Positions 1 through 64,000 of a stretch of DNA of 64,000 bases are shown here, piece after piece. A model generated the notes under the pieces. The model saw nothing but the letters and a program-made list of their open reading frames with translations. It ran no database searches and had not been told where the DNA came from. Source of the DNA: Chitinophagaceae bacterium (GTDB taxonomy: Bacteria; Bacteroidota; Bacteroidia; Chitinophagales; Chitinophagaceae); contig JAMLHK010000004.1 of NCBI GenBank assembly GCA_023957155.1, positions 1-64,000 of the forward strand, read 5' to 3'. Both the position numbers and the translations under genes were made by a program. The stretch's first letter is position 1. Every line of letters begins with the position of its first letter.

Positions 1-857
1 ATACTCATCTGGGTGTTGATACACTCCATCCTTTGGTAAGTGTTGTGAACTTTAATGAGATCCCTACCGTTATCAATTACAGGATGTACCTGGGGGTATA
101 TGCCATATTTTTAAAGAATGTAAAGTGTGGCAATATTACATACGGCTGCCAGCCTTATGATTATGAGGACGGTACTTTGGTTTTCGTATCTCCGGGGCAG
201 GTGTATGGTATTGACAGTAAAGGCGTGGCTGTAAAACCATCTGGTTATGCTTTGATTTTTCACCCGGATTTAATAAAAGGCACACATTTGGGAAAAACCA
301 TCAAAGACTATACCTTCTTTTCTTATGAAGTGAATGAAGCCCTGCACCTGTCCAAAAAAGAACGCAAATTAATTGTGGATTGCCTAGAAAAAATAGCGGG
401 GGAAATAGAGCAGAATATTGATAAGCACAGTAAAACGCTGATCGTATCCAATATCGAGCTGTTTTTGAATTATTGTATGCGGTTTTATGACCGCCAGTTC
501 ATTACCCGGAGCAATGTCAATAAAGATATTTTGGTACGTTTTGAAAGTTTGCTGAATGATTATTTTAAATCCGGTAAGGCTTCTGAGTCAGGGCTGCCTA
601 CGGTAACTTATTGTGCCGAACAACTCCATCTTTCCGCTAATTATTTTGGTGACCTTATCAAAAAGGAAACTGGAAGCACCGCATTGGACTATATACAGTC
701 CAGGCTGATTGATGAAGCTAAAACAAAGATGTTTGATGCTTCCAAAACTATCAATGATATTGCTACGGAATTAGGCTTTAAGTACCAGCAGCATTTTACC
801 CGCCTGTTCAGGCAAAAAGTAGGTGTTACGCCTAATGAGTACCGGCATTTGAATTGA
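1..857 (+). CDS. AraC-family transcriptional regulator, 5' end outside window
   Basis: DNA-binding transcription regulator. The frame is open to the first bases of the window (upstream codons read T-H-L-G-V-D-T-L-H-P before a TTG at 33), and the paralog at 5532..6425 has matching residues NKTLHPLVSVV there, so the true start lies left of the window and the TTG is not the start. The last ~100 residues form the two helix-turn-helix AraC/XylS domain (SANYFGDLIKKETG, then YQQHFTRLFRQK and the signature VGVTPNEYR). The N-terminal part is the cupin-like sensor region seen in the paralog. It converges on the cupin gene at 896..1372. The two copies bracket the hydrolase operon, so this one may be a second regulator of it or the remains of a neighbouring similar locus. 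The ligand is unknown. Confidence 0.9.
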   Translation, partial: THLGVDTLHPLVSVVNFNEIPTVINYRMYLGVYAIFLKNVKCGNITYGCQPYDYEDGTLVFVSPGQVYGIDSKGVAVKPSGYALIFHPDLIKGTHLGKTIKDYTFFSYEVNEALHLSKKERKLIVDCLEKIAGEIEQNIDKHSKTLIVSNIELFLNYCMRFYDRQFITRSNVNKDILVRFESLLNDYFKSGKASESGLPTVTYCAEQLHLSANYFGDLIKKETGSTALDYIQSRLIDEAKTKMFDASKTINDIATELGFKYQQHFTRLFRQKVGVTPNEYRHLN

Positions 858-895
858 GCAGTCCGAACAGATTAACATGTTGACTTTTCCGGTGC

Positions 896-1372
896 TCATT
901 GATCATACGCTTCATCAGTTACAGTTCCCAGCCAAACCGTTTCGCCTTTTTCCCTTCCGGTTATAGCGATCTGAACAAATGCGGTGCCCGTGCTTGCTCC
1001 ATGCCAGTGCGGAATATCTGGCGGACACCTTACAACGTCACCCTTTTTTACAATGATTTTAGGATTTCCTTTTTCCTGATAATAACCTACTCCATCCAAT
1101 GCCAGTATAATTTGTCCTGCAGGATGCGAATGCCAATTAGTTCTGGCTCCCGGTTCAAAGGTTACGCTTCCTACTGCATTGGGATTGGTACTGTCAGCTT
1201 CAACCAAAGCGTTCAGGAAAGCGGTGCCAATAAAGTTATCGCTGGTTATCTTTTCTCCTTTTGCAAAAACCAATCCTCTTTCTGCTTCCATATTTGCTGA
1301 TTTGTTTTGTTGCTTACAAGAAAATACCAATGCTCCCAAAAGAAATACTGTAACGACGTTTTTAAAGTTCAT
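896..1372 (-). CDS. Cupin-domain lipoprotein
   Basis: 158 aa. The N-terminus has a hydrophobic stretch ending in a lipobox-like VFSC (Cys19), so a lipoprotein is predicted. The rest is a single cupin barrel with a metal-binding set: H-x-H in NWHSHPAG, a downstream Glu in YYQEKG, and a distal His in DIPHWHGA. Such cupins usually bind a divalent metal; the substrate cannot be read. It is the last gene of a minus-strand operon, 11 bp after the alpha/beta hydrolase. Small cupins of this kind often accompany carboxymuconolactone-decarboxylase-like genes, as here. The reaction is unassigned. Confidence 0.85.
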   Translation of the reverse strand: MNFKNVVTVFLLGALVFSCKQQNKSANMEAERGLVFAKGEKITSDNFIGTAFLNALVEADSTNPNAVGSVTFEPGARTNWHSHPAGQIILALDGVGYYQEKGNPKIIVKKGDVVRCPPDIPHWHGASTGTAFVQIAITGREKGETVWLGTVTDEAYDQ

Positions 1373-1383
1373 CAGCCTAAATT

Positions 1384-2448
1384 TTAAAGATTCGTTTGAT
1401 AAAAGCTCACCAATTTGCTCACGGCTTGCAACACATATTCCCCTTTCCAGTAGGTCTGTATATGCGTGGCGCCCTCAATCACAAATAATTCTTTATTTTT
1501 TGTACCTGTCGCTTTGGCAAAAGCTTCATCCGTCATATACTTTGTCCCGGCTTCGCTTCCGGCTATCATCAGCAACGGTTGGTTGATTAATTCAATCTGG
1601 TCAGTAGCGTCCCAGGTCATCAGGTCCAGCAGGCTGCTCATGGTGTATAAAAAGGTGGAATTTGGATGTGCATGAGTTCTATAATAATATGTATATCCTT
1701 CACGGTAGAACCGAGTTGGAACTTCCGCGATTGCTTCATCTGTGATGCTCGCCACGCCTGCATAAATTATTTTACCGCCGGTGGCTTCCTGCGCACGGGC
1801 ATCCGATGCTTGCTTTAAGCGTTCCTGGATGGTGTTTAGCTGGGAATTCTGGTAACCGTTACGTCTTGCAGCACCTGAATTGAACATACTCAGAGTAGCC
1901 ACTGCTTTAAATCGTTTGTCCGATTTGGTGGCATTTAGCGTATAACCACCGCCGCCACAGATGCCTAAAGCACCTAAACGGTTTGCATCCACACCGGGAT
2001 ATTGCGAAATAAAATCAGCCATACCATGAATATCTTCCGTCCGGTATTGGGGCTTATCGGTATGACGAGGCGCTCCGCCGCTTGCCCCCTGGTAGGCAGC
2101 ATCGGCAGTAATGGTTATATAACCTGCTTCCGCCAGACGCTGCGCATACAGCCCGGCTGTCTGTTCTTTTACACCACCGTTGGGGTGCGCTACCGTTATT
2201 GCAGGATACTTTTTTGACGGGTCATAATCTGCCGGTGTATAAACATTGGCGGTAATATCAATTCCGTTCAGTTTGTAGGTAACGGGATGGATGTTTACTT
2301 TCCCCTTTACATTTTCTGTAATCGCATCTTCATAGACCAGACCAAAGGGATTTTTTTCTGCTTTTTGATGATATTGTGATTGCGCGCCCGCCACTTCTGT
2401 AGCAGCGATTGACATTGCTATTGCGATTATTGATGTTGATTTTTTCAT
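1384..2448 (-). CDS. Exported alpha/beta hydrolase with Cys nucleophile (dienelactone-hydrolase/YcjY-like)
   Basis: 354 aa. It starts with a Sec signal peptide (MKKSTSIIAIA..., predicted cleavage after VAGAQ), so it is probably periplasmic. The hydrolase fold shows the oxyanion-side HPNGG around residue 89, the nucleophile elbow LGICGGGG with Cys164 in place of the usual Ser, and the catalytic His329 in EGATHIQTY. A Cys elbow is known in dienelactone hydrolases and in the YcjY-like family, so it is not a sign of inactivation. It lies fourth in the operon, 18 bp after the CMD-like gene and 11 bp before the cupin gene. A small ester or lactone substrate is likely but not shown. Confidence 0.85.
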   Translation of the reverse strand: MKKSTSIIAIAMSIAATEVAGAQSQYHQKAEKNPFGLVYEDAITENVKGKVNIHPVTYKLNGIDITANVYTPADYDPSKKYPAITVAHPNGGVKEQTAGLYAQRLAEAGYITITADAAYQGASGGAPRHTDKPQYRTEDIHGMADFISQYPGVDANRLGALGICGGGGYTLNATKSDKRFKAVATLSMFNSGAARRNGYQNSQLNTIQERLKQASDARAQEATGGKIIYAGVASITDEAIAEVPTRFYREGYTYYYRTHAHPNSTFLYTMSSLLDLMTWDATDQIELINQPLLMIAGSEAGTKYMTDEAFAKATGTKNKELFVIEGATHIQTYWKGEYVLQAVSKLVSFYQTNL

Positions 2449-2466
2449 CGTTTAAATCTTTTAATT

Positions 2467-3204
2467 TTATTTCCTGGCTTTTATTACTTCATTCAAAATC
2501 TTTTGAGCTGCTTTTGCTTCTTTTTTACCAACAGTTGATTTTATAATGTTCACGAATTGCTGTAATTGCTTCCATGTCAAACCAACATTCAGGCAAATAC
2601 CCAGATGCGAACGAAGCATAGGCTCTGCTCCACCGATAGAACCAAGAACGGAAACAGTTACTAATTCTCTTTCAGCATAAGTTAATACATCCCGTTCAAA
2701 AATATCTGCAAATAAATGTTCTTTCAACAAAGTGTCCATTACCGGGGCAAATGCCGAATAGCCTGTAGGTGTATCGGGTTGAGGCGTTTGGGTAAGCACT
2801 CCCAAAATCTTTTTTCCACGCTCATATTTGCTGCCTTTTTCATTGACAGGTGAAACGTCAGCTCCTGTCTTATCATTGATGTCCCTGGCTTTGCGTTCAT
2901 CAAGGACTTCCATCAAGGTTTGTAATCCGCGAATGCTGCGGGGAAACCCGCAATAGGCATACAGGTGTATCAATATTTCTTTTGTTTCATTAATGGTCAG
3001 CCCAGCTTCAAGCCCTGTATTCAACGCCGTTTTTAGTCCTGACAGATCTCCTTTTGCAGTTAATGCCGCAATGGAAATAATGCTTTGTTCCTTTTGGCTT
3101 AATCCTTTGCCTGTACTCACATTGCCTTGCGCTTTCAGCTTACAGGTCAAACAACAGGTTGCAATTAATAATAGTATGATCGCATTTACTTTCATTTTTT
3201 GCAT
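2467..3204 (-). CDS. Exported carboxymuconolactone-decarboxylase-like (CMD/AhpD) protein
   Basis: 245 aa with an N-terminal signal peptide ending near KLKAQG (a start at the second Met, MKVNAI, is also possible). Two CMD-type helical domains follow: roughly residues 40-115 (LTAKGDLSGLKTALNTGLEAGLTINETKEILIHLYAYCGFP) shown here only by its landmarks LEAGLT and YAYCGFP, and residues 150-240 (ERELVTVSVLGSIGG, then LNVGLTWKQL). Each carries the usual pattern of the family. The CxxC of AhpD is absent, with a single Cys per domain, so a peroxidase role is less likely than a decarboxylase- or isomerase-like one. It is the third gene of the operon, 16 bp after the second hydrolase gene. Confidence 0.88.
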   Translation of the reverse strand: MQKMKVNAIILLLIATCCLTCKLKAQGNVSTGKGLSQKEQSIISIAALTAKGDLSGLKTALNTGLEAGLTINETKEILIHLYAYCGFPRSIRGLQTLMEVLDERKARDINDKTGADVSPVNEKGSKYERGKKILGVLTQTPQPDTPTGYSAFAPVMDTLLKEHLFADIFERDVLTYAERELVTVSVLGSIGGAEPMLRSHLGICLNVGLTWKQLQQFVNIIKSTVGKKEAKAAQKILNEVIKARK

Positions 3205-3220
3205 TCGCTTTTAGAATTAT

Positions 3221-4321
3221 TTATTCAACCCCTTTTTCTTTTAACCATTTTGCAATTAGGTCTGCTATTGCTTTATTGTTCAAGTCTGACATGATGAAAT
3301 GCGTATTGCCCTTTATACCTGTTTCGGGTAAATGAACAATAGTAGCATCGCCACCATGAGCGTTTACCACCTTTGCCCATTGCTTTGCTGTGGCAAGCAC
3401 ATTGCGCCAAAAGTTTTGCGAAGCGGCATTGGTTTCTTCTTTCGGAATATTGTCGCCATAGTAAACAACGATGGGAATTTTTGTCAGCTTCATAAATGCT
3501 TCAAGCGGCACGCCTGCTCCGCCACGGTTGCCTTCCGGTGTTTCACCTTCAGGGAAGGTAAACCCACCGGGTTCAATGGCTACAATAGCTTTTACATGGT
3601 CATTCTTGATAGCAGTTTTCCAACCCGGCGCACCGCCAGCGGAATGCGTAAACAGGATGCCGTCTCCCGATTTATCAAACACTGCGGACATCCCATTCAC
3701 AACCGTTGCTTCACCCACATTGCCTGTGTTCGGGGTCATCATCCGGAAAAACCTGTCTAGGGATAAGCTGTCTTTCGGAAACTGAACACCATCGTAGAAC
3801 CTGGGGTATTGTCCGATACGGAATTGCGTAAACCAGGTTTGGTCATCGGGCGTTGTCGTGATTGGTATTGGCTTTGTCGTCTGTCCCGCATCGCCGCGCC
3901 CCGGCTGGTCAACAAGATATACACTATAGCCCTTTCGTAAAAAGATATTGGCAAAACCTTCCCGGCCGTCTGCGGTAGTTTGCCAACTGCGTTTAGACTG
4001 TCCGTAGCCGTGCAGGAACACCATTGCATTGTGTTTTGCATTTGCGGGAATCTGGTAAAACACATCGGCGTGATCTCCGTGCCGTGTTTGCCCGCCTTGC
4101 GGCACATTCCACGGTTTTAGCGGATCAAATGTACCCTCGCTTTTAATTACCGTGCCACCTGCCGAAAATGCTCCCTGCTCTTTAATAACCAGACTGCCAC
4201 AGTTGTTTTCTTTTGTTGCAGCACACGATGAAAGCATGATAACAACAACACACATTAAAAGGGCATTCAGCCATATTTTACTGCTGTCTTTTTGATTGCT
4301 GTGCTTAATTCTCCTATTCAT
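3221..4321 (-). CDS. Alpha/beta hydrolase lipoprotein
   Basis: 366 aa. A long basic N-terminus leads to a hydrophobic helix ending in a lipobox (MLSSC), so this is probably a lipoprotein. The hydrolase core has FLHGYGQSKRSW (oxyanion region), DQPGRGD, the nucleophile elbow THSAGG, and a C-terminal His in GNTHFIM. This matches the esterase-like family related to secreted PHB-depolymerase-like hydrolases. It is the second gene of the operon, 27 bp after the aldo/keto reductase. It is distinct from the Cys-type hydrolase two genes downstream, which suggests two successive hydrolytic steps or two substrates. Function beyond ester hydrolysis is inference. Confidence 0.85.
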   Translation of the reverse strand: MNRRIKHSNQKDSSKIWLNALLMCVVVIMLSSCAATKENNCGSLVIKEQGAFSAGGTVIKSEGTFDPLKPWNVPQGGQTRHGDHADVFYQIPANAKHNAMVFLHGYGQSKRSWQTTADGREGFANIFLRKGYSVYLVDQPGRGDAGQTTKPIPITTTPDDQTWFTQFRIGQYPRFYDGVQFPKDSLSLDRFFRMMTPNTGNVGEATVVNGMSAVFDKSGDGILFTHSAGGAPGWKTAIKNDHVKAIVAIEPGGFTFPEGETPEGNRGGAGVPLEAFMKLTKIPIVVYYGDNIPKEETNAASQNFWRNVLATAKQWAKVVNAHGGDATIVHLPETGIKGNTHFIMSDLNNKAIADLIAKWLKEKGVE

Positions 4322-4348
4322 TCTTTAACAACGGTTTTTTATTTTATT

Positions 4349-5353
<1,005 letters not shown>

Positions 5354-5395
5354 CTATAGATAAGCCAATTATGTAAACCGGTTGTTTAAATGCTA

Positions 5396-5403
5396 TTGCA
5401 AAG
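5396..5403 (-). promoter_or_regulatory. Possible -7 box of the aldo/keto reductase operon
   Basis: On the minus strand the sequence reads GAACTTTGC here, one base off the Bacteroidota TAnnTTTG consensus at its first position. It lies about 65 bp upstream of the aldo/keto reductase start, inside the divergent intergenic region shared with the AraC regulator. No clear -33 TTG is seen. Weak call based on position and partial match only. Confidence 0.3.
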
Positions 5404-5503
5404 TTCCGCACTAAAAATGAGGGTATTAGTATATGGATTACTGCTTTTTCTACCAATATTACTGATTGGCTGTGGCGTATGGTTATCCCCGTCGAAGAAT
5501 GTG

Positions 5504-5511
5504 TAAATTTG
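5504..5511 (+). promoter_or_regulatory. Candidate -7 box (TAAATTTG) of the AraC gene
   Basis: Exact match to TAnnTTTG, 20 bp before the chosen ATG at 5532, which would give a very short leader. No convincing -33 TTG at the usual distance. Confidence 0.4.
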
Positions 5512-5531
5512 TATTACAAAACACAGGAGCG

Positions 5532-6425
5532 ATGGAAGAGGTACTCAATTTTGACACGATACATAAATACAATGTTTTCAATAACAATAAAACATTGCAT
5601 CCATTGGTGAGCGTGGTTCATTTGGATAAGGCTGCTCCAAGACATAACAGGCGTTTGCGCTATGAGTTCTATACTATCTTTTTGAAACAAATTTATTGTG
5701 GCGACATGAGATATGGATTGGGTAATTACGATTATGAGGAAGGGACACTGATATTTCTGGCTCCCGGACAGGTGATTGGTCAAAACAGTGAAGACTATTA
5801 TCAGCCGCAAGGCAATGCATTGGTGTTTCACCCCGATTTGCTGATAGGTACATCGCTTGGGAAAAATATAGACGGTTATCATTTTTTCTCTTATGCCGTA
5901 AACGAAGCCCTGCACTTATCGGAAGATGAAAGGAAAATTATTTTGGATTGTTTTTCCAAAATTGAATATGAGCTGCAACATGCCATTGATAAGCATAGTA
6001 AGCAATTGATTGTATCGAATATTGAGTTGTTTTTAAATTACTGTACCCGCTTTTATGACCGTCAATTTATTACAAGGGATAATGTAAACAAAGGGATTTT
6101 AGAACGGTTTGAACGATTGTTAGATAGCTATTTTTCTTCGGATAAGCCTCAAAATATCGGCTTGCCGTCTGTTGCGTGGTGTGCTGATGAGCTGCATTTG
6201 TCCCCTAATTATTTCGGTGATTTAATCAAAAAAGAAACGGGAGTGTCTCCCCAGGAGTACATACAATCAAAAGTGATCAAGGTAGCCAAAGAGCGGATTT
6301 TTGACCAAAGTAAATCCATCAGTGAAATTGCTTATGATTTAGGGTTTAAATATCCGCAGCATTTTACCCGGTTCTTTAAACAAAAAACCGGTGTTACACC
6401 TAATGAGTACCGGAATTTGAATTGA
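5532..6425 (+). CDS. AraC-family transcriptional regulator, divergent from the hydrolase operon
   Basis: 297 aa from ATG 5532 (MEEVLNFDTI), chosen because an AGGAG ribosome site sits just before it; the frame is open to 5466 but the extra 22 residues look non-coding. N-terminal sensor half, then two helix-turn-helix motifs: SPNYFGDLIKKETG and PQHFTRFFKQKTGVTPNEYR. The gene is divergent from the aldo/keto reductase operon, the classic arrangement for a local activator. It is strikingly similar throughout to the truncated regulator at 1..857 (shared blocks include VNEALHLS and LIVSNIELFLNYC), so the pair arose by duplication. Inducer unknown. Confidence 0.92.
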   Translation: MEEVLNFDTIHKYNVFNNNKTLHPLVSVVHLDKAAPRHNRRLRYEFYTIFLKQIYCGDMRYGLGNYDYEEGTLIFLAPGQVIGQNSEDYYQPQGNALVFHPDLLIGTSLGKNIDGYHFFSYAVNEALHLSEDERKIILDCFSKIEYELQHAIDKHSKQLIVSNIELFLNYCTRFYDRQFITRDNVNKGILERFERLLDSYFSSDKPQNIGLPSVAWCADELHLSPNYFGDLIKKETGVSPQEYIQSKVIKVAKERIFDQSKSISEIAYDLGFKYPQHFTRFFKQKTGVTPNEYRNLN

Positions 6426-6472
6426 GTTTGTTTCAATAATAATATATTTTTTGTCTTTTTTTTCTTCCCCCG

Positions 6473-6631
6473 CCTGTCTCAATTGACAAGATCATAAAAA
6501 CGTGTGGCGCTTGGAAACCTCAAAAGTTTGACCGCATTTATACAGGCACCCTCAATAATCCGGTCTTAAAAGATATTTATGCTCCTGTTGATGATTTCGT
6601 AGTTAACGGTGGGATAAAAATTAGGGTCTAA
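6473..6631 (+). pseudogene. 3' remnant of an unrecognised gene
   Basis: A frame without a start codon runs from about 6473 to a TAA at 6629-6631 and reads protein-like: SIDKIIKTCGAWKPQKF, then RIYTGTLNNPVLKDIYAP and DDFVVNGGIKIRV. It is preceded by a T/C-rich run (6449-6470) that no gene explains. The composition looks like the C-terminus of a real protein cut at its 5' side. I do not recognise the family. A chance open frame of 52 codons cannot be excluded. Confidence 0.35.
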
Positions 6632-6687
6632 AAACTCATGTTTATGACCTTAAGGAAATAACATTTTTTGCCGGGCTTTTGTGCTTT

Positions 6688-6957
6688 ATGGCCTTTTATG
6701 TTTATATTATTGAAAGCATGGAGGATGCCACCTATTATAAAGGATCCACCGAAAACCCGCTTATCCGGCTTCAGCAACATAATGCCGGACTTAGCCATTA
6801 TACCCGCCCGAAACGACCATGGAGATTGATATATGTAGAAGAACTTCCTACCAAAACCGAGATGCTTATCCGGGAAAAGAAATTGAAGAGGGGTAATACG
6901 ACCTACTTTCAGAATCTGATCAATAGCAATAAAAATATTATTCACACCTTTTTGTAG
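6688..6957 (+). CDS. GIY-YIG nuclease domain protein (copy A, intact)
   Basis: 89 aa single-domain endonuclease of the YhbQ/UPF0213-like group. Start at ATG 6688 (MAFYVYIIES), matching the copy at 11996; an upstream TTG at 6679 is unlikely. Motifs: YVYII ... YYKG (the GIY-YIG core), the catalytic Arg in RLQQHN, and the metal-binding Glu in PTKTEMLIREKKLK. The family cuts DNA; many such solo domains have no assigned role. The bases before the ATG (CCGGGCTTTTG then TTTATGGCC) match those before the copy at 11996, so both derive from one unit. A tRNA-Asp-like 3' half follows only 3 bp after the stop. Confidence 0.9.
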   Translation: MAFYVYIIESMEDATYYKGSTENPLIRLQQHNAGLSHYTRPKRPWRLIYVEELPTKTEMLIREKKLKRGNTTYFQNLINSNKNIIHTFL

Positions 6958-6960
6958 CTG

Positions 6961-7013
6961 CCCTGTCACGGTCTCTACGGATGTAGAGACGGGTTCGAGG
7001 CCGTCCGGTCCGC
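6961..7013 (+). pseudogene. tRNA-Asp 3'-half relic with an inserted hairpin
   Basis: The sequence opens with CCCTGTCACGG, the anticodon loop pattern of tRNA-Asp(GUC), and ends with GGGTTCGAG and CCGTCCGGTCCGC, matching a T-arm, a CCGGTCC acceptor strand and discriminator G. Between them the anticodon-stem/variable segment is replaced by a perfect 8-bp hairpin, GTCTCTAC (6971-6978) / GTAGAGAC (6983-6990). No 5' half is present and the T-loop has one base too many, so it is not a working tRNA. Confidence 0.55.
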
Positions 7014-7015
7014 TT

Positions 7016-7047
7016 AAAAGGATTATCAGTACTGATGATCCTTTTTT
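7016..7047 (+). terminator. Strong intrinsic terminator-like hairpin
   Basis: A 13-bp stem (7016-7028 with 7033-7045, one G-T pair) closes a 4-base loop and ends in a run of T. It directly follows the tRNA-Asp-like relic, as a terminator would follow a tRNA gene. The A-rich left arm would also let it work on the minus strand. Confidence 0.75.
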
Positions 7048-7415
7048 AGTTTTACACATCTTTACTTTTAAGAGATTGATTTTCATTTTCTTATAACACA
7101 TTTTCAACGCAGTAGGATTTATCTTTATATCAGCTTAACAATTTAAAAAAGTAAACCTGAATTTTGTCAAGTCCAGCTCAATATTAGAATCAAAAGAAAG
7201 GAACTGTTTCCAATCTTTTGCCGCCCGCAACCGGAGGCTATGAAAAGATGAACAATGAATTATTCAGGTTGAAAAGTTTAGAAAGGTGCCAATTATCTTT
7301 GTGAGCCTCAATTTTATTTTTTATGAAGATTTTGTTGATTACCTCACCTTCAATCACGTCCATCTTCATCGAAAAGAAAAGCTAACAGGAATACGCTTAA
7401 AAACATTGAAAAGCT
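7048..7415. other. Non-coding stretch upstream of ECF cassette 1
   Basis: No convincing gene. It contains an exact TAnnTTTG match (TATCTTTG, 7294-7301) with a TTG at 7269-7271, a plausible housekeeping promoter. A 20-codon frame starting with ATG at 7324 (MKILLITSPS...) follows it, too short to call. The next element is the ECF-type promoter at 7416. Confidence 0.4.
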
Positions 7416-7445
7416 GAAACTTTTGCATCCTATCGTCAGTCTAAT
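7416..7445 (+). promoter_or_regulatory. Predicted ECF-sigma promoter of cassette 1
   Basis: GAAAC (7416-7420), 17-bp spacer, AGTCTAAT (7438-7445), 15 bp before the ATG at 7461. The same layout, G(A/T)AAC-N17-xxTCTA(A/C)T, occurs before cassette 2 (12400) and before the barrel gene (8926). It differs from the TAnnTTTG housekeeping type and has the GAAC/TCTA look of ECF promoters. Three matching sites beside two ECF genes make self-regulation likely. Confidence 0.6.
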
Positions 7446-7460
7446 ACAAGAAAAAAGCGC

Positions 7461-7796
7461 ATGGATACTCTAATAACATTTCTAACATTAGTAGCAATTT
7501 TTGTAATTATATCGGTTTTGGTGATCCATTATTTCAATTTTAGACTTAAAAAATACATTATAGACTCCAATCGTATCAACGATAAGGAACTGGCTGAATT
7601 ATTAAAGCCCTCTCAATTTCACTCGGAATTTCTTAAGTGGGGTCTGATTCTCCTTTTTGCAGGAGCAGGCTTGATTGTTATTGATATTTTTGAAATAGAT
7701 ATTGCTGATACCCCGTTACCTTACGGCATTGAAACCATGTTTATAGCCGCCGGATTCCTTCTTTATTACCTGATGGTTCGGAACAAAAAGAGTTAG
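7461..7796 (+). CDS. DUF6249-like small membrane protein (cassette 1)
   Basis: 111 aa. One transmembrane helix at about 5-24 (TLITFLTLVAIFVIISVLV), a charged cytoplasmic segment with the landmark KELAELLKP, then two more helices at about 56-75 and 88-105. This helix, charged loop, two-helix plan is that of the DUF6249 family, of unknown function, commonly found next to ECF sigma genes in Bacteroidota. First gene of the cassette, 66 bp before the sigma gene. The protein at 12449 has the same plan. It may take part in signal sensing with the sigma/anti-sigma pair, which is inference. Confidence 0.75.
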   Translation: MDTLITFLTLVAIFVIISVLVIHYFNFRLKKYIIDSNRINDKELAELLKPSQFHSEFLKWGLILLFAGAGLIVIDIFEIDIADTPLPYGIETMFIAAGFLLYYLMVRNKKS

Positions 7797-7862
7797 TCAA
7801 ACCATGCGTAAAAAACTGCATTTGCCCGCTAAATTTCTTTGCGACCTCAGCCTACCTGAAAT

Positions 7863-8405
7863 ATGAATGATCAAGAAGTCATAGAAAAGGTTTTAAAAGG
7901 TGACTTGAAAGCCTTTTCGATTATCGTTGATCGCTATGAGAGATTGGTTTTTTCGATTGTTTCCTTGCTTCTTAAGAAGCGGGAAGATATAGAAGATGTT
8001 TCGCAAGAGGTATTTATAAGAGTTTATAGGGGGATGTCGGGGTTTAATTTTAATTCAAAATTGTCGACCTGGATAGCAAAGATCGCCTATCGGAGTTCTC
8101 TGAGCCATTTAAAGAAATTTCATCGAAAATCAAATACTCTGGATGATATCGTTGAAGAAAATAATCCGGTTATGGAGAATCCCGACTCGTTGCTTGAAAT
8201 CAAAGATTCCCGTTCGCACATACATAAATTGATAAATGGGTTGAGAGAGGAATATAAAACGGCGGTAATGCTATTTCATATACATGGCTTCTCGTACGTC
8301 GAAATTGAGAAAATAACAGGATGGCCGGAGGGGACAGTCAAAACTTATCTTTATAGAGCGCGAAAGATACTGAAAGAACAAATGATTGCACATCTAAAAT
8401 CATAA
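7863..8405 (+). CDS. ECF-type sigma-70 factor (cassette 1)
   Basis: 180 aa, normal ECF length. Sigma2: LKGDLKAFSIIVDRYERLVFSIV with the -10-recognition part EDIEDVSQEVFIRVYRG and KLSTWIAKIAYRSSL. Sigma4: a C-terminal helix-turn-helix FSYVEIEKITGWPEGTVKTYLYRARKIL. Start ATG 7863 (MNDQEVIEK) parallels MNDDAIDLE in the second cassette. The stop lies 4 bp before the next gene, a putative anti-sigma protein. Predicted targets are its own cassette (promoter 7416) and the barrel gene (promoter 8926). Confidence 0.95.
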   Translation: MNDQEVIEKVLKGDLKAFSIIVDRYERLVFSIVSLLLKKREDIEDVSQEVFIRVYRGMSGFNFNSKLSTWIAKIAYRSSLSHLKKFHRKSNTLDDIVEENNPVMENPDSLLEIKDSRSHIHKLINGLREEYKTAVMLFHIHGFSYVEIEKITGWPEGTVKTYLYRARKILKEQMIAHLKS

Positions 8406-8409
8406 CCTA

Positions 8410-8829
8410 ATGACACAACTTACAGATGAAGATATTCAGCGCATGCTCGATAGTGAAAACTCTCACGGCCTGCCAAATGACGATGGATCCGACTCTAGGT
8501 TAGCTGAATACAAAAGCCTTTACGGAATATTGAATTCTATTCAGACCGAGCCGGCCCCCAGTCAATTGAAATATAATGTTATTAAAAAGCTCAAAATAGA
8601 GAGGAGCCGGAGATTGTGGGGCAATCGGCTTCTTATTGCAATGTGTTTTTGTGTAGGTCTCTCTTTTTTTTATTTCGCTATGAAGCAAATAAACCTAGTT
8701 TCCCTAAATGCGATCATTCCATATTTCTGGAACTTTAAATGGCTTTTTATTTTCGGGATTGGGGCACTAATATTGATTAATTATTTTGATTTTATACTGA
8801 TAAAAAAGCAAATGGGTGTGACTGTCTGA
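8410..8829 (+). CDS. Putative anti-sigma membrane protein (cassette 1)
   Basis: 139 aa. The N-terminal ~75 residues are cytoplasmic and begin LTDEDIQRML, then LAEYKSLYGIL and EPAPSQLKYNVIKKL, the usual shape of a short anti-sigma domain. Two transmembrane helices follow at about 77-95 and 110-130. It is translationally close to the sigma gene (4 bp) and is the natural candidate for its inhibitor. No ZAS-type His/Cys zinc motif is visible. Family not recognised by name; role from context. Confidence 0.7.
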   Translation: MTQLTDEDIQRMLDSENSHGLPNDDGSDSRLAEYKSLYGILNSIQTEPAPSQLKYNVIKKLKIERSRRLWGNRLLIAMCFCVGLSFFYFAMKQINLVSLNAIIPYFWNFKWLFIFGIGALILINYFDFILIKKQMGVTV

Positions 8830-8925
8830 CTTTTCAGATAAAAGTATCAATCCAATCCAATTCATCTATTTGCGTTCTGCACTTCGCCTGTGTTAATTTA
8901 GCTGAAAAAGTCTTTTTCAAAAATT

Positions 8926-8955
8926 GAAACTTTCGACCACGTGGCTTGGTCTACT
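8926..8955 (+). promoter_or_regulatory. Predicted ECF-sigma promoter of the barrel gene
   Basis: GAAAC (8926-8930), exactly 17 bp, GGTCTACT (8948-8955). It matches the patterns before the two ECF cassettes except for one A-to-C change in the -10 part. The gene starts at 9032, giving a leader of about 70 bases. This would place the barrel protein in the regulon of the ECF factor just upstream. Confidence 0.5.
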
Positions 8956-9031
8956 AGATACCCTGAGTATTATTGAAGGGGCAATAACATCTAAAACAAC
9001 ACTATCAGAACCTCATTGCTAAAACTTAACT

Positions 9032-11473
9032 ATGAAAATAAGATCATTAATAATTGTTCTAACCTGTGCTCTTGTCAATTTACAGGCTTATTCTCAGGAT
9101 ACTACTAACTATCACTATGTTAAAGGAGTTATCAAAGATTCTTTGTCTGGTGAAACTCAAGGTCTGATGACTGTTACTCTACGCGATAGTAGTAACAAAC
9201 TTATTAAAACCATCATCAACAGTGAAAACGGTGATTTTTTTCTGGATAGCATAGCATTGGGAGAGTACAAGATAACCATATTGAGTGTGAGTTTTTCTCC
9301 GAAAATTATTAAACTTAACGTGAGCAAAAATTCTCCAACCGAAATAGATTTAGGCTCGATATTAACTACTAGGGTAATAAAGGAGCTTACTCTTGTGGAG
9401 ATAGTCGCAGACAAACCTCTTGTTAAGCAGGATATCGATAAAATTTCATATAATCTGCAGGCTGACGCTGATAGCAAGTTCAGCAGTGTTCTGGACATTA
9501 TGAAAAAAGTGCCCTATTTGTCTTTGGATGGTGAGGGGAACATTCTTCTTAAAGGAAGCCCAAGCTACAAAATACTTATCGATGGGAAGCCCTCTAGCCT
9601 TGTCGAAAGAAACCCCAAAGAGGTATTAAAGTCCACACCGGCGTCTATGATCAAAAGTATTGAGGTTATGACAAACCCGCCCGCTAAATATGACAGCGAG
9701 GGTCTATCAGGTATAATTAACATTATTACAAATCGGCAACTGCGTGACGGCTATCTCGGATCGCTGAATATTAAACATCAGGGGCCTACCGAAGGTCCAC
9801 AGATTGGTACATCGTTGTCCGTAAAAATGGGAAAAATAGGAATGTCCTTATTGGGCGGAGTAAGCCATTCGAGGTATCCTCAAACAGAAAACAGCCTGGA
9901 GAGAAACGCCTTTGATATGTCAAGTTATCTGCAGCAGATTGGACTTACTGAATCAAAGGGATACCAAGGCTATCTGGGTTTGGAAATAAGTATGCAAGTA
10001 GATAGTATGAGCTTGATAAGTGGGTATTTTAATATAAATGGTGGCAAGACTAATAGAGAGTCCCAACAGATATCTTCATTTATTAAAAATAGTGAGATCG
10101 CTGAAGAATTCACTTTAGGAAACAATAATAAGTATAACGGAAACGGAATAGACGCCTCTATAAATTACCAATTGGGATTTAGAAAGAACACATCACGCCT
10201 TTTGACGATTTCGTATAAGTATTCTAACTACTCAATGTTCGATGAAGGACGAATACTATTCGAAGACAAGTATAACTATAACATGCCCGATTATATTCAA
10301 ACGAACGACAGAGGCGCTTCCGAACAAACCGCACAGGTGGATTACGGACAATTATTGGGGACGGTATATCTGGAAACTGGATTGAAAGGTATATTAAGAA
10401 AAAATATCAGCGATTTCAACAACTTAACCTATAATCAAACCAGCAATATGTTCGAGCCAGATCCTATCTTGAGCAATAAATTCGATAATGATCAGGATAT
10501 CCTGGCGGCATATATTTCGTATAAATACACTATCAACGGGTGGGGTTTTAAGGGGGGTGTCCGGGCGGAACAAACATACGTTACAGGCGATATGATTAAC
10601 AACGGGGCCTCGTTTAAATCGGAGTATTTCAATCTTTTACCCACCCTCGCTTTTACCAAAAAACTGAAAAACAAAAATATAGTTAGCTTGGGTATTGTGC
10701 AGAGAATTAAGCGACCGGGAATTCAACAACTAAATCCTTTTGTGGACAGAACAAATTCCAAAGTGGAGATAAGCGGAAATCCCGACCTGAAACCGGTAGT
10801 ACTCAATGCAATTCAAATTGGATATGGCATTACAAGGCGTGTAACGGTCTTAACAAGTGTGAGCTACAGCTTTTTCAATAAATTCATACAACAAGTGTCT
10901 TTTCTTAATGAGGCGACTGGGATAACAAAAACGCAATATGAAAATACTGGAAGGGGCAAAGGCATTGGATTTGATCTGAATATTATCATTCCTGCTTCGG
11001 AGAAAGTGAATTTCAGTTTAAACAGCAATGTGTCTTACGCATGGATAATTGGAAGAAACGAAAATAGCGAGTTAAAAAATGAAGGTATGACCTATTATTT
11101 TTCGCCGTCAGTAAGCTATGCTATGGGGAGAGGGTGGAGAGCGAGTGCATCAGCGAACGTGTTGAGCAGAAGCCTTTCGCTTCAAACGCAGTCGAGCGCA
11201 TTGACAAGTTCTTCATTTAATATTTCTAAAAATCTATTAAATGATAAGCTTACAATATCTGCGTCATTAAACAATCCGTTTAATAAGTTTAGAATGAACA
11301 GAAATATTACTTCGGACCCGCACTTCAATCAAGTTGTAACTAACAGGAATTATTTTTGGTCATACGGAATATCGGTAAATTATAATTTCGGACGTTTAAA
11401 AGAAGGAATTAAGAAGACAGGCAAGAGCATTAAAAACGACGATATATTTATTGAGAACAACGAAAGAAAATAA
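9032..11473 (+). CDS. Outer-membrane beta-barrel protein, TonB-receptor-like (OMP_b-brl family)
   Basis: 813 aa. Signal peptide (MKIRSLIIVLTCALVNLQAYSQ, cleavage near 22), then a carboxypeptidase-regulatory-like domain of about residues 25-110 (GVIKDSLSGETQGLMTVTL). A plug-like segment follows, with LDIMKKVPYLSLDGEGNILLKG, YKILIDGKP and MTNPPAKYDSEGLSGIINIIT. The rest is a large barrel of beta strands. This is the TonB-dependent-receptor relative that lacks a SusD partner, and none is seen here. It follows cassette 1 with its own ECF-type promoter. The cargo is unknown. Confidence 0.9.
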   Translation: MKIRSLIIVLTCALVNLQAYSQDTTNYHYVKGVIKDSLSGETQGLMTVTLRDSSNKLIKTIINSENGDFFLDSIALGEYKITILSVSFSPKIIKLNVSKNSPTEIDLGSILTTRVIKELTLVEIVADKPLVKQDIDKISYNLQADADSKFSSVLDIMKKVPYLSLDGEGNILLKGSPSYKILIDGKPSSLVERNPKEVLKSTPASMIKSIEVMTNPPAKYDSEGLSGIINIITNRQLRDGYLGSLNIKHQGPTEGPQIGTSLSVKMGKIGMSLLGGVSHSRYPQTENSLERNAFDMSSYLQQIGLTESKGYQGYLGLEISMQVDSMSLISGYFNINGGKTNRESQQISSFIKNSEIAEEFTLGNNNKYNGNGIDASINYQLGFRKNTSRLLTISYKYSNYSMFDEGRILFEDKYNYNMPDYIQTNDRGASEQTAQVDYGQLLGTVYLETGLKGILRKNISDFNNLTYNQTSNMFEPDPILSNKFDNDQDILAAYISYKYTINGWGFKGGVRAEQTYVTGDMINNGASFKSEYFNLLPTLAFTKKLKNKNIVSLGIVQRIKRPGIQQLNPFVDRTNSKVEISGNPDLKPVVLNAIQIGYGITRRVTVLTSVSYSFFNKFIQQVSFLNEATGITKTQYENTGRGKGIGFDLNIIIPASEKVNFSLNSNVSYAWIIGRNENSELKNEGMTYYFSPSVSYAMGRGWRASASANVLSRSLSLQTQSSALTSSSFNISKNLLNDKLTISASLNNPFNKFRMNRNITSDPHFNQVVTNRNYFWSYGISVNYNFGRLKEGIKKTGKSIKNDDIFIENNERK

Positions 11474-11927
11474 TACTACTGCATCGCCGCCAGAAGGATA
11501 TTGATCTTACGGTTTATATAAGAAACTATAGCAAACATCTCCCCAAGAGTCTTGTAGCTAAGCCGGGACGTTTGGATAATATTGAACCGAAGAGCCTGTG
11601 TAATCAGGAAAAGAGATTGGGTTTTCAAACTCAAAAGCTCAGGGGTATTAAAGCGCTTACAGGTAATATTATTGGACTGGGACTTAAGAATATGATAATG
11701 ACAGGGTTGCTAGCCAAGTTAAGGAAAGGTTTTATTGAGAAATTTCTACATTCTTGTCAAATCATAAATCTTGTTATTTTGGCTACGGATAATTAACACT
11801 TATCATTATTATATTTTTAAAAGATAGTCAACGTTAAGCGATGTAAGGACTCGTGAAATGCGTTAAAATTAGCTCTTTAGTAGACCCCAATGTAGACCTA
11901 AAAAAATAATCAACTGATCTTCACATA
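11474..11927. other. Region without a convincing gene between the two cassettes
   Basis: A plus-strand frame runs from the end of the barrel gene to a TAA near 11796, with only a TTG (11572) as possible start. It reads DIDLTVYIRNYSKHLPKS, then GFQTQKLRGIKALTG and FLHSCQIINLVILATDN. It is protein-like in places but I recognise no family and see no ribosome site, so it may be a decayed gene. The rest is AT-rich and unassigned up to the tRNA-like relic at 11928. Confidence 0.3.
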
Positions 11928-11962
11928 GGACCGGGCAGAATTAACTATCCCGTCCGGTCCGC
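11928..11962 (+). pseudogene. Collapsed tRNA-Asp relic (acceptor stem ends only)
   Basis: GGACCGG (11928-11934) and CCGGTCC (11954-11960) are exact complements and match the two strands of a tRNA-Asp acceptor stem, followed by discriminator-like G and C. The preceding CCCGT matches the T-arm end also seen at 6999-7003. Only about 13 unrelated bases replace the D, anticodon and T arms, so this is an internally deleted tRNA. It is followed at once by a terminator-like hairpin and the GIY-YIG pseudogene. Confidence 0.5.
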
Positions 11963-11988
11963 AAAAGCCTGGTTTACCCGGGGCTTTT
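11963..11988 (+). terminator. Terminator-like hairpin before GIY-YIG copy B
   Basis: AAAAGCC (11963-11969) pairs with GGCTTTT (11982-11988). The right arm GGCTTTTG is also present before the intact GIY-YIG gene at 6676-6681. It probably began as the terminator of the tRNA gene whose end precedes it. Confidence 0.55.
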
Positions 11989-11995
11989 GAATTTT

Positions 11996-12268
11996 ATGGC
12001 TTACTATGTTTACATCACCCGGTCGTTGAAAGACAGCAGCTTCTACAAAGGGTTTTCTGAAAACCTCTTACAGAGACTTGCGCAACATAATGATAAGGCA
12101 TCGCGATACACTGCGGCCAAAGTCCCCTGGCAATTGGTTTATATAGAGCTTTGAGCCAGTAAGACTGTCGCCTTACAACGCGAAAAGGCGCTCAAGAAAT
12201 ATTCCCACCCGCAGATTGAACAGTTGATTGCATCACAGAAAAATATTGTAAAACAGTTTCTGCAATAA
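11996..12268 (+). pseudogene. GIY-YIG nuclease gene with in-frame stop (copy B)
   Basis: ATG 11996 opens MAYYVYITRSLKDSSFYKG, then RLAQHN and PWQLVYIEL, all aligned with copy A. A TGA at 12152-12154 then interrupts the frame. Reading continues in the same frame with ASKTVALQREKALKKY and KNIVKQFLQ to TAA 12266-12268, so only one nonsense codon breaks an otherwise full-length 90-codon gene. The catalytic Tyr and Arg side is kept before the stop; the segment that normally holds the metal-binding Glu lies after it. Downstream, CTCTGTCAC at 12277-12285 resembles the tRNA-Asp anticodon loop found after copy A. Confidence 0.8.
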
Positions 12269-12399
12269 TGGGCTGCTCTGTCACAATCTGCAACCAGCCG
12301 AACATAATCAAACCGGGGATAGCAATTGCAACCTCCAGGCGAAAATACCCGCAACTCAAGTGAAGACGACATGAGCTACGTTGATTTTTTTAACCTGTT

Positions 12400-12429
12400 G
12401 TAACCTTTTTCATCTTTTTATTATCTAAT
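12400..12429 (+). promoter_or_regulatory. Predicted ECF-sigma promoter of cassette 2
   Basis: GTAAC (12400-12404), exactly 17 bp, TATCTAAT (12422-12429), 19 bp before ATG 12449. Same spacing and near-identical boxes as the promoter of cassette 1. Confidence 0.6.
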
Positions 12430-12448
12430 CTAATATAGAAATATAACA

Positions 12449-12775
12449 ATGCTAGTAGCTATTACTATTTTATTAATTAGCTTAGGAAGCTTCATCTTCC
12501 TCGGGTGGCTTTTTTCGCACAAAGCAGAACACGAAGAGAAAATGAAACTAATAGAAAAAGGGATAAAACCAGATATGATAAGAAATGATGGGAGTCGCGT
12601 ACTCTGGAAAAAGATGGGGATAATAGCAGTGGGATTAGGCTGCGGTTTATTTATTATATCAATATTGGTTTGGGTCAATCCCAAAATAGTTAAGGTGAAC
12701 TCAATGCCTCTTGCCATACTTATTGTCTGTTGCGGAATCTCATTAATAGTTTCAAATAAAGAAAAAAGACCATAA
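12449..12775 (+). CDS. DUF6249-like small membrane protein (cassette 2)
   Basis: 108 aa. One N-terminal helix (about 3-22, ISLGSFIFLGWLF), a charged loop AEHEEKMKLIEKGIKP, then two helices at about 55-75 and 85-101. The KLIEKGIKPD segment is a familiar DUF6249 landmark. Its architecture equals that of 7461..7796 but the sequence is clearly diverged. The stop is one base before the GTG of the sigma gene, so the two are co-translated. Likely accessory to the sigma system; function unknown for the family. Confidence 0.78.
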   Translation: MLVAITILLISLGSFIFLGWLFSHKAEHEEKMKLIEKGIKPDMIRNDGSRVLWKKMGIIAVGLGCGLFIISILVWVNPKIVKVNSMPLAILIVCCGISLIVSNKEKRP

Positions 12776-12776
12776 A

Positions 12777-13343
12777 GTGAATGACGATGCTATTGATTTG
12801 GAGCATGTGAATAAGGTTCGCAGCGGGGATTTGGCATCTTTCCAACCTCTCATCACGAAATACAAAGACATTTTATTTACCTATACTTCGACAATATTAA
12901 CAGACACACAACTTGCAGAGGAAACGGTCCAGGATGCATTTGTAAATGCCTTTAAATATTTAAAAACATTCCAGGGAAAATCAAGCTTTAAAACCTGGTT
13001 AATTAAAATTACAATTAACGAGGCAAATAAGAAAAGAAAGCAAATAAAGCAGCATATTATTCTAAAAGACAAGTTTAACGAAAATTGCATCAGCAACGAG
13101 GAAAGCCAAGAGGTAAGCAATGATGTTGAAATTATTAAATATGCCTTAAAATTAATTGACAGAGATAAAAGCTTGGCTCTACGATTATTTTATCTTGACG
13201 AATATTCCATCAACGAAATAGCCAAATTGACGAGTTGGTCTATCCCCAAAACAAAGACCACCTTACACAGAGCTAAAAAAGAAATAATAAAAATCGTAAA
13301 AGAGATTCAATCTAAAAATCGAAGTAATGGATCAAAAAGATAA
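12777..13343 (+). CDS. ECF-type sigma-70 factor (cassette 2)
   Basis: 188 aa starting with GTG 12777, one base after the previous stop. Sigma2: VRSGDLASFQPLITKYKDILF and AEETVQDAFVNAFKYL, then KSSFKTWLIKITINEANKK. Sigma4: YSINEIAKLTSWSIPKTKTTLHRAKKEI. Its domain plan equals that of the factor at 7863, with a longer linker. The end overlaps the next gene by 17 bp. Predicted to read the G(A/T)AAC-N17-TCTAAT promoter before its own cassette; cross-talk with the other factor is possible. Confidence 0.95.
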   Translation: MNDDAIDLEHVNKVRSGDLASFQPLITKYKDILFTYTSTILTDTQLAEETVQDAFVNAFKYLKTFQGKSSFKTWLIKITINEANKKRKQIKQHIILKDKFNENCISNEESQEVSNDVEIIKYALKLIDRDKSLALRLFYLDEYSINEIAKLTSWSIPKTKTTLHRAKKEIIKIVKEIQSKNRSNGSKR

Positions 13344-13641
13344 AGATATATTAAACCTCATCAGAAATTCTAAGCTTGTGCTTGATAACACTGATTTCGA
13401 ACTAAGGTGTATGCAGGTAGTTAATGAACAAATTCAGCTTACAAGAAAACCGTCTGCTTATTATAAAATATCCAGCAGGTTTTATTTAGCCGGCACCGTG
13501 GTTTGCTTTGCGCTAATTTGTCTTAGTTTAATTGAAATACCAGATAATATAATGAATTTAATTTTTTTGCAGTCTCTTGCCATTGGAACCTTTTGCTGTT
13601 TAATCCTGCAGATCAAACAATTATTCGCCTATCACCGGTAG
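13327..13641 (+). CDS. Putative anti-sigma membrane protein (cassette 2)
   Basis: 104 aa with two transmembrane helices (about 50-67 and 77-95) and a 45-residue cytoplasmic N-terminus, DKDILNLIRNSKLVLDN then ELRCMQVVNEQI. It overlaps the sigma gene by 17 bp, so expression is tightly coupled, as for sigma/anti-sigma pairs. Shorter than its counterpart at 8410..8829 and only the plan is shared. The role is inferred from position and topology. Confidence 0.65.
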   Translation: MDQKDKDILNLIRNSKLVLDNTDFELRCMQVVNEQIQLTRKPSAYYKISSRFYLAGTVVCFALICLSLIEIPDNIMNLIFLQSLAIGTFCCLILQIKQLFAYHR

Positions 13642-13674
13642 ATTATTAATTTTTCAAACTAAAAATATTTTAAA

Positions 13675-14766
13675 ATGAAAAGAGTTATTTTCATAGCTAC
13701 CTTTTATTGTCTTTCGTGTACTGCCGGCATAAATGGTCAGGAATTTAATATCAGGGGAAAGATTAATTATCCTGATACATTAATGATATTATTCGGCTCC
13801 AAACATCAGTCCGATACTTTAATCAGCCCGGAGGGGGAATTTCATTTTACGAGAGAAATAAATTACCCGGAATTACTGACCATTGCAGCCGTAGATATTA
13901 AGAATACAAAAACATACAACCTTCGCAGATTTTTTGCAGATGATGGGACTGCACATCTCGAAACAGATTTTAATAGCCTTGGAGACTGTAGTATTCAAAT
14001 GACAAATACAAAATATAATACGATCTATGAAGACTTTAGGGAGAGGTTTGATCCACTTGTAAGTATAGCAAGAAAAGTAATAGATACCTCTTATTCAAAA
14101 GATCTAACCAATGAAGGCAAAGGGCTTTGCAATAAATTATATGATTTTATAAATGAAGTTGAAGGACATGTTATTGAGAAGTTTATAAGTAATAATTCCG
14201 ACAATATAGTTGGCGCTTATATTTTTAATAATTACTTCAACACACAGGCGAATGTTGATAAAGCGCAAGTTCTGTACTCTGGTTTCTCACCGGAATTGTT
14301 AAAGTGCCCTTATCTGAAGGAAGTTAAATCAAAGCTCGAAGCTGCTCAAAAAATCACAGTTGGATTAGCAGCGCCTGCTATAACTGCAACCGCGTTAGAT
14401 AGCAAGCGCATTGAATTCGGGAAAGAGCAAAATAAATATACTGTTATTGACTTTTGGGGAACCTGGTGTGCCCCCTGTTTAAAAGGATTTAGCAGAATGA
14501 AAAAGTATTATCAGATACATAAAGAAAAAATAAATTTTGTTGGAGTTGCTTATAATGATAACAGGAGCAACGTGAAATCGTTTATTGAAACACACAAAAT
14601 AGTTTGGCCCCAAATAATAAATAATGAACAGAATACGAATTTGGAAAAGGCTTTTAACATCTATGCTGCCCCCACAAAAATAATTATAGACAAACAGGGG
14701 AGGGTTTTAAAAATATTTGTTGGTGAAACAGACGATTTCTATACGTATATAGACAATCTAAAATAA
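13675..14766 (+). CDS. TlpA-like thioredoxin-fold protein with N-terminal DUF4369-like domain
   Basis: 363 aa with a signal peptide (MKRVIFIATFYCLSCTAGI, cleavage near NGQ), so periplasmic. The N-terminal region (about 25-120) resembles the DUF4369 beta domain (FNIRGKINYPDTLMILFG). A helical middle is followed by a thioredoxin domain from about residue 235 with the redox site WCAPC (Trp264 to Cys268) in IDFWGTWCAPCLKGF and the cis-Pro region YAAPTKIIID. It probably acts as a disulfide reductase. It ends cassette 2, 33 bp after the anti-sigma gene, in the place where cassette 1 has the barrel gene. Confidence 0.9.
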   Translation: MKRVIFIATFYCLSCTAGINGQEFNIRGKINYPDTLMILFGSKHQSDTLISPEGEFHFTREINYPELLTIAAVDIKNTKTYNLRRFFADDGTAHLETDFNSLGDCSIQMTNTKYNTIYEDFRERFDPLVSIARKVIDTSYSKDLTNEGKGLCNKLYDFINEVEGHVIEKFISNNSDNIVGAYIFNNYFNTQANVDKAQVLYSGFSPELLKCPYLKEVKSKLEAAQKITVGLAAPAITATALDSKRIEFGKEQNKYTVIDFWGTWCAPCLKGFSRMKKYYQIHKEKINFVGVAYNDNRSNVKSFIETHKIVWPQIINNEQNTNLEKAFNIYAAPTKIIIDKQGRVLKIFVGETDDFYTYIDNLK

Positions 14767-14778
14767 TATAGATTAGGA

Positions 14779-14846
14779 TATCACTGAAAGACAGCAGCTT
14801 CTACAAAGGGGGATTCTGAATATCCTTTACAGAAACTTACGCAACG
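14779..14846 (+). pseudogene. GIY-YIG gene fragment (copy C)
   Basis: About 65 bp match the middle of copy B: after TGAAAGACAGCAGCTTCTAC the sequence continues ACAAAGGG and, after small changes, resumes CTGAA...CCTTTACAGA and CGCAACG. This covers codons for LKDSSFYKG and the RLAQ segment, with an indel between them. No start or end of the gene remains. It lies 13 bp after the TlpA-like gene. Confidence 0.6.
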
Positions 14847-14979
14847 CCTTTACCAGTAAAAAGTAATAAACGTCCGTCTTTGGCTAAGGTTTTATTATAG
14901 TCTAAGAAAATGAGATTTCATTGACGGAAGGCAAAAGCCGATCAGAAAAGTATAATTACTAACTTTATAAATAAAAACC

Positions 14980-15741
14980 ATGAAAAAAATATTGCTTCCC
15001 CTGTTTCTGTTGATTTATTGTTGTAAGATACAGGCACAGAAGATTTTTGAGAAAGATTATACTAAACCCGAGGCCACGGAAATAGCGGAGCCTAAACCTA
15101 AAATCGTTGCTCCGGGCATAGGTAATGCCCCACCTTCCGATGCTATAATTCTTTTCAATGGCAGGAATCTTGATAATTGGGTAATGTCTAAGGATGGCAG
15201 CCCTTGCGTGTGGAAGTTAAAAGATAATGTTATGACCGTTAGTCTTGAAGCCGGTGATATTCAGACCAAACAGAAATTCGGCGATTGCCAGCTGCATCTT
15301 GAATTTAGGATCCCGGCCAATGTTAAAAACACTACTAATCCCAATAATGCCGGCAACAGCGGTGTATTTATACAGGAACGTTACGAAGTACAAATATTCG
15401 ATTCCTATAATAACGAAACACCACTCTATGCCAATGGACAAATGGGGAGTATTTATAAGCAGGTCATCCCTTTAGCAAATGCATCCAGCAAGCCGGGCGA
15501 CTGGAATACCTTTGATATTTATTATACAGCTCCCAGGTTCCGCTTTAATGGTACTGTTGAAAAGCCAGCCACGATCACTTTAGTACATAACGGAGTATTA
15601 ACACTGAACCATTTTGAAATTCAGGGAACGACACAATATATCGGTATTCCACGCTACGAGCCTCATGATAAAGCAGCGATCAAATTACAAAGTCATGGTA
15701 GTGAAGTTAGTTTCCGCAATATCTGGATCAGAGCACTGTAG
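14980..15741 (+). CDS. DUF1080 (3-keto-disaccharide hydrolase family) exported protein
   Basis: 253 aa with a signal peptide (MKKILLPLFLLIYCC, cleavage near QAQ). The body is a concanavalin-like DUF1080 domain from about residue 50, with landmarks IILFNGRNLDNW, DCQLHLEFRIP, GNSGVFIQERYEVQI and the end VSFRNIWIRAL. Members of this family hydrolyse 3-keto glycosides or bind sugars in the periplasm. It converges on the FAD-oxidoreductase/phosphotriesterase-like pair. FAD enzymes can make 3-keto sugars, so a functional link is possible but the pair here is not clearly of that type. Confidence 0.88.
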   Translation: MKKILLPLFLLIYCCKIQAQKIFEKDYTKPEATEIAEPKPKIVAPGIGNAPPSDAIILFNGRNLDNWVMSKDGSPCVWKLKDNVMTVSLEAGDIQTKQKFGDCQLHLEFRIPANVKNTTNPNNAGNSGVFIQERYEVQIFDSYNNETPLYANGQMGSIYKQVIPLANASSKPGDWNTFDIYYTAPRFRFNGTVEKPATITLVHNGVLTLNHFEIQGTTQYIGIPRYEPHDKAAIKLQSHGSEVSFRNIWIRAL

Positions 15742-15777
15742 CGGAATCTTCATTTTCTGAGAGCGCATTTCAATTAA

Positions 15778-15800
15778 GGTTTTTTAAACCTGCCTTTTTT
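15778..15800. terminator. Weak hairpin between convergent genes
   Basis: GGTTT (15778-15782) and AAACC (15786-15790) pair around TTT, followed by a T-run. The stem is short, so this is a weak terminator for the DUF1080 gene. Confidence 0.35.
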
Positions 15801-15807
15801 AATTGTA

Positions 15808-16767
15808 TTAAAAGAAGGAATAAAGTTGTGCCGGATTCTTAAAAAAGATATTTTCATAATACTGAGCTAACCCCATCTTTTGAAGATCATCTTTAAAGGT
15901 AGTTAACAAAAAATTCAATCCGGGCCTGCCGCCATACGATTGCCAATAGGTAGTTTTGGCGGCATCCATGCCCATAGTTATCTGGCCGGAAAAAGCAGGC
16001 AGCAAAGCCTCCAGAAGTTTGTACGTCCAGTTTTCTTCTTCTTTCCACCGAAAAGCACTGTCATATTCTACCTTTACCCCTGTTTCCAGCAATGCCCGGT
16101 TGTATCCAATATCCCGGAAGCGATCAACATGTGAAATTACCACATGCTCCAAATGAGCCCCAAGCTTCTCAAACATATTCACCTGGTCAATGGCATGTTT
16201 ACCAAAATTACTATGGGTTAAAATAGGGACACCGGTTTCCAGATGAGTGTTCACTACCGCATGAAATATTTTCTCCTGGTGGGCAGTGATCTTCTCATCA
16301 CCGGTAGCCAGCTTAATCATGCCGGCCTTATGAGATGTCCTGCTTATATATGGCCCGTTATAGTCATTGGAATCAATCCCGCACATCACATCATCAATAA
16401 ACAGCTGTGTTAGTTGTTCCTCGGTATAAGAATATCGCCAATGATTGGGTAAATAATATTTTTCGAGATGAATTCCGGTAGGTGCTATAATATGTACGCC
16501 TGTCCTGCGGGAGATTTCAGCCAGTTTGAGAACATTACGGCCACAATCAGCAGGCATGGTGTCAACCATCGTCCGTCCTCCTGCTTTGTAAAAGCTTTTT
16601 AATTCCTCCGAAACTTTATCTACGTCATTCAAAAGAAAAAAAGGGCTTTGCAGGGTAGGGTAACTTTCTTCAATAATAATATGTTCATGAGAATAGGTTA
16701 ATCCCATTTCAGCAGGAGAAATATCTCCTAAAACTGTGCGAACAAACGGGATCCTGGCTGATTGCAT
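15808..16767 (-). CDS. Phosphotriesterase-family metal-dependent hydrolase
   Basis: 319 aa, no signal peptide. TIM-barrel amidohydrolase of the phosphotriesterase-related group. Metal ligands are visible: H27-x-H29 in TYSHEH, the Lys to be carboxylated in AGMIKLATG, His in ILTHSNFG and in VVISHVDR, and Asp in TMGMDAAK. The family includes lactonases and organophosphate hydrolases; the natural substrate is often a lactone or phosphoester. It follows the FAD-oxidoreductase gene by 11 bp, so one transcript is likely. Confidence 0.9.
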   Translation of the reverse strand: MQSARIPFVRTVLGDISPAEMGLTYSHEHIIIEESYPTLQSPFFLLNDVDKVSEELKSFYKAGGRTMVDTMPADCGRNVLKLAEISRRTGVHIIAPTGIHLEKYYLPNHWRYSYTEEQLTQLFIDDVMCGIDSNDYNGPYISRTSHKAGMIKLATGDEKITAHQEKIFHAVVNTHLETGVPILTHSNFGKHAIDQVNMFEKLGAHLEHVVISHVDRFRDIGYNRALLETGVKVEYDSAFRWKEEENWTYKLLEALLPAFSGQITMGMDAAKTTYWQSYGGRPGLNFLLTTFKDDLQKMGLAQYYENIFFKNPAQLYSFF

Positions 16768-16778
16768 ATTTACATCAT

Positions 16779-18161
16779 TTATTGCTTTCTGAAATTATTT
16801 CTCCAGCCATTTCTGCTTGTATCGGCCAGTATAGGAGGAACCTCCAGAAGCACTCCCGTTTGTTGCAACTTTGATTGCAATTTAGAAACATCTAAGGTAT
16901 GAGCCGACATATCTTCATCTAATGATAATGTAGCAGCTAATCCCGCGGCTTGTCCCATAGACATAGTTTGCGCCATAGAGCGGCATGAGGCGTGGGCATC
17001 ATGCGTAGCAGAAAAACAACGTCCTGCCACCCAGGCTAACTCGCTCCCTTTGGGGACGATCGTTCCATAGGGTACTCCATACACTCCATTATCAGGAATA
17101 TATTGCCAGAAAGTTTCATTTTCTCCATTCTTGGCCTTTCGATGATCTTCAATAGGCGCCCCGCAAAGAAAAATGCTATCCGGAGGAATGGATCCGGACA
17201 GACAATCGTCCTTATTGAGACGATATTCCCCATACACACGCCGGGTTTCCCGAACCCCGATCTGATGCGAAAGACCGATAATCTTTGATTCTTCATACCC
17301 CGGCACTTCCTTTCTAAAGAAATCTTCAAAAACAAATGCCTGCCTTCGCCCCTCTATCTCCGCCAGGGTAAGCTCCTCCACATTCAATGCATTCAAATCG
17401 CCTACTTTTACGGCAACAGTAGATATACATCCTTTCTGGCACATCTCATGAGCCGACCCTTCTTTCCTGGGTAGCGCATAGCTTCCTGTTTCAAAAGCAG
17501 CTTTCATTTTTTCATTCATCATATTCTTACTGCCGGCCTGCCTGAATTTATCTAAGTTAACATTGCTCATCCTGAAAGTAGTGGTCATGCTTTGTGCAGG
17601 CTCTGACTCACCGGCAATTTCATAAGAGAATCCTCCTAAATGACAAAAATCAGCATCACCGGAAGCATCAATAACTCTTTTGGCCCTGATTTTAAAAAAG
17701 CCACTTTTATTCCAGAAAACACAGGTCTGCTTTTCTGCTCCTTCCTTTACCACGTCAACCAGCGTTGTATGCAATAAAAAACGGACACCGGCTTCACTGA
17801 TCTTCCGATCCCACACATACTTTAAACGCTCCGGATTATAATTTACACCTGTTCCCGCCCCGTAGGTATTGGGACGTAAAAAAATATCTCCTGTCTGATC
17901 CAGTTCATTTACAATCGTATCCGCCAGACCAGCCACAATTTTTTTAGGTGCTTCCCCCGGTGTGAAAAATCCATAAAAGGTATCGAGCATCTGCGTAGAC
18001 GTACCACCCGGAAAACCATACCGCTCCACCAACATTACCTCATATTTCCAGCTTTGCCTTGCAGCCAATGCGGCCAAACAACCCGCAGAGCCTGCACCTA
18101 TTACCAGGATGTCCGTTTCAGAGCGTAAGGGCACCTGATGATGATTAATAAATTCTATCAT
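16779..18161 (-). CDS. FAD-dependent oxidoreductase
   Basis: 460 aa. The N-terminus binds FAD through the dinucleotide motif VIGAGSAGCLAA (about residues 20-31), with the FAD-family end VERYGFPGGTSTQ; later markers are RVIDASGDADFCHLGG and VAGRCFSATHDAHASCR, typical of the FAD_oxidored family that covers bacterial glycoside- and steroid-related dehydrogenases. No signal peptide. First gene of a two-gene operon with the phosphotriesterase-like enzyme. The two together suggest oxidation followed by lactone or ester opening of one compound, which is inference. Confidence 0.85.
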   Translation of the reverse strand: MIEFINHHQVPLRSETDILVIGAGSAGCLAALAARQSWKYEVMLVERYGFPGGTSTQMLDTFYGFFTPGEAPKKIVAGLADTIVNELDQTGDIFLRPNTYGAGTGVNYNPERLKYVWDRKISEAGVRFLLHTTLVDVVKEGAEKQTCVFWNKSGFFKIRAKRVIDASGDADFCHLGGFSYEIAGESEPAQSMTTTFRMSNVNLDKFRQAGSKNMMNEKMKAAFETGSYALPRKEGSAHEMCQKGCISTVAVKVGDLNALNVEELTLAEIEGRRQAFVFEDFFRKEVPGYEESKIIGLSHQIGVRETRRVYGEYRLNKDDCLSGSIPPDSIFLCGAPIEDHRKAKNGENETFWQYIPDNGVYGVPYGTIVPKGSELAWVAGRCFSATHDAHASCRSMAQTMSMGQAAGLAATLSLDEDMSAHTLDVSKLQSKLQQTGVLLEVPPILADTSRNGWRNNFRKQ

Positions 18162-18300
18162 TGTATGAATAAGTATAAATGAATAACAGGCCGTTCTTCG
18201 TACAGATTTATATAATTATACCACGTGGTACCGGGTGGTCTGGTCAAAGTTACATAAGATTCTTTCAGAAAATCCGTGCTACCGGGAGTACCCGGATTTG

Positions 18301-18340
18301 CCCGGAGCTCTTCTATTTATGACTTACCACGTTAACCCTA
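18301..18340 (+). pseudogene. GIY-YIG element start relic (copy D)
   Basis: CCCGGAGCTCTTC followed by ATG at 18319 and ACTTACCACGTTAACC lines up with CCCGGGGCTTTTG-ATG-GCTTACTATGTTTAC of copy B, allowing a few transitions and one gap. AAATCCG (18270-18276) and CGGATTT (18293-18299) just upstream form a hairpin in the place of the terminator of copy B. The frame is lost after about six codons. Similarity is short, so chance is not excluded. Confidence 0.4.
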
Positions 18341-18394
18341 TTTCAATCACACTATAATTACAGCTTTATACAATCACGGCAAAACATCATAACC

Positions 18395-20884
18395 TCACAA
18401 CGCATCTACGTCAGCAACCATTACCATGCTTCTGAATTTTTGAATTTGATGCAGCACTACTACCTGTTCTTTTATCGCCGCTTTACATTTATTGATAAAG
18501 CCAGTGTCCTTGGGAATTTTAAACAGTATTTCCATAAGGTATTGATTGCGTATTCTGCTAACCGGAGGCTCTGCCGGGCCGACCATGTATTTACCATATT
18601 CTTTGTGCAATGCATCGGTAAAAAGGCGGGCAGCATCCACCACCCGTTCTTTTAATTTATGCCGGAAGGTAATGCAAATGGTGCGAGAAAAAGGAGGATA
18701 AAAGAATCGCTCCCGTGCTTCTGCCTCGTATTTAAAAAAGGAGATGTAATCATGCTGCTGTACAAAATGAAGTACAGGGTGTTTGGTATTAGTTACCTGT
18801 ATCATAACTTTTCCTCTCTCGTCCTTTCTACCTGCCCGTCCGCTTACCTGTTCCATTAACTGAAATGCCCGTTCATTAACCCGAAAATCGGCAAAGCTTA
18901 AGATACTGTCTGCATCCAGTATACCCACCAGGCTCACATGCTCAAAATCTAAACCTTTTACTACCATTTGAGTACCAACGAGGATATCAATACGCTTTTG
19001 TTCAAATAACTGAATAAGATTATCATGCGCATGTTTGCCCCTGACGCTATCTATATCCATGCGGGCAATTTTTGCCTCTGGAAAGGATTCTTCCAGGAAC
19101 TCTTCAATTTTCTCTGTCCCGAAATTACGCTGAATAAAATCATGGCTGCCACATGCAGCACAGATTGTAACATTAGGATAATTAGTTCCGCAATAATGAC
19201 AGATCAGTTTATTGCTGAGTTTATGGTAGGTAAGGCTCACATCACAGTGCTTACACTGCGGCACCCAGCCACAAACCGCACAAATCTGATACGGCGAATA
19301 ACCTCTCCGGTTTTGAAATAAGATAACCTGTCTATCCTTCTGTAATTCCTGTTCTATAGCTTCCTTTAATTGTGGTGAAAGCATAATCTTCGACTTCCCT
19401 TTTCTCACAATTTGTTTGGTATCTATGATTTCAATTGCCGGAAGACGGACACCTCCGTATCTTTCATTCAATACTACTAAGCCATATTTGCCCTGTAATG
19501 CATTAAAATAACTTTCAAAGGAAGGTGTTGCACTGCCGAGTAAAACTTTAGCATTAAACAGTGAAGCATAAAAGATAGCGCTGTCTCTGGCATTATACCT
19601 GGGTGCAGGATCATATTGCTTAAATGATGTATCATGCTCTTCATCTACTACAATCAAACCGAGATGGGTAAATGGAAGAAAAAGAGCAGACCTGGCACCC
19701 AGTACGATCTTCAGCTCTCCTGTTTTGACCTTATTCCATATTTCAATACGCTCATTCTGACTAAACTTACTATGGTAAATACCAATGTATCCGCCAAAAT
19801 GTTTTTGCAGTCGGCGAATGATCTGAGAGGTCAGCGCTATTTCAGGCAACAGATACAGCACCTGCTTTCCCTGGTGGATGTACTGCTCCATCAGCTTTAT
19901 ATATACCTGGGTTTTACCGCTGGAAGTGATACCGTGCAACAAACAAACCGGCTTTTCTTTAAAGGATAGGTTTATACTCTCCAGTGCTTCCTGCTGAGCG
20001 GGAGTTAAACTAAAATCAACATTGATGTGAAGTGGAAGGTAGCTGATCCTGTCAACGGCACGCTTTTCAAGCCATAAGATATTTTTCTCTACCAAGCCTT
20101 TCAACTGTGCATCAGATGCACCTGATTTCTTTAATAAAGCAGATTTGGTGACCTCTCCTTCCGTTTTTATCAGGTGAAGATAGCTCAGCAGGAGTTCTAA
20201 TTGTTTGGGAGCCCTTCCCCAATTGTTCATCAGATCAGCCAGCACTTCTTCATCTGCATATTTTGAATTAAGAATAACATAGGTTTCCTTCTTTGCGCTA
20301 TAAGAATCCTTAAGTGCTTCCCATACAAAACAAACCTTGTGTTCAATCAGCCTTTTAATAACAGGATATACATGTGAAGAGTCAAGTAAGAGTTGTACCT
20401 CGTTAAGCCGTAATTCTTTTTTTATATGGAGTGCCTCCGCCACAAGGTATTCTTCGTTATTCAATGTTGAAAAGTCATCGCCATACTCTTCATTATAAAT
20501 GAGAATGGTTTCGCTGCTTAGCTTAAAATATGACGGCAGCGCGGCAGCCATTACTTCCCCCTCGCTGCACATATAATATTGAGCTATCCATTCCCATAAT
20601 TTCAGCTGCTGCTCAAAAACAATAGGTTCCTTATCCAGCACATTCAGTATATCCTTTGGCTCAAATGCCTGGGGCTTTCGATTATGCAACCGCCTGATAA
20701 TACCCCCATACTTCTTGTTTTTCCCCAGCACTACTTCCACCCGGCATCCCACTTTAGCATTATCTCTAACATGAGGAGGTATTTGCCAGGTATAGTTTTT
20801 AGGAATGGCCAAAGGAATGATGACTTCGGCGAAAAGAGGCGCAGGTAAAGTCAATTCATTTTGTTCTAAGAAAGGATCCGTCAT
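18395..20884 (-). CDS. priA: Primosomal protein N' (PriA helicase)
   Basis: 829 aa, full length. Restarts stalled replication forks as a 3'-5' DNA helicase. Markers in order: N-terminal DNA-binding part (residues 20-120, ITKN-like start PLAIPKNYTWQIPP); Walker A LHGITSSGKTQVY; Walker B LIVVDEEHD; motif PRYNARDSA; the zinc-binding insert with CAVCGWVPQC, CDVSL, CHYCGTNYPN and CAACG (eight Cys); then late helicase motifs LVGTQMVVKGLDFEHV and QVSGRAGRKDERG. Stand-alone gene. Cytoplasmic. Confidence 0.97.
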   Translation of the reverse strand: MTDPFLEQNELTLPAPLFAEVIIPLAIPKNYTWQIPPHVRDNAKVGCRVEVVLGKNKKYGGIIRRLHNRKPQAFEPKDILNVLDKEPIVFEQQLKLWEWIAQYYMCSEGEVMAAALPSYFKLSSETILIYNEEYGDDFSTLNNEEYLVAEALHIKKELRLNEVQLLLDSSHVYPVIKRLIEHKVCFVWEALKDSYSAKKETYVILNSKYADEEVLADLMNNWGRAPKQLELLLSYLHLIKTEGEVTKSALLKKSGASDAQLKGLVEKNILWLEKRAVDRISYLPLHINVDFSLTPAQQEALESINLSFKEKPVCLLHGITSSGKTQVYIKLMEQYIHQGKQVLYLLPEIALTSQIIRRLQKHFGGYIGIYHSKFSQNERIEIWNKVKTGELKIVLGARSALFLPFTHLGLIVVDEEHDTSFKQYDPAPRYNARDSAIFYASLFNAKVLLGSATPSFESYFNALQGKYGLVVLNERYGGVRLPAIEIIDTKQIVRKGKSKIMLSPQLKEAIEQELQKDRQVILFQNRRGYSPYQICAVCGWVPQCKHCDVSLTYHKLSNKLICHYCGTNYPNVTICAACGSHDFIQRNFGTEKIEEFLEESFPEAKIARMDIDSVRGKHAHDNLIQLFEQKRIDILVGTQMVVKGLDFEHVSLVGILDADSILSFADFRVNERAFQLMEQVSGRAGRKDERGKVMIQVTNTKHPVLHFVQQHDYISFFKYEAEARERFFYPPFSRTICITFRHKLKERVVDAARLFTDALHKEYGKYMVGPAEPPVSRIRNQYLMEILFKIPKDTGFINKCKAAIKEQVVVLHQIQKFRSMVMVADVDAL

Positions 20885-20980
20885 GATGATAAAGATAGTA
20901 CTGAACGAACCTATCTCACAATAAAAAATAGATAAATCAGATACAATTGGACTTCAGCTCAACACATGCTCATCATATCG

Positions 20981-22057
20981 TCATCTTGCATGTGAGCCAA
21001 ATTTTCTCCTGAGCGCTAAGAAAGGACGCTCTACATAATAATAAGAAATAAGAGCCAGGGCCAGGGAAAGAACAACGATTAGCAGATTGACCACTATATC
21101 CCTCTTGGGTACATAAAACTCAACTATTCTAATTGCAAGCCAATGAAAGAGATATAATGAATAACTAAGCTTGCCAATAAATACAATCACTTTGCCCTCT
21201 AACCATCTTTTGATTCCACTTCCTGACTCTATAAAAAGGAAATACGGCACTATTATAGACAATGCTATTCCCTGAATAGAATACTTAAGCGTATTTTGAA
21301 ATAAATGTGACGGAACAAATTCGATCAACCCCAACAGTAGGACAGAGAAAATAAATATCCACTTTGAATGAAGGACCCGTATATATGCTTTTGCCTCATA
21401 TCTGTATATCAGCAATGCAGATATACACCCATAAAGTATTGAATCTCCCCGGTTATGTGTAGTATAATAAGTCACCTTAAATATCTGAGGTAAGGTTGTT
21501 CCCCGATAAAATGCTATACACCTTGAAAGTAGGAATAAAACCAACAATACGCTAAGAACAGAAATCAATTTGTTTCCGTTATCACTAAAAAGGAAAAGAA
21601 ACAAAAGTGGGAAAAATAGATAAAAGTGTTCTTCTACCGAAAGTGACCATAAAATTTCAGATACGAGTGGATAATCAGCAGACAGCAACGCTGGCTTCAG
21701 ATAAACCAGATAATAATTAGTGAAATAAAATAAACCAGAAAGAATATCGGGAAAAAGAATTGTTTGTCCTGAAAACAATATAAAAGAAATAGTAGCAATA
21801 AGAAAAAACAATAGAGCCGGATATAATCTGAATACTCGTCTGAGATAAAAATCTCTCAATGAAATAGTATTCGTCTTTCGATATTCAACAATCAATAATT
21901 TAGTAATTAAAAACCCACTAACGAAAAAAAACAAGGTAACTCCCAAAAAAGCTTGCCTGATCAAATCACGATAAATATGGCCTATTAAGACCAAAAGAAT
22001 TGCATATCCCCTGAAGCCATCCAGGAAAGGCGTGTAGTGATTATCAGGTTTCATCAA
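20981..22057 (-). CDS. OafA-like acyltransferase (acyltransferase 3 family)
   Basis: 358 aa integral membrane protein with about ten hydrophobic helices. The N-terminal motif DGFRGYAILLVLIGH fits the family's R-x10-H signature. WSLSVEEHFYLFFPLLF and the C-terminal RPFLALRR are also typical. These enzymes O-acetylate sugars of surface polysaccharides or lipids. It stands alone between priA and the giant esterase gene, so the substrate is not indicated. Confidence 0.9.
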   Translation of the reverse strand: MMKPDNHYTPFLDGFRGYAILLVLIGHIYRDLIRQAFLGVTLFFFVSGFLITKLLIVEYRKTNTISLRDFYLRRVFRLYPALLFFLIATISFILFSGQTILFPDILSGLFYFTNYYLVYLKPALLSADYPLVSEILWSLSVEEHFYLFFPLLFLFLFSDNGNKLISVLSVLLVLFLLSRCIAFYRGTTLPQIFKVTYYTTHNRGDSILYGCISALLIYRYEAKAYIRVLHSKWIFIFSVLLLGLIEFVPSHLFQNTLKYSIQGIALSIIVPYFLFIESGSGIKRWLEGKVIVFIGKLSYSLYLFHWLAIRIVEFYVPKRDIVVNLLIVVLSLALALISYYYVERPFLALRRKFGSHAR

Positions 22058-22255
22058 ATATAATATGACTTTTTAAAATTGTTAGGTTAATTACACCTAC
22101 AAACAGTTTATATTGTTACCACATATCCCTGAAATGCAGTAGCCCGACAATCTAACTAACTTATCATAATTTGTAAGGCAAGTAATTTGAGGAATTCCTC
22201 TAGATATCATTCTATTATTAACTATAAGACAAAGGATGAGATCTATTATTTACAC

Positions 22256-25200
22256 CTACTTCAATATCTTAATTGTTGTACTTTCTCCATTAAACGGATC
22301 AGCAACCTGTAGCCAATAAATTCCCGGAGAGAGGTACCTCCCTTTTAATCTCAATATATGTTCACTCTCCCCCGCAGGAACACCCTTGAATTCTGTACTA
22401 TAGATAGACCTCCCTGAAATATCCTTAAGCAATACAGCTAATTTATTTGCTTTGTTGTTTAAGTAAAGTTTTAAAACAACATCGTCCACAAAAGGATTAG
22501 GATAGGCTGTAGCCAAAATACTACTACTTTCTACTTTAGCCTTCTCATCTATACCAACAGTCGCATTACCATTATTTAATGCCGCTGTATTGTTAAGCTG
22601 ATTACTTCGGATGTTAAGACCGGATTGTAGGCGATTAGAATAATTGCCAGATTCAATAGAAGGTACTGCCTGTATTGTAAGGTTACTCAATAAGCCAAAT
22701 CCTCCTGCAATAGTACCATAAAGACTGATCTCTACACTACCCGTTGCATCAGGCTCAATATCATTTAACTGCACGGTATTTGACGTATTATTTTTTGCAT
22801 CTAACTGTACAGACTTATTATTAATAACATATTCTGTGACCATTCCTCTGCCAAAGTCCGTACTACTTGCGAAGAAAACAAAATTATACTTTGATGATTG
22901 ATTTAAGCCACTGATGCGAATCCTTGCAGTTTCTACAAAGTTTACATAATACTGTCGTTGCATCACGATGTCTGGAACTGCACCAGAGTTATTTCCCGTA
23001 CTTAATCCCCAAGAATCATTAAAGCCACTGAAATTCTCTAATACCGTCATACTAATACCTGTATATTGATTATACTCATTCAGAAGATTGGGTAGAGTAT
23101 ACCCATCGGTCAATAAAGCATTAGTATTGTTCCACGGCGCAGATTGGGCCGTTGAAGCAGCATCATTAAAGTTGAGATTTATGGAATATAAGATAGTAGC
23201 CGCATGTACATAATCGCTGTAATCTGAATAATTGTTATCAGAAACAGCTCTAACTTTATAATAATATACGGTACCCGAGGGTAGTCCGGTATCTGTAAAT
23301 ACGTTTCCCGATATATTATCTGCCAGTTTTATATAAGTGCCGTTTGGTGTATCAGAACGCCATATCTCAAAAGTTGTAAGTCCAGCAGTATTTGATTTCC
23401 ACGAGAGACTAATAGAATTTTTTGTACTCTTGACCATATTGAGATTATATGGAGGAAGGATGATTGTATTATCATACTCCTGTATTACCATGGCATTGAT
23501 GACAGCATATTTTTTCGTGTCTCCTTTTATAACCACATCAATAATGCCACCCGTTGATGCTATGCTATTAATTTGTACCACACTGCTAGTATTATCCGTT
23601 GCATTCAGCGAGACAGTTTGTCCGCCAGCCGTAAAGTAAGTAGTCTGAGGCGGGCTATAAGCTCCTCTATTACCAAAAAATATCAAATTATACTTTTTAC
23701 TTCCATTCAAGCCGGCAATTCTTATTGTTTTTTGAGGAACTAAATCCTGTACGTAAAAGTAATATCCACTCATCATTATACTATCGGGGTATATCCCTGA
23801 GTTATTACCCGTAACGAGTCCCGTATAGTGCTGTGGCCAGCTCTCAAGCAATTGAACACTCATCGTAGTAACCTCACCAGTTTCATCCTTAAGATTAGAA
23901 ATTTTGGTATTTTCCTTCACCTGCGTACCTCCTACTTGTGCTGCATCAAAGCTATTCCAAGGCATAAAGCTAATCGGATAGTTTTTATTATTAAAGTTCA
24001 CAAATACAGACGTAATATACTTATCCGTAACAATAAGCTTTATTGTTTTAGAAGATGTGGATCCGTAATTATCACTGGCTGTTAGGGTTATCCCATTATA
24101 TGTACCAATATGACTGCCGGTAGGGGCAAGGTGAATAATGCCGTTGCCATTGCCATTATCCGTAAATGTAGCAAATGAAGGAAGATTAGAAGCTTTCAAT
24201 GTAATGACATCTCCCGGATCATCAGTAGCCGTGACATTTATGTCTACTACATTACCACTTTTTACATATATATCCTGAGCACTTACAACAGGTGCGCGGT
24301 TGGGAGTAGTTGTTTTTACAATTAAAGAATTAGAGCCTCCATTAGCATTTACCGCCCGAACCATATAATAAAAAATCTTATTACCGGTAACCGTTAAATC
24401 AACATAAGAGGTGTCATCCTTATTGTTAGCTCCGGGGTTCAGTAAAACATAGCCGCCTGTCATATAATTTGAACGGTAAATTTCATTTCTAAGCGCATTA
24501 TATGCCATATTCGTCCATGTTAACTTTACCCCATTCAGACTGTTCACAAATATACCTGTAAGATTCTGGGGATTAACCGGAACCGTTCCGTCATTAGGAT
24601 TAGCTACATCGGTGTGTGTAACTTTTAAAATAAAGGAGGCGGTATCTTTACCATTGTGTCCATCATTCACATGCGCTTTTATACGATACTCTCCTTCATT
24701 ACCATATTGCGGATTAAAAGTCAAGGTAGCTGTCCGGTTTGAAGAAGATACTGTCGCGAAGCCCGGAAGTCCCGAATAAGACCATACCAACTGATCTCCT
24801 GCATCCTGATCAGTTGCTGACAAATTAATTTGCAGGCTTGCTTTCTCTGCAACTGTTGCATTGGGAATTTGATTAATATGGGGTAGATAATTATCATTAA
24901 CAGTAAGGCTAAACTGTGTGGTATTCATATCGCCTTGCGGATTAGCCGCCGTTATAACAATATTATTATATACCCCTGCATCAGATACCGAAGGATCAAA
25001 AATAATAACACCCTTCCCATTCTCGGTTTGATTAAAAGTGGCAAATGAGGGTAAATTATTGGCCTGTAAATCAATAGCTACAGGGGAGCCTGACGTGGCT
25101 TCAACTTTTAATTGTAGTTGCGTATCATATCGCATATATACATTTTCAATAGGCACGACCGATGGTACCACACCCAGTGTTCTGGCATGATCTTCATTGC

Positions 25201-28200
25201 TGTAACCAGACTTACCACCTTCTCCGGCAGCTCTTACTTTATAATAAAACAAAGAACTGGGATATAAGTCAACGTCATTATATGAAGTAGTACTCGCTGG
25301 CAATACAGCTAATAACACATAGTCTTCATTTCCATTATATGAACGGTATAATTCAATATTATTTGCATCTATTGCATGATTTGTCCATGCCACTTTTATT
25401 GCAGAATTACTGATCCCAACTGCAGTTAAGCTACCGGGTGCAGCCGGAGCGGGAGGTGCAGCCATTGTTGTGGCATTGGCCAGTACATCTCCTAAAACAT
25501 TAGCGGGTATTTCTTTCTTCGTAACCCCTGGACCCTCATACTTAACGATTAAAACTTCGTTACCCGTTGCCTCAAAAAAAGTTACCCGTATGGAATGTGG
25601 TCCTGCAGAAAGGTGAATAGGCACCAAAGCTGCAACATCACCAGCTGCCCCATGCAAACCGTCATAGTTCACTACCAAGTTATCATCAATATATAGTCGT
25701 GATCCATCATCGGAATTTAAATAGAATATATAATCCCCTTCAGTTATGATATTTATATATCCTTCAAACTTCAATGCAAAATTATCCTGTCTCATTTGCA
25801 TACCCAGACCGAACGTATTTACTCTGCCTGTTTTCAGCGGAGTCATTGTATTAAAATCAGGCACTACCTCCATGCCTGTCTTTTCATAATAAGCATAGTC
25901 TACACCAGGACCTGCTTTATCAAAATCAGATTCTCCATATTGATTTATCGCCCTGACTTTGTAATAATAAGTAGTAGCCGGAGCTACAAGTGTATCTGCA
26001 AAAGTAGTTGTATTGGCAGGTAGCAATCCTATCGTAACAAAGTTACCCAAAGGATCTGTAGACCGATACAGTTCAAATGATTTTTCATTATTGCTGTTAT
26101 CTGTCCAGGTAAGATTTATCCTCTTAAAAGACACCGCTGTAGCCGTTAGATTAGATGGCTTAGCAGGAACTGCCCCGGCGGGAGGAGATGGGGGATCAAC
26201 AAAAGCGGAATCTGGAATAGGGGCTGTTGACCATCCGCCGGATCCTGTTTTTCGCCAAGATATACTCATATCTGCCCCCCCTCCTTTTTGAAAGAAGGTG
26301 ATGGCAATAGGGTAAATTCCTGCAGACAGGTGGATGGGGTTGAGACTATTATTTACAGTTTGGGAGCCATGTAAACCGTCATTATTAATCAGTGCCGAAG
26401 CTGTATAACTGTAAGGAGCGAGATATAGTTTGCTTCCATCATCTGAAGTAGTACCAAAAACATAGTTACCTTCAGAGGGTATCCGGATATAACCCTCCCA
26501 TAAAAAGGCGTAATTCTCTGCCTGGCTGGCATTCGAAAGCGTTACATTAGGCACTACCCCGGTTGAAATCGGTGTAAGTGTATTAAAATCAGGTAAATTA
26601 TCCCAGGTACCTATATAGTGCTTAAAAGTCAGGCCTTTATTTAAGGGTTGAGCAGTCACCTGGTTGCTGGGGGCAGATTTGTTACCGGCAATATCTACAG
26701 CTTTAACCGTAAAATTATAAGAACTACCATAGTTTAAGCCATACACCGTATACTCTGTTTCTGAGGTAACATAAGATTTTACACCATTGATATAAATTTC
26801 GTAATGAGCTAATCCGATATCATCCGTAGATTCATCCCACGCAAGTGAAATATAATTCCTTGTGCTACCGATTACTTGCAAATTACCTGGCGCAGTGGGA
26901 GGTTGAATATCTTTTTGCGTGGTGGCAGAAGCCTCATTTGAAACAGGGGCTGCAGCGGTATTGTTTACAGCCCTAACAACGTAGTAATATTTAATTCCCG
27001 GAGTTAGCCCTTCTTTCACAAAAGAATATACGTTTCCATCAATGAGGCTTATAAATTGATAAGGCCCTCCGGATTGGGTTGCCTGGTATATCTCAAAATG
27101 AGTTTGAGGATATGGTGACCCAGGATTACTGCTCCAATTCAATTTCATTGAAGTATATGAAAGCGGAATAGCAATCAGGTTGGTAGCCGGGTCTGGCTTA
27201 TTAGGGCCGTTGGCACTGATCACGGTAAAAGGATTACTAAACGTGCTGGAACAACCAAATTTTTCGGTAACCTTTACCCTATAGGATCCAACTCCAACCC
27301 CACTTACCACACTATTCCAACTCAGGGTCGTTGTATCACCTGTCTTTTCCCATTTATAATTAGCATAATCCGCAGGTACTTCCAGATTCACCGTCGTTTT
27401 CCCATCCGGAGCAGGCAATACTTTGCTTGCTAAGCCACTTACTTTTACTGCAGGAGGAACTGTAATGGTTTTATATTTAATCTTTACCGGTATAGGTGAC
27501 CATTCCGACCAGATCGTTCCTTTTAGAATACGGCAAGAATAGGTGCCAGTATCCGTAACTGTAAGTGTATTAGAGAAAGTGCCTACTCCGGTAAGTAATG
27601 TATCATTCCTTCGCCATTCATACTTATTAAAACCTGGGGTTACACCAATAATAGTATAAATAGAATTCGGACCGGTATAACAAAACTCGGTCCTGCCATC
27701 AAGAGGCCATGGATTTGCCTTGTTGGCCCGATTTAAATAAGGAAAATAATCTGGTTCGTTCCAGGCAGAATACCAGCAACCATGACCTAAATCAGGATAC
27801 TCCGTATAAGTAAAGTTCGCACCAGCATTAGCCGCTACTCCATTAAGATATTGCGAAGTTTCCTTTTTGGGATTTTGATCTAATGCTCCCTGGAATAACC
27901 AAACCGGTGTAAACTTATTATTTACTATGAGACTGTTATAACTTGAAGATGCATTACTTATAGGTAAGCAAGCAGCAACCAGCTTAGGATACGATTCAAA
28001 AAATCTCCAAGACGAAAGCCCGCCTCCAGATAATCCATCAACAGATATTCTAAAGGGGTCCACATAAACCTGGGGTATTAAAAAATTCTCTACTAGCTCC
28101 ATTATAAACTGCCTTTCCTCATTATACCATAATCCTTCCGATTTAGTAACTTGTGGGTATAAAAGGAATCCGTTATATTTACCGTTATCTACTGCATTTT

Positions 28201-28576
28201 TATGTAGCTCTCCTCCATGATATAACTGATACTCATTATCATATTTACTTCCCCACTCTCCTTTACCATGAAAGAAAATAAATAAAGGATATTTAGTATT
28301 TCCTGAAGGATCATAGTTTTTAGGCCATTTTAGCCTAAATGGTACTCCTTTATATATATACGCCTTAAATGAAGAAGTATTCCAACTGGTAAGCCGATTC
28401 GTCTTTACCCATTTGCCCACATTCCCAAACGAGGGTTCGGCAGGCGGATTGGCCGGATTATAAACCACAATCTGGTCTCCAGGATCAAAAACAGATTGTG
28501 CCCTGGTTGACATAGCTATTCCCACCATCAATAATGAGAAACATCCAACTACTAAATTGCGTACGAAAGGGTTCAT
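22256..28576 (-). CDS. Giant T9SS-exported multidomain protein with esterase-like domain, FN3, PA14 and malectin-like modules
   Basis: 2106 aa. Signal peptide (1-27). The N-terminal alpha/beta hydrolase (about 75-290) has FFHGKGEWGS, nucleophile Ser183 in DGLSGGG, Asp233 in QGALDQ and His265 in LGHGCW, like secreted esterases. Then Ig-like domains (about 295-455), six FN3-type repeats, two PA14-like modules (around 650-780 and 890-1020, e.g. FVFGTTSDDGSKLYL-type sequence), cadherin-like repeats and two malectin-like carbohydrate-binding domains. The last ~90 residues (from AYPNPFVDDVVLKL to TTIKILK) are a type A T9SS sorting tail. It is expected to pass SprA, encoded at 34837, and stay on the cell surface or be released. 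Probably degrades or binds polysaccharide; substrate unknown. Positions are approximate. Confidence 0.85.
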   Translation of the reverse strand: MNPFVRNLVVGCFSLLMVGIAMSTRAQSVFDPGDQIVVYNPANPPAEPSFGNVGKWVKTNRLTSWNTSSFKAYIYKGVPFRLKWPKNYDPSGNTKYPLFIFFHGKGEWGSKYDNEYQLYHGGELHKNAVDNGKYNGFLLYPQVTKSEGLWYNEERQFIMELVENFLIPQVYVDPFRISVDGLSGGGLSSWRFFESYPKLVAACLPISNASSSYNSLIVNNKFTPVWLFQGALDQNPKKETSQYLNGVAANAGANFTYTEYPDLGHGCWYSAWNEPDYFPYLNRANKANPWPLDGRTEFCYTGPNSIYTIIGVTPGFNKYEWRRNDTLLTGVGTFSNTLTVTDTGTYSCRILKGTIWSEWSPIPVKIKYKTITVPPAVKVSGLASKVLPAPDGKTTVNLEVPADYANYKWEKTGDTTTLSWNSVVSGVGVGSYRVKVTEKFGCSSTFSNPFTVISANGPNKPDPATNLIAIPLSYTSMKLNWSSNPGSPYPQTHFEIYQATQSGGPYQFISLIDGNVYSFVKEGLTPGIKYYYVVRAVNNTAAAPVSNEASATTQKDIQPPTAPGNLQVIGSTRNYISLAWDESTDDIGLAHYEIYINGVKSYVTSETEYTVYGLNYGSSYNFTVKAVDIAGNKSAPSNQVTAQPLNKGLTFKHYIGTWDNLPDFNTLTPISTGVVPNVTLSNASQAENYAFLWEGYIRIPSEGNYVFGTTSDDGSKLYLAPYSYTASALINNDGLHGSQTVNNSLNPIHLSAGIYPIAITFFQKGGGADMSISWRKTGSGGWSTAPIPDSAFVDPPSPPAGAVPAKPSNLTATAVSFKRINLTWTDNSNNEKSFELYRSTDPLGNFVTIGLLPANTTTFADTLVAPATTYYYKVRAINQYGESDFDKAGPGVDYAYYEKTGMEVVPDFNTMTPLKTGRVNTFGLGMQMRQDNFALKFEGYINIITEGDYIFYLNSDDGSRLYIDDNLVVNYDGLHGAAGDVAALVPIHLSAGPHSIRVTFFEATGNEVLIVKYEGPGVTKKEIPANVLGDVLANATTMAAPPAPAAPGSLTAVGISNSAIKVAWTNHAIDANNIELYRSYNGNEDYVLLAVLPASTTSYNDVDLYPSSLFYYKVRAAGEGGKSGYSNEDHARTLGVVPSVVPIENVYMRYDTQLQLKVEATSGSPVAIDLQANNLPSFATFNQTENGKGVIIFDPSVSDAGVYNNIVITAANPQGDMNTTQFSLTVNDNYLPHINQIPNATVAEKASLQINLSATDQDAGDQLVWSYSGLPGFATVSSSNRTATLTFNPQYGNEGEYRIKAHVNDGHNGKDTASFILKVTHTDVANPNDGTVPVNPQNLTGIFVNSLNGVKLTWTNMAYNALRNEIYRSNYMTGGYVLLNPGANNKDDTSYVDLTVTGNKIFYYMVRAVNANGGSNSLIVKTTTPNRAPVVSAQDIYVKSGNVVDINVTATDDPGDVITLKASNLPSFATFTDNGNGNGIIHLAPTGSHIGTYNGITLTASDNYGSTSSKTIKLIVTDKYITSVFVNFNNKNYPISFMPWNSFDAAQVGGTQVKENTKISNLKDETGEVTTMSVQLLESWPQHYTGLVTGNNSGIYPDSIMMSGYYFYVQDLVPQKTIRIAGLNGSKKYNLIFFGNRGAYSPPQTTYFTAGGQTVSLNATDNTSSVVQINSIASTGGIIDVVIKGDTKKYAVINAMVIQEYDNTIILPPYNLNMVKSTKNSISLSWKSNTAGLTTFEIWRSDTPNGTYIKLADNISGNVFTDTGLPSGTVYYYKVRAVSDNNYSDYSDYVHAATILYSINLNFNDAASTAQSAPWNNTNALLTDGYTLPNLLNEYNQYTGISMTVLENFSGFNDSWGLSTGNNSGAVPDIVMQRQYYVNFVETARIRISGLNQSSKYNFVFFASSTDFGRGMVTEYVINNKSVQLDAKNNTSNTVQLNDIEPDATGSVEISLYGTIAGGFGLLSNLTIQAVPSIESGNYSNRLQSGLNIRSNQLNNTAALNNGNATVGIDEKAKVESSSILATAYPNPFVDDVVLKLYLNNKANKLAVLLKDISGRSIYSTEFKGVPAGESEHILRLKGRYLSPGIYWLQVADPFNGESTTIKILK

Positions 28577-29334
28577 AAAGTTTTTTTTCAGTAACGGTAA
28601 TAGAGGTTCCAGGGAGGAGATTGGGATTAGAAAAAGCAGACTTGCCTTAATGATGTAAATAAATTCTTCCTGATCTTTTACAAATTGTTTACGAAAAAAA
28701 GCTTCAGGAGGTTTGTCAAAAGACGATTGGAGAAAAGATTGATGTCAAAGCACAGCCTTTGCTGCATCAAATAGGGAATGCAAGGTATAAAAGTATTTTT
28801 GATTTTACAATGTATACCCCCAGGAAATTTGCCATATTGAACGAGATACCAGTATTTATCCCGTTATTTATCATTTATCAATCACATTCTGCTATGTAAA
28901 ACTGTCACTTTTGAATAAAAAATAATTCATATATAACAAACATAACGGCTATGTTTATTATAAAAAAACTTTAGCTTTCCCAATAAGCTGCGGATGTTAT
29001 TTCCAGGGCATAATTGTATATATAGCCAAAAGGAATTTGAAACTGCCGATTGTCTTGAAAATAGAATAAAAACCTCTGTGGAAAGATGCAGGGTAGCAAT
29101 ACTTATTGTACAGACCACAGGTTCCACCTGACAGGCACAACCACACTGACCAGGTAACCTTCTTTTCACACTTCGAAAACACAAAAAAGAAAACCTGCTT
29201 TATTTCTGGCACGAAATGTGAATCATTTTTGATCAATATAAAATTTTAGCCTCCCGAGGTAAAAAAGTGCAGGAATGGTACAACATCCGGACAAACACGC
29301 CGTTTACATTGTCCAAATACCAATTCTTAGCAAT
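28577..29334. other. Gene-poor stretch upstream of the giant gene
   Basis: About 760 bp. The two overlapping minus-strand frames between 28927 and 29236 are Cys-rich, lack recognisable domains and overlap each other, so I see no gene. The leader and promoter of the giant gene must lie near 28577-28700, but no clean TAnnTTTG box was identified on that strand. Confidence 0.4.
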
Positions 29335-29418
29335 ATGAAAAACGCAGATAAATTTTTCTTCGCCTTTATAGCTGTCAGTTATTTTATACTTTACGGAGTT
29401 ATGGCGATGCTGAGCTGA
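29335..29418 (+). CDS. Possible 27-aa membrane microprotein
   Basis: ATG 29335 opens MKNADKFFFAFIAVSYFILY, then GVMAMLS and TGA at 29416-29418. A single transmembrane helix with a short charged N-terminus. No strong ribosome site; a run such as this could be chance, but the hydrophobic pattern is clean. Family unknown. Confidence 0.35.
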   Translation: MKNADKFFFAFIAVSYFILYGVMAMLS

Positions 29419-29504
29419 CCCTGCTTACTTATTACCTCTACGTTTAATTGCGTTTTACTGGCTATAAATTTGAAGTTTTTCTTAATTATTGTAAACTCTT
29501 TTTT

Positions 29505-29971
29505 ATGAAGAACAGTTTCTTGTTTGGAAAGTATGTATTGATTTTCCTGTTTTTCTCTGCTTTTGCAGGGATTTCCTGCAAAAAAGATAAGACCGAGGAC
29601 GAAAAGGTGCCAACCAAAAAAGAGTTACTGGCTAATAAATGGAAAGTTTCGAATATAGAGGACGCAAGTGGAAACAGTTATATTGACCTTCCTATTGACC
29701 AGATACAATGTTTAAAAGATAATACTTTTACGCTCCGGGCCGATAATTCCTACACTATTGACGAAGGGGCTGTAGTATGTGATCCCTCCACTGCTGAATC
29801 AGGTACATGGAGTCTGACTAATAGTGATACTAAAATTGAGTTTACCCGTACAACCGATACCCATTAGTTGTAACGCTCATTACGGTTAATGCCACTACAT
29901 TGAAGATATCTTATGAGCTGACTAATATTCCGCTCCCCGGTACATATACGGTAACCCTGCAAAAGCAATAG
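29505..29971 (+). pseudogene. Lipocalin-like lipoprotein gene with a frameshift
   Basis: From ATG 29505 (MKNSFLFGKYVLIFLFF) a lipobox FAGISC leads to a small lipocalin-like domain (KELLANKWKVSNIED, SYTIDEGAVVC, ESGTWSLTNSDTKIEFTRT). The frame stops at 29865-29867, but a shift by one or two bases near 29857 reopens it as LVVTLITVNATTLKISYEL, then PLPGTYTVTLQKQ to TAG 29969-29971, the expected C-terminal strands. It is thus probably a frameshifted gene, or a sequencing error. The family is of small secreted barrels of unknown ligand. Confidence 0.65.
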
Positions 29972-29979
29972 GAAAGAAA

Positions 29980-30609
29980 CTAAACAAGTAACACCGGGGT
30001 TACCTCATATACCGGGCTGAATAAATATATTTTACCCGTTTTTATTTCCAGGCACCTGATCCGCTTCCGGAGTTGACCGCCCCGTTTAAATATTCTGCCA
30101 TCATCGGTTTGAAATACCCCATTGACATCAATTTCCTCTACCAACCTTTTATCATCTCTATTCCGGTCATATTTCCTCAGCACTCTTATTAAACCGTCTT
30201 CAGCACAACTTCCGGCCGCAGGACTTTGCATCGTTTTTTTTATTTCATTAGCGATATCATCCGGAAAAAGATTAAGTAATAAAAATTTTTGCAGGATTTC
30301 TCCATATACCAACTTCCATTCTTTTCCATGCGAAGCAATACGATTGCCATATTGCTCAAAAGCGATAAGATGTGCCAGTTCATGTAATAAAGTAACCAAA
30401 AATGCAAACACATTGAGATTGCCATTTACACTAATGCGATGATTCTTACCATGAACTGCAAACCGGTAATCCCCCAAAACGCTTTTCCTTTCTTTGGTGA
30501 TGGTAAGATGCACTTTATAATGCTGAAGATATTCCATCACCGTGTGATAAGCGCCGGCAGGTAAATAGGAATTTAAAGTGTCAAGGGGGGCTTCGTGTTT
30601 CTTACGCAT
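29980..30609 (-). CDS. SprT-like metalloprotease-domain protein
   Basis: 209 aa. The zinc-site motif HELAH is at about residues 76-80 (VTLLHELAHLIAFEQYG), followed by ASHGKEWK with the third His, as in SprT/Spartan-like proteases. The C-terminal half is basic and lacks the usual zinc ribbon of SprT. Members in eukaryotes cleave DNA-protein crosslinks; the bacterial role is less clear. Start at 30609 overlaps the stop of the upstream gene by 8 bp, so the two are co-translated. Confidence 0.85.
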   Translation of the reverse strand: MRKKHEAPLDTLNSYLPAGAYHTVMEYLQHYKVHLTITKERKSVLGDYRFAVHGKNHRISVNGNLNVFAFLVTLLHELAHLIAFEQYGNRIASHGKEWKLVYGEILQKFLLLNLFPDDIANEIKKTMQSPAAGSCAEDGLIRVLRKYDRNRDDKRLVEEIDVNGVFQTDDGRIFKRGGQLRKRIRCLEIKTGKIYLFSPVYEVTPVLLV

Positions 30610-30991
30610 TTTTTTGCTTACCTACTTTGAGCAACATACTTACCTCAATAAAAGTATATACCATGTAAAACACCATACAGGCAATTACCGATATCTTATT
30701 GACCTTCGCGGCTGTTTTTGCATATATTAAAGCCACCGCTGCTACCAGTATGAGCTTTACCAGGAAAGAAATATAAAAATAGCGAACGATCAGCTGTGGC
30801 GAAGTAGATTTTACCGCTTTCAACTGGATCAGAAACGAAAGCACACTCAAGCCGAATAAAAACACATTGCCCCAAATTAATACGTTCATATTGAATCCAT
30901 ACTGCCAGAGCAGTTTTTGAAAAAGCACAAACAGCCCGTTCAGTACCAGAAAAAGAAAAACAGCAGGCAGGAAGAACTTTAAACCATTCAT
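30602..30991 (-). CDS. Four-helix membrane protein of unknown function
   Basis: 129 aa from ATG 30991 (MNGLKFFLPAVFLFLVL). A longer start (31072) is possible but its 27 extra residues look non-coding. Four hydrophobic helices (about 6-26, 37-56, 70-89, 98-118) make a compact membrane protein. No motif is recognised. It is coupled to the SprT-like gene by an 8-bp overlap. Confidence 0.65.
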   Translation of the reverse strand: MNGLKFFLPAVFLFLVLNGLFVLFQKLLWQYGFNMNVLIWGNVFLFGLSVLSFLIQLKAVKSTSPQLIVRYFYISFLVKLILVAAVALIYAKTAAKVNKISVIACMVFYMVYTFIEVSMLLKVGKQKNA

Positions 30992-31175
30992 ACTATAATA
31001 TTCAAAATACAAATTTACAACAACCGGCAGGGAAGGCCAACTTACAGTAATAGCTTCCAACTGCCCTACCAAATAAATCAGCCTAATACATAATTATAAA
31101 TATTCATGTATAACATTATTTAATATCAATAGCTAACAATCTATCAAAATCATTTGTACCCCCTCTTTTTTATCA

Positions 31176-31207
31176 TTGTATTATTTCACCCAATTTCACT
31201 ACCTTTG
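31176..31207 (+). promoter_or_regulatory. Bacteroidota-type promoter of the DUF177-rpmF-plsX operon
   Basis: TTG at 31176-31178 and an exact TAnnTTTG match (TACCTTTG, 31200-31207), spaced by 21 bp. The first gene begins at 31228, 20 bp later. Confidence 0.65.
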
Positions 31208-31227
31208 CAAGCCTTAAAACAAAAAGC

Positions 31228-31767
31228 ATGGCAAACCGGCATGAATATGAGATTGCTTTTGTAGGGCTTAAGCCGGGTAAACATGAATATGTTTATGATA
31301 TTGATGACAAGTTCTTTGCAGATTACCAACCTCAGGATTTTACAGACGCACAGGTAACCGTAAAGCTAACCCTGGATAAAAAAAGCTCTTTTCTCATGCT
31401 CAAATTTGAGATCGGAGGTGCCGTTACCCTGATATGCGACCTGTGTGGTAATACCCTGCAAAAGAATCTTTGGGATGAGTTTGAAGTATTGGTGAAAATG
31501 GTTGATAACCCCGAAGAGATGAATGATACCGAAGAAGATCCTGACGTATATTATATATCCCGAACAGAAAGTCATATTAATATCGCCGGCTGGATGTATG
31601 AATTTATTAACCTGAGTATTCCATTGCAACGAACATGTGGTGAAAATCCGGATGGCAGTTCAAAATGCAACCAGGAAGCGCTGGACATGCTCAGGAAGCT
31701 CAACGAACACCATATAGAAAATGGGAACCCGATCTGGAAAGATCTGGACAAATTCAGAAACAATTAA
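31228..31767 (+). CDS. DUF177 (YceD-like) protein
   Basis: 179 aa, cytoplasmic. Mid-protein CDLCGNTLQ pairs with a second Cys segment (RTCGENPDGSSKC), and SIPLQRTC is the usual end-motif; this matches YceD, a protein of unclear function linked to 23S rRNA. It sits 11 bp before rpmF, the conserved order found across bacteria, and is followed by plsX. Normal length for Bacteroidota. Function is known only by association with ribosome and membrane lipid genes. Confidence 0.88.
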   Translation: MANRHEYEIAFVGLKPGKHEYVYDIDDKFFADYQPQDFTDAQVTVKLTLDKKSSFLMLKFEIGGAVTLICDLCGNTLQKNLWDEFEVLVKMVDNPEEMNDTEEDPDVYYISRTESHINIAGWMYEFINLSIPLQRTCGENPDGSSKCNQEALDMLRKLNEHHIENGNPIWKDLDKFRNN

Positions 31768-31778
31768 AATTTAGTGTT

Positions 31779-31970
31779 ATGCCCAATCCAAAACGCAGAC
31801 ACTCTCAGCAACGCAGTGCAAAAAGAAGGACACATTATAAAGCTGAGACCGTGACGTTAAGTAAAGACAATGCTACCGGTGAATCGCATGTACGCCACCG
31901 TGCACATGTGAGTGAAGGAAAGCTTTACTACAAAGGGAAAGTCGTTCTCGAAAAATCCCCGATTCAATAG
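31779..31970 (+). CDS. rpmF: 50S ribosomal protein L32
   Basis: 63 aa from ATG 31779 (MPNPKRRHSQQRSAKRRTHY), the family start; a longer frame overlapping the previous gene is not used. Basic, with the L32 landmarks HVRHRAHV and KGKVVLEK. The zinc-binding Cys pairs of many L32 proteins are absent, as in other C-minus forms. Structural protein of the large subunit. Second gene of the DUF177-rpmF-plsX operon. Confidence 0.97.
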   Translation: MPNPKRRHSQQRSAKRRTHYKAETVTLSKDNATGESHVRHRAHVSEGKLYYKGKVVLEKSPIQ

Positions 31971-32067
31971 CGTCTTCTTTCCTTTTTAATATGTTTCCCA
32001 ATTCCGGATAAATAATATTATTTGGATTTGGGATTTGTATTTTTCATATTTTCTTCAAATTTGCTGC

Positions 32068-33012
32068 ATGAATATCGCTTTAGATATGATGGGTGGCGAC
32101 TTCGCACCGGATGAAGCCGTTAAAGGGGCAATGGCATACCTATCCGAAGCATCTGATCCGGCTCACCTTCTTCTAATAGGAGATGAAACCCGGGTTCAGG
32201 CTCTTATACAGCAATACCCGCTGAAGCCAGGTTATTTTACCATCATTCATGCTTCGCAGGTAATTGATATGCACGAGCACCCCACTAAAGCGTTAAAAGA
32301 GAAGCAGCACTCCTCCATAGCGATAGGCTTTCATTTATTAGCTACCGGTAAAGCGGATGCTTTCATCAGTGCAGGCAATACCGGCGCTATGCTGGTGGGG
32401 GCATTATACAGCATTAAACCCATAGAGGGAATAAGCCGCCCTACTATCGGCGCATACATGCCACGCGAAAACGGGAAGCTTGGATTGCTATTAGATGCCG
32501 GTATCAACGCAGACTGTAAACCGGAGAATTTAAATCAGTTTGCCATCCTCGGTTCCCTGTTTGTCAAGCATGTATGGAATATTGATAATCCTTCCGTAGC
32601 CTTATTGAATATTGGTGAAGAGGAAGGCAAGGGAAATCTGCTTGCACAGGCTACCTTTCCGTTGCTTAAACAGAATGAACTGATCCATTTCATTGGAAAT
32701 ATTGAAGGACGTGATATATTCCTGGATAAAGCAGATGTTATTGTTTGCGAAGGATTTACCGGTAATATAATCCTAAAAATGGCAGAAAGTATATTCGATA
32801 TTATCAAACGACGCAATATTCATGATAGCTATTTTGACCGTTTTGAATTTGAGCAATACGGTGGCGTTCCCGTTTTAGGAGTTAATAAACCTGTCATTAT
32901 CGGACACGGGATTTCACATGGTCCATCATTTAAGAACATGATATTGCTCGCTATAAAAATAATCGAAACAGAGCTGATAGAGAAGATAAGAAAGAGCTTC
33001 AAGGCTCAATAA
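32068..33012 (+). CDS. plsX: Phosphate acyltransferase PlsX
   Basis: 314 aa from ATG 32068 (MNIALDMMGGDFAPDEAVKG), the invariant family start; the upstream 11-codon extension is dropped. Landmarks: LDMMGGD, MHEHPTKALKEKQ, AFISAGNTGAMLVGA, LLDAGINADCKPENL, CEGFTGNIILK and GHGISHGPSFKNM. Makes acyl-phosphate from acyl-ACP for phospholipid synthesis, with PlsY as partner elsewhere. fabH lies beyond on the other strand, a change from the usual plsX-fabH operon. Confidence 0.97.
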   Translation: MNIALDMMGGDFAPDEAVKGAMAYLSEASDPAHLLLIGDETRVQALIQQYPLKPGYFTIIHASQVIDMHEHPTKALKEKQHSSIAIGFHLLATGKADAFISAGNTGAMLVGALYSIKPIEGISRPTIGAYMPRENGKLGLLLDAGINADCKPENLNQFAILGSLFVKHVWNIDNPSVALLNIGEEEGKGNLLAQATFPLLKQNELIHFIGNIEGRDIFLDKADVIVCEGFTGNIILKMAESIFDIIKRRNIHDSYFDRFEFEQYGGVPVLGVNKPVIIGHGISHGPSFKNMILLAIKIIETELIEKIRKSFKAQ

Positions 33013-33039
33013 CAACCCCCACCCGGATATATTCCCCGA

Positions 33040-34032
33040 TTAATAAGCCCATTTAATTAGCGTGGAGCCCCAGGTAAATCCACCACCAAAAGCTGCTAAA
33101 ACAATATTATCGCCTTTTTTTAACTGACCCCCCCATTCCCATAAACAAAGCGGAATTGTACCGGCTGTTGTATTGCCGAATTTTTGAATGTTCAGCATTA
33201 CTTTTTCATGTGGAAGTCCCATGCGATTGGCTGTTGCATCAATAATACGCTTATTGGCCTGATGTGGTACCAGCCAGGCTATTTCTTCGGCGCTGAGATT
33301 ATTGCGTTGCATTAATTCATAGCTCACGTCTGCCATCTCTCTCACCGCATGTTTAAATACAGGCTGCCCTTCCTGGTATATGTAATGCTCTTTATTGGTA
33401 ACCGTTTCTATAGATGCAGGTCTAACAGATCCCCCTGCTTTCATGTGTAAATGCTGTCCCCCTGACCCGTCACTTCTCAAAATGCTATCTAATACACCAT
33501 ACCCTTCCGCAGACGGCTCTAATAATACCGCTCCGGCACCATCGCCAAAAATAATACAGGTGGTACGATCGCTATAATCAACAATTGCACTCATCTTATC
33601 ACCACCGGCTACAACTACTTTTTTGTATCGCCCGCTCTCAATCAGCGCAGCCCCGGTTGTTAACGCATATAAAAAGCCGGAGCATGCCGCAGCAAGATCA
33701 AATCCCCACGCATTCACCGCACCCAGTTTATGGCAGGCATTATTTGCCGTAGACGGGAAAATCGTATCAGGAGTAACCGTGGCTACAATTAAGCAATCTA
33801 TCTCTTCGGCTCCCATATTCTTCTTATCTAAAATCTTCTGCACAGCCGGTACAACCATATCTGATGTTCCAAGATCCTTTCCCTTCAGTATCCGCCTCTC
33901 CGTTATTCCCGTCCGGGTCCGTATCCACTCGTCATTGGTATCCACCATTTTCTCCAGCTCTGCATTTGTCAAACGATATTCCGGTACATACCCGCCAACA
34001 GCAGTGATAGCGGCAGTAATTTTTGGACTCAT
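33040..34032 (-). CDS. fabH: 3-oxoacyl-ACP synthase III (FabH)
   Basis: 330 aa from ATG 34032 ([19 protein letters not shown]); an upstream extension to 34188 is discarded. Condenses acyl-CoA with malonyl-ACP to start fatty acid synthesis. The triad is complete: Cys117 in DLAAACSGF, His257 in LVPHQANKR, Asn287 in KFGNTTAG. The C-terminus [16 protein letters not shown] is typical. Convergent to plsX with only 27 bp between stops and no clear terminator. A perfect 12-bp inverted repeat lies just before the start codon. Confidence 0.97.
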
Positions 34033-34071
34033 ATAATTGTATTTCAAAATTGGGCACGAAAATACAATTAT
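34033..34071. promoter_or_regulatory. Perfect 12-bp inverted repeat at the fabH start
   Basis: ATAATTGTATTT (34033-34044) and AAATACAATTAT (34060-34071) are exact reverse complements with 15 bp between them, starting one base before the fabH start codon. Candidate operator of a dimeric regulator or a leader hairpin hiding the ribosome site. Confidence 0.5.
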
Positions 34072-34193
34072 CGCAATAAACCATCTCTTCGAATAATTCT
34101 TTTTCCCTATTAAACGCTTTGAATTTCCGGCCCAAAAATTGAGCATCAGCACCCGGAAATCCGATAAGTCTCCTTTCTGCAAATACAAACCTT

Positions 34194-34201
34194 TATCTTT
34201 G
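34194..34201 (+). promoter_or_regulatory. -7 box (TATCTTTG) before ruvA
   Basis: Exact TAnnTTTG match, 17 bp before ATG 34219. No clear -33 TTG; TTTCTG about 20 bp upstream is a weak candidate. Confidence 0.5.
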
Positions 34202-34218
34202 CCCCCTTAAAATGTAAG

Positions 34219-34803
34219 ATGATAGCTTTTGTAACCGGCAAGTTTGTGTATAAATCTCCCGCTATAGTACATGTTGACGTTAACGGGATAGGCTATGAAG
34301 TGCAGATAAGTCTTAATACCTATTCAAAAATACAATCCTTAGAGCACGGTTCATTGTATACCTGGCTTCATATAAAAGAAGATGCCCATACATTGTATGG
34401 ATTCTTCGATATAGCTGAAAAAAAGCTTTTTACCCAGCTCATCAGCGTAAATGGAGTGGGAACTTCAACAGCAAGAATGATGCTTTCTGCTATGCAGCCC
34501 GATGAACTGGCACAGGCAATCATGAAAGGGGATACATTCCGGCTGGAAAAAATAAAAGGGATAGGCAAAAAATCAGCAGAAAGGATTGTGCTTGAACTAA
34601 AAGATAAATTAGGCAGGCCGGGTACTGAAACCCCCGGTTCTGCATTAATATACAATACTTTGGAGCAGGATGCGTTAAATGCCCTGGTAGCACTTGGCAT
34701 CGTTCGCAACATAGCGGAAAATGCAATTAAAAAAGCTTCCGCATCCGCTCCCTCTTCTGAAAACCTGGAAACATTAATTAAAAACGCATTACAGTTTATT
34801 TGA
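34219..34803 (+). CDS. ruvA: Holliday junction branch migration protein RuvA
   Basis: 194 aa. Tetrameric junction-binding subunit of RuvAB. N-terminal OB fold (MIAFVTGKFVYKSPAIVHVD, then LYGFFDIAEKKLF), two helix-hairpin-helix motifs (ISVNGVGTSTARMML and KIKGIGKKSAERIVLELKD), and the C-terminal domain that touches RuvB (LNALVALGIVRNIAENAI). Normal length. Followed by sprA after 33 bp, an order often seen in Bacteroidota and probably one transcript. Confidence 0.96.
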   Translation: MIAFVTGKFVYKSPAIVHVDVNGIGYEVQISLNTYSKIQSLEHGSLYTWLHIKEDAHTLYGFFDIAEKKLFTQLISVNGVGTSTARMMLSAMQPDELAQAIMKGDTFRLEKIKGIGKKSAERIVLELKDKLGRPGTETPGSALIYNTLEQDALNALVALGIVRNIAENAIKKASASAPSSENLETLIKNALQFI

Positions 34804-34836
34804 GGAAAAATCTACCTATTAAACAAGAAGGGAAAA

Positions 34837-37800
34837 TTGGCTTTAAGAAACCGGATTATACTTCACACAATAGTATATATCACAGTATTTATATTTACAT
34901 GTATAACTGTGGTATGTGCTAATCCTTTGTATATAGGTAATACCCTCCAGCTTAAAGATACGGTACTCCAACCCCAGGATTCATTGCCTTTACAGGATAC
35001 ATTAAGATTTCCTATTTCAGACCGGAGATCCGACCATCTCACGACACCGGGACTCCGGGGCTTCGATCTTAAAGATCCTTCTAATATTACCGATTCAATT
35101 GTATACGATCCCCGGAAGAAAGAATATTATATTTATGAAAAGATAGGCGATGCATATTATCGTAAACCTACTTCGCTCAGTTTTGAAGAATTTACAAGGA
35201 TACAGGCAAGAAAACAGGAAAATGATTATTTCAGGCAACGGGCCAACACCATCAGTTTATTGAACAGGAGCCTGCTACGTCCCAAACTTACCGCTACAGA
35301 TGATTTATTCAACCGGCTTTTTGGAAACGGAAAGGTGGATATCCGCCCGCAGGGTAATGTTACTATAACCGCGGGCTACCAGGGTCAAAATATAAAGAAT
35401 CCCACTCTTCCCGAAAGAGCCCGGAAAAACGGCGGCTTTGACTTTGATATGGCAGCTAACCTTAACGTCATTGCGAATATAGGCAGCAAGGTAAAACTGC
35501 CCATTTCCTATAATACACAATCTACATTTGACTGGGAAAACCAGCTGAAGCTGGAATATACCGGCACCACAGACGAGATCATTAAAAAAATTGAGCTGGG
35601 GAATACCAGCTTTGCATCTAAAGGCACTTTAATTCCGGGAGCCCAATCACTTTTTGGTATAAAAACACAACTACAATTTGGTAAACTCTGGGTAACCGGG
35701 GTATTTGCCACCCAAAAATCGCAACGACAATCAAGAGCGTTGCAAGGGGGGGCATCAACATCACAAATTACCGTGAGGGGAGACGACTATGATGAAAACC
35801 GGCACTTTTTATTAGCACAATACTTCAACAAAAAGTATAACGATGCCATGAAAACCCTGCCGGTGGTCAGCTCCCAGGTGCAGGTAATGCGCCTGGAAGT
35901 GTGGGTAACCAACAGAATGGGAGGTACCACCACTGACACCAGGGATATAGTGGGATTAATGGACCTGGGAGAACCTGATCCCTATGGCCCCTGGGGAGGA
36001 TCGGGTAATGCGTTGGAACTGCCGGGCAACGGGGCCAACAACCTCTACCGGCAGATTACCGGGAATCAGTCAAACAGGAACCCCTCTTTAGTAGTAGGTA
36101 ACCTTACCGGCATGGGATTGCGGCAGGTACAGGATTTTGAGAAGACCTTTGCCCGGAAGCTGGATTCAAGCCAGTATGTATACAATTCGCAACTTGGATT
36201 CCTGTCGCTTAATGGCGCTTTACAGCCAAACGAAGTACTCGCCGTTGCTTTTCAATATTCTTATAACGGGCGGGTATACCAGGTAGGAGAATTTTCGCAG
36301 GACGTTCCGGTAGATTCGACTTCCGGCGTACAAAAAGTACTATTTCTTAAATTATTAAAAGCTACTTCAGCACGTACCCAGCTACCCATCTGGAACCTGA
36401 TGATGAAGAACATCTATACCCTTAAAAGTGATAACGGCGATTATCTCTCTTCTTTAGACCGTAGTGAGTTCCAGCTAAACGTACTCTATGATGAACCGGG
36501 GGGCGGACAAAAAAGATACTTACCGGAAGGAGACCAGGCAGGGGTGCCCTTACTTTCTTTGCTAAACCTTGACAGGCTCAACAATCAAAACGATCCTCAA
36601 CCCGATGGGGTTTTCGACTTTATAGAGGGTTATACCGTGATGTCTGATAAGGCGCAAATCGTATTTCCCGTACTGGAGCCTTTTGGCCGTGATCTGGCCT
36701 TTGCCTTTAGCGACCCGGCACTTCAAAACAAGTACTTATACCTGCCATTATACGACACCATAAAGGCCATTGCCCAGACTTATGCCAACCTTAACCGGTT
36801 TGTGATGAAAGGTATGGCCAAAGCGTCTTCCATGGGGCAATCTGAAATATCGTTAAACGCTTTTAACGTTCCCCAGGGATCCGTAACCGTTTCCGCAGGA
36901 GGACGTACCCTACAGGAAGGCGCTGATTATGAAGTAAACTATAGCCTGGGAACCGTACGAATACTTAACCAGGCGATCCTCAGTTCGGGTATACCCGTTG
37001 ATGTGAGATTTGAAAACCAGGCGGCATTCGGCATGCAACAGCGAAACTATATGGGACTGCGGCTGGACTACCTGGCGAACAAAAATCTTACTTTAGGCGC
37101 TACCGCGGTCAGGCTCAGTGAAAGACCCTATTTTACCAAAATGGGGTATGGTGAGGATCCCATCCGGAATACCATGTTGGGACTGGATTTCAGCTACCGG
37201 AATGAAATTCCCCGACTAAACAGGCTGCTGGATAAGCTACCTTTTTATTCACCTGAAGGCACTTCTACCCTGACTGCTTTTGGTGAAGCAGCAAAAATTA
37301 TTCCCGGGCACGCACCTCAGATCGGGAAAGGTAAAAACGGGTTGATATACATTGACGACTTTGAAGGAACGAGGGCAAGCATTGATCTACGATTCCCGCT
37401 TATCAGCTGGGCACTGGCAAGTACCCCCCTGGACGCGACCGATAAAAACGGCAATATCCTGTTTCCTGAAGCCGGGTTATATAACAACTATGATTATGGT
37501 AAAAACAGGGCCAAATTAGCATGGTACAATATTGAACCGATTTTACAGGAAAGAAGGAACGCAAACAATCCGCTCCAAAATGATATTGAAGAATTATCAG
37601 ATCCGCGGGTGCGTGCCGTATCCCAGTCAGAAATATTTCCGTTACGTACTCCCGATTTTGGATTGAACCAGCTGGTTACATTTGACTTAGCCTATTATCC
37701 CAAAGAGCGGGGACCCTATAATTATGATGCCACCGGTATTGACGCATCAGGAAGACTAAATAATTCTTCAAAAAGATGGGGCGGTATGATGCGTGCGATT

Positions 37801-40800
37801 GACCAAACGGACTTTGAAACGAATAACGTGGAATTCATAGAGTTCTGGATACTGGACCCGTTTATAAAGAATACAAATCCTGCAGGCGGGCAACTATATT
37901 TCAACTTAGGTAATGTGTCGGAAGATATCCTGAAAGATGGGAAAAGAGCCTATGAAAACGGACTCCCTACGCCCAAGATCCCGGCCAAAACAGATAATTC
38001 GATATGGGGAACCGTTCCCGTTAATCCCATACAGGTTACCCAGTCATTCAGCAATGATCCCGATGACCGCCCTTATCAGGATGTTGGATTTGACGGGAAC
38101 ACGGATGAAGATGAACGTACGCTCCACCAGCAATTCCTGCAAAGCCTGCAAAGTATTATCGGAACTAACTCACCCGCCTACCAGCAGGCACTGGCAGATC
38201 CTTCTTCCGATAATTTCCGCTACTACCGGGACGGCGCTTATGATCAAAATAACACAGGTATACTCGGCCGTTACAAAAATTTTAACGGGCCGCAGGGTAA
38301 TTCTCCCATTTCAACAGGAAGCTCTGAATTTTCATCAGCAGCCACAATGTATCCCGATGCGGAAGACCTGAACAAAGACAACACATTAAACGAAAATGAA
38401 GAATATTTTCAATACCGTCTTGACATTAAGCCTTCTACCGATCCCGAAATGCAAATTGGTAATAACTTTATTATTGACCGGAAAGAAGTAACCGTACAAT
38501 TAGCCAATGGAAATAAAGAAAACCAGATGTGGTACCAGTTCCGTATCCCCATTGACGCTTACGATAAGAAAATCGGTAATATCCCCGATTTCAAATCCAT
38601 ACAATTTATCCGGATGTTCCTTACCGGGTTTGAAGATTCTGTTGTACTCCGTTTTGCAAAACTGGAGCTGGTAAGGAACCAATGGAGGAAATTTACCTAT
38701 GAATTAGATACAGCAGGGGTATACAAACCCTTAAGTACAACAGATCCGGTAAGCTTTAACGTAGGAGCCGTAAACATTGAAGAGAATGACCGGCGGCAAC
38801 CTATTCCCTACCGCATGCCTCCCGGTATTGAAAGAGTACAATCACTCAGTAACGGCGGTATTAATATTTTACAGAATGAGCAATCCATGAACCTGCAAAT
38901 CTGTAACCTGCCCAACGGTGAATCCAGAAGTGTGTTTAAAACCATGAACTTAGACATCAGGCAATTCCGCCGGTTAATGATGTTCATTCATGCAGAAAGT
39001 GTAAACGGCCAGCCTCCACTGGCAGACGGGCGGATCAATGCCGTGATCAGAATAGGGAACGATTTCATTAACAATTTTTATGAAATAAAAATCCCGCTCA
39101 AAATAACCGCTGCCGGCGCTACTGCGGATACCGATATCTGGCCGGAAGAAAACAACCTTGATTTTGACCTGGGTATATTAGAACAACTCAAAGCGGAAAG
39201 AAATCTACAGTTAGTTAACCCTAACGCCATCTATCGAAAAACGATGGATAACCGGATGTATTCTGTAATCGGTAATCCCAACTTCGGAGAAGTAAAAGGC
39301 TTTTTAATAGGAATTGAAAACCCCGGAAACGGCACGGGTTCGCCGGTATGTACCGAAGTGTGGATAAACGAGCTCCGCCTTTCACAAATTGATGAAAAAG
39401 GCGGATGGGCTGCCCTGGGCAGGTTTGACCTTGCTCTTGCCGACCTCGGTACACTCACTTTTTCGGGTAATACACATTCTGTTGGATTTGGTGCGCTGGA
39501 GCAAAGGGTGAATGAAAGAGCAAGAGATAATTTTGTTCAGTTCGATGCAGCAGCCAACCTGGAATTAGGGAAGCTGTTACCTCACGGCACCGGTATCGAA
39601 ATTCCGTTCTATGCCGGTATTTCCCAAACGATCAGCACTCCCGAATACGATCCTTACGACATGGACATCAAGCTGAAAGATAAGCTGAGGGGAGCGCAGG
39701 GTAGCATAAAAGATTCTATAAGAAATGCGGCTATTGATATTACCACTATTAAAACCGTAAATTTCACAAACGTAAGAAAAGTATTACCCGAAGGGAAGCG
39801 GCAGAGATTGTGGAGTATTTCCAATTTTGACCTCAGTTATTCTTATACATCTATTAAACAACACAATCCGTTGGTTGAAAATAACGAGATTAAAAAATAC
39901 AAAGCGGGTATCGGATACAATTATACAGGCCGGGCAAAATCATGGGAACCCTTTAAAAATATATTCAAAAGCAAAACAGCATGGCTGTCAATGATACGTG
40001 ATTTCAACCTCAATTTCACTCCTTCGCTTATTGGTATCCGTTGGGATATTAACCGGCAGTTCGGAGCATTACGACCCAGGGAAGTGTATGTGCCGGGCAC
40101 GGCTCCAAGTCCTTTCAAAATTCCCGAGACCTACGATAAGTTCTTCACCTTCGACCGACATTATAATTATCGCTGGGATATTACCCGTTCCCTGAACTTT
40201 GATTATGAAGCGTTGAATAACGCCCGGATAGATGAACCATCCGGCAGATTAGATAATAAAGCTAAAAAAGATACGGTATTCCGGAACTTATTCAAAGGAG
40301 GCAGAAATGTACTGTACAACCAGCGTACCGACCTTACCTATACATTACCCACTTCTAAATTACCGTTGCTCGACTGGACAAATGCCAACATCGGGTATAA
40401 AACAACCTATAGCTGGATCGGGGCATCCCGGCTGGCCATTAACCTGGGCAATACCATACAAAACAGCAATGCAAAATCTGCTGCGATTGACTTTGATTTC
40501 AACCGGTTGTACAGTAAATTCAGGATACTGAGAGCCCTGGAGCAACAGGGAGGGAATACGCCAAAACCACCTCCGCCACCGGGAAATCAAAAAGCCGATA
40601 CCACTACTGCCGGGAAAAAGCGGGATCCGAATGAGTTGCCTGAACTAAACAGTTTCGCCAAAGGAATAGGCAAAATCATTACGTCCGTTAAACGAATTAA
40701 CTTTAACTATAGTGAAGGAGCCACTTCCTTTATACCCGGTTATACGGACAGTACAAAATACTTAGGACAAAACTGGGGAAGCATGGCTCCGGGACTTGGC

Positions 40801-42087
40801 TTTATTTTGGGTAAACAACCGAACAGCGCATGGTTAGACAGGGCAGCACAAAAAGGATTAATATCAAAAGACAGCTTGCAGAATAACCTGACCCGTCAAA
40901 CCTTTGACCAGCAATTTACCGCTACAGCCCAATTAGAACCCGTCCGCGATCTGCGCATTGACCTTAACTTGACTAAAGCATTCAACAGAACATATAGCGA
41001 ACTATTTAAAGATACCATCGGAAACGGACAGTTCGGTCACCTTAACCCGTATGCAGGGGGTGGCTTTAGCATCAGCTATATTGCCCTTCAAACGATGTTT
41101 AAAAACACAGACCCCAACCTGATTAGTGAGACCTTCCAAAAATTTCAGGACAACCGTATTATTTTATCAGAACGATTAGGGATCAATAACCCTTACAGCC
41201 AGGTAAAAGGTACTGACGGATACTATTTAGGTTACAGCCGATACGCCCAGGATGTGCTTATCCCGTCTTTTGTTGCTGCATATACCAATAAAGACCCGTA
41301 TAAAATCTCTTTACTAAAAACAGGAGAAACCAATGTCAGGTCTAATCCCTTTTCAGGTTATTTACCAAAGCCCAACTGGCATATTGAATATGCAGGTCTC
41401 ACCCGCATAGAGTCATTAAGCAAAATATTTAACGACTTTTCCCTAAGCCATGACTATAAAAGTTCATTAAGCATGAATGCCTTTAATTCCAACCTGCTGT
41501 TCCAGGACAGGTGGAGATTGGGTTTCCCTTCCTTTATTGATACGACTTCTAATAATTTTATTCCTTATTTCCTTGTACCTAACATTACGATTGAAGAAAA
41601 ATTCTCCCCGCTGCTGGGTATTAATTTCTCTCTTAAAAACCAGGTATCCGTAAGGTTTGAATACATTAAAAGCCGTACACTCAGCCTGAGCCTCATTGAT
41701 TACCAGCTTAGTGAAATGCGCTCATCGGGCGTTAGTTTCAGCGGCTCGTGGCGGGTACGGGGATTTTCTCTTCCGTTTAATATCAACTTATTCAACAAAA
41801 CATCGGATTCCACCAGCAGCAAATCCGAAAGTGATGTCAAGTTCTCTATAGACTTCAGCATAACGGATAACGTAACTTCAAACAGCCGGCTCGATCAGAG
41901 CAATGCCTTTGCAACCCAGGGGCAAAAAGTAATTACTATTAATCCCACCATAGATTATGTTTTAAGTAACCGTATTCAACTGAAATTCTATTTTGACCAG
42001 CAGAGAACAATTCCCTATATCTCCTCTTCCGCACCGATGGTCAATACAAGAGCGGGTGTTCAGGTGAACATATCGTTAGCCCAATAA
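34837..42087 (+). CDS. sprA: Cell-surface protein SprA/Sov, T9SS outer-membrane translocon
   Basis: 2416 aa, the size of SprA. It begins with TTG 34837 (MALRNRIILH), preceded by a purine-rich AAGAAGGG ribosome site. A signal anchor-like helix (about 8-28) is followed by tens of beta-strand segments with repeats rich in aromatic residues; the N-terminal core has GNGKVDIRPQGNVTITAGYQG-type beginnings and several IGKGKNGLIYIDDFEGT-like blocks. SprA forms the giant 36-strand barrel through which T9SS cargo passes. The 2106-aa protein at 22256 is a likely cargo. Other T9SS genes (PorV, gldKLMN) are not in the window. Confidence 0.95.
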   Translation: MALRNRIILHTIVYITVFIFTCITVVCANPLYIGNTLQLKDTVLQPQDSLPLQDTLRFPISDRRSDHLTTPGLRGFDLKDPSNITDSIVYDPRKKEYYIYEKIGDAYYRKPTSLSFEEFTRIQARKQENDYFRQRANTISLLNRSLLRPKLTATDDLFNRLFGNGKVDIRPQGNVTITAGYQGQNIKNPTLPERARKNGGFDFDMAANLNVIANIGSKVKLPISYNTQSTFDWENQLKLEYTGTTDEIIKKIELGNTSFASKGTLIPGAQSLFGIKTQLQFGKLWVTGVFATQKSQRQSRALQGGASTSQITVRGDDYDENRHFLLAQYFNKKYNDAMKTLPVVSSQVQVMRLEVWVTNRMGGTTTDTRDIVGLMDLGEPDPYGPWGGSGNALELPGNGANNLYRQITGNQSNRNPSLVVGNLTGMGLRQVQDFEKTFARKLDSSQYVYNSQLGFLSLNGALQPNEVLAVAFQYSYNGRVYQVGEFSQDVPVDSTSGVQKVLFLKLLKATSARTQLPIWNLMMKNIYTLKSDNGDYLSSLDRSEFQLNVLYDEPGGGQKRYLPEGDQAGVPLLSLLNLDRLNNQNDPQPDGVFDFIEGYTVMSDKAQIVFPVLEPFGRDLAFAFSDPALQNKYLYLPLYDTIKAIAQTYANLNRFVMKGMAKASSMGQSEISLNAFNVPQGSVTVSAGGRTLQEGADYEVNYSLGTVRILNQAILSSGIPVDVRFENQAAFGMQQRNYMGLRLDYLANKNLTLGATAVRLSERPYFTKMGYGEDPIRNTMLGLDFSYRNEIPRLNRLLDKLPFYSPEGTSTLTAFGEAAKIIPGHAPQIGKGKNGLIYIDDFEGTRASIDLRFPLISWALASTPLDATDKNGNILFPEAGLYNNYDYGKNRAKLAWYNIEPILQERRNANNPLQNDIEELSDPRVRAVSQSEIFPLRTPDFGLNQLVTFDLAYYPKERGPYNYDATGIDASGRLNNSSKRWGGMMRAIDQTDFETNNVEFIEFWILDPFIKNTNPAGGQLYFNLGNVSEDILKDGKRAYENGLPTPKIPAKTDNSIWGTVPVNPIQVTQSFSNDPDDRPYQDVGFDGNTDEDERTLHQQFLQSLQSIIGTNSPAYQQALADPSSDNFRYYRDGAYDQNNTGILGRYKNFNGPQGNSPISTGSSEFSSAATMYPDAEDLNKDNTLNENEEYFQYRLDIKPSTDPEMQIGNNFIIDRKEVTVQLANGNKENQMWYQFRIPIDAYDKKIGNIPDFKSIQFIRMFLTGFEDSVVLRFAKLELVRNQWRKFTYELDTAGVYKPLSTTDPVSFNVGAVNIEENDRRQPIPYRMPPGIERVQSLSNGGINILQNEQSMNLQICNLPNGESRSVFKTMNLDIRQFRRLMMFIHAESVNGQPPLADGRINAVIRIGNDFINNFYEIKIPLKITAAGATADTDIWPEENNLDFDLGILEQLKAERNLQLVNPNAIYRKTMDNRMYSVIGNPNFGEVKGFLIGIENPGNGTGSPVCTEVWINELRLSQIDEKGGWAALGRFDLALADLGTLTFSGNTHSVGFGALEQRVNERARDNFVQFDAAANLELGKLLPHGTGIEIPFYAGISQTISTPEYDPYDMDIKLKDKLRGAQGSIKDSIRNAAIDITTIKTVNFTNVRKVLPEGKRQRLWSISNFDLSYSYTSIKQHNPLVENNEIKKYKAGIGYNYTGRAKSWEPFKNIFKSKTAWLSMIRDFNLNFTPSLIGIRWDINRQFGALRPREVYVPGTAPSPFKIPETYDKFFTFDRHYNYRWDITRSLNFDYEALNNARIDEPSGRLDNKAKKDTVFRNLFKGGRNVLYNQRTDLTYTLPTSKLPLLDWTNANIGYKTTYSWIGASRLAINLGNTIQNSNAKSAAIDFDFNRLYSKFRILRALEQQGGNTPKPPPPPGNQKADTTTAGKKRDPNELPELNSFAKGIGKIITSVKRINFNYSEGATSFIPGYTDSTKYLGQNWGSMAPGLGFILGKQPNSAWLDRAAQKGLISKDSLQNNLTRQTFDQQFTATAQLEPVRDLRIDLNLTKAFNRTYSELFKDTIGNGQFGHLNPYAGGGFSISYIALQTMFKNTDPNLISETFQKFQDNRIILSERLGINNPYSQVKGTDGYYLGYSRYAQDVLIPSFVAAYTNKDPYKISLLKTGETNVRSNPFSGYLPKPNWHIEYAGLTRIESLSKIFNDFSLSHDYKSSLSMNAFNSNLLFQDRWRLGFPSFIDTTSNNFIPYFLVPNITIEEKFSPLLGINFSLKNQVSVRFEYIKSRTLSLSLIDYQLSEMRSSGVSFSGSWRVRGFSLPFNINLFNKTSDSTSSKSESDVKFSIDFSITDNVTSNSRLDQSNAFATQGQKVITINPTIDYVLSNRIQLKFYFDQQRTIPYISSSAPMVNTRAGVQVNISLAQ

Positions 42088-42172
42088 AAAATAAAGGGCA
42101 TCCATACGGATTTATTTTAAACCGGGGCGGAGTCGAATTTTGTGAACGACAATTTTTTGTATATTTCACATT

Positions 42173-42868
42173 ATGAAAACCATAATTATTACAGGCGCAA
42201 ATGGAAGCCTGGGATCGGTTACCGTAAAAAAATTCTTAGACAATAACTACCGGGTAATCGCTGTTGCCCGTTCAGGTAGTGAGTTAGGATTCGCGGCTGA
42301 ACATAAACATTTTGAGCTGCATCAGCTGGATCTGGCAGATGAAAATGCTGTTTCCCTTTTTATTAAAGAAGCTATTAGTATTTACGGCAGCATTCAGGGC
42401 GCTTTGTTTTTAGCGGGAGGTTTTGCCATGGGTAATCTGGCAAACACTTCCATAAGCGACCTGAGAAAAATGTTTATCCTTAATTTCGAAACGGCATATC
42501 ATATTGCACGCGCTCTTTTTGATCACATGTTGGAAAACGGCTACGGGAGGTTAGTATTTATTGGGGCAAAATCTGCCCTGCAGCCGGAAACTGCAAAAGG
42601 AACTATCGCTTATTCTCTTTCCAAATCTTTATTATTTAACCTCGCGGATATACTAAATGCAGCTGCTAAGGACAAAGACAAAAATGTAACGGCATCGGTG
42701 GTCGTACCCAGTATTATTGACACTGTACCCAATCGCCAGGCAATGCCCGGGGCAGACCACAGTACATGGGTGAAGCCTGAACAAATTGCCGATATACTTG
42801 AATTTATATGCAGCGAAAAAGGACTCACCATACGTGAACCGGTATACAAAGTATATAATAACGCATAA
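42173..42868 (+). CDS. Short-chain dehydrogenase/reductase
   Basis: 231 aa. The Rossmann motif TGANGSLG (about 7-14) binds NAD(P). The active site has the catalytic Tyr in TIAYSLSKSLL (Y-x3-K) with the Ser in FIGAKSAL. An SDR of unknown substrate, shorter than the usual 250, missing part of the C-terminal substrate loop. A near-match promoter (TTTTG and TATATTTC) lies in the 85 bp after sprA. Confidence 0.9.
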   Translation: MKTIIITGANGSLGSVTVKKFLDNNYRVIAVARSGSELGFAAEHKHFELHQLDLADENAVSLFIKEAISIYGSIQGALFLAGGFAMGNLANTSISDLRKMFILNFETAYHIARALFDHMLENGYGRLVFIGAKSALQPETAKGTIAYSLSKSLLFNLADILNAAAKDKDKNVTASVVVPSIIDTVPNRQAMPGADHSTWVKPEQIADILEFICSEKGLTIREPVYKVYNNA

Positions 42869-42918
42869 CTTCCATCCCCGGAATGGAACAGAATAGAAAT
42901 AAACGACCAAAATAAATT

Positions 42919-43488
42919 ATGGCAAGCGACTATTTGGACAGCGTAAGAAAGCAATTTGAATATTACAAAATGCTTGGCGACAAAACATTTTTGCAAGTAC
43001 AGGACAACAAGTTGTTTTGGCAATACAATGATGACAGTAACAGCATTGCGGCAATAGTAAAACACCTTTGGGGAAATATGCTTTCCCGTTGGACAGATTT
43101 TTTAACTTCGGACGGAGAAAAAGAATTTCGTGACAGAGACGCTGAGTTTAAAAATGACATAAAAAGCAGAGAAGAACTTTTAGACAAGTGGAACGAAGGT
43201 TGGACCTGTCTTTTCAATGCAATCAACTCATTGACAACAGGCGACCTTGACAAAACTATTTATATACGAAATCAGGGACATTCCGTAACAGAAGCCATTA
43301 ACAGGCAACTTTCACACTATCCATATCATATTGGACAAATTGTGTTTTTGGGAAAAATGCTTGCAGAAAACGGTTGGACTTCTTTGTCAATTCCAAAAGG
43401 AAATTCGCAAGCGTTTAACAAAAACAAATTTTCAAAACCAAAACAAAGAGGACACTTCACAGATGAATTTTTAAATGACAAGCAATAA
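42919..43488 (+). CDS. DUF1572 (DinB-superfamily) protein
   Basis: 189 aa, helical, cytoplasmic. Typical pieces: SNSIAAIVKHLWGNMLSRW with the metal His, and RQLSHYPYHIGQIVFLGKML with the second His pair; the family start is DYLDSVRKQFEYYK. DinB-like proteins are metal-dependent thiol transferases or of unknown role. The region is more AT-rich than the surrounding genes. It is followed by a possible insertion-sequence end, so it may have been acquired. Confidence 0.88.
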   Translation: MASDYLDSVRKQFEYYKMLGDKTFLQVQDNKLFWQYNDDSNSIAAIVKHLWGNMLSRWTDFLTSDGEKEFRDRDAEFKNDIKSREELLDKWNEGWTCLFNAINSLTTGDLDKTIYIRNQGHSVTEAINRQLSHYPYHIGQIVFLGKMLAENGWTSLSIPKGNSQAFNKNKFSKPKQRGHFTDEFLNDKQ

Positions 43489-43543
43489 CAACCACTAACA
43501 ATCTTTGCAAGCGTGGCCGGACATTGCAACATCAGCCGAGTGC

Positions 43544-43578
43544 TGTCTTGTCCTGAAATAGATTGACCCAAAACGACC
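43544..43578. repeat. Possible insertion-sequence end remnant
   Basis: The stretch beginning TGTCTTGTCCTGAAATAG and continuing GATTGACC resembles, from memory, terminal sequences of IS3-like elements in Bacteroidota. No transposase or matching second end is visible, so only a relic is claimed. Confidence 0.25.
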
Positions 43579-43618
43579 TAAAAATGGATATTACAGGATC
43601 ACCCGTCAAAGATACCTG

Positions 43619-45712
43619 CTAACTTACAGTGGCACCCGGCTCTATCTCATCCTCTGTATGTACAAAATGAAGCCTCCCGCTCTTATCTTCAGCCATTAAG
43701 ATCATACCATTGCTTTCAATACCCCGCATTTTACGGGGTGCGAGGTTGGCCACTACCACCACCTGCTTTCCAACAATATCCTCAGGCTTGAAATGTAAGG
43801 CAATTCCTGAAACAATAGTGCGCTTCTCAAATCCAAGATCTATTTCCAATTTCAAAAGCTTATCCGCTTTTTCCACTTTTTCAGCAGCAACTACTTTTCC
43901 TGTTCTCAAATCTAATTTTGCAAAATCATCATACACAATTTCAGGTTTAAGCTGAGGTGCCGATGATGGAATGCCAGCAGCCTCATTTAATCTTCCCTCT
44001 CCTCCTTTCGGCGTAGCTGAACCGGCAACTGCATTCGCCTTCAGCTTTTCTACCTGGGCATTGATTTCACTATCCTCAATTTTCCTGAACAGCAATTCAG
44101 GTGCACGTAAAGCATAGCCCTCACGTAATAGTTTTAAGCTGCCTGCATTTTTCCAGTCGAGCATCCTTTCCACCACCTTCAGCATGTGTAACATTTTTGA
44201 TGAAGTTTTAGGTAAAAAAGGATTGATGAAAATAGCAAGATTCGCCGTAAGCTGGAGGCTGAGATGAATACAGTTATCAATTTGCTGTTGCCCGTTTTCC
44301 ACACCGGCTTTTTTCCACGGCTCTTTCTTTTGGAGATACTGGTTCCCTTTCCTGCTCAGATCAATGATCTCATATAACGCTTCCCGAAACCGGTATTCCT
44401 CGATGGATTGTGTGATCCTGATCTTGGCAGATTGAATATCATCCATTAATTGCTGGTCATCTCCATCAACAGCCGCAGCATGAAAAACTGGTACTTTACC
44501 CCCACATAATTTATGCATCAGTACCAGCGAACGGTTTACAAAATTGCCGAAAATGGCTACCAGCTCATTATTATTCCTGTCCTGGAAATCTTTCCATGTA
44601 AAATCATTATCCTTCGTTTCGGGCGCATTGGCACATAATACGTAACGCAATACGTCCTCACAACCGGGAAAGTCTTCAAGATATTCATTCACCCACACTG
44701 CCCAGTTCCTGCTGGTAGAAACCTTATCCCCTTCAATATTTAAAAACTCATTAGCAGGCACATTATCCGGTAATACAAAATCACCATGCGCCTTGAGCAT
44801 GGAAGGGAAAATAATACAGTGAAATACAATATTATCTTTGCCTATAAAATGTACCAGCTTGGTATCCTCCTTACACCAATAATCCGCCCACTGCGCTGTC
44901 AATTCTTTCGTGGCGCTGATATATCCGATAGGGGCATCAAACCACACATACAGTACCTTCCCTTCCGTATCCGGCAGTGGCACTTTGATACCCCAGTTAC
45001 TGTCGCGCGTCATAGCACGGCTCTGCAACCCATTATCTAACCAGCTTTTACATTGCCCGTAAACATTATTCTTCCATTCCTTGTGATCCTCCAGTACCCA
45101 TTGCTTTAACCACGCTTCATAATGCTGTAAAGGGAAATACCAGTGTTTTGTTAGCCGCTTAACAGGTACCGCATCGCTTAATGTACTTCTCGGGTTAATG
45201 AGCTGCTCAGGGCTTAGCGATGACCCGCATTTCTCACACTGGTCACCAAAGGCATTAGGGTTTCCGCAAACAGGGCAGGTGCCGGTTATATAACGATCGG
45301 CTAAAAAAGTATTTGCTTTTTCATCGTAATACTGTTCTGTTTCTTTTTCTTCAAATAAACCTTTATCATATAATTTCTTAAAAAAATCGGATGCCGTTGT
45401 ATGATGAACCGGGTTAGAAGTCCGTGAATAGATATCGAAGGAAATACCCATCTTCTCAAGACTATCTTTAATCAGCGTGTGATATTTATCAACGACCTGC
45501 TGGGGTGTTATCCCTTCCTTCATAGCCCTGATCGTAATAGGAACGCCATGTTCATCACTGCCGCCTACAAATTTAATATCCCTTCGCTGCGCGCGCTGAT
45601 ACCGGGTATAAATATCAGCGGGTAAATAACAACCCGCCAAATGACCTATATGGATCGGTCCATTGGCATACGGCAACGCTGCTGTGACCAATATTCTTTT
45701 ATAATCCTTCAT
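43619..45712 (-). CDS. metG: Methionyl-tRNA synthetase
   Basis: 697 aa. Charges tRNA-Met. Class I features: [14 protein letters not shown] with HIGH at residues 21-24; the zinc knuckle [30 protein letters not shown]; and the KMSKS-equivalent DKVSTSRNW. The C-terminal domain (about 590-697, [20 protein letters not shown]) is the tRNA-binding EMAP-like domain. Full length for Bacteroidota. Single gene, divergent from the carboxypeptidase pair. Confidence 0.97.
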
Positions 45713-45836
45713 ATTTGTAAAAGAGTGTAAAAGTACTTCAATATGACGAAATGATTATTTTATAGTATTTTATTTGATCTTTCATCCTTCAATGCTAATT
45801 TCTTTCCATATTCAAAAGACATTCTATTTTTGAAAA

Positions 45837-46850
45837 ATGAACCGAAAACATTTTCTCTCCTCGCTTTTTACCGCAGGAGCTTCACTCAATGCACTGGCAG
45901 GCTCCATCCATAACCCTGAACCATCTATGCATATTCCCCCCTATCTTAAACCGGGAGATATGGTGGGCATTACTTCCCCGGCAGGATCTATTACAGCTAC
46001 AGAACTTCAACCTGCGATAAAACAAATAGAGCGTTGGGGACTGAAAGTACGGCTGGGCGATACCATAGGTAGGAAAGATTTCAGCTTTGGCGGAACGGAT
46101 GCCGAACGCACCGCAGATTTTCAGCAAATGCTGGATAACCCGGCTATTAAAGCCATCCTGTGTGCCAGGGGCGGCTATGGATCGGTAAGGATCATAGACC
46201 AGTTGAATTTTTCCAAATTCCTTACGAGACCGAAATGGATCATCGGCTTTAGCGACATTACGGTACTGCATTGTCACGTAAACAGCAACTATAAAATAGC
46301 CACTATACATTCCAAAATGTGCAACAGCTTTCCTGAGGACTGGAACAAGGCTGACACTTTACAGCAGGATACCATCTTATCCATCAAAGATGCTTTAACA
46401 GGTGTGAAAATGCGCTACAAAGTCAACCCTCATGAAAAAAACAGGAACGGAATAAGCGAGGGCACTTTAACAGGCGGTAACTTAAAAACCATTGAAACAC
46501 TTACCGGATCAAAATCTGAAATAAAAACCGCAGGCAAAATATTATTTATTGAAGATACCGGGGAGTACCTTTACAGCATAGACCGGATGTTCTGGAACCT
46601 GAAACGCTCCGGAAAACTATCCCAGCTGAAAGCCCTTATTATCGGGGGATTCAGAATAAAGCCTGATGATCCGGGAGAAGAATTTGGAAGAACATTATAT
46701 GATATCGTATGGGAAAAAGTGAAAACATACAACTACCCGGTATGCTTTGATTTTCCTGTAGGACATCAAAAAAATAATTACGCATTGAAATGCGGCGTAT
46801 TACACCGGCTTAGTGTTACTTCCAACGGAGTTGAGCTGGTGGAGATATAA
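45837..46850 (+). CDS. LD-carboxypeptidase, exported form (peptidase family S66)
   Basis: 337 aa. The N-terminus (MNRKHFLSSLFTAGASLNAL) looks like an export signal, unlike the paralog that follows. Serine peptidase that trims the D-Ala from tetrapeptides of recycled cell wall. The S66 triad is in place: Ser139 in IGFSDIT, Glu in LFIEDTGE (about 239), His310 in FPVGHQ. The paralog at 46863 is 12 bp downstream and clearly co-transcribed. The exported form may act in the periplasm, the other in the cytoplasm. Confidence 0.93.
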   Translation: MNRKHFLSSLFTAGASLNALAGSIHNPEPSMHIPPYLKPGDMVGITSPAGSITATELQPAIKQIERWGLKVRLGDTIGRKDFSFGGTDAERTADFQQMLDNPAIKAILCARGGYGSVRIIDQLNFSKFLTRPKWIIGFSDITVLHCHVNSNYKIATIHSKMCNSFPEDWNKADTLQQDTILSIKDALTGVKMRYKVNPHEKNRNGISEGTLTGGNLKTIETLTGSKSEIKTAGKILFIEDTGEYLYSIDRMFWNLKRSGKLSQLKALIIGGFRIKPDDPGEEFGRTLYDIVWEKVKTYNYPVCFDFPVGHQKNNYALKCGVLHRLSVTSNGVELVEI

Positions 46851-46862
46851 TAAAATACACAG

Positions 46863-47777
46863 ATGATAAAAATACCTCCTTACCTGAAAAAAGGTGATAC
46901 CATCGGCATAACCTGCCCGGCAGGTTATATGGCTGCCGAAAAAGTACAAACCTGCATTGATACCCTGCAACGGTGGGGATATAAGGTTAACGTAGGAAAA
47001 ACCGTAGGCGGCAGCTCAGCTACCTATTTTTCCGGCACCGATGAAGAAAGGCTGACAGAGTTACAGCAAATGCTGGATGATGAAAGGATAAGCGCTATTT
47101 TATGCGGGCGCGGCGGCTATGGAGTAGGCCGTATTGTGGAACAGATTGATTTCAAAAAATTCAGGAAACGCCCCAAATGGATCATCGGCTTCAGCGATAT
47201 CACTATTTTACATGCCCATATCCATGCCAATTACCGTATAGCAACCTTGCATGCACCCATGGCCGCTGCTTTTAATGAGGAAGAATTCAAAAATGAATAC
47301 GTACAATCCCTGAAAAATACATTAGCCGGTAAAAAAATAAAATACACCTGCCCGGCAAACACACTGAACAGAACGGGCAACGCCACAGGCCAGTTAATAG
47401 GAGGTAATCTTTCCCTGCTGGCACATATTACCGGTACCTCTTCCGATATAACAACCAAAGGGAAAATATTATTTATAGAAGAGGTGGGAGAATATTTGTA
47501 CAGCGCGGATCGTATGCTGTATCAATTAAAACGTAATGGAAAGTTAGACCGGCTGGCCGGATTGATCATCGGCGGATTTACCAATATGAAAGATACCGAA
47601 AGACCTTTTGGAAAAACAATTTCCGAAATCATTGATGACCTGGTAAAAAATTACAACTATCCGGTTTGTATGGACTTCCCCGTAGGTCATTCCCGGGAAA
47701 ACTACGCGCTTAAGACAGGCGTGAACTATCATTTAAAGGTCACCCCCCGAAAAGCAGTACTGGAAGAGATCAGGTAA
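46863..47777 (+). CDS. LD-carboxypeptidase, cytoplasmic form (peptidase family S66)
   Basis: 304 aa, without a signal peptide; the mature part starts directly at MIKIPPYLKKGD. Triad: Ser111 in IGFSDIT, Glu in LFIEEVGEYLYS, His in FPVGHS near residue 277. Tandem paralog of the gene before it, 12 bp apart. Muropeptide recycling in the cytoplasm is the standard role. Length is typical for LdcA. Confidence 0.93.
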   Translation: MIKIPPYLKKGDTIGITCPAGYMAAEKVQTCIDTLQRWGYKVNVGKTVGGSSATYFSGTDEERLTELQQMLDDERISAILCGRGGYGVGRIVEQIDFKKFRKRPKWIIGFSDITILHAHIHANYRIATLHAPMAAAFNEEEFKNEYVQSLKNTLAGKKIKYTCPANTLNRTGNATGQLIGGNLSLLAHITGTSSDITTKGKILFIEEVGEYLYSADRMLYQLKRNGKLDRLAGLIIGGFTNMKDTERPFGKTISEIIDDLVKNYNYPVCMDFPVGHSRENYALKTGVNYHLKVTPRKAVLEEIR

Positions 47778-47963
47778 TCGCAGCACCGGCATACAAATAC
47801 AGGCAATAAAATACTGCCCGGCATATCCTTTCGGAAGTTTCCGGGCTTAACCTGGCTTTATTAAACAATTGATAATCAGTGTAAAAAGATAATACAGCGC
47901 TAAAGACATAAGAACGATATAAGATAAGCAACGGCATATTTGTAACACAAAAAGGAGCCGGGA

Positions 47964-48461
47964 TCAGCCCCGATTTTGAGGATAGTCTAAAAACCAGAAC
48001 TGTATTGAAGATTCGCGGAAATCCCGCCACCGTGATATGTCAGTTTTAATCGCAAAAACACCACAGGTGGGCATATTATCTATCCTGATTTTATCGGTAA
48101 GCCGGTTAACGAAATCGGTAATAGCAGGATTATGAGAGCAGATGGCGATATGGTGAAACCGATTAGCAGTTTCTTCTATCACCTCATAAAATATATCCGG
48201 TGAAGGCAGGTATAATGCAGCGTTCATTACTATGTTGCCGGGACTTAAACTATAAGCCTCAGAAAAAAATTCGGTTGTTTGCCGGGTTCTTTTAGCAGTA
48301 CTGGAAATAAAGAAATCAAGAGGGATCTTTTTGGCTGACAGGCGATTCGCCATTTCAGCGGCTTCTTTTCTACCGTTGTCGTTTAATGGCCGGTCAATAT
48401 CGCTCATTGCCGCACTATCCCAACCGCTTTTAGCATGACGAATAAATAATACCGACCTCAT
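47964..48461 (-). CDS. SixA-like histidine phosphatase
   Basis: 165 aa from ATG 48461 (MRSVLFIRHAKSGWD); the longer frame to 48536 has a poor N-terminus. The catalytic RHG motif is RHA (FIRHAKS), with the second His in IAICSHNPAITDF and the acid residue ahead of LYLPSPD. SixA removes phosphate from histidine-phosphorylated transfer proteins; the Bacteroidota relatives are usually of unknown target. Stand-alone gene. Confidence 0.9.
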   Translation of the reverse strand: MRSVLFIRHAKSGWDSAAMSDIDRPLNDNGRKEAAEMANRLSAKKIPLDFFISSTAKRTRQTTEFFSEAYSLSPGNIVMNAALYLPSPDIFYEVIEETANRFHHIAICSHNPAITDFVNRLTDKIRIDNMPTCGVFAIKTDISRWRDFRESSIQFWFLDYPQNRG

Positions 48462-48630
48462 CTGAGTATTGACGGGAAGCGAATTAATGTTTTGATCATC
48501 AAACAACAGTGACATCGCTGAAAAAGGGTATATCACGCGTTATCTTGACTACAACATAGGAAATGCAGGATTTAAAAACGGGTGCAAAAAAACATCCCTA
48601 TCTTTAAGCAAAAACCAAGCCAATAATTTA

Positions 48631-50478
48631 TTAATATCCCCGGATATTCTTTCCTTCCATGAAGTTTATAAAAGCCTTGTTCACCACCCTGTTCCCTCCG
48701 GGGGTTGGATAATTCCCGGTAAAGTACCAGTCGCCGGTATTGGTAGGGCAGGAGTCATGAAGATCTTCTATCGTCTGGTAGATAACATGCACAGGCACCT
48801 TAACATCCTGAGGTGTAATAAGTTGCGCAATTTTTTTGGATATATCTTCAGCGGTAAAAGGTTTGTAAACCCCTTTCACTACATTTTCAGTATGCAATTG
48901 ATTATTCCGTTCAAGTTCCCTGCACCTGTTGTACAGATCCTGCAATAAGTAATCCAGTTTTTGCTCTTTCAGCAGCTGTATTGCGGCATGAAATGCAATA
49001 AAATCATTCATCTTGCTCATATCTATGCCATAGCAATCGGGATACCTGATCTGGGGAGCCGATGAAACAATGATGATACGTTTAGGCTCCAGCCTCGATA
49101 ACATTTTGATGATACTTTCCCTGAGGGTTGTTCCCCGCACAATCGAATCATCAATTACCACCACTGTATCTTCTTTCTTTCTGATTGAGCCATAGGTGAT
49201 ATCATAAACATGCTGCACCAGCTCATTCCGGCTGACATCTTCCGTAATGAAAGTGCGCATTTTTACGTCTTTATTCGTGATTTTTTCTACCCGGATACGC
49301 CGGTTGATCATTTCGGACAGCTTTTCTTCATCATAATCTTTGCCCCAGGAAAGAATACGTTGTATTTTAATTTTATTCAGATATTCTTCCATACCCTTCA
49401 GCAATCCATAGAAGGCCACTTCGGCTGTATTGGGAATAAAGGAGAAAACCGTATTCCTGAGATCGTAATTGATGGCCTCAAGTATATGGTCGCTTAAATG
49501 ATTACCCAACGCAATTCTTTCTCTGTAAATCTTTTTATCATTCCCCCTCGAAAAATAGATCCGTTCAAAGCTGCAGGCTTTTCTTTCTTTCGGCTCCAGG
49601 ATCTGCTCCACCTGAAAACTCCCGTCTGCCCGTACTATCAGCGCCTGGCCGGGCATAAGCTCCTTCACTTCATTTTCACCAACGTTGAAAGTAGTACGAA
49701 TGGCCGCCCGTTCAGAAGCAGCAACGATAACGTCATCTGATATATAATAATAGGACGGGCGAATTCCATGGGGATCGCGCAAAACAAAGCTGTCGCCGTT
49801 CCCAATCAATCCACCCACATGATACCCGCCATCAAAAAGGCTGGCCGATTTCCTTAACACATTTACAATATCAAGCTTTTCCGGATGCTCCTCATCGCCT
49901 TTAACCAAAAAATGATGAACCACTTCCATCATGGCAGCCAGGTCGCTTTGCTTTTGAAATACGCCGGGCTCTATATTTACCAGGGCAAATAATTCTTCGG
50001 TATTAACAAGATTAAAATTTCCCGCCAACGCCAGGTTCCGCGCGGGGATAGTATGACATTTAATAAAGGGGTGGCAAAATTCAACATTATTCCGGCCCTG
50101 CGTGCCATAACGCAGGTGTCCCAACAGCAGCTCCCCCATAAATCGTACATTCCCTTTCATTAAGCCGGGGTGCTTCTTGAGTTCCGGCTGGTATTTTTCC
50201 AGTTCGGCTATTTCTGCAGACACCTGTCCGAACAAATCGGCAATCGCCATCGTTTCTATACTCCGGATACGGTGCATAAAAGGATATCCGGGTTCGGTAT
50301 CAAGCTTCACCGTAGCTATCCCGGCACCGTCCTGACCCCGGTTATGCTGCTTTTCCATTAGCAGGTATAGCTTATTCAACCCGTACATAACGGTACCATA
50401 CTGCTGCAGGTAATACGAAAAAGGTTTCCTAAGTCTTATAAATGCGAGTCCGCATTCATGTTTTAAGGGGTCGCTCAT
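48631..50478 (-). CDS. purF: Amidophosphoribosyltransferase-like protein (PurF family)
   Basis: 615 aa, longer than the ~470-500 of classical PurF, with insertions typical of one Bacteroidota form. First step of purine synthesis (PRPP plus glutamine to phosphoribosylamine). The Ntn glutaminase nucleophile is Cys9 in HECGLAF after an 8-residue propeptide; GQDGAG and GHLRYGTQGRNNVE follow. The PRPP site is VVVIDDSIVRGTT. A TAACTTTG promoter lies 22 bp upstream. The start codon is kept as given because the propeptide length fits. Confidence 0.9.
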   Translation of the reverse strand: MSDPLKHECGLAFIRLRKPFSYYLQQYGTVMYGLNKLYLLMEKQHNRGQDGAGIATVKLDTEPGYPFMHRIRSIETMAIADLFGQVSAEIAELEKYQPELKKHPGLMKGNVRFMGELLLGHLRYGTQGRNNVEFCHPFIKCHTIPARNLALAGNFNLVNTEELFALVNIEPGVFQKQSDLAAMMEVVHHFLVKGDEEHPEKLDIVNVLRKSASLFDGGYHVGGLIGNGDSFVLRDPHGIRPSYYYISDDVIVAASERAAIRTTFNVGENEVKELMPGQALIVRADGSFQVEQILEPKERKACSFERIYFSRGNDKKIYRERIALGNHLSDHILEAINYDLRNTVFSFIPNTAEVAFYGLLKGMEEYLNKIKIQRILSWGKDYDEEKLSEMINRRIRVEKITNKDVKMRTFITEDVSRNELVQHVYDITYGSIRKKEDTVVVIDDSIVRGTTLRESIIKMLSRLEPKRIIIVSSAPQIRYPDCYGIDMSKMNDFIAFHAAIQLLKEQKLDYLLQDLYNRCRELERNNQLHTENVVKGVYKPFTAEDISKKIAQLITPQDVKVPVHVIYQTIEDLHDSCPTNTGDWYFTGNYPTPGGNRVVNKAFINFMEGKNIRGY

Positions 50479-50500
50479 GAAGAATTTTAAAAAGAAGTCG

Positions 50501-50508
50501 CAAAGTTA
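50501..50508 (-). promoter_or_regulatory. -7 box (TAACTTTG) of purF
   Basis: Exact TAnnTTTG match read on the minus strand, 23 bp before the purF start. A TTG at 50524-50526 (minus) could be the -33 part, slightly too close. Confidence 0.5.
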
Positions 50509-50530
50509 CAGTGTTTATACCAACAAAAAA

Positions 50531-50555
50531 TGCCTGCCGGAGTTTTCGGCAGGCA
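50531..50555 (-). terminator. Intrinsic terminator after the coiled-coil protein gene
   Basis: Perfect 9-bp stem TGCCTGCCG / CGGCAGGCA with a 7-base loop, followed on the minus strand by a run of six T. It separates the gene at 50596 from purF. Confidence 0.85.
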
Positions 50556-50595
50556 TCAGAGGTTATCTTTTATAGATTTGCAATATGATACGTGA

Positions 50596-51234
50596 TTATT
50601 GATTGCGTTTTGATAATAGCTGGTCTAATAATTTTTGCTGGGATTCTACCTCCCGAACCTGGGATTCCTGCTTTTTCTTATTATCCTCGAGATCATTCTG
50701 TAAATCCCTGATCTTCTTTTCCAGTGAAGCCTGATCTTTAACCAGGTCATCATATTTCTTTTTTGCCTTTTTTGTTACTTCTTCCTGTGATTTAATATCC
50801 CTTTCTAACCTTTCTGCAACCGTGAACATAACAACATCATTATAAAAGCCGTCCCCGGAAAGCATATTACTATCAAACGGTACGGGCGTTGCATGGTCGC
50901 CGGGTTTACTGGCAAAAAAGTATACAACACTGGTTTCTTTCTCTTTTCTGCTCTTTCTATCCACTTTTATATAAAGATCACTGCGTTCGCCGGCTATTTT
51001 CGGATCATTAACACTCTTAAATTCCATCCAGCCTTTAAACGTTGTAGCTTTATATCCGGATTTGAGCATTTTATTAATGATGGCCTGTTCCACTACTGCC
51101 GGCGCATCATCTATTTCCATTGATCTTACCGTTCTTTTGGTTTTATTAAAATCTGTAACTGCCTCTCCTACCTGCGCAGACAACGTAAAGCTGCAAATAA
51201 AGAACACCAAAAAAAACGTAAAAATTCTTTTCAT
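50596..51234 (-). CDS. Exported protein with C-terminal coiled coil, unknown function
   Basis: 212 aa. Signal peptide MKRIFTFFLVFFICSFTLSA (about 1-20). A small domain (30-130) with VRSMEIDDAPAVVEQAI and GYKATTFKGWMEF, then a strongly charged coiled coil from about residue 140 (EEVTKKAKKKYDDLVKD, LEKKIRDLQNDLEDNKKK). It resembles the many small periplasmic Bacteroidota proteins annotated only as hypothetical. No enzymatic motif. A clear terminator follows. Confidence 0.75.
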   Translation of the reverse strand: MKRIFTFFLVFFICSFTLSAQVGEAVTDFNKTKRTVRSMEIDDAPAVVEQAIINKMLKSGYKATTFKGWMEFKSVNDPKIAGERSDLYIKVDRKSRKEKETSVVYFFASKPGDHATPVPFDSNMLSGDGFYNDVVMFTVAERLERDIKSQEEVTKKAKKKYDDLVKDQASLEKKIRDLQNDLEDNKKKQESQVREVESQQKLLDQLLSKRNQ

Positions 51235-51451
51235 ATCAACGTATGTTTAAAAAGTAAAGACTAAATATACCCGAAAAAAGGTTGCATCCTGATCAAATTT
51301 AAAAAACTCCTGATGAATGTTTGCAAACTATGCTTCATTTCTTTTATTTCCTGATCAGGGCAGCAACGGATTATTCCAAAGGAACGATGGTAAAACGCTT
51401 ATTCCGCTTATCTTTACTGCTTTCTATATAACCTGATTAAACATTTTGCTT

Positions 51452-52951
51452 TTGGCAGGCATCAAACAATTAGCAGGGCAAACCTTATGGTACGGGGTCA
51501 GTAGTATTATTCCCCGGCTGCTGACTTATATTTTAACGCCTTATCTGACCCTGAAGCTTAGCGGAGCAAACTACGGGGACATGACCCTCGTTTATGCCGC
51601 TATCCCCTTCCTGAACATATTATACACCTACGGGCTCGAAACCGGCTTTTTCCGCTTTATCCAGGAAGACAGACACAAAGAAGACCTGTATAATACAGCC
51701 AGTGTTTCTCTGATCACCACTACCGTGCTGTTCACTGCTATTCTTTTATTATTTACTCAGCCTATTTCACAAATCATTAGCATCGGCGATCACCCCGAAT
51801 ATGTAACGCTGTTCATCCTGATCGTAGCCTTTGACAGCCTGGCTACGCTTCCTTTTGCCAAATTAAGACAGGACGGACGCCCCGTAAAATATGCGCTCAT
51901 CCGCATTTCAGGTGTGCTTTTAAATATCGGCTTATTATACTTTTTCCTTTCCGTTTGCCCATCCTTAGCCGAAAAAGACCCGCACAGCGTATTCGTGTTG
52001 CTTAGTAATAAAAACCTGGGTATTACTTTAGTGATCCTGGCCAATCTCCTGCAATCCGTATTTACCCTGCTTCTGCTTTGGAAGGAATTGAAAACCATCC
52101 GCTGGAGGTTTAATATCCGGCAATGGAAGGAGCTGATGATCTATTCCCTTCCCATGCTGATCGTAGGGTTTGGCGGGATGATCAATGAAACACTCGACCG
52201 GTTAATGCTGGGATGGTGGGGCGTATCCGCAACCGGAGATATAAAAGTTGAGATCGGCACATACGGCGCCTGCTATAAACTGGCTATCCTGATCACGGTT
52301 TTCATACAGGCATTCCGCCTGGGTGCAGAGCCTTTTTTCTTTAAGCAGGCCAGCGGAGAAAATCCTCAACGGGTTTACGCCAGGGTGATGAAATTCTTTG
52401 TGATTGTTATTTGTGCAATGTTTCTTTTCGTTGGGCTATATCTGGATGCCTGGAAATATTTTATACAGAACCCCGTATTCTGGGACGGGCTTAAAATCGT
52501 ACCTGTCCTTTTGCTGGCTAACATGTTCCTCGGCATCTATTATAACCTGTCTGTCTGGTACAAAATAACCAATAAAATATCGGCCGGAGCCTGGATCACA
52601 ATTGGCGGCGCACTCATTACCATTATCATCAATTACCTCTTCATTCCCAAATTTGGCTATATGGCCAGTGCGTGGGCAACCTTTTTTTGTTACGGTAGCA
52701 TGATGGTAGCCTGCTATATATGGGGTCAAAAAGAGTATCCCGTTCCCTACGCCTGGAAAAAGCTCTGCGCCTACATTATTATTGTTGTAATATTATTTTA
52801 CATCCACCGGCTGCTGACTTTTTTGTGGGCAGGCCAGATCTTTAATTATACCTCTGCAACGATAATACTGGGCATATTCCTGCTTTTTATCCTGCAGGTA
52901 GAGAAACATGAATTTAAAAAACTCCCTGTAGTAAGCCGATTTTTAAAATAA
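51452..52951 (+). CDS. Polysaccharide flippase (MOP/Wzx-like)
   Basis: About 499 aa, with a TTG start. TTG 51452 (MAGIKQLAGQTLWYGVSS) is favoured over TTG 51446 because the family begins GIKxLAGQT. About 12-14 membrane helices, e.g. FILIVAFDSLATL and TIILGIFLLFILQV, and the family feature of an N-terminal PRLLTYILTPYLT. It moves lipid-linked sugars across the inner membrane. No sugar cluster is near, so the substrate is open. Confidence 0.9.
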   Translation: MAGIKQLAGQTLWYGVSSIIPRLLTYILTPYLTLKLSGANYGDMTLVYAAIPFLNILYTYGLETGFFRFIQEDRHKEDLYNTASVSLITTTVLFTAILLLFTQPISQIISIGDHPEYVTLFILIVAFDSLATLPFAKLRQDGRPVKYALIRISGVLLNIGLLYFFLSVCPSLAEKDPHSVFVLLSNKNLGITLVILANLLQSVFTLLLLWKELKTIRWRFNIRQWKELMIYSLPMLIVGFGGMINETLDRLMLGWWGVSATGDIKVEIGTYGACYKLAILITVFIQAFRLGAEPFFFKQASGENPQRVYARVMKFFVIVICAMFLFVGLYLDAWKYFIQNPVFWDGLKIVPVLLLANMFLGIYYNLSVWYKITNKISAGAWITIGGALITIIINYLFIPKFGYMASAWATFFCYGSMMVACYIWGQKEYPVPYAWKKLCAYIIIVVILFYIHRLLTFLWAGQIFNYTSATIILGIFLLFILQVEKHEFKKLPVVSRFLK

Positions 52952-52984
52952 GAACCATTCCCTGTAACGAACTCAAAAAATATT

Positions 52985-53572
52985 ATGCAACATAACGCCG
53001 AATCCATTACTCACCTGATCCGTACCAGGCGTTCCGTATTCCCGGATCAGTTTGACGCCGGCAAGCCGGTGCCTGACGAAATTATAGAAGATATACTGGT
53101 CAACGCCACCTGGGCGCCTACTCATGGCCATAATGAACCCTGGCACTTTACCGTGTTTACAGGTAAGGGACTCAAGCAATTGGCTTCCTTTCAAAGCGAA
53201 TTGTATAAAAAGGAAGCCGGAACCAGCTTTACGGAAAAGAAATACCTTAAGCTGCAGCAACAACCTTTAAAAGCCTCCCATGTTATTGCCATAGGCATGA
53301 AAAGAGCCATGCATACCCGGATCCCGGAGGTAGAAGATATTGAGGCCGTAGCCTGTGCCGTACAAAATATCTACCTGTCTGTTGCGGCATATCATCTTGG
53401 CGGATACTGGACAACAGGAGGTATTACCTATTACGAAAATGCCAAAAGCTTTTTCGGACTAAAAGAGGCAGACCGGTTGCTCGGTTTTTTTTATATTGGT
53501 CATGTTGCCGTACCCTCCTCACAGGGAAAACGGGCTGATATTAAAGAGAAAACGACCTGGATAAGAGAATAA
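52985..53572 (+). CDS. Nitroreductase-family flavoprotein
   Basis: 195 aa. FMN-dependent NAD(P)H oxidoreductase fold: N-terminal THLIRTRRSVFPDQ, TWAPTHGHNEPWHFTVF (FMN-binding), middle VACAVQNIYLSVAAYHLGGYWTTG, and the end GFFYIGHVA. Matches the YdjA/YfkO-like short form. 33 bp after the flippase stop. The natural substrate is unknown. Confidence 0.92.
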   Translation: MQHNAESITHLIRTRRSVFPDQFDAGKPVPDEIIEDILVNATWAPTHGHNEPWHFTVFTGKGLKQLASFQSELYKKEAGTSFTEKKYLKLQQQPLKASHVIAIGMKRAMHTRIPEVEDIEAVACAVQNIYLSVAAYHLGGYWTTGGITYYENAKSFFGLKEADRLLGFFYIGHVAVPSSQGKRADIKEKTTWIRE

Positions 53573-53708
53573 AAGAATTTACCGGTTAGCGCATAACAAA
53601 CAACCCCTTCCATACCATTGTTTACACAGGTTCTTATTAACCTTTCCGGATCATCCAGCCCGAAATCCCTTATATTTCTGTAACTTCGCCGACATTTTTT
53701 GGGAATAT

Positions 53709-56700
53709 ATGGCAAGAAGATATAAGGAATTTACCGGCTTAAATCTTCCTGCGCTTGAGCAGGAGGTATTAACAAAATGGACGGAAAACCAGACTTTTGA
53801 ACAAAGTATCCGCCTGCGTAACGGATCGTCCCCTTTTGTATTTTACGAAGGTCCTCCCAGCGCCAATGGTATGCCTGGTATTCACCATGTTATTTCCCGT
53901 ACCCTGAAAGACCTGGTTTGCCGCTATAAAACAATGAAAGGCTTCCAGGTAAAGCGTAAAGCCGGATGGGATACCCACGGACTGCCCGTTGAGCTGGGCG
54001 TGGAAAAAATGCTGGGCATTACAAAAGAGGATATCGGCAAAAAAATCACGGTTGAGGAATATAATGCTACCTGCCGCAGGGAAGTGTTAAAATACAAGGA
54101 TAAATGGGATGAACTTACCCGGAAAATGGGCTACTGGGTGGATCTGTCTGATCCCTATATCACATTTGAAAATAATTACATTGAAAGCCTGTGGTGGGCG
54201 CTGAAAGAATTATACAAAAAAGGATTGCTCTATCAAAGCGTAAGTATCCAGCCTTATTCTCCTGCTGCGGGTACGGGTTTAAGCTCGCACGAGCTTAACC
54301 AGCCGGGTACCTATAAAATGGTAAAGGACACATCGGCGGTAGTGATGTTCAAAGCCCTGAAAGATAATAAAAGTGCTTTTTTATTTGATGCCGCCCGGGG
54401 CAATGAGGTCTTCTTTCTTGCCTGGACCACAACACCATGGACGTTACCTTCTAACCTCGGACTTACCGTTGGAGCCAATATTGATTACGTGCTGGTAAAA
54501 ACATTTAATCCATATACCCACCTGCCGGTTCATGTTATACTTGCCAAAGCGCTCCTTAACACCTATTTCAAGCCCGATGACGAGAATGGTGATTTTGAGA
54601 ACTTCACTGCTACGGACAAAATATTACCGTGGAAAATTCTGAAAACGTTTAAAGGAAAAGAGCTGGAGAACATATCTTACGAGCCGCTCCTGTCATTTGA
54701 AGCCAATTCACCCGAAGCAATTGAAGCCATTACCCCCGGCGCCCGTCCTTACCGGGTGGTTATCGGAGATTTCGTAACCACAGAAGACGGGACAGGCATA
54801 GTACATACGGCCCCGGCATTTGGCGCAGACGACTATAAAGTGGGTCAGAAATACGGATTGGGTATTTTAACCTTAGTAGACCGCGAAGGAAAATTTATTG
54901 GCGGCGTGGGGGAATTTAGCGGACGATATGTAAAAAATTATAAAGATGAAAAAGACTATACAGATGTAAATGTAGACATCTGCGTGAAGCTGAAGAAGGA
55001 AAATCGTGCATTCAGGATTGAGAAATACGAACACAACTACCCCCACTGCTGGCGAACAGACAAACCGGTTTTATACTATCCTTTAGATGCCTGGTTTATT
55101 AAAACAACGGCTTTAAAGGATAGTATGGTAGAATTGAACAAAACCATCAACTGGAAACCTAAGTCAACAGGCGAAGGACGTTTTGGCAACTGGTTAGAAA
55201 ATATGGTAGACTGGAACCTAAGCAGAAGCCGGTTTTGGGGAACGCCCCTGCCAATATGGAGAACAGCGGAAGGAGATGAAGAACGGTGTATAGGCTCAAT
55301 TGCCGAACTCAATGCAGAAATTAAAAAAGCCGGTGAAGTTTTAGGAGGAGATGTGAATAAGAACTTTTTACACAAAGGCATCCTTGATCTCCATAAGCCA
55401 TACGTTGATGAGGTAACGTTGGTGAGCTCCGGGGGAAAGCCTATGAAACGGGTTCCCGACCTGGTAGATGTGTGGTTCGACAGCGGTGCTATGCCCTATG
55501 CGCAATGGCATTTCCCGTTTGAGAAAGCGGATGTTTTTGCCCAAAATTACCCTGCTGATTTTATCGCGGAAGGTGTTGATCAGACGCGCGGATGGTTTTA
55601 TACGCTCCATGCATTGGGTGTCCTGCTCAAAGAATCCGTACAGGAGGAACTTAAAAAAGCCGGTATTGAGGTAACAGATGAAAAATATCCCGGACTTGCC
55701 TATAAGACCTGCGTTTCCAACGGGCTGGTGCTGGATAAAAATGGCAATAAAATGAGCAAGCGGCTGGGAAATGTAGTAGATCCTTTTACTACCATTGAGC
55801 AGTTTGGAGCAGATGCTACCCGGTGGTACCTCATAACCAATGCCTCCCCCTGGGACAGCCTGAAGTTTGACCTTCAGGGTATAAAAGAAGTGCAGCGAAA
55901 ATTCTTTGGTACCCTGTACAATACTTACCAGTTCTTTGTTTTGTACGCTAATGTAGACGGATTTACATTTAAAGAAGCCTATATTCCGTTAGATCAGCGA
56001 CCTGAAATAGACCGGTGGATCCTTTCTTCATTAAACAGCCTGAAACAAAGCGTAACAGGATACATGGATGATTACGAACCTACCCATGCCGGCAGGGCTA
56101 TTGAAGATTTTGTGGATGAGCATTTAAGTAACTGGTACGTCCGTTTATGTCGCCGCAGGTTCTGGAAACCCGCACGCCGCAGCGGTGAGGATTCAGCTGT
56201 GACCGGCAGGGATGAGCATGAACACGATAAAGTGTGTGCCTATCAAACCCTCTACGAATGCCTGGAAACGGTGCTGCAACTTATGGCGCCTATTTCACCA
56301 TTCTTCTGTGATGTATTATTTAATAACCTGAACAGCGTAACCGGCAGGATCAATGCAGCATCCATACACCATACTCTTTTCCCCGGGCCAGACTCCGCTG
56401 CAATGGATAAAATACTGGAAGAAAGAATGCAAATGGCACAGGATATTTCATCTTTAATTCTTTCTCTTCGCAAAAAAGTGAATATAAAAGTCCGGCAGCC
56501 CCTTCAAAAAGTACTTATCCCGGTACAAAACGTACATATAAAGCAGCAGATAAGCAAGGTGGAGGAGTTAATAAAGAACGAAGTTAACATTAAAGAAATC
56601 GAATATATAACTGAGGGTACCGGAATAATCAGCAAAAAAATTAAACCCAACTATACTGCCTTAGGCAAAAAGCTGGGAGCCAAAATGAAGCAGGTAAGCA

Positions 56701-57155
56701 CCGCCATAGCTGCATTTACCCAGGAAGACATTCATACAATTGAAACAGAAGGCATATATACCCTTAATATAAACGGGGAACACATCCAATTAACCCTGCC
56801 GGAAGTAGAGATCCAAAGTGAAGATGTGCCCGGCTGGATCGTTGCCAATAAAGGCATCCTGACCGTGGCTTTAGACGTAACGCTTACACCCGAGCTGAAA
56901 AACGAAGGTAACGCAAGAGAAATCGTGAACAGGATCCAGAAAATCCGTAAAGACAACGGCTTTGAACTCACAGACAGAATTCTGGTAAAACTATCTGAAA
57001 ATACTACGCTGAAAGCGTCTATCACTGAATTTAATACATATATTTGCGCGGAAATTTTGGCAGACAATATAGAATGGTTACCAGATATTACGGACGGTAT
57101 TGATATAGAAATTAATGATATACCCTTAAAGATTTTAGTGACCAAAAAAGCATAA
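53709..57155 (+). CDS. ileS: Isoleucyl-tRNA synthetase
   Basis: 1148 aa, the long Bacteroidota form. Class I signature PPSANGMPGIHH (HIGH equivalent at 57-60), editing domain landmarks TTPWTLPSNLGL and DDYKVGQKYGLGI, and KMSKR at 681-685 in NGNKMSKRLGN. The C-terminal anticodon domain has SPFFCDVLFNNL and the later KPNYTALGKKLGAKM. Cytoplasmic. The DksA-like gene follows after 4 bp, a conserved order. Confidence 0.97.
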   Translation: MARRYKEFTGLNLPALEQEVLTKWTENQTFEQSIRLRNGSSPFVFYEGPPSANGMPGIHHVISRTLKDLVCRYKTMKGFQVKRKAGWDTHGLPVELGVEKMLGITKEDIGKKITVEEYNATCRREVLKYKDKWDELTRKMGYWVDLSDPYITFENNYIESLWWALKELYKKGLLYQSVSIQPYSPAAGTGLSSHELNQPGTYKMVKDTSAVVMFKALKDNKSAFLFDAARGNEVFFLAWTTTPWTLPSNLGLTVGANIDYVLVKTFNPYTHLPVHVILAKALLNTYFKPDDENGDFENFTATDKILPWKILKTFKGKELENISYEPLLSFEANSPEAIEAITPGARPYRVVIGDFVTTEDGTGIVHTAPAFGADDYKVGQKYGLGILTLVDREGKFIGGVGEFSGRYVKNYKDEKDYTDVNVDICVKLKKENRAFRIEKYEHNYPHCWRTDKPVLYYPLDAWFIKTTALKDSMVELNKTINWKPKSTGEGRFGNWLENMVDWNLSRSRFWGTPLPIWRTAEGDEERCIGSIAELNAEIKKAGEVLGGDVNKNFLHKGILDLHKPYVDEVTLVSSGGKPMKRVPDLVDVWFDSGAMPYAQWHFPFEKADVFAQNYPADFIAEGVDQTRGWFYTLHALGVLLKESVQEELKKAGIEVTDEKYPGLAYKTCVSNGLVLDKNGNKMSKRLGNVVDPFTTIEQFGADATRWYLITNASPWDSLKFDLQGIKEVQRKFFGTLYNTYQFFVLYANVDGFTFKEAYIPLDQRPEIDRWILSSLNSLKQSVTGYMDDYEPTHAGRAIEDFVDEHLSNWYVRLCRRRFWKPARRSGEDSAVTGRDEHEHDKVCAYQTLYECLETVLQLMAPISPFFCDVLFNNLNSVTGRINAASIHHTLFPGPDSAAMDKILEERMQMAQDISSLILSLRKKVNIKVRQPLQKVLIPVQNVHIKQQISKVEELIKNEVNIKEIEYITEGTGIISKKIKPNYTALGKKLGAKMKQVSTAIAAFTQEDIHTIETEGIYTLNINGEHIQLTLPEVEIQSEDVPGWIVANKGILTVALDVTLTPELKNEGNAREIVNRIQKIRKDNGFELTDRILVKLSENTTLKASITEFNTYICAEILADNIEWLPDITDGIDIEINDIPLKILVTKKA

Positions 57156-57159
57156 ACGC

Positions 57160-58065
57160 ATGGCTACCAACAAAAAAGCAGTGAAAAAAGCAGCGGCATC
57201 CAAGACAAAGCCCGCTAAACCGGCACCTAAAAAAGCGGCTAAACCTGCTCCTAAAAAAGCCGTGAAGCCGGTTAAACAGGCCAAATCTGCCAAAGCGGTA
57301 GCTAAAAAGCCGGCTGTTAAAAAAGCAACAAAAAAAGTAGTGAAGAAAGCGGTAACCAAACAACCTGTAAAAAAACCAGCCTCCCCGAAGGCACCGGTAA
57401 CACCGGCTAAATCCAAGCCCGTAGCCAAAAAGGCAACAAAAGAGGTGAAGCATCAGCCGGCTAAGCATGCCGTTAAGCAAACCCCGGCTGTTACCCCGGT
57501 AAAAGTAGCGGCTCCTAAAGTTGCGCAGGTAAAAAAAGAAACAAAAGCAGGAGCCGTAAAAGCAAAAGAAGTTAAACCTGTGGTTATTCCCAAACTTAGC
57601 ACCAGCCATTCCAGGAAATACGAACCCGAGTTTACCCAATCTATTCTTGACCAGCCGGAAGAACAGCAAAGCAAACCGACGATGAAATACAGTGATGCCG
57701 AATTAATGGAGTTTAAAGAATTGATATTACGTAAGTTAGACGCTGCCAAAAAAGAATTGAATTATCTCCAGGGGCTGATTACCCGGAAAGATGATATGGG
57801 AGGAGATGAAAGCGAAAACCGCTATATGACAATGGAAGATGGCAGTATCAGCATGGAAAGAGAACAACTCAGCCAGATGGCCAGCCGTCAGATCCAATAT
57901 ATAGATCACCTGGAAAAAGCCATGATGCGTATTGAAAACAAAACGTATGGAATCTGTAGGGTTACCGGCAAACTCATTGATAAAGCAAGATTACGCGCAG
58001 TACCCCATGCCACACTAAGCATAGAAGCTAAAATGGGATTTGCTAAAAATCCTAATATTCAATAA
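57160..58065 (+). CDS. DksA/TraR-like protein with histone-H1-like Lys/Ala/Pro tail
   Basis: 301 aa in two parts. Residues 1-150 are a low-complexity Lys/Ala/Pro tail of repeats like KPAPKKAAKPAPKK and AVKKPAVKKATKK, as in bacterial histone-H1-like DNA-binding proteins. Residues 167-301 are a TraR/DksA-type coiled-coil domain (FKELILRKLDAAKKELNYL) and a C-terminal pseudo zinc finger, YGICRVTGKLIDKARL, which keeps only one of the four zinc Cys; this degenerate form is common in Bacteroidota. The role may be DNA binding or stringent-like control of RNA polymerase. It follows ileS by 4 bp and ends in a good terminator. Confidence 0.9.
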   Translation: MATNKKAVKKAAASKTKPAKPAPKKAAKPAPKKAVKPVKQAKSAKAVAKKPAVKKATKKVVKKAVTKQPVKKPASPKAPVTPAKSKPVAKKATKEVKHQPAKHAVKQTPAVTPVKVAAPKVAQVKKETKAGAVKAKEVKPVVIPKLSTSHSRKYEPEFTQSILDQPEEQQSKPTMKYSDAELMEFKELILRKLDAAKKELNYLQGLITRKDDMGGDESENRYMTMEDGSISMEREQLSQMASRQIQYIDHLEKAMMRIENKTYGICRVTGKLIDKARLRAVPHATLSIEAKMGFAKNPNIQ

Positions 58066-58088
58066 TTACCTATTCAACATATTAACCA

Positions 58089-58121
58089 CCGGGTATCTAA
58101 AAACAGGTATCCGGTTTTTTT
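58089..58121 (+). terminator. Intrinsic terminator of the ileS-dksA-like operon
   Basis: Ten-bp stem CCGGGTATCT (58089-58098) / AGGTATCCGG (58105-58114) with two G-T pairs, then seven T. Confidence 0.85.
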
Positions 58122-58147
58122 ATGGCAGCACCGGATGACTGCGCTTT

Positions 58148-58630
58148 TTATTTGCCTATTTTGTTTTTCAAAAATACCCTCACCTCATGTATCCTGTCGC
58201 TATCTCCAAAACCGTCTTTGGGCAGTAAAAAAAAGCTACGGGGATTGAAATACAGGTGAAAAAAATGAGGGGTTTCTATCATCTCACTGAACTCTCTCCA
58301 TGCCCAGCTTTTTCCCCCTTTCTCATTTTCAATGAACAGGTGATTCTCTTCCAGGGAAACCTGGAAGCTTTCTTTAAACGTAGGCGATCTCCTGTATATG
58401 GCAGAGGGTAACCATCTCCAAAATGCAAGCATAAGCACTACCCATAAAAAGAAACTGATAAGAAATGCAACGGGAGTAACTTTTTTCAAATAAAACAAAA
58501 TCGCTGCTACGGAAGTAAATACATTTACAATAATAATCATCAGTTTGATTTCCCGCTTACTGATAAAATGATAGCGTAATGCCTGTATTACAAGGGATTT
58601 TTGATATGATACAATTGCCTGCATAGCCAT
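58148..58630 (-). CDS. YcxB-like membrane protein
   Basis: 160 aa from ATG 58630 (MAMQAIVSYQ); a start at 58624 is as plausible. The longer frame to 58825 is rejected since its first 65 residues are Cys/Phe-rich noise and it overlaps the lipoprotein gene. Two helices at about 33-70 (MIIIVNVFTSVAAILF and FLISFFLWVVLMLAF), then a YcxB-like beta domain with VSLEENHLFIENEKGG and FLLPKDGFGDSDRI. Function unknown. Confidence 0.8.
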   Translation of the reverse strand: MAMQAIVSYQKSLVIQALRYHFISKREIKLMIIIVNVFTSVAAILFYLKKVTPVAFLISFFLWVVLMLAFWRWLPSAIYRRSPTFKESFQVSLEENHLFIENEKGGKSWAWREFSEMIETPHFFHLYFNPRSFFLLPKDGFGDSDRIHEVRVFLKNKIGK

Positions 58631-58790
58631 GGAGTTAAAAAAGAAAAAGTTTAAACTCCTGCAATATAAATGAAGGAATTTAAACTTGAGAAGTGTAATC
58701 ATATTTAGCAAACTACCGATAGGCTTTAAATCCAGTTTTGTACAGCATTTTATCTTTTTTAGTGTACAACGCGGGTAATGTAACTCAGCG

Positions 58791-58907
58791 CTACTTGACA
58801 GCACGACATTTTTTATACCCGCCATTCGCCACCTGATAAGGCGTTAAAGATTGAGCACAGGAAGAGAGAAAAAGCACAAATAAAACTGCTGTAATTAATC
58901 TTATCAT
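58791..58907 (-). CDS. Small conserved lipoprotein
   Basis: 38 aa from ATG 58907 (MIRLITAVLFVLFLSSCAQS). The lipobox LSSC gives a mature chain of about 22 residues, LTPYQVANGGYKKC, basic at its end. Very short lipoproteins with the same TPYQ-ANGGYKKCR ending are widespread in Bacteroidota but of unknown role. A longer frame to 58988 adds implausible residues. Confidence 0.75.
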   Translation of the reverse strand: MIRLITAVLFVLFLSSCAQSLTPYQVANGGYKKCRAVK

Positions 58908-59121
58908 TTTTGAACAATTTAGACTACAAAGAAAATACGGAGCATGCAAAAAAGGAATTATATAGCCCCTTATTCTACGAGAATACACTTAGCTGCGATG
59001 AGCCGTCAAAATCGTAGAAAATCAGCATCTTATCGTAAATCCTGTGGTTTTCAGCAGGTAAGAGGCTATAGAAAACAGGATTCAATACCAGAAATACACG
59101 AGTAGGTTTATTTCCCGTTCA

Positions 59122-59577
59122 TTATTTTTTCAGGCGAACATCATACGCATAGTCTTTTGCCGATAGTATCTTCACTTCTTTGATGCGGGAATGCAATGGG
59201 TTAATTATATAATTAAATTCATCGGGCACGATAGCAGAAGGAAGTTTCAATACCAGTGATCCCGCTGAAAGTAATAAGCTGCCTCCAAAATCCCGGGATT
59301 CCTTTGGATGTGGCCATGAACTCCAGTTGCCCGGGAGCTTACCCAATGCAATAGCTTCAATGGCATTATCCGGTATCTCAAGGCAGGTAAACGACAAAGC
59401 CCGGGGAATATCATCAATAGAAACATGCGCGGTATATTCAAGCAGGCTCAGGGCACGGGTTTCGGCAGTATAGATGCAGGACGTGCCGGGGTGGTTCCAT
59501 CTTCCCCCATTGAGCCTGGCGCCTTCTCCCGAAAGGTCATGAGCATGTTTGGTTTTGCCGATCCGGTATACAAGCAT
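59122..59577 (-). CDS. RES-domain toxin
   Basis: 151 aa. NAD-depleting toxin of the RES family (MbcT-like). Conserved pieces: VYRIGKTKHA (Arg5), LNGGRWNHPGTSCIY with Trp27, YTAETRALSLLEYTAH with Tyr36 and Glu47, and SRDFGGSLLLSAGSLVLKLPS. Lies 9 bp after the antitoxin gene, a two-gene operon. Overproduction would be expected to be toxic; the antitoxin should bind its active site. Confidence 0.93.
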   Translation of the reverse strand: MLVYRIGKTKHAHDLSGEGARLNGGRWNHPGTSCIYTAETRALSLLEYTAHVSIDDIPRALSFTCLEIPDNAIEAIALGKLPGNWSSWPHPKESRDFGGSLLLSAGSLVLKLPSAIVPDEFNYIINPLHSRIKEVKILSAKDYAYDVRLKK

Positions 59578-59586
59578 GAGAGTAGA

Positions 59587-60003
59587 TTAGTAAACGCCGT
59601 ATTCAATTCTGCCAAGCTCGTTTTTAACCTCCTGTATCCCATAAAGCGTATCCATCATATCAATAGGAGGTTTATCCCCCAACGCTTTACTGGGGCGCTT
59701 AAGCCAGGCGGTTAGGCGATCCTTGTCTTCAAATACGTCCAGCCCGTAGCTGAACACATCTGCAAGCAGCATGATCCGTTCGCTCGTCAACTGGTCGAAT
59801 TTTTCTTCTGGCTTTTTAGAGATCAATTTGGCCCTTGATACCGAAAGTATGCGTCCGAGCGTATCGTAATCCAGGTTAATGGCGTCTTTAATGCCCACCA
59901 GGTAAAACTTGGATATACCGCTTTTTATATAACCTATTTTAGCTGCTGAAGGCAGCTTATACAGGTCGGATAATGTATGCGTAGGGTCTACGATTTTCTG
60001 CAT
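59587..60003 (-). CDS. MbcA/ParS/Xre-type antitoxin
   Basis: 138 aa. The N-terminal part (40-75) has an Xre-like helix-turn-helix DYDTLGRILSVSRAKL; the C-terminal DUF2384 part has ERIMLLADVFSYGLDVFEDKDRLTAWLKRPSKALGDKPP, here given by its landmarks GLDVFED and LKRPSKALGDKPP. It neutralises the RES toxin and represses the operon. Its start ATG (60003) overlaps the palindrome TAGTCTAA-TT-TTAGACTA. Confidence 0.93.
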   Translation of the reverse strand: MQKIVDPTHTLSDLYKLPSAAKIGYIKSGISKFYLVGIKDAINLDYDTLGRILSVSRAKLISKKPEEKFDQLTSERIMLLADVFSYGLDVFEDKDRLTAWLKRPSKALGDKPPIDMMDTLYGIQEVKNELGRIEYGVY

Positions 60004-60020
60004 AGTCTAATTTTAGACTA
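60003..60020. promoter_or_regulatory. Palindrome over the antitoxin start codon
   Basis: TAGTCTAA (60003-60010), TT, TTAGACTA (60013-60020): perfect 8-bp inverted repeat touching the start codon of the antitoxin gene. Probable operator for autorepression by the Xre/ParS protein. It also contains TAG read on the minus strand, the stop of the upstream pseudogene. Confidence 0.6.
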
Positions 60021-60257
60021 AAGATAGTATTTTTTTAGATGAATCCAATTTTTTGTTCTATACTCAACCCTACCAAATTTTGGATACTTCACTCCCTCTG
60101 CTTTAGCTTGGCTTTCAAGGCAGTCTAATACTTTTCCGGGCGTGGACTTTCTGTTAAGTATTTCAATTACGTCTATTACCGAAAAGAGCCCCTGTTCTTA
60201 TTCTTCGGTCCAATGGGTGCAGACTTTCTTATTTTCAAAAAATTTGATGTTTCTCAT
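60018..60257 (-). pseudogene. BRO/DinD-family gene remnant with in-frame stop
   Basis: From ATG 60257 the frame reads MRNIKFFENKKVCTHWTEE, stop (codon 20), EQGLFSVIDVIEILNRKSTP, then LDCLESQAKAEG and stops at 60018-60020. This resembles the BRO-N start of DinD-like damage-inducible or phage antirepressor proteins (ENKKIRxHW...EQ...FSVxDVV). The internal stop and loss of the rest make it non-functional. It ends right at the toxin-antitoxin operator. Confidence 0.6.
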
Positions 60258-60569
60258 ATAACAAATATACTCAGGTAGCTGCTCGGTAAACCATCGTGAC
60301 AGTTTCCCGATGTTGGCAATCGCGGTAAAGCTTGCCTAATATTTAATTTGCAATATCTACGTCTTAATCAATAATTTAGTGATTGCAAGACAGTATGTTT
60401 GGGTATATGCTAACCGGGTACCAAGCCCGTGCCAGAAATCAGAGAAGATTTAAAACCTATGGTTTCGCCTACAGGCTTCGGGACATACTATCAATAACTG
60501 GGTTACCAATTTTAAGGCTGTTGTAAAAAATCATGATAATACAAAATTCCTGAACTAAATCTCTTTAGA
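60258..60569. other. Unassigned stretch with decayed frames
   Basis: Plus-strand pieces EDLKPMVSPTGFGTYYQ (ending near 60500) and, one frame away, INNWVTNFKAVVKNHDNTKF (ending near 60558) look like one gene broken by a frameshift. I do not recognise the family. No other gene is seen. Confidence 0.3.
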
Positions 60570-61619
60570 ATGTATTGTAAAAAATGCGGGAAGGAAATAG
60601 ATGATGATAGTATCTATTGTACCCATTGTGGTACGAAACAATCAAATAGGATTGAAAAAGTAACCTTTGAAAAAGAGTTAAACGAACCCCCTATCATTGG
60701 TCCGCCGTCTGAATTAAAACAAAAGGTACAAACCGTTAATTTACAAAGTGACTTCCCCCCAAAATATGACCCTTATTATAAAAAAGAAAAGGACCTTTTA
60801 TTTTTTGGTATATTAATTTTTCTTTGGGGGCTCGTCCCGCTTTTTATCTCAAAATCAAATAATGCAGATGTGGGAAGTTTTGGATTTATGGGATTTTCCG
60901 TAATCTCCGCAGTAATAAGAATCGTCACTGTTGTGGAAGTCGTTAAAGTTGCAAAGGAGCAGAACAGAGACCCTAATCTTTGGGGTGTGTTTGCTTTTTT
61001 TTTGCCTTCAATTGCATTTATCGTTCTGTCTACAAAAAATAAATTATTCATTCCCGTGGTCCTCGCCAACGGTCTTGACAGTAAACAAAATAGTTACTTA
61101 CTTACTGAGAAAGCGGAGATATATTTTAGTAAAAAAATGTATTCTGAGAGTATGAGATTTTCGGAAAAAGCAATCGAATTAGATAATCAAAATGAAGTAG
61201 CTAAAAGAATATACAATACCAGTTATATTGAATTATTAAATTCAATAAACAATGATGAAGAAAGTTTTCAAACTGTGTATCGTGAGAGTACCGAAAGTCA
61301 AATTCTTAAAATCACATCCTTTCATAATGAGACAATTGGCGCAAGTGTTTATATAGATGGTCTACCAGCGCCTGATGGAGAATATACCTACAAAAGTGGT
61401 TCTCATAAAATTATAATTTCTGATGGGAAAATTATTAAGAGATTTTATTATCAAAAAATTGGGGATTTAGTGATAGAAAAATCAGACGATGAAATTCGTC
61501 CTGGCGACAAAGCCTTTTTATATTCTGGACTTGTCGCCCCGGACGGTGATTATAATACTGGTGCTTGGCGTCAAAAGATTGTAGTTGAGGACGGTATTGT
61601 TATAAATATTAAAGGCTAA
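60570..61619 (+). CDS. Zinc-ribbon membrane protein with C-terminal repeats, unknown function
   Basis: 349 aa. N-terminal zinc ribbon CKKCGKEIDDDSIYCTHCG (two C-x-x-C pairs, residues 3-21). Three hydrophobic helices follow at about 68-88, 95-120 and 130-155. A TPR-like segment (about 185-210, SYLLTEKAEIYFSKKMYSESMRF). The end has two related beta units: IGASVYIDGLPAPDGEYTYKSG..KIIISDGK and DKAFLYSGLVAPDGDYNTGA..KIVVEDG, sharing APDGxY and K-I-x-V/I-x-DG. Role unknown. It begins a three-gene block with no known family. Confidence 0.75.
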   Translation: MYCKKCGKEIDDDSIYCTHCGTKQSNRIEKVTFEKELNEPPIIGPPSELKQKVQTVNLQSDFPPKYDPYYKKEKDLLFFGILIFLWGLVPLFISKSNNADVGSFGFMGFSVISAVIRIVTVVEVVKVAKEQNRDPNLWGVFAFFLPSIAFIVLSTKNKLFIPVVLANGLDSKQNSYLLTEKAEIYFSKKMYSESMRFSEKAIELDNQNEVAKRIYNTSYIELLNSINNDEESFQTVYRESTESQILKITSFHNETIGASVYIDGLPAPDGEYTYKSGSHKIIISDGKIIKRFYYQKIGDLVIEKSDDEIRPGDKAFLYSGLVAPDGDYNTGAWRQKIVVEDGIVINIKG

Positions 61620-61630
61620 ACTTAAATTCA

Positions 61631-62233
61631 ATGCTAAACAAAAAAATTGGAAGCAATAGAAGCAACCCATACGAAGAAAAAAATGCATTTTGGACGGAGC
61701 TAGCTATTGGTCAATTCGGTATAACATTAAACTTCTTTTCTTTTTTAAGCATAGGTTTCCTAGCGTTCATTGTAGAAAAGAATGAAATTTCTGATTTACT
61801 GAAATTTAACCTTAGCCATCAATTAGACTTAACTAAAATTTTCACACTGCTTAGTTTATTTACTTGCTTTTTCTCTGTAGTATGCAGTTGTCTTTCAATA
61901 TTGAGCCGATTATATGATTTAAGGTTAACGCGGCATACGATTTGGACAAGATACAGGTATTATAAGGAGTATAAAGAAGACTTGCGAGATGATTTTCTTA
62001 CACTAAGTAACAATTTTAGAAAATTATTGAATAATTTTTGTTCAACTATTAGAGAAAGCGACTATTATATAAAAGATGAAGAATTATCTAAAATAGAATT
62101 TGTTAAGCGAAAGTTTCAGAGATTACGATATAGAAATCTTTATTTAGGAAAGTTATCATGGTTTATGTTTGGATCTCAGATTTTATTAATATTATTTACC
62201 ACAATTTTCTTTATGGTGTCAAAAATTATTTAG
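61631..62233 (+). CDS. Membrane protein of unknown function
   Basis: 200 aa. Two N-terminal helices at about 33-50 and 72-92, a long basic cytoplasmic segment with TIWTRYRYYKEYKEDLRDD and KFQRLRYRNLYLGKL, and a C-terminal helix at about 178-198. Reminiscent of small SLATT-like membrane effectors, but the match is not certain. 11 bp after the zinc-ribbon gene, so probably one operon. AT-rich codon use. Confidence 0.65.
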   Translation: MLNKKIGSNRSNPYEEKNAFWTELAIGQFGITLNFFSFLSIGFLAFIVEKNEISDLLKFNLSHQLDLTKIFTLLSLFTCFFSVVCSCLSILSRLYDLRLTRHTIWTRYRYYKEYKEDLRDDFLTLSNNFRKLLNNFCSTIRESDYYIKDEELSKIEFVKRKFQRLRYRNLYLGKLSWFMFGSQILLILFTTIFFMVSKII

Positions 62234-62438
62234 ATCAAAACTATTTACTGCTTAGTCCGCAACACTCTACTTCGTTATCTTTCGATGATTCACAATAGAC
62301 ATAAAAGCAATTGCCCAAATTAGAGTATTAAGGTTGAATTCACAATTGATTCCACAATAGACTGAACAGACCATTACTTATAAACAAAGTTTTTATGTGA
62401 TAAATACCTATTTTAACCTTAAATAAAAATTGAATACT

Positions 62439-62918
62439 ATGGAATCGGATTTTGGCGAAGTTAGTTTAACACCATTTGAAATTTTGAGGAAAATTGATAA
62501 GGTTTTTCCGGATAACATCAGTATCAAAACAATATTTGACAACTTCGATTGGGTCAATAATAATCTCATTTGTATGGAAATCGTACAATATCTAGCACAG
62601 GAAAACCTAATATCTAAAGTAAGTGAGACAAATTATCAAATAAAAGATGCAGGACGTGCTGCAATTAAAGAAGGATCACTGGAAAAATATTTTGAGAAAA
62701 TAAATGCAGAAAAAACAAAAATGGATGAGCTTAAGGCCTTACAGGAGCAATCTTTAAAAGAAGGAATTATACATTCCAGGAAGATGCGGGAAATAGCTGA
62801 AGATGCTAATAAGATAGCAAAGAATGCCAATATAAAAGCGAATAGCTCAAACGTAATTGCAATTATTTCGGCAATTGTCTCTATAGTTTCTGTCTTATTC
62901 ACTTGTAACAAACAATAA
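62439..62918 (+). CDS. Winged-helix-like protein with coiled coil and C-terminal membrane helix
   Basis: 159 aa from ATG 62439 (MESDFGEVSL), preferred over the TTG at 62430. The first 80 residues look like a winged helix (IKTIFDNFDWVNNNLICMEIV, AQENLISKVSETNYQIKDAGR, shown here by landmarks EIVQYLAQ and NYQIKDAG). Then a Lys/Glu-rich coiled coil (KINAEKTKMDELKALQEQ) and a final helix NVIAIISAIVSIVSVLF ending in a Cys. The family is not recognised. A sensor or membrane-tethered binding role is only a guess. Confidence 0.65.
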   Translation: MESDFGEVSLTPFEILRKIDKVFPDNISIKTIFDNFDWVNNNLICMEIVQYLAQENLISKVSETNYQIKDAGRAAIKEGSLEKYFEKINAEKTKMDELKALQEQSLKEGIIHSRKMREIAEDANKIAKNANIKANSSNVIAIISAIVSIVSVLFTCNKQ

Positions 62919-62984
62919 CCCGTTGCTCCCCCAACGCCTTCTATTAGCATGTCCCGCGCATCACCTCTGGTGATTTCAAAAAAA

Positions 62985-63010
62985 ATCCATTCCGAAGAAT
63001 CGGAACGGAT
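62985..63010 (-). terminator. Intrinsic terminator of the ribonucleotide reductase gene
   Basis: Stem of ten (62985-62994 with 63001-63010, one A-C mismatch) around AAGAAT, with a run of eight T after it on the minus strand. It lies 45 bp after the gene's stop codon. Confidence 0.8.
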
Positions 63011-63054
63011 TCGTGTAGGTTTTTATATTCCTAACCGTCCTTATTGAATTTCTC

Positions 63055-64000
63055 TTAGCTGCAACCCATACTGTTGCCACAGTTCAGGCATTTATAGCAG
63101 GTGCCGCTGCGTACGGTAATATGTCCGCAGGTATTGCAGGCAGGCGCATCACTCTGCATGCTTTTCAGATGTTCACTTACCACATTTGCATTAGACATGG
63201 CGCGTTGCATTTTGGAAGGCTGAACTGCAGAGCCGCTATTGGGTGAAGACCCCACTACCCTTACATCACTCAAAACCGGGGGTTTATCATACTCCAGCCC
63301 GATGGTGGGCATATCATCCCAATCATCATGACCTGTATTGCCCATTTCGGGTTTATCCAGCACATGCACCAGGTCGGTTCTGCCCAAATACTCGTATGCT
63401 AAGCACCTGAAAACAAAATCAACAATAGAAGTGGTAGATTTAATATTCGGGTGGTCTACCATACCTGCAGGTTCAAACTTGGTAAAAACAAACTTCTCTA
63501 CAAATTCCTCCAGGGGCACTCCATACTGCAAACCTACCGACACGGAGATAGCAAAACAGTTCATCAGGCTGCGCAGGGTGGAACCTTCTTTTGCCAGGTC
63601 AATGAAAATCTCACCCAGAGTGCCATCTCCATATTCCCCCGTCCGGAGGAAAAGCGCCTGTCCGTTAATCTTTGCCTTTTGGGTAAACCCGCGACGTTTG
63701 GCAGGAAGCGTTTTTCTTTCAACGATCCTTGACAACTGGCGCTTTAGCTTGGTATCGGTGGATTCCTGCATACGCTTGTGCAGCTCATCCAACAGCTCAT
63801 CTACCGTAAGCTTACCCATATCAATAAACTGGCTGTCCTGGCTTACAGCAGCTTCTGCACTATCTTCTTTGGTTTTCTTTGTATCACTTTTATTGCTTAA
63901 CGGCTGGCTAAGCTTTGAACCATCCCGGTATAAAGCACAGGCCTTCAGCCCCAGCTCCCAGCTCAATTTATACGCATCGGCAATTTCATCCACGGTCGCT
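63055..64000 (-). CDS. nrdJ: Class II (adenosylcobalamin) ribonucleotide reductase, C-terminal part
   Basis: The frame is open to the window's last base (upstream codons give A-T-V before DEIADAYK), so the N-terminal catalytic body lies outside. The visible ~315 residues: LGLKACALYRDGSKLSQPL; the TSCPD-type domain (KAKINGQALFLRTGEYGDG, then LAKEGSTLRSLMNCFAIS and FEPAGMVDHPNIKSTTSIV); and a zinc ribbon CNTCGHITVRSGTCYKC..CGNSMGC. These mark the NrdJ type that needs vitamin B12 and converts ribonucleotides to deoxyribonucleotides. A terminator follows. Confidence 0.93.
   Translation of the reverse strand, partial: ATVDEIADAYKLSWELGLKACALYRDGSKLSQPLSNKSDTKKTKEDSAEAAVSQDSQFIDMGKLTVDELLDELHKRMQESTDTKLKRQLSRIVERKTLPAKRRGFTQKAKINGQALFLRTGEYGDGTLGEIFIDLAKEGSTLRSLMNCFAISVSVGLQYGVPLEEFVEKFVFTKFEPAGMVDHPNIKSTTSIVDFVFRCLAYEYLGRTDLVHVLDKPEMGNTGHDDWDDMPTIGLEYDKPPVLSDVRVVGSSPNSGSAVQPSKMQRAMSNANVVSEHLKSMQSDAPACNTCGHITVRSGTCYKCLNCGNSMGCS

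Follow-up and report, generated by a model that had tools for sequence, protein, structure and literature searches.

What are the small GIY-YIG nuclease genes that lie scattered among pieces of tRNA-Asp in a 64,000-nucleotide (nt) stretch of a Chitinophagaceae bacterium contig (hereafter referred to as the window), and how did they come to lie there? An earlier note had described four traces of such genes on one strand, had grouped a tRNA 3′ part, a terminator and a GIY-YIG gene into a unit, and had suggested that this unit spreads by copying into or beside tRNA-Asp, as homing nucleases might. Here we compare the window with the rest of its genome and with loci from across the Bacteroidota. 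In the tRNA-linked loci, a small predicted GIY-YIG gene of the SLX1 lineage adjoins an intact tRNA gene, and on the other side of the nuclease gene part of that tRNA is usually found again.

All four traces are present on the plus strand, the last of them weak. Copy A (positions 6688 to 6957) is an intact gene for an 89-residue protein that matches PF01541 (E = 1.7e-16). Its leader (6669 to 6687) corresponds to the right half of a terminator-like hairpin found after tRNA-Asp in genome G005 and forms the left end of a stretch that is 96% identical to G005, whereas the other matches of positions 5400 to 19000 reach only 67–78%. Copy A itself is 99% identical to the C64 copy of G005, which lies directly after tRNA-Asp. 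Copy B (11996 to 12268) also matches PF01541, carries one TGA (12152 to 12154) and is 49% identical to copy A; the leader bases that had been noticed upstream of both ATGs are indeed common to the two copies. Fragment C (14781 to 14843) belongs to a B-type gene (84% to the G008 copy, E = 1.2e-11). Trace D (18292 to 18336) may be the start of a B-type unit, comprising a hairpin and the first codons; its local score of 42 against the 5′ region of copy B was reached by none of 2,000 mononucleotide shuffles (maximum 37) and is the highest obtained when both strands were scanned in windows of 75 nt, with an unrelated window reaching 39.

Intact tRNA genes were ruled out for the window, as ARAGORN detects none. 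The relic after copy A (6958 to 7013, plus strand, identified from its G005 copy) spans about positions 27 to 75 of tRNA-Asp; as read on the G005 copy, it keeps positions 27–41 and 51–75, and the hairpin TCTCTACGGATGTAGAGA (6972 to 6989, plus strand) replaces positions 42–50. A terminator-like hairpin follows (7014 to 7047, plus strand), and the same flank follows the intact tRNA-Asp in G006. Upstream of copy B, the remnant is reduced to the tRNA-Asp 3′ end CCCGTCCGGTCCGC alone (11949 to 11962, plus strand), and a terminator-like hairpin nearly identical to that on contig C14 (11963 to 11989, plus strand) leads from it to copy B; positions 11948 to 12081 are 94.8% identical to C14:1–135. After copy B, GCTGCTCTGTCAC (12272 to 12284, plus strand) is a tRNA-Asp relic trace, positioned like the relic that follows the G008 copy. 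The tRNA-Asp 3′ sequence reported after A and before B is part of the genome's own tRNA-Asp. Copies A and B both lack an intact tRNA and are either displaced or decayed.

The intact tRNA-Asp of this genome lies at C14:121–195 on the minus strand and matches the string given in the earlier note; a B-type GIY-YIG gene starts 34 nt after it, in a locus cut by the contig end. The genome contains TCCGGTCCG 34 times, and among the 30 sites listed only three are tRNA-Asp-like (C14, after copy A and before copy B), on which basis we rejected chance matches as the source. The proposed unit is begun at C14 and is complete in G005, G008, G010 and G014. It is not special to tRNA-Asp, because each nuclease lineage keeps to an isotype of its own and the same genome has another copy 246 bp from tRNA-Ser and another beside a tRNA-Asn relic. 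The earlier note had named two possible refutations, other copies in the genome without tRNA-Asp sequence and a genomic tRNA-Asp unlike its string, and the proposal survived both checks.

The surroundings of the copies were also examined. DUF6249 and ECF sigma genes are present after both copy A and copy B; a recent duplication of these genes was rejected, as the sigma proteins are only 27% identical and the DUF6249 proteins match at E = 0.05. Between A and B, the picture is complicated by a probable integrative element using tRNA-Asp. In G006, tRNA-Asp is followed by an integrase gene, and because the common flank runs into that gene, we did not accept G006 as a clean empty allele for copy A (compared with G005). 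A phage or plasmid source of copy A is not supported: its relatives in 12 phage and 4 plasmid records are all below 60% identity, and a search of viral_contigs found none. Rfam scans of positions 6000 to 19000 and of 26 loci, mostly without a nearby tRNA, detected no self-splicing intron family.

The predicted proteins belong to the GIY-YIG superfamily, with copy A scoring 60.7 bits against a PF01541 cut-off of 22.6 and the first part of copy B scoring 37.7 bits. According to PMC1564403, the UvrC/I-TevI lineage has a catalytic Asn in the C-terminal part, whereas the SLX1/UPF0213 lineage lacks it and is held to consist of vertically inherited repair enzymes. An alignment of ten copies revealed an invariant YxG motif, Arg27 and Glu63, which are residues of the catalytic type; the C-terminal part lacks an invariant Asn. 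The nearest Protein Data Bank entries by sequence are 1zg2 (1e-19) and 1ywl, followed by SLX1 entries only, and the PHROG homing endonuclease match reaches only E = 0.04. Judged by its sequence, the protein belongs to the SLX1/UPF0213 lineage and not to the I-TevI/Seg lineage. It comprises about 90 residues, with the GIY-YIG domain spanning positions 3–70 of 89, and lacks a distinct DNA-binding domain that could account for target choice.

Among 108 sampled Bacteroidota loci, 87 have a same-strand tRNA no more than 500 bp from the nuclease gene and none has an opposite-strand one, against a chance rate for the same strand of about 0.6% (estimated from about 45 tRNAs in 4 Mb). The loci came from the top of a profile-search list, however, and most seeds of that profile were copies next to a tRNA, so that the proportion is subject to selection bias. 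The set combined 29 initial loci with 80 taken roughly in list order, omitting some contig-end loci and the list tail; L118, which duplicates L099, was dropped. When the small clusters of three complete genomes were counted instead, with less bias, 14 of 21 proved to be linked to a tRNA, with only 5 of 11 in G330 (one 32-codon fragment in G168 was left out and frames of 575–614 codons were set aside). Thirteen isotypes occur among the 87 linked loci, and a piece of the locus's own tRNA lies on the far side of the nuclease gene in 72 of them, compared with 4 of 87 for one tRNA of another isotype drawn per locus and 0 of 87 for shuffled sequence. The loci take two forms: in form I, the nuclease gene follows the tRNA and a duplicated 3′ part lies beyond it, whereas in form II (24 of 87) the gene precedes the tRNA and the 5′ part is duplicated. 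The unit measures about 300–450 bp, with the nuclease gene as its sole gene and no integrase gene, and 26 of the 108 loci are in tandem arrangement. In Sediminibacterium goheungense, a cultured and non-pathogenic species, two contigs (L203 and L204) carry relatives. Of the 30 places given as tRNA-Asp loci in relatives, four carry a full nuclease gene, one of these cut by a contig end. An assembly artefact of metagenome-assembled genomes (MAGs) was rejected as a general explanation because the arrangement recurs in the single-contig genomes G330, G272 and G168. In a ten-row lineage without tRNA, a Phage_integrase gene lies close to five loci, and the others are near sugar-nucleotide or other genes.

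On the nuclease tree, from which three loci with matches below 45 bits were excluded and in which many forks are weak, tRNA isotype changes 38 times, compared with 68–78 times after shuffling and 66–78 times after shuffling within families; the predicted nuclease lineages thus keep one tRNA isotype across host families. The ratio pN/pS is 0.09–0.51 in 19 of 20 pairs, many with pS near saturation, and the remaining pair has no synonymous change. The predicted protein is thus under purifying selection, in contrast to the extra tRNA parts, which are broken.

Occupied and empty alleles of the same site were found at two kinds of RNA gene. At a tRNA-Pro locus with the same left-hand gene and a right-hand gene that is not conserved, the tRNA is bare in G321 and G258, form I is present in G093 and form II in G293. 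The terminator start is common to both tRNA parts in G093, and local duplication therefore took part there. In three genomes, a nuclease gene lies inside a hairpin of the RNase P RNA gene and is absent in two congeners. Related copies also adjoin tmRNA, and no tmRNA piece lies beyond the copy there.

We consider it somewhat probable that these are selfish, free-standing nuclease genes that spread when their product breaks a tRNA gene and repair brings in a copy, with part of the tRNA duplicated as a result; we infer that the protein is a homing nuclease. Within the tRNA gene, the anticodon and variable arms or their vicinity would be the probable place of the cut. The damage would then be repaired from an allele carrying the nuclease gene between two tRNA stretches, and the gene would therefore be copied in, with one tRNA whole and a part of it duplicated. 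Repeated breakage could yield arrays and scattered, decayed copies such as A to D. The tRNA linkage, the own-tRNA pieces, the isotype-bound lineages, the tandem loci, the pN/pS values, the empty sites, the 96% match of copy A to G005 and the invariant catalytic-type residues all suggest this homing. Counted against it are the vertical inheritance ascribed to the family, the lack of a DNA-binding domain, the survey sample ranked by a seeded profile, the linkage of only 5 of 11 clusters in G330, the unclean G006/G005 site, the local duplication in G093 and the missing tmRNA piece; moreover, the intact tRNA should itself remain a target. Whether the SLX1-lineage nucleases form a Bacteroidota-wide selfish class, homing into structured RNA genes (tRNAs of at least 15 isotypes, tmRNA and the RNase P RNA hairpin), with target-specific lineages that leave scars of hairpin-broken tRNA behind and cause tRNA loci to amplify in tandem, we regard as an even chance.

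The duplication of tRNA parts could instead reflect integration. If the units were satellites moved in trans by tyrosine integrases, the nuclease gene would be the cargo of a mini-element with the tRNA as its attachment site, and integration would restore one tRNA and leave the other part as a relic. tRNA genes are usual targets of integrases and tandem insertion is common at such sites; form I shows the usual integrase geometry, and an integrase gene does follow tRNA-Asp in G006. Duplicated 5′ parts are unusual for integrases, however, and form II has them; the copies within the RNase P RNA hairpin are at odds with this view, and the unit's only gene is a nuclease under selection. We judge such satellites unlikely. 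Still less probable is a passive process, in which tRNA loci duplicate and decay alone, carrying a harmless nuclease gene along. Relic arrays without a nuclease lie beside such loci (G010, for example, has seven tRNA-Pro 3′ parts and G168 four tRNA-Val parts) and, like the shared terminator start in G093, speak for it, but it does not accommodate the strand bias and the 13 isotypes, the isotype-bound lineages across families or the patchy presence at the relatives' tRNA-Asp loci.

A system acting at the RNA level, in which the nuclease acts on the tRNA and the hairpin-bearing relic is a transcribed decoy or antidote, would suit targets that are structured RNA genes, the joint repetition of nuclease and relic in arrays, and the perfect stems of at least 5 found in 39 of the 59 distinct sequences inserted between pieces of a relic (duplicate L118 left out). 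Hairpins like those in the relics (TCCCG..CGGGA) are nevertheless in excess genome-wide, and several lie inside long protein frames in G330, so that the hairpins may not be part of the unit. Relics moreover vary in the tRNA part retained and persist where the nuclease gene is lost or truncated, and we consider this system very improbable.

If homing is the correct reading, a family described as housekeeping repair nucleases would be partly mobile and target-specific, shaping tRNA gene number and decay in the Bacteroidota, and tRNA pseudogenes and repeats at tRNA loci would be accounted for. The loci would offer many natural nuclease–target pairs for learning how a nuclease of 90 residues locates a tRNA gene, and would represent the chromosomal equivalent of SegB in phages. 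The nuclease gene inside an RNase P RNA gene also poses the question of whether this ribozyme functions with the coding sequence in place or in two separate parts.

Our search of the open-licence literature found no description of such chromosomal units, and several known systems resemble them in part. Integrative elements and satellites at tRNA genes likewise leave one tRNA whole and a part duplicated, whereas the present unit lacks an integrase and has 3′ and 5′ parts duplicated in different loci. Bacterial 23S rRNA intervening sequences carry an open reading frame (ORF) in a hairpin loop, resembling the RNase P RNA cases, where an ORF likewise occupies the loop of a long stem within the gene of a structured RNA; here the ORF is a GIY-YIG nuclease and the host RNase P RNA, and the tRNA units are shaped otherwise. 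Rickettsia palindromic elements and REP-like palindromes are dispersed, also inside genes, and resemble the TCCCG..CGGGA hairpins of the relics. The nearest solved structures are UPF0213/SLX1 nucleases (PDB 1zg2, 1ywl, 7cq2 and others), which share the minimal domain without the UvrC/I-TevI Asn. In PMC1564403, SLX1 acts in rDNA copy number and these proteins are vertical repair enzymes, in contrast to the multicopy, patchy, tRNA-tied copies described here. The units also resemble SegB of phages T4 and T6, which PMC13096335 describes as a free-standing GIY-YIG homing endonuclease by tRNA genes: its gene adjoins tRNA genes, tRNA and nuclease are amplified in tandem, and tRNA and nuclease gene ends share homology. 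SegB is phage-borne and full-length tRNAs are amplified with it, whereas the present units are chromosomal, their extra tRNA copies are broken parts, and their genes are of the SLX1/UPF0213 lineage and tied to many isotypes.

GIY-YIG nuclease sequences occur at four places on the + strand of the window. Copy A (6688–6957) encodes an intact protein of 89 amino acids, and copy B (11996–12268), 49% identical to A, is interrupted by a single TGA. The earlier note had listed four traces; A, B and a clear trace of a unit resembling copy B (C, 14781–14843) bear this out, whereas D (18292–18336), also of B type, is weak. The real tRNA-Asp of this genome lies at the end of another contig, C14, where a B-type GIY-YIG gene starts 34 nt later and the contig ends inside the gene. 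Over its first 135 nt, which extend from this gene to within the tRNA, C14 matches DNA of copy B and upstream of it at 94.8% identity. Copy A is followed, and copy B preceded, by a tRNA-Asp piece, and the segment separating these pieces (7013–11948) is possibly a decayed integrative element, a reading suggested by its left flank, which matches DNA leading into an integrase gene in a relative (G006); the three genes searched within it contain no integrase, their domains being DUF6249, sigma and outer-membrane. Genes for a DUF6249 protein and an ECF sigma factor lie downstream of both A and B (7461–8402 and 12449–13340), the sigma proteins being only 27% identical.

A unit consisting of a tRNA 3′ part, a terminator and a GIY-YIG gene had been proposed from the window alone, and it is present in complete form in four genomes of the same family (G005, G008, G010 and G014), in which an intact tRNA-Asp is followed by a terminator-like hairpin, the GIY-YIG gene and part of a tRNA-Asp. 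Within the tRNA, this part takes in the sequence from a point between D loop and anticodon stem to the 3′ end (in G008, short of it), and an inner block of it is replaced. In G010, four GIY-YIG genes, some of them broken, are arrayed at tRNA-Asp with a spacing of ~370 bp. The counterpart of copy A in G005 directly follows tRNA-Asp, with a protein identity of 99%. Because positions 6669–7604 are 96% identical to G005, whereas the remaining G005 matches of the stretch 5400–19000 are 67–78% identical, the alignment suggests that the A stretch was transferred recently, the match being bounded on the right by the end of the G005 contig.

The linkage to tRNA genes extends across the phylum. At E ≤ 1e-8, a profile built from ten copies had matches in 188 of 296 Bacteroidota genomes, with as many as 18 copies in one genome. 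Among 108 loci from the top of the list ranked by this seeded profile, in 87 a tRNA gene on the same strand lies no more than 500 bp from the nuclease gene (no more than 100 bp in 64 of them), and none has an opposite-strand tRNA within 500 bp; 21 have no same-strand tRNA anywhere in the stretch examined. The linked tRNAs represent 13 isotypes (15 in the tree, once the relatives' loci are added) and lie upstream of the nuclease gene (form I) in 63 loci and downstream (form II) in 24. Across the nuclease gene from the tRNA, 72 of the 87 loci have a piece of that same tRNA (score at least 13), compared with 4 for one random tRNA of another isotype and 0 for a shuffled tRNA; 13 of the 15 loci lacking such a piece are form I. 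Form I keeps 3′ tRNA parts and form II 5′ parts, and 26 of the 108 loci are tandem, with five units at most. Since the list was ranked by a seeded profile, PF01541 clusters were counted separately in three single-contig genomes, where 14 of 21 small clusters adjoin a tRNA, a tmRNA or a tRNA relic (5 of 11 in G330, 6 of 6 in G272 and 3 of 4 in G168, where all but one fragment were examined).

In a phylogeny built from 86 columns of 127 copies, in which 56 of the 123 inner branches are weak, the isotype labels of 107 rows require 38 changes, as against 68–78 when shuffled and 66–78 when shuffled within taxonomic families (n = 100 each), whereas the host family labels of the same rows require 57 (66–79 when shuffled). 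Thus, the nuclease lineages track the tRNA more than the host family. The pN/pS ratio is 0.09–0.51 in 19 of 20 compared pairs, with many pS values near saturation, and the pair of A and its G005 counterpart has zero synonymous differences; the protein is maintained by selection. Members of a tRNA-less nuclease lineage lie close to Phage_integrase genes (L147, L185, L180, L119 and L154), and in L147 the nuclease gene begins at the end of an integrase frame. In L166 and L167, sugar-nucleotide genes flank the nuclease genes, and a 24-bp near-identical direct repeat lies on either side of that in L167.

Of 30 tRNA-Asp loci examined in relatives, four carry the nuclease gene (G000, cut by a contig end, G005, G008 and G010), G009 retains a truncated gene start, and G011 has relics on both sides with the gene absent. 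The G006 tRNA-Asp flanks resemble those of G005 (left, 69% over 1.6 kb; right, 88% over 239 aligned positions). We rejected G006 as a clean empty site because its right flank runs into a gene with Phage_integrase domains, so that later entry of an integrative element is conceivable. The comparison is better for a tRNA-Pro locus that has a common left-hand gene within one genus: in G321 and G258 the tRNA is followed by its terminator alone, and the unit takes form I in G093 and form II in G293. In four more genomes the match stops just past the tRNA, and the right-hand gene is located elsewhere in other members. Both tRNA-Pro pieces of G093 share the start of the terminator, so duplication took part there.

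Two further RNA genes are involved. Three nuclease copies that form a clade (SH-aLRT 100) are associated with the RNase P RNA gene, inside which the nuclease occupies a stem loop near the 5′ end (L152, 2494–3144, in G101; L129 in G090; L130 in G199). Between the 5′ end GGGAAAGCCGGGTAATCGC, able to pair with the 3′ end, and GAGGAAAGTCCGGACACC, L152 has a perfect stem of 24 bp whose loop contains the nuclease gene; we read this stem as a putative helix P3. The arrangement in L129 and L130 is the same except that the stem is shorter. In the congeners G074 and G105 this place is taken by a short stretch and the nuclease insert is absent, and in G101, a single contig, the one RNase P RNA over the cut-off is that with the insert. 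In G330, a GIY-YIG gene lies 157 nt after tmRNA (L264, 1043–1813), and no tmRNA piece was found beyond it; a ~50-bp near-identical stretch, recognized by eye, flanks this gene on both sides.

The relics themselves are rich in hairpins. A perfect stem of at least 5 occurs in 39 of 59 distinct inserts between relic pieces (200 shuffles: mean 6.4, maximum 15), and 24 start with TCCC. Genome-wide, TCCCG..CGGGA palindromes outnumber the reversed pattern (95 versus 5 in G330, 191 versus 40 in G000, 243 versus 56 in G010 and 39 versus 13 in G272), and of the 106 palindromes in the survey DNA, 69 are no more than 6 nt from a relic piece. In 16 hand-picked G330 stretches (L207–L222) they are intergenic and also lie within long frames. 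Dead tRNA copies may simply tolerate the palindromes. Upstream of the intact tRNA-Asp, L079 (6925–7215), L076 (7467–7541), L067 and L071 have further tRNA-Asp pseudogenes that bear hairpins, and G008 has two nearly full-length tRNA-Asp pseudogene copies separated by 117 bp, with part of a third. Nuclease-free arrays comprise seven tRNA-Pro 3′ parts (L077, 3287–4012, G010) and four tRNA-Val parts (L267, 1193–1625, G168).

With tRNA sequence on both sides of the nuclease gene, this layout would meet the need of a homing cassette while leaving one tRNA whole, as the host would require. Breakage of the tRNA gene and repair from an occupied allele could generate forms I and II, and would likewise account for isotype-bound lineages, interspecies transfer, arrays and scattered scars; in this scheme we infer cleavage, specificity and which way transfer runs. 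Among the top-ranked results of our searches of open-licence full texts, none describes GIY-YIG units linked to tRNA genes in bacterial chromosomes. In phages, SegB (PMC13096335) shows that a GIY-YIG nuclease beside a tRNA gene can drive such amplification. The nuclease described here, a putative homing nuclease by its behaviour, lies outside the I-TevI/Seg lineage; its closest solved proteins by sequence are UPF0213 and SLX1, whose family is described in PMC1564403 as vertical and apart from homing nucleases.
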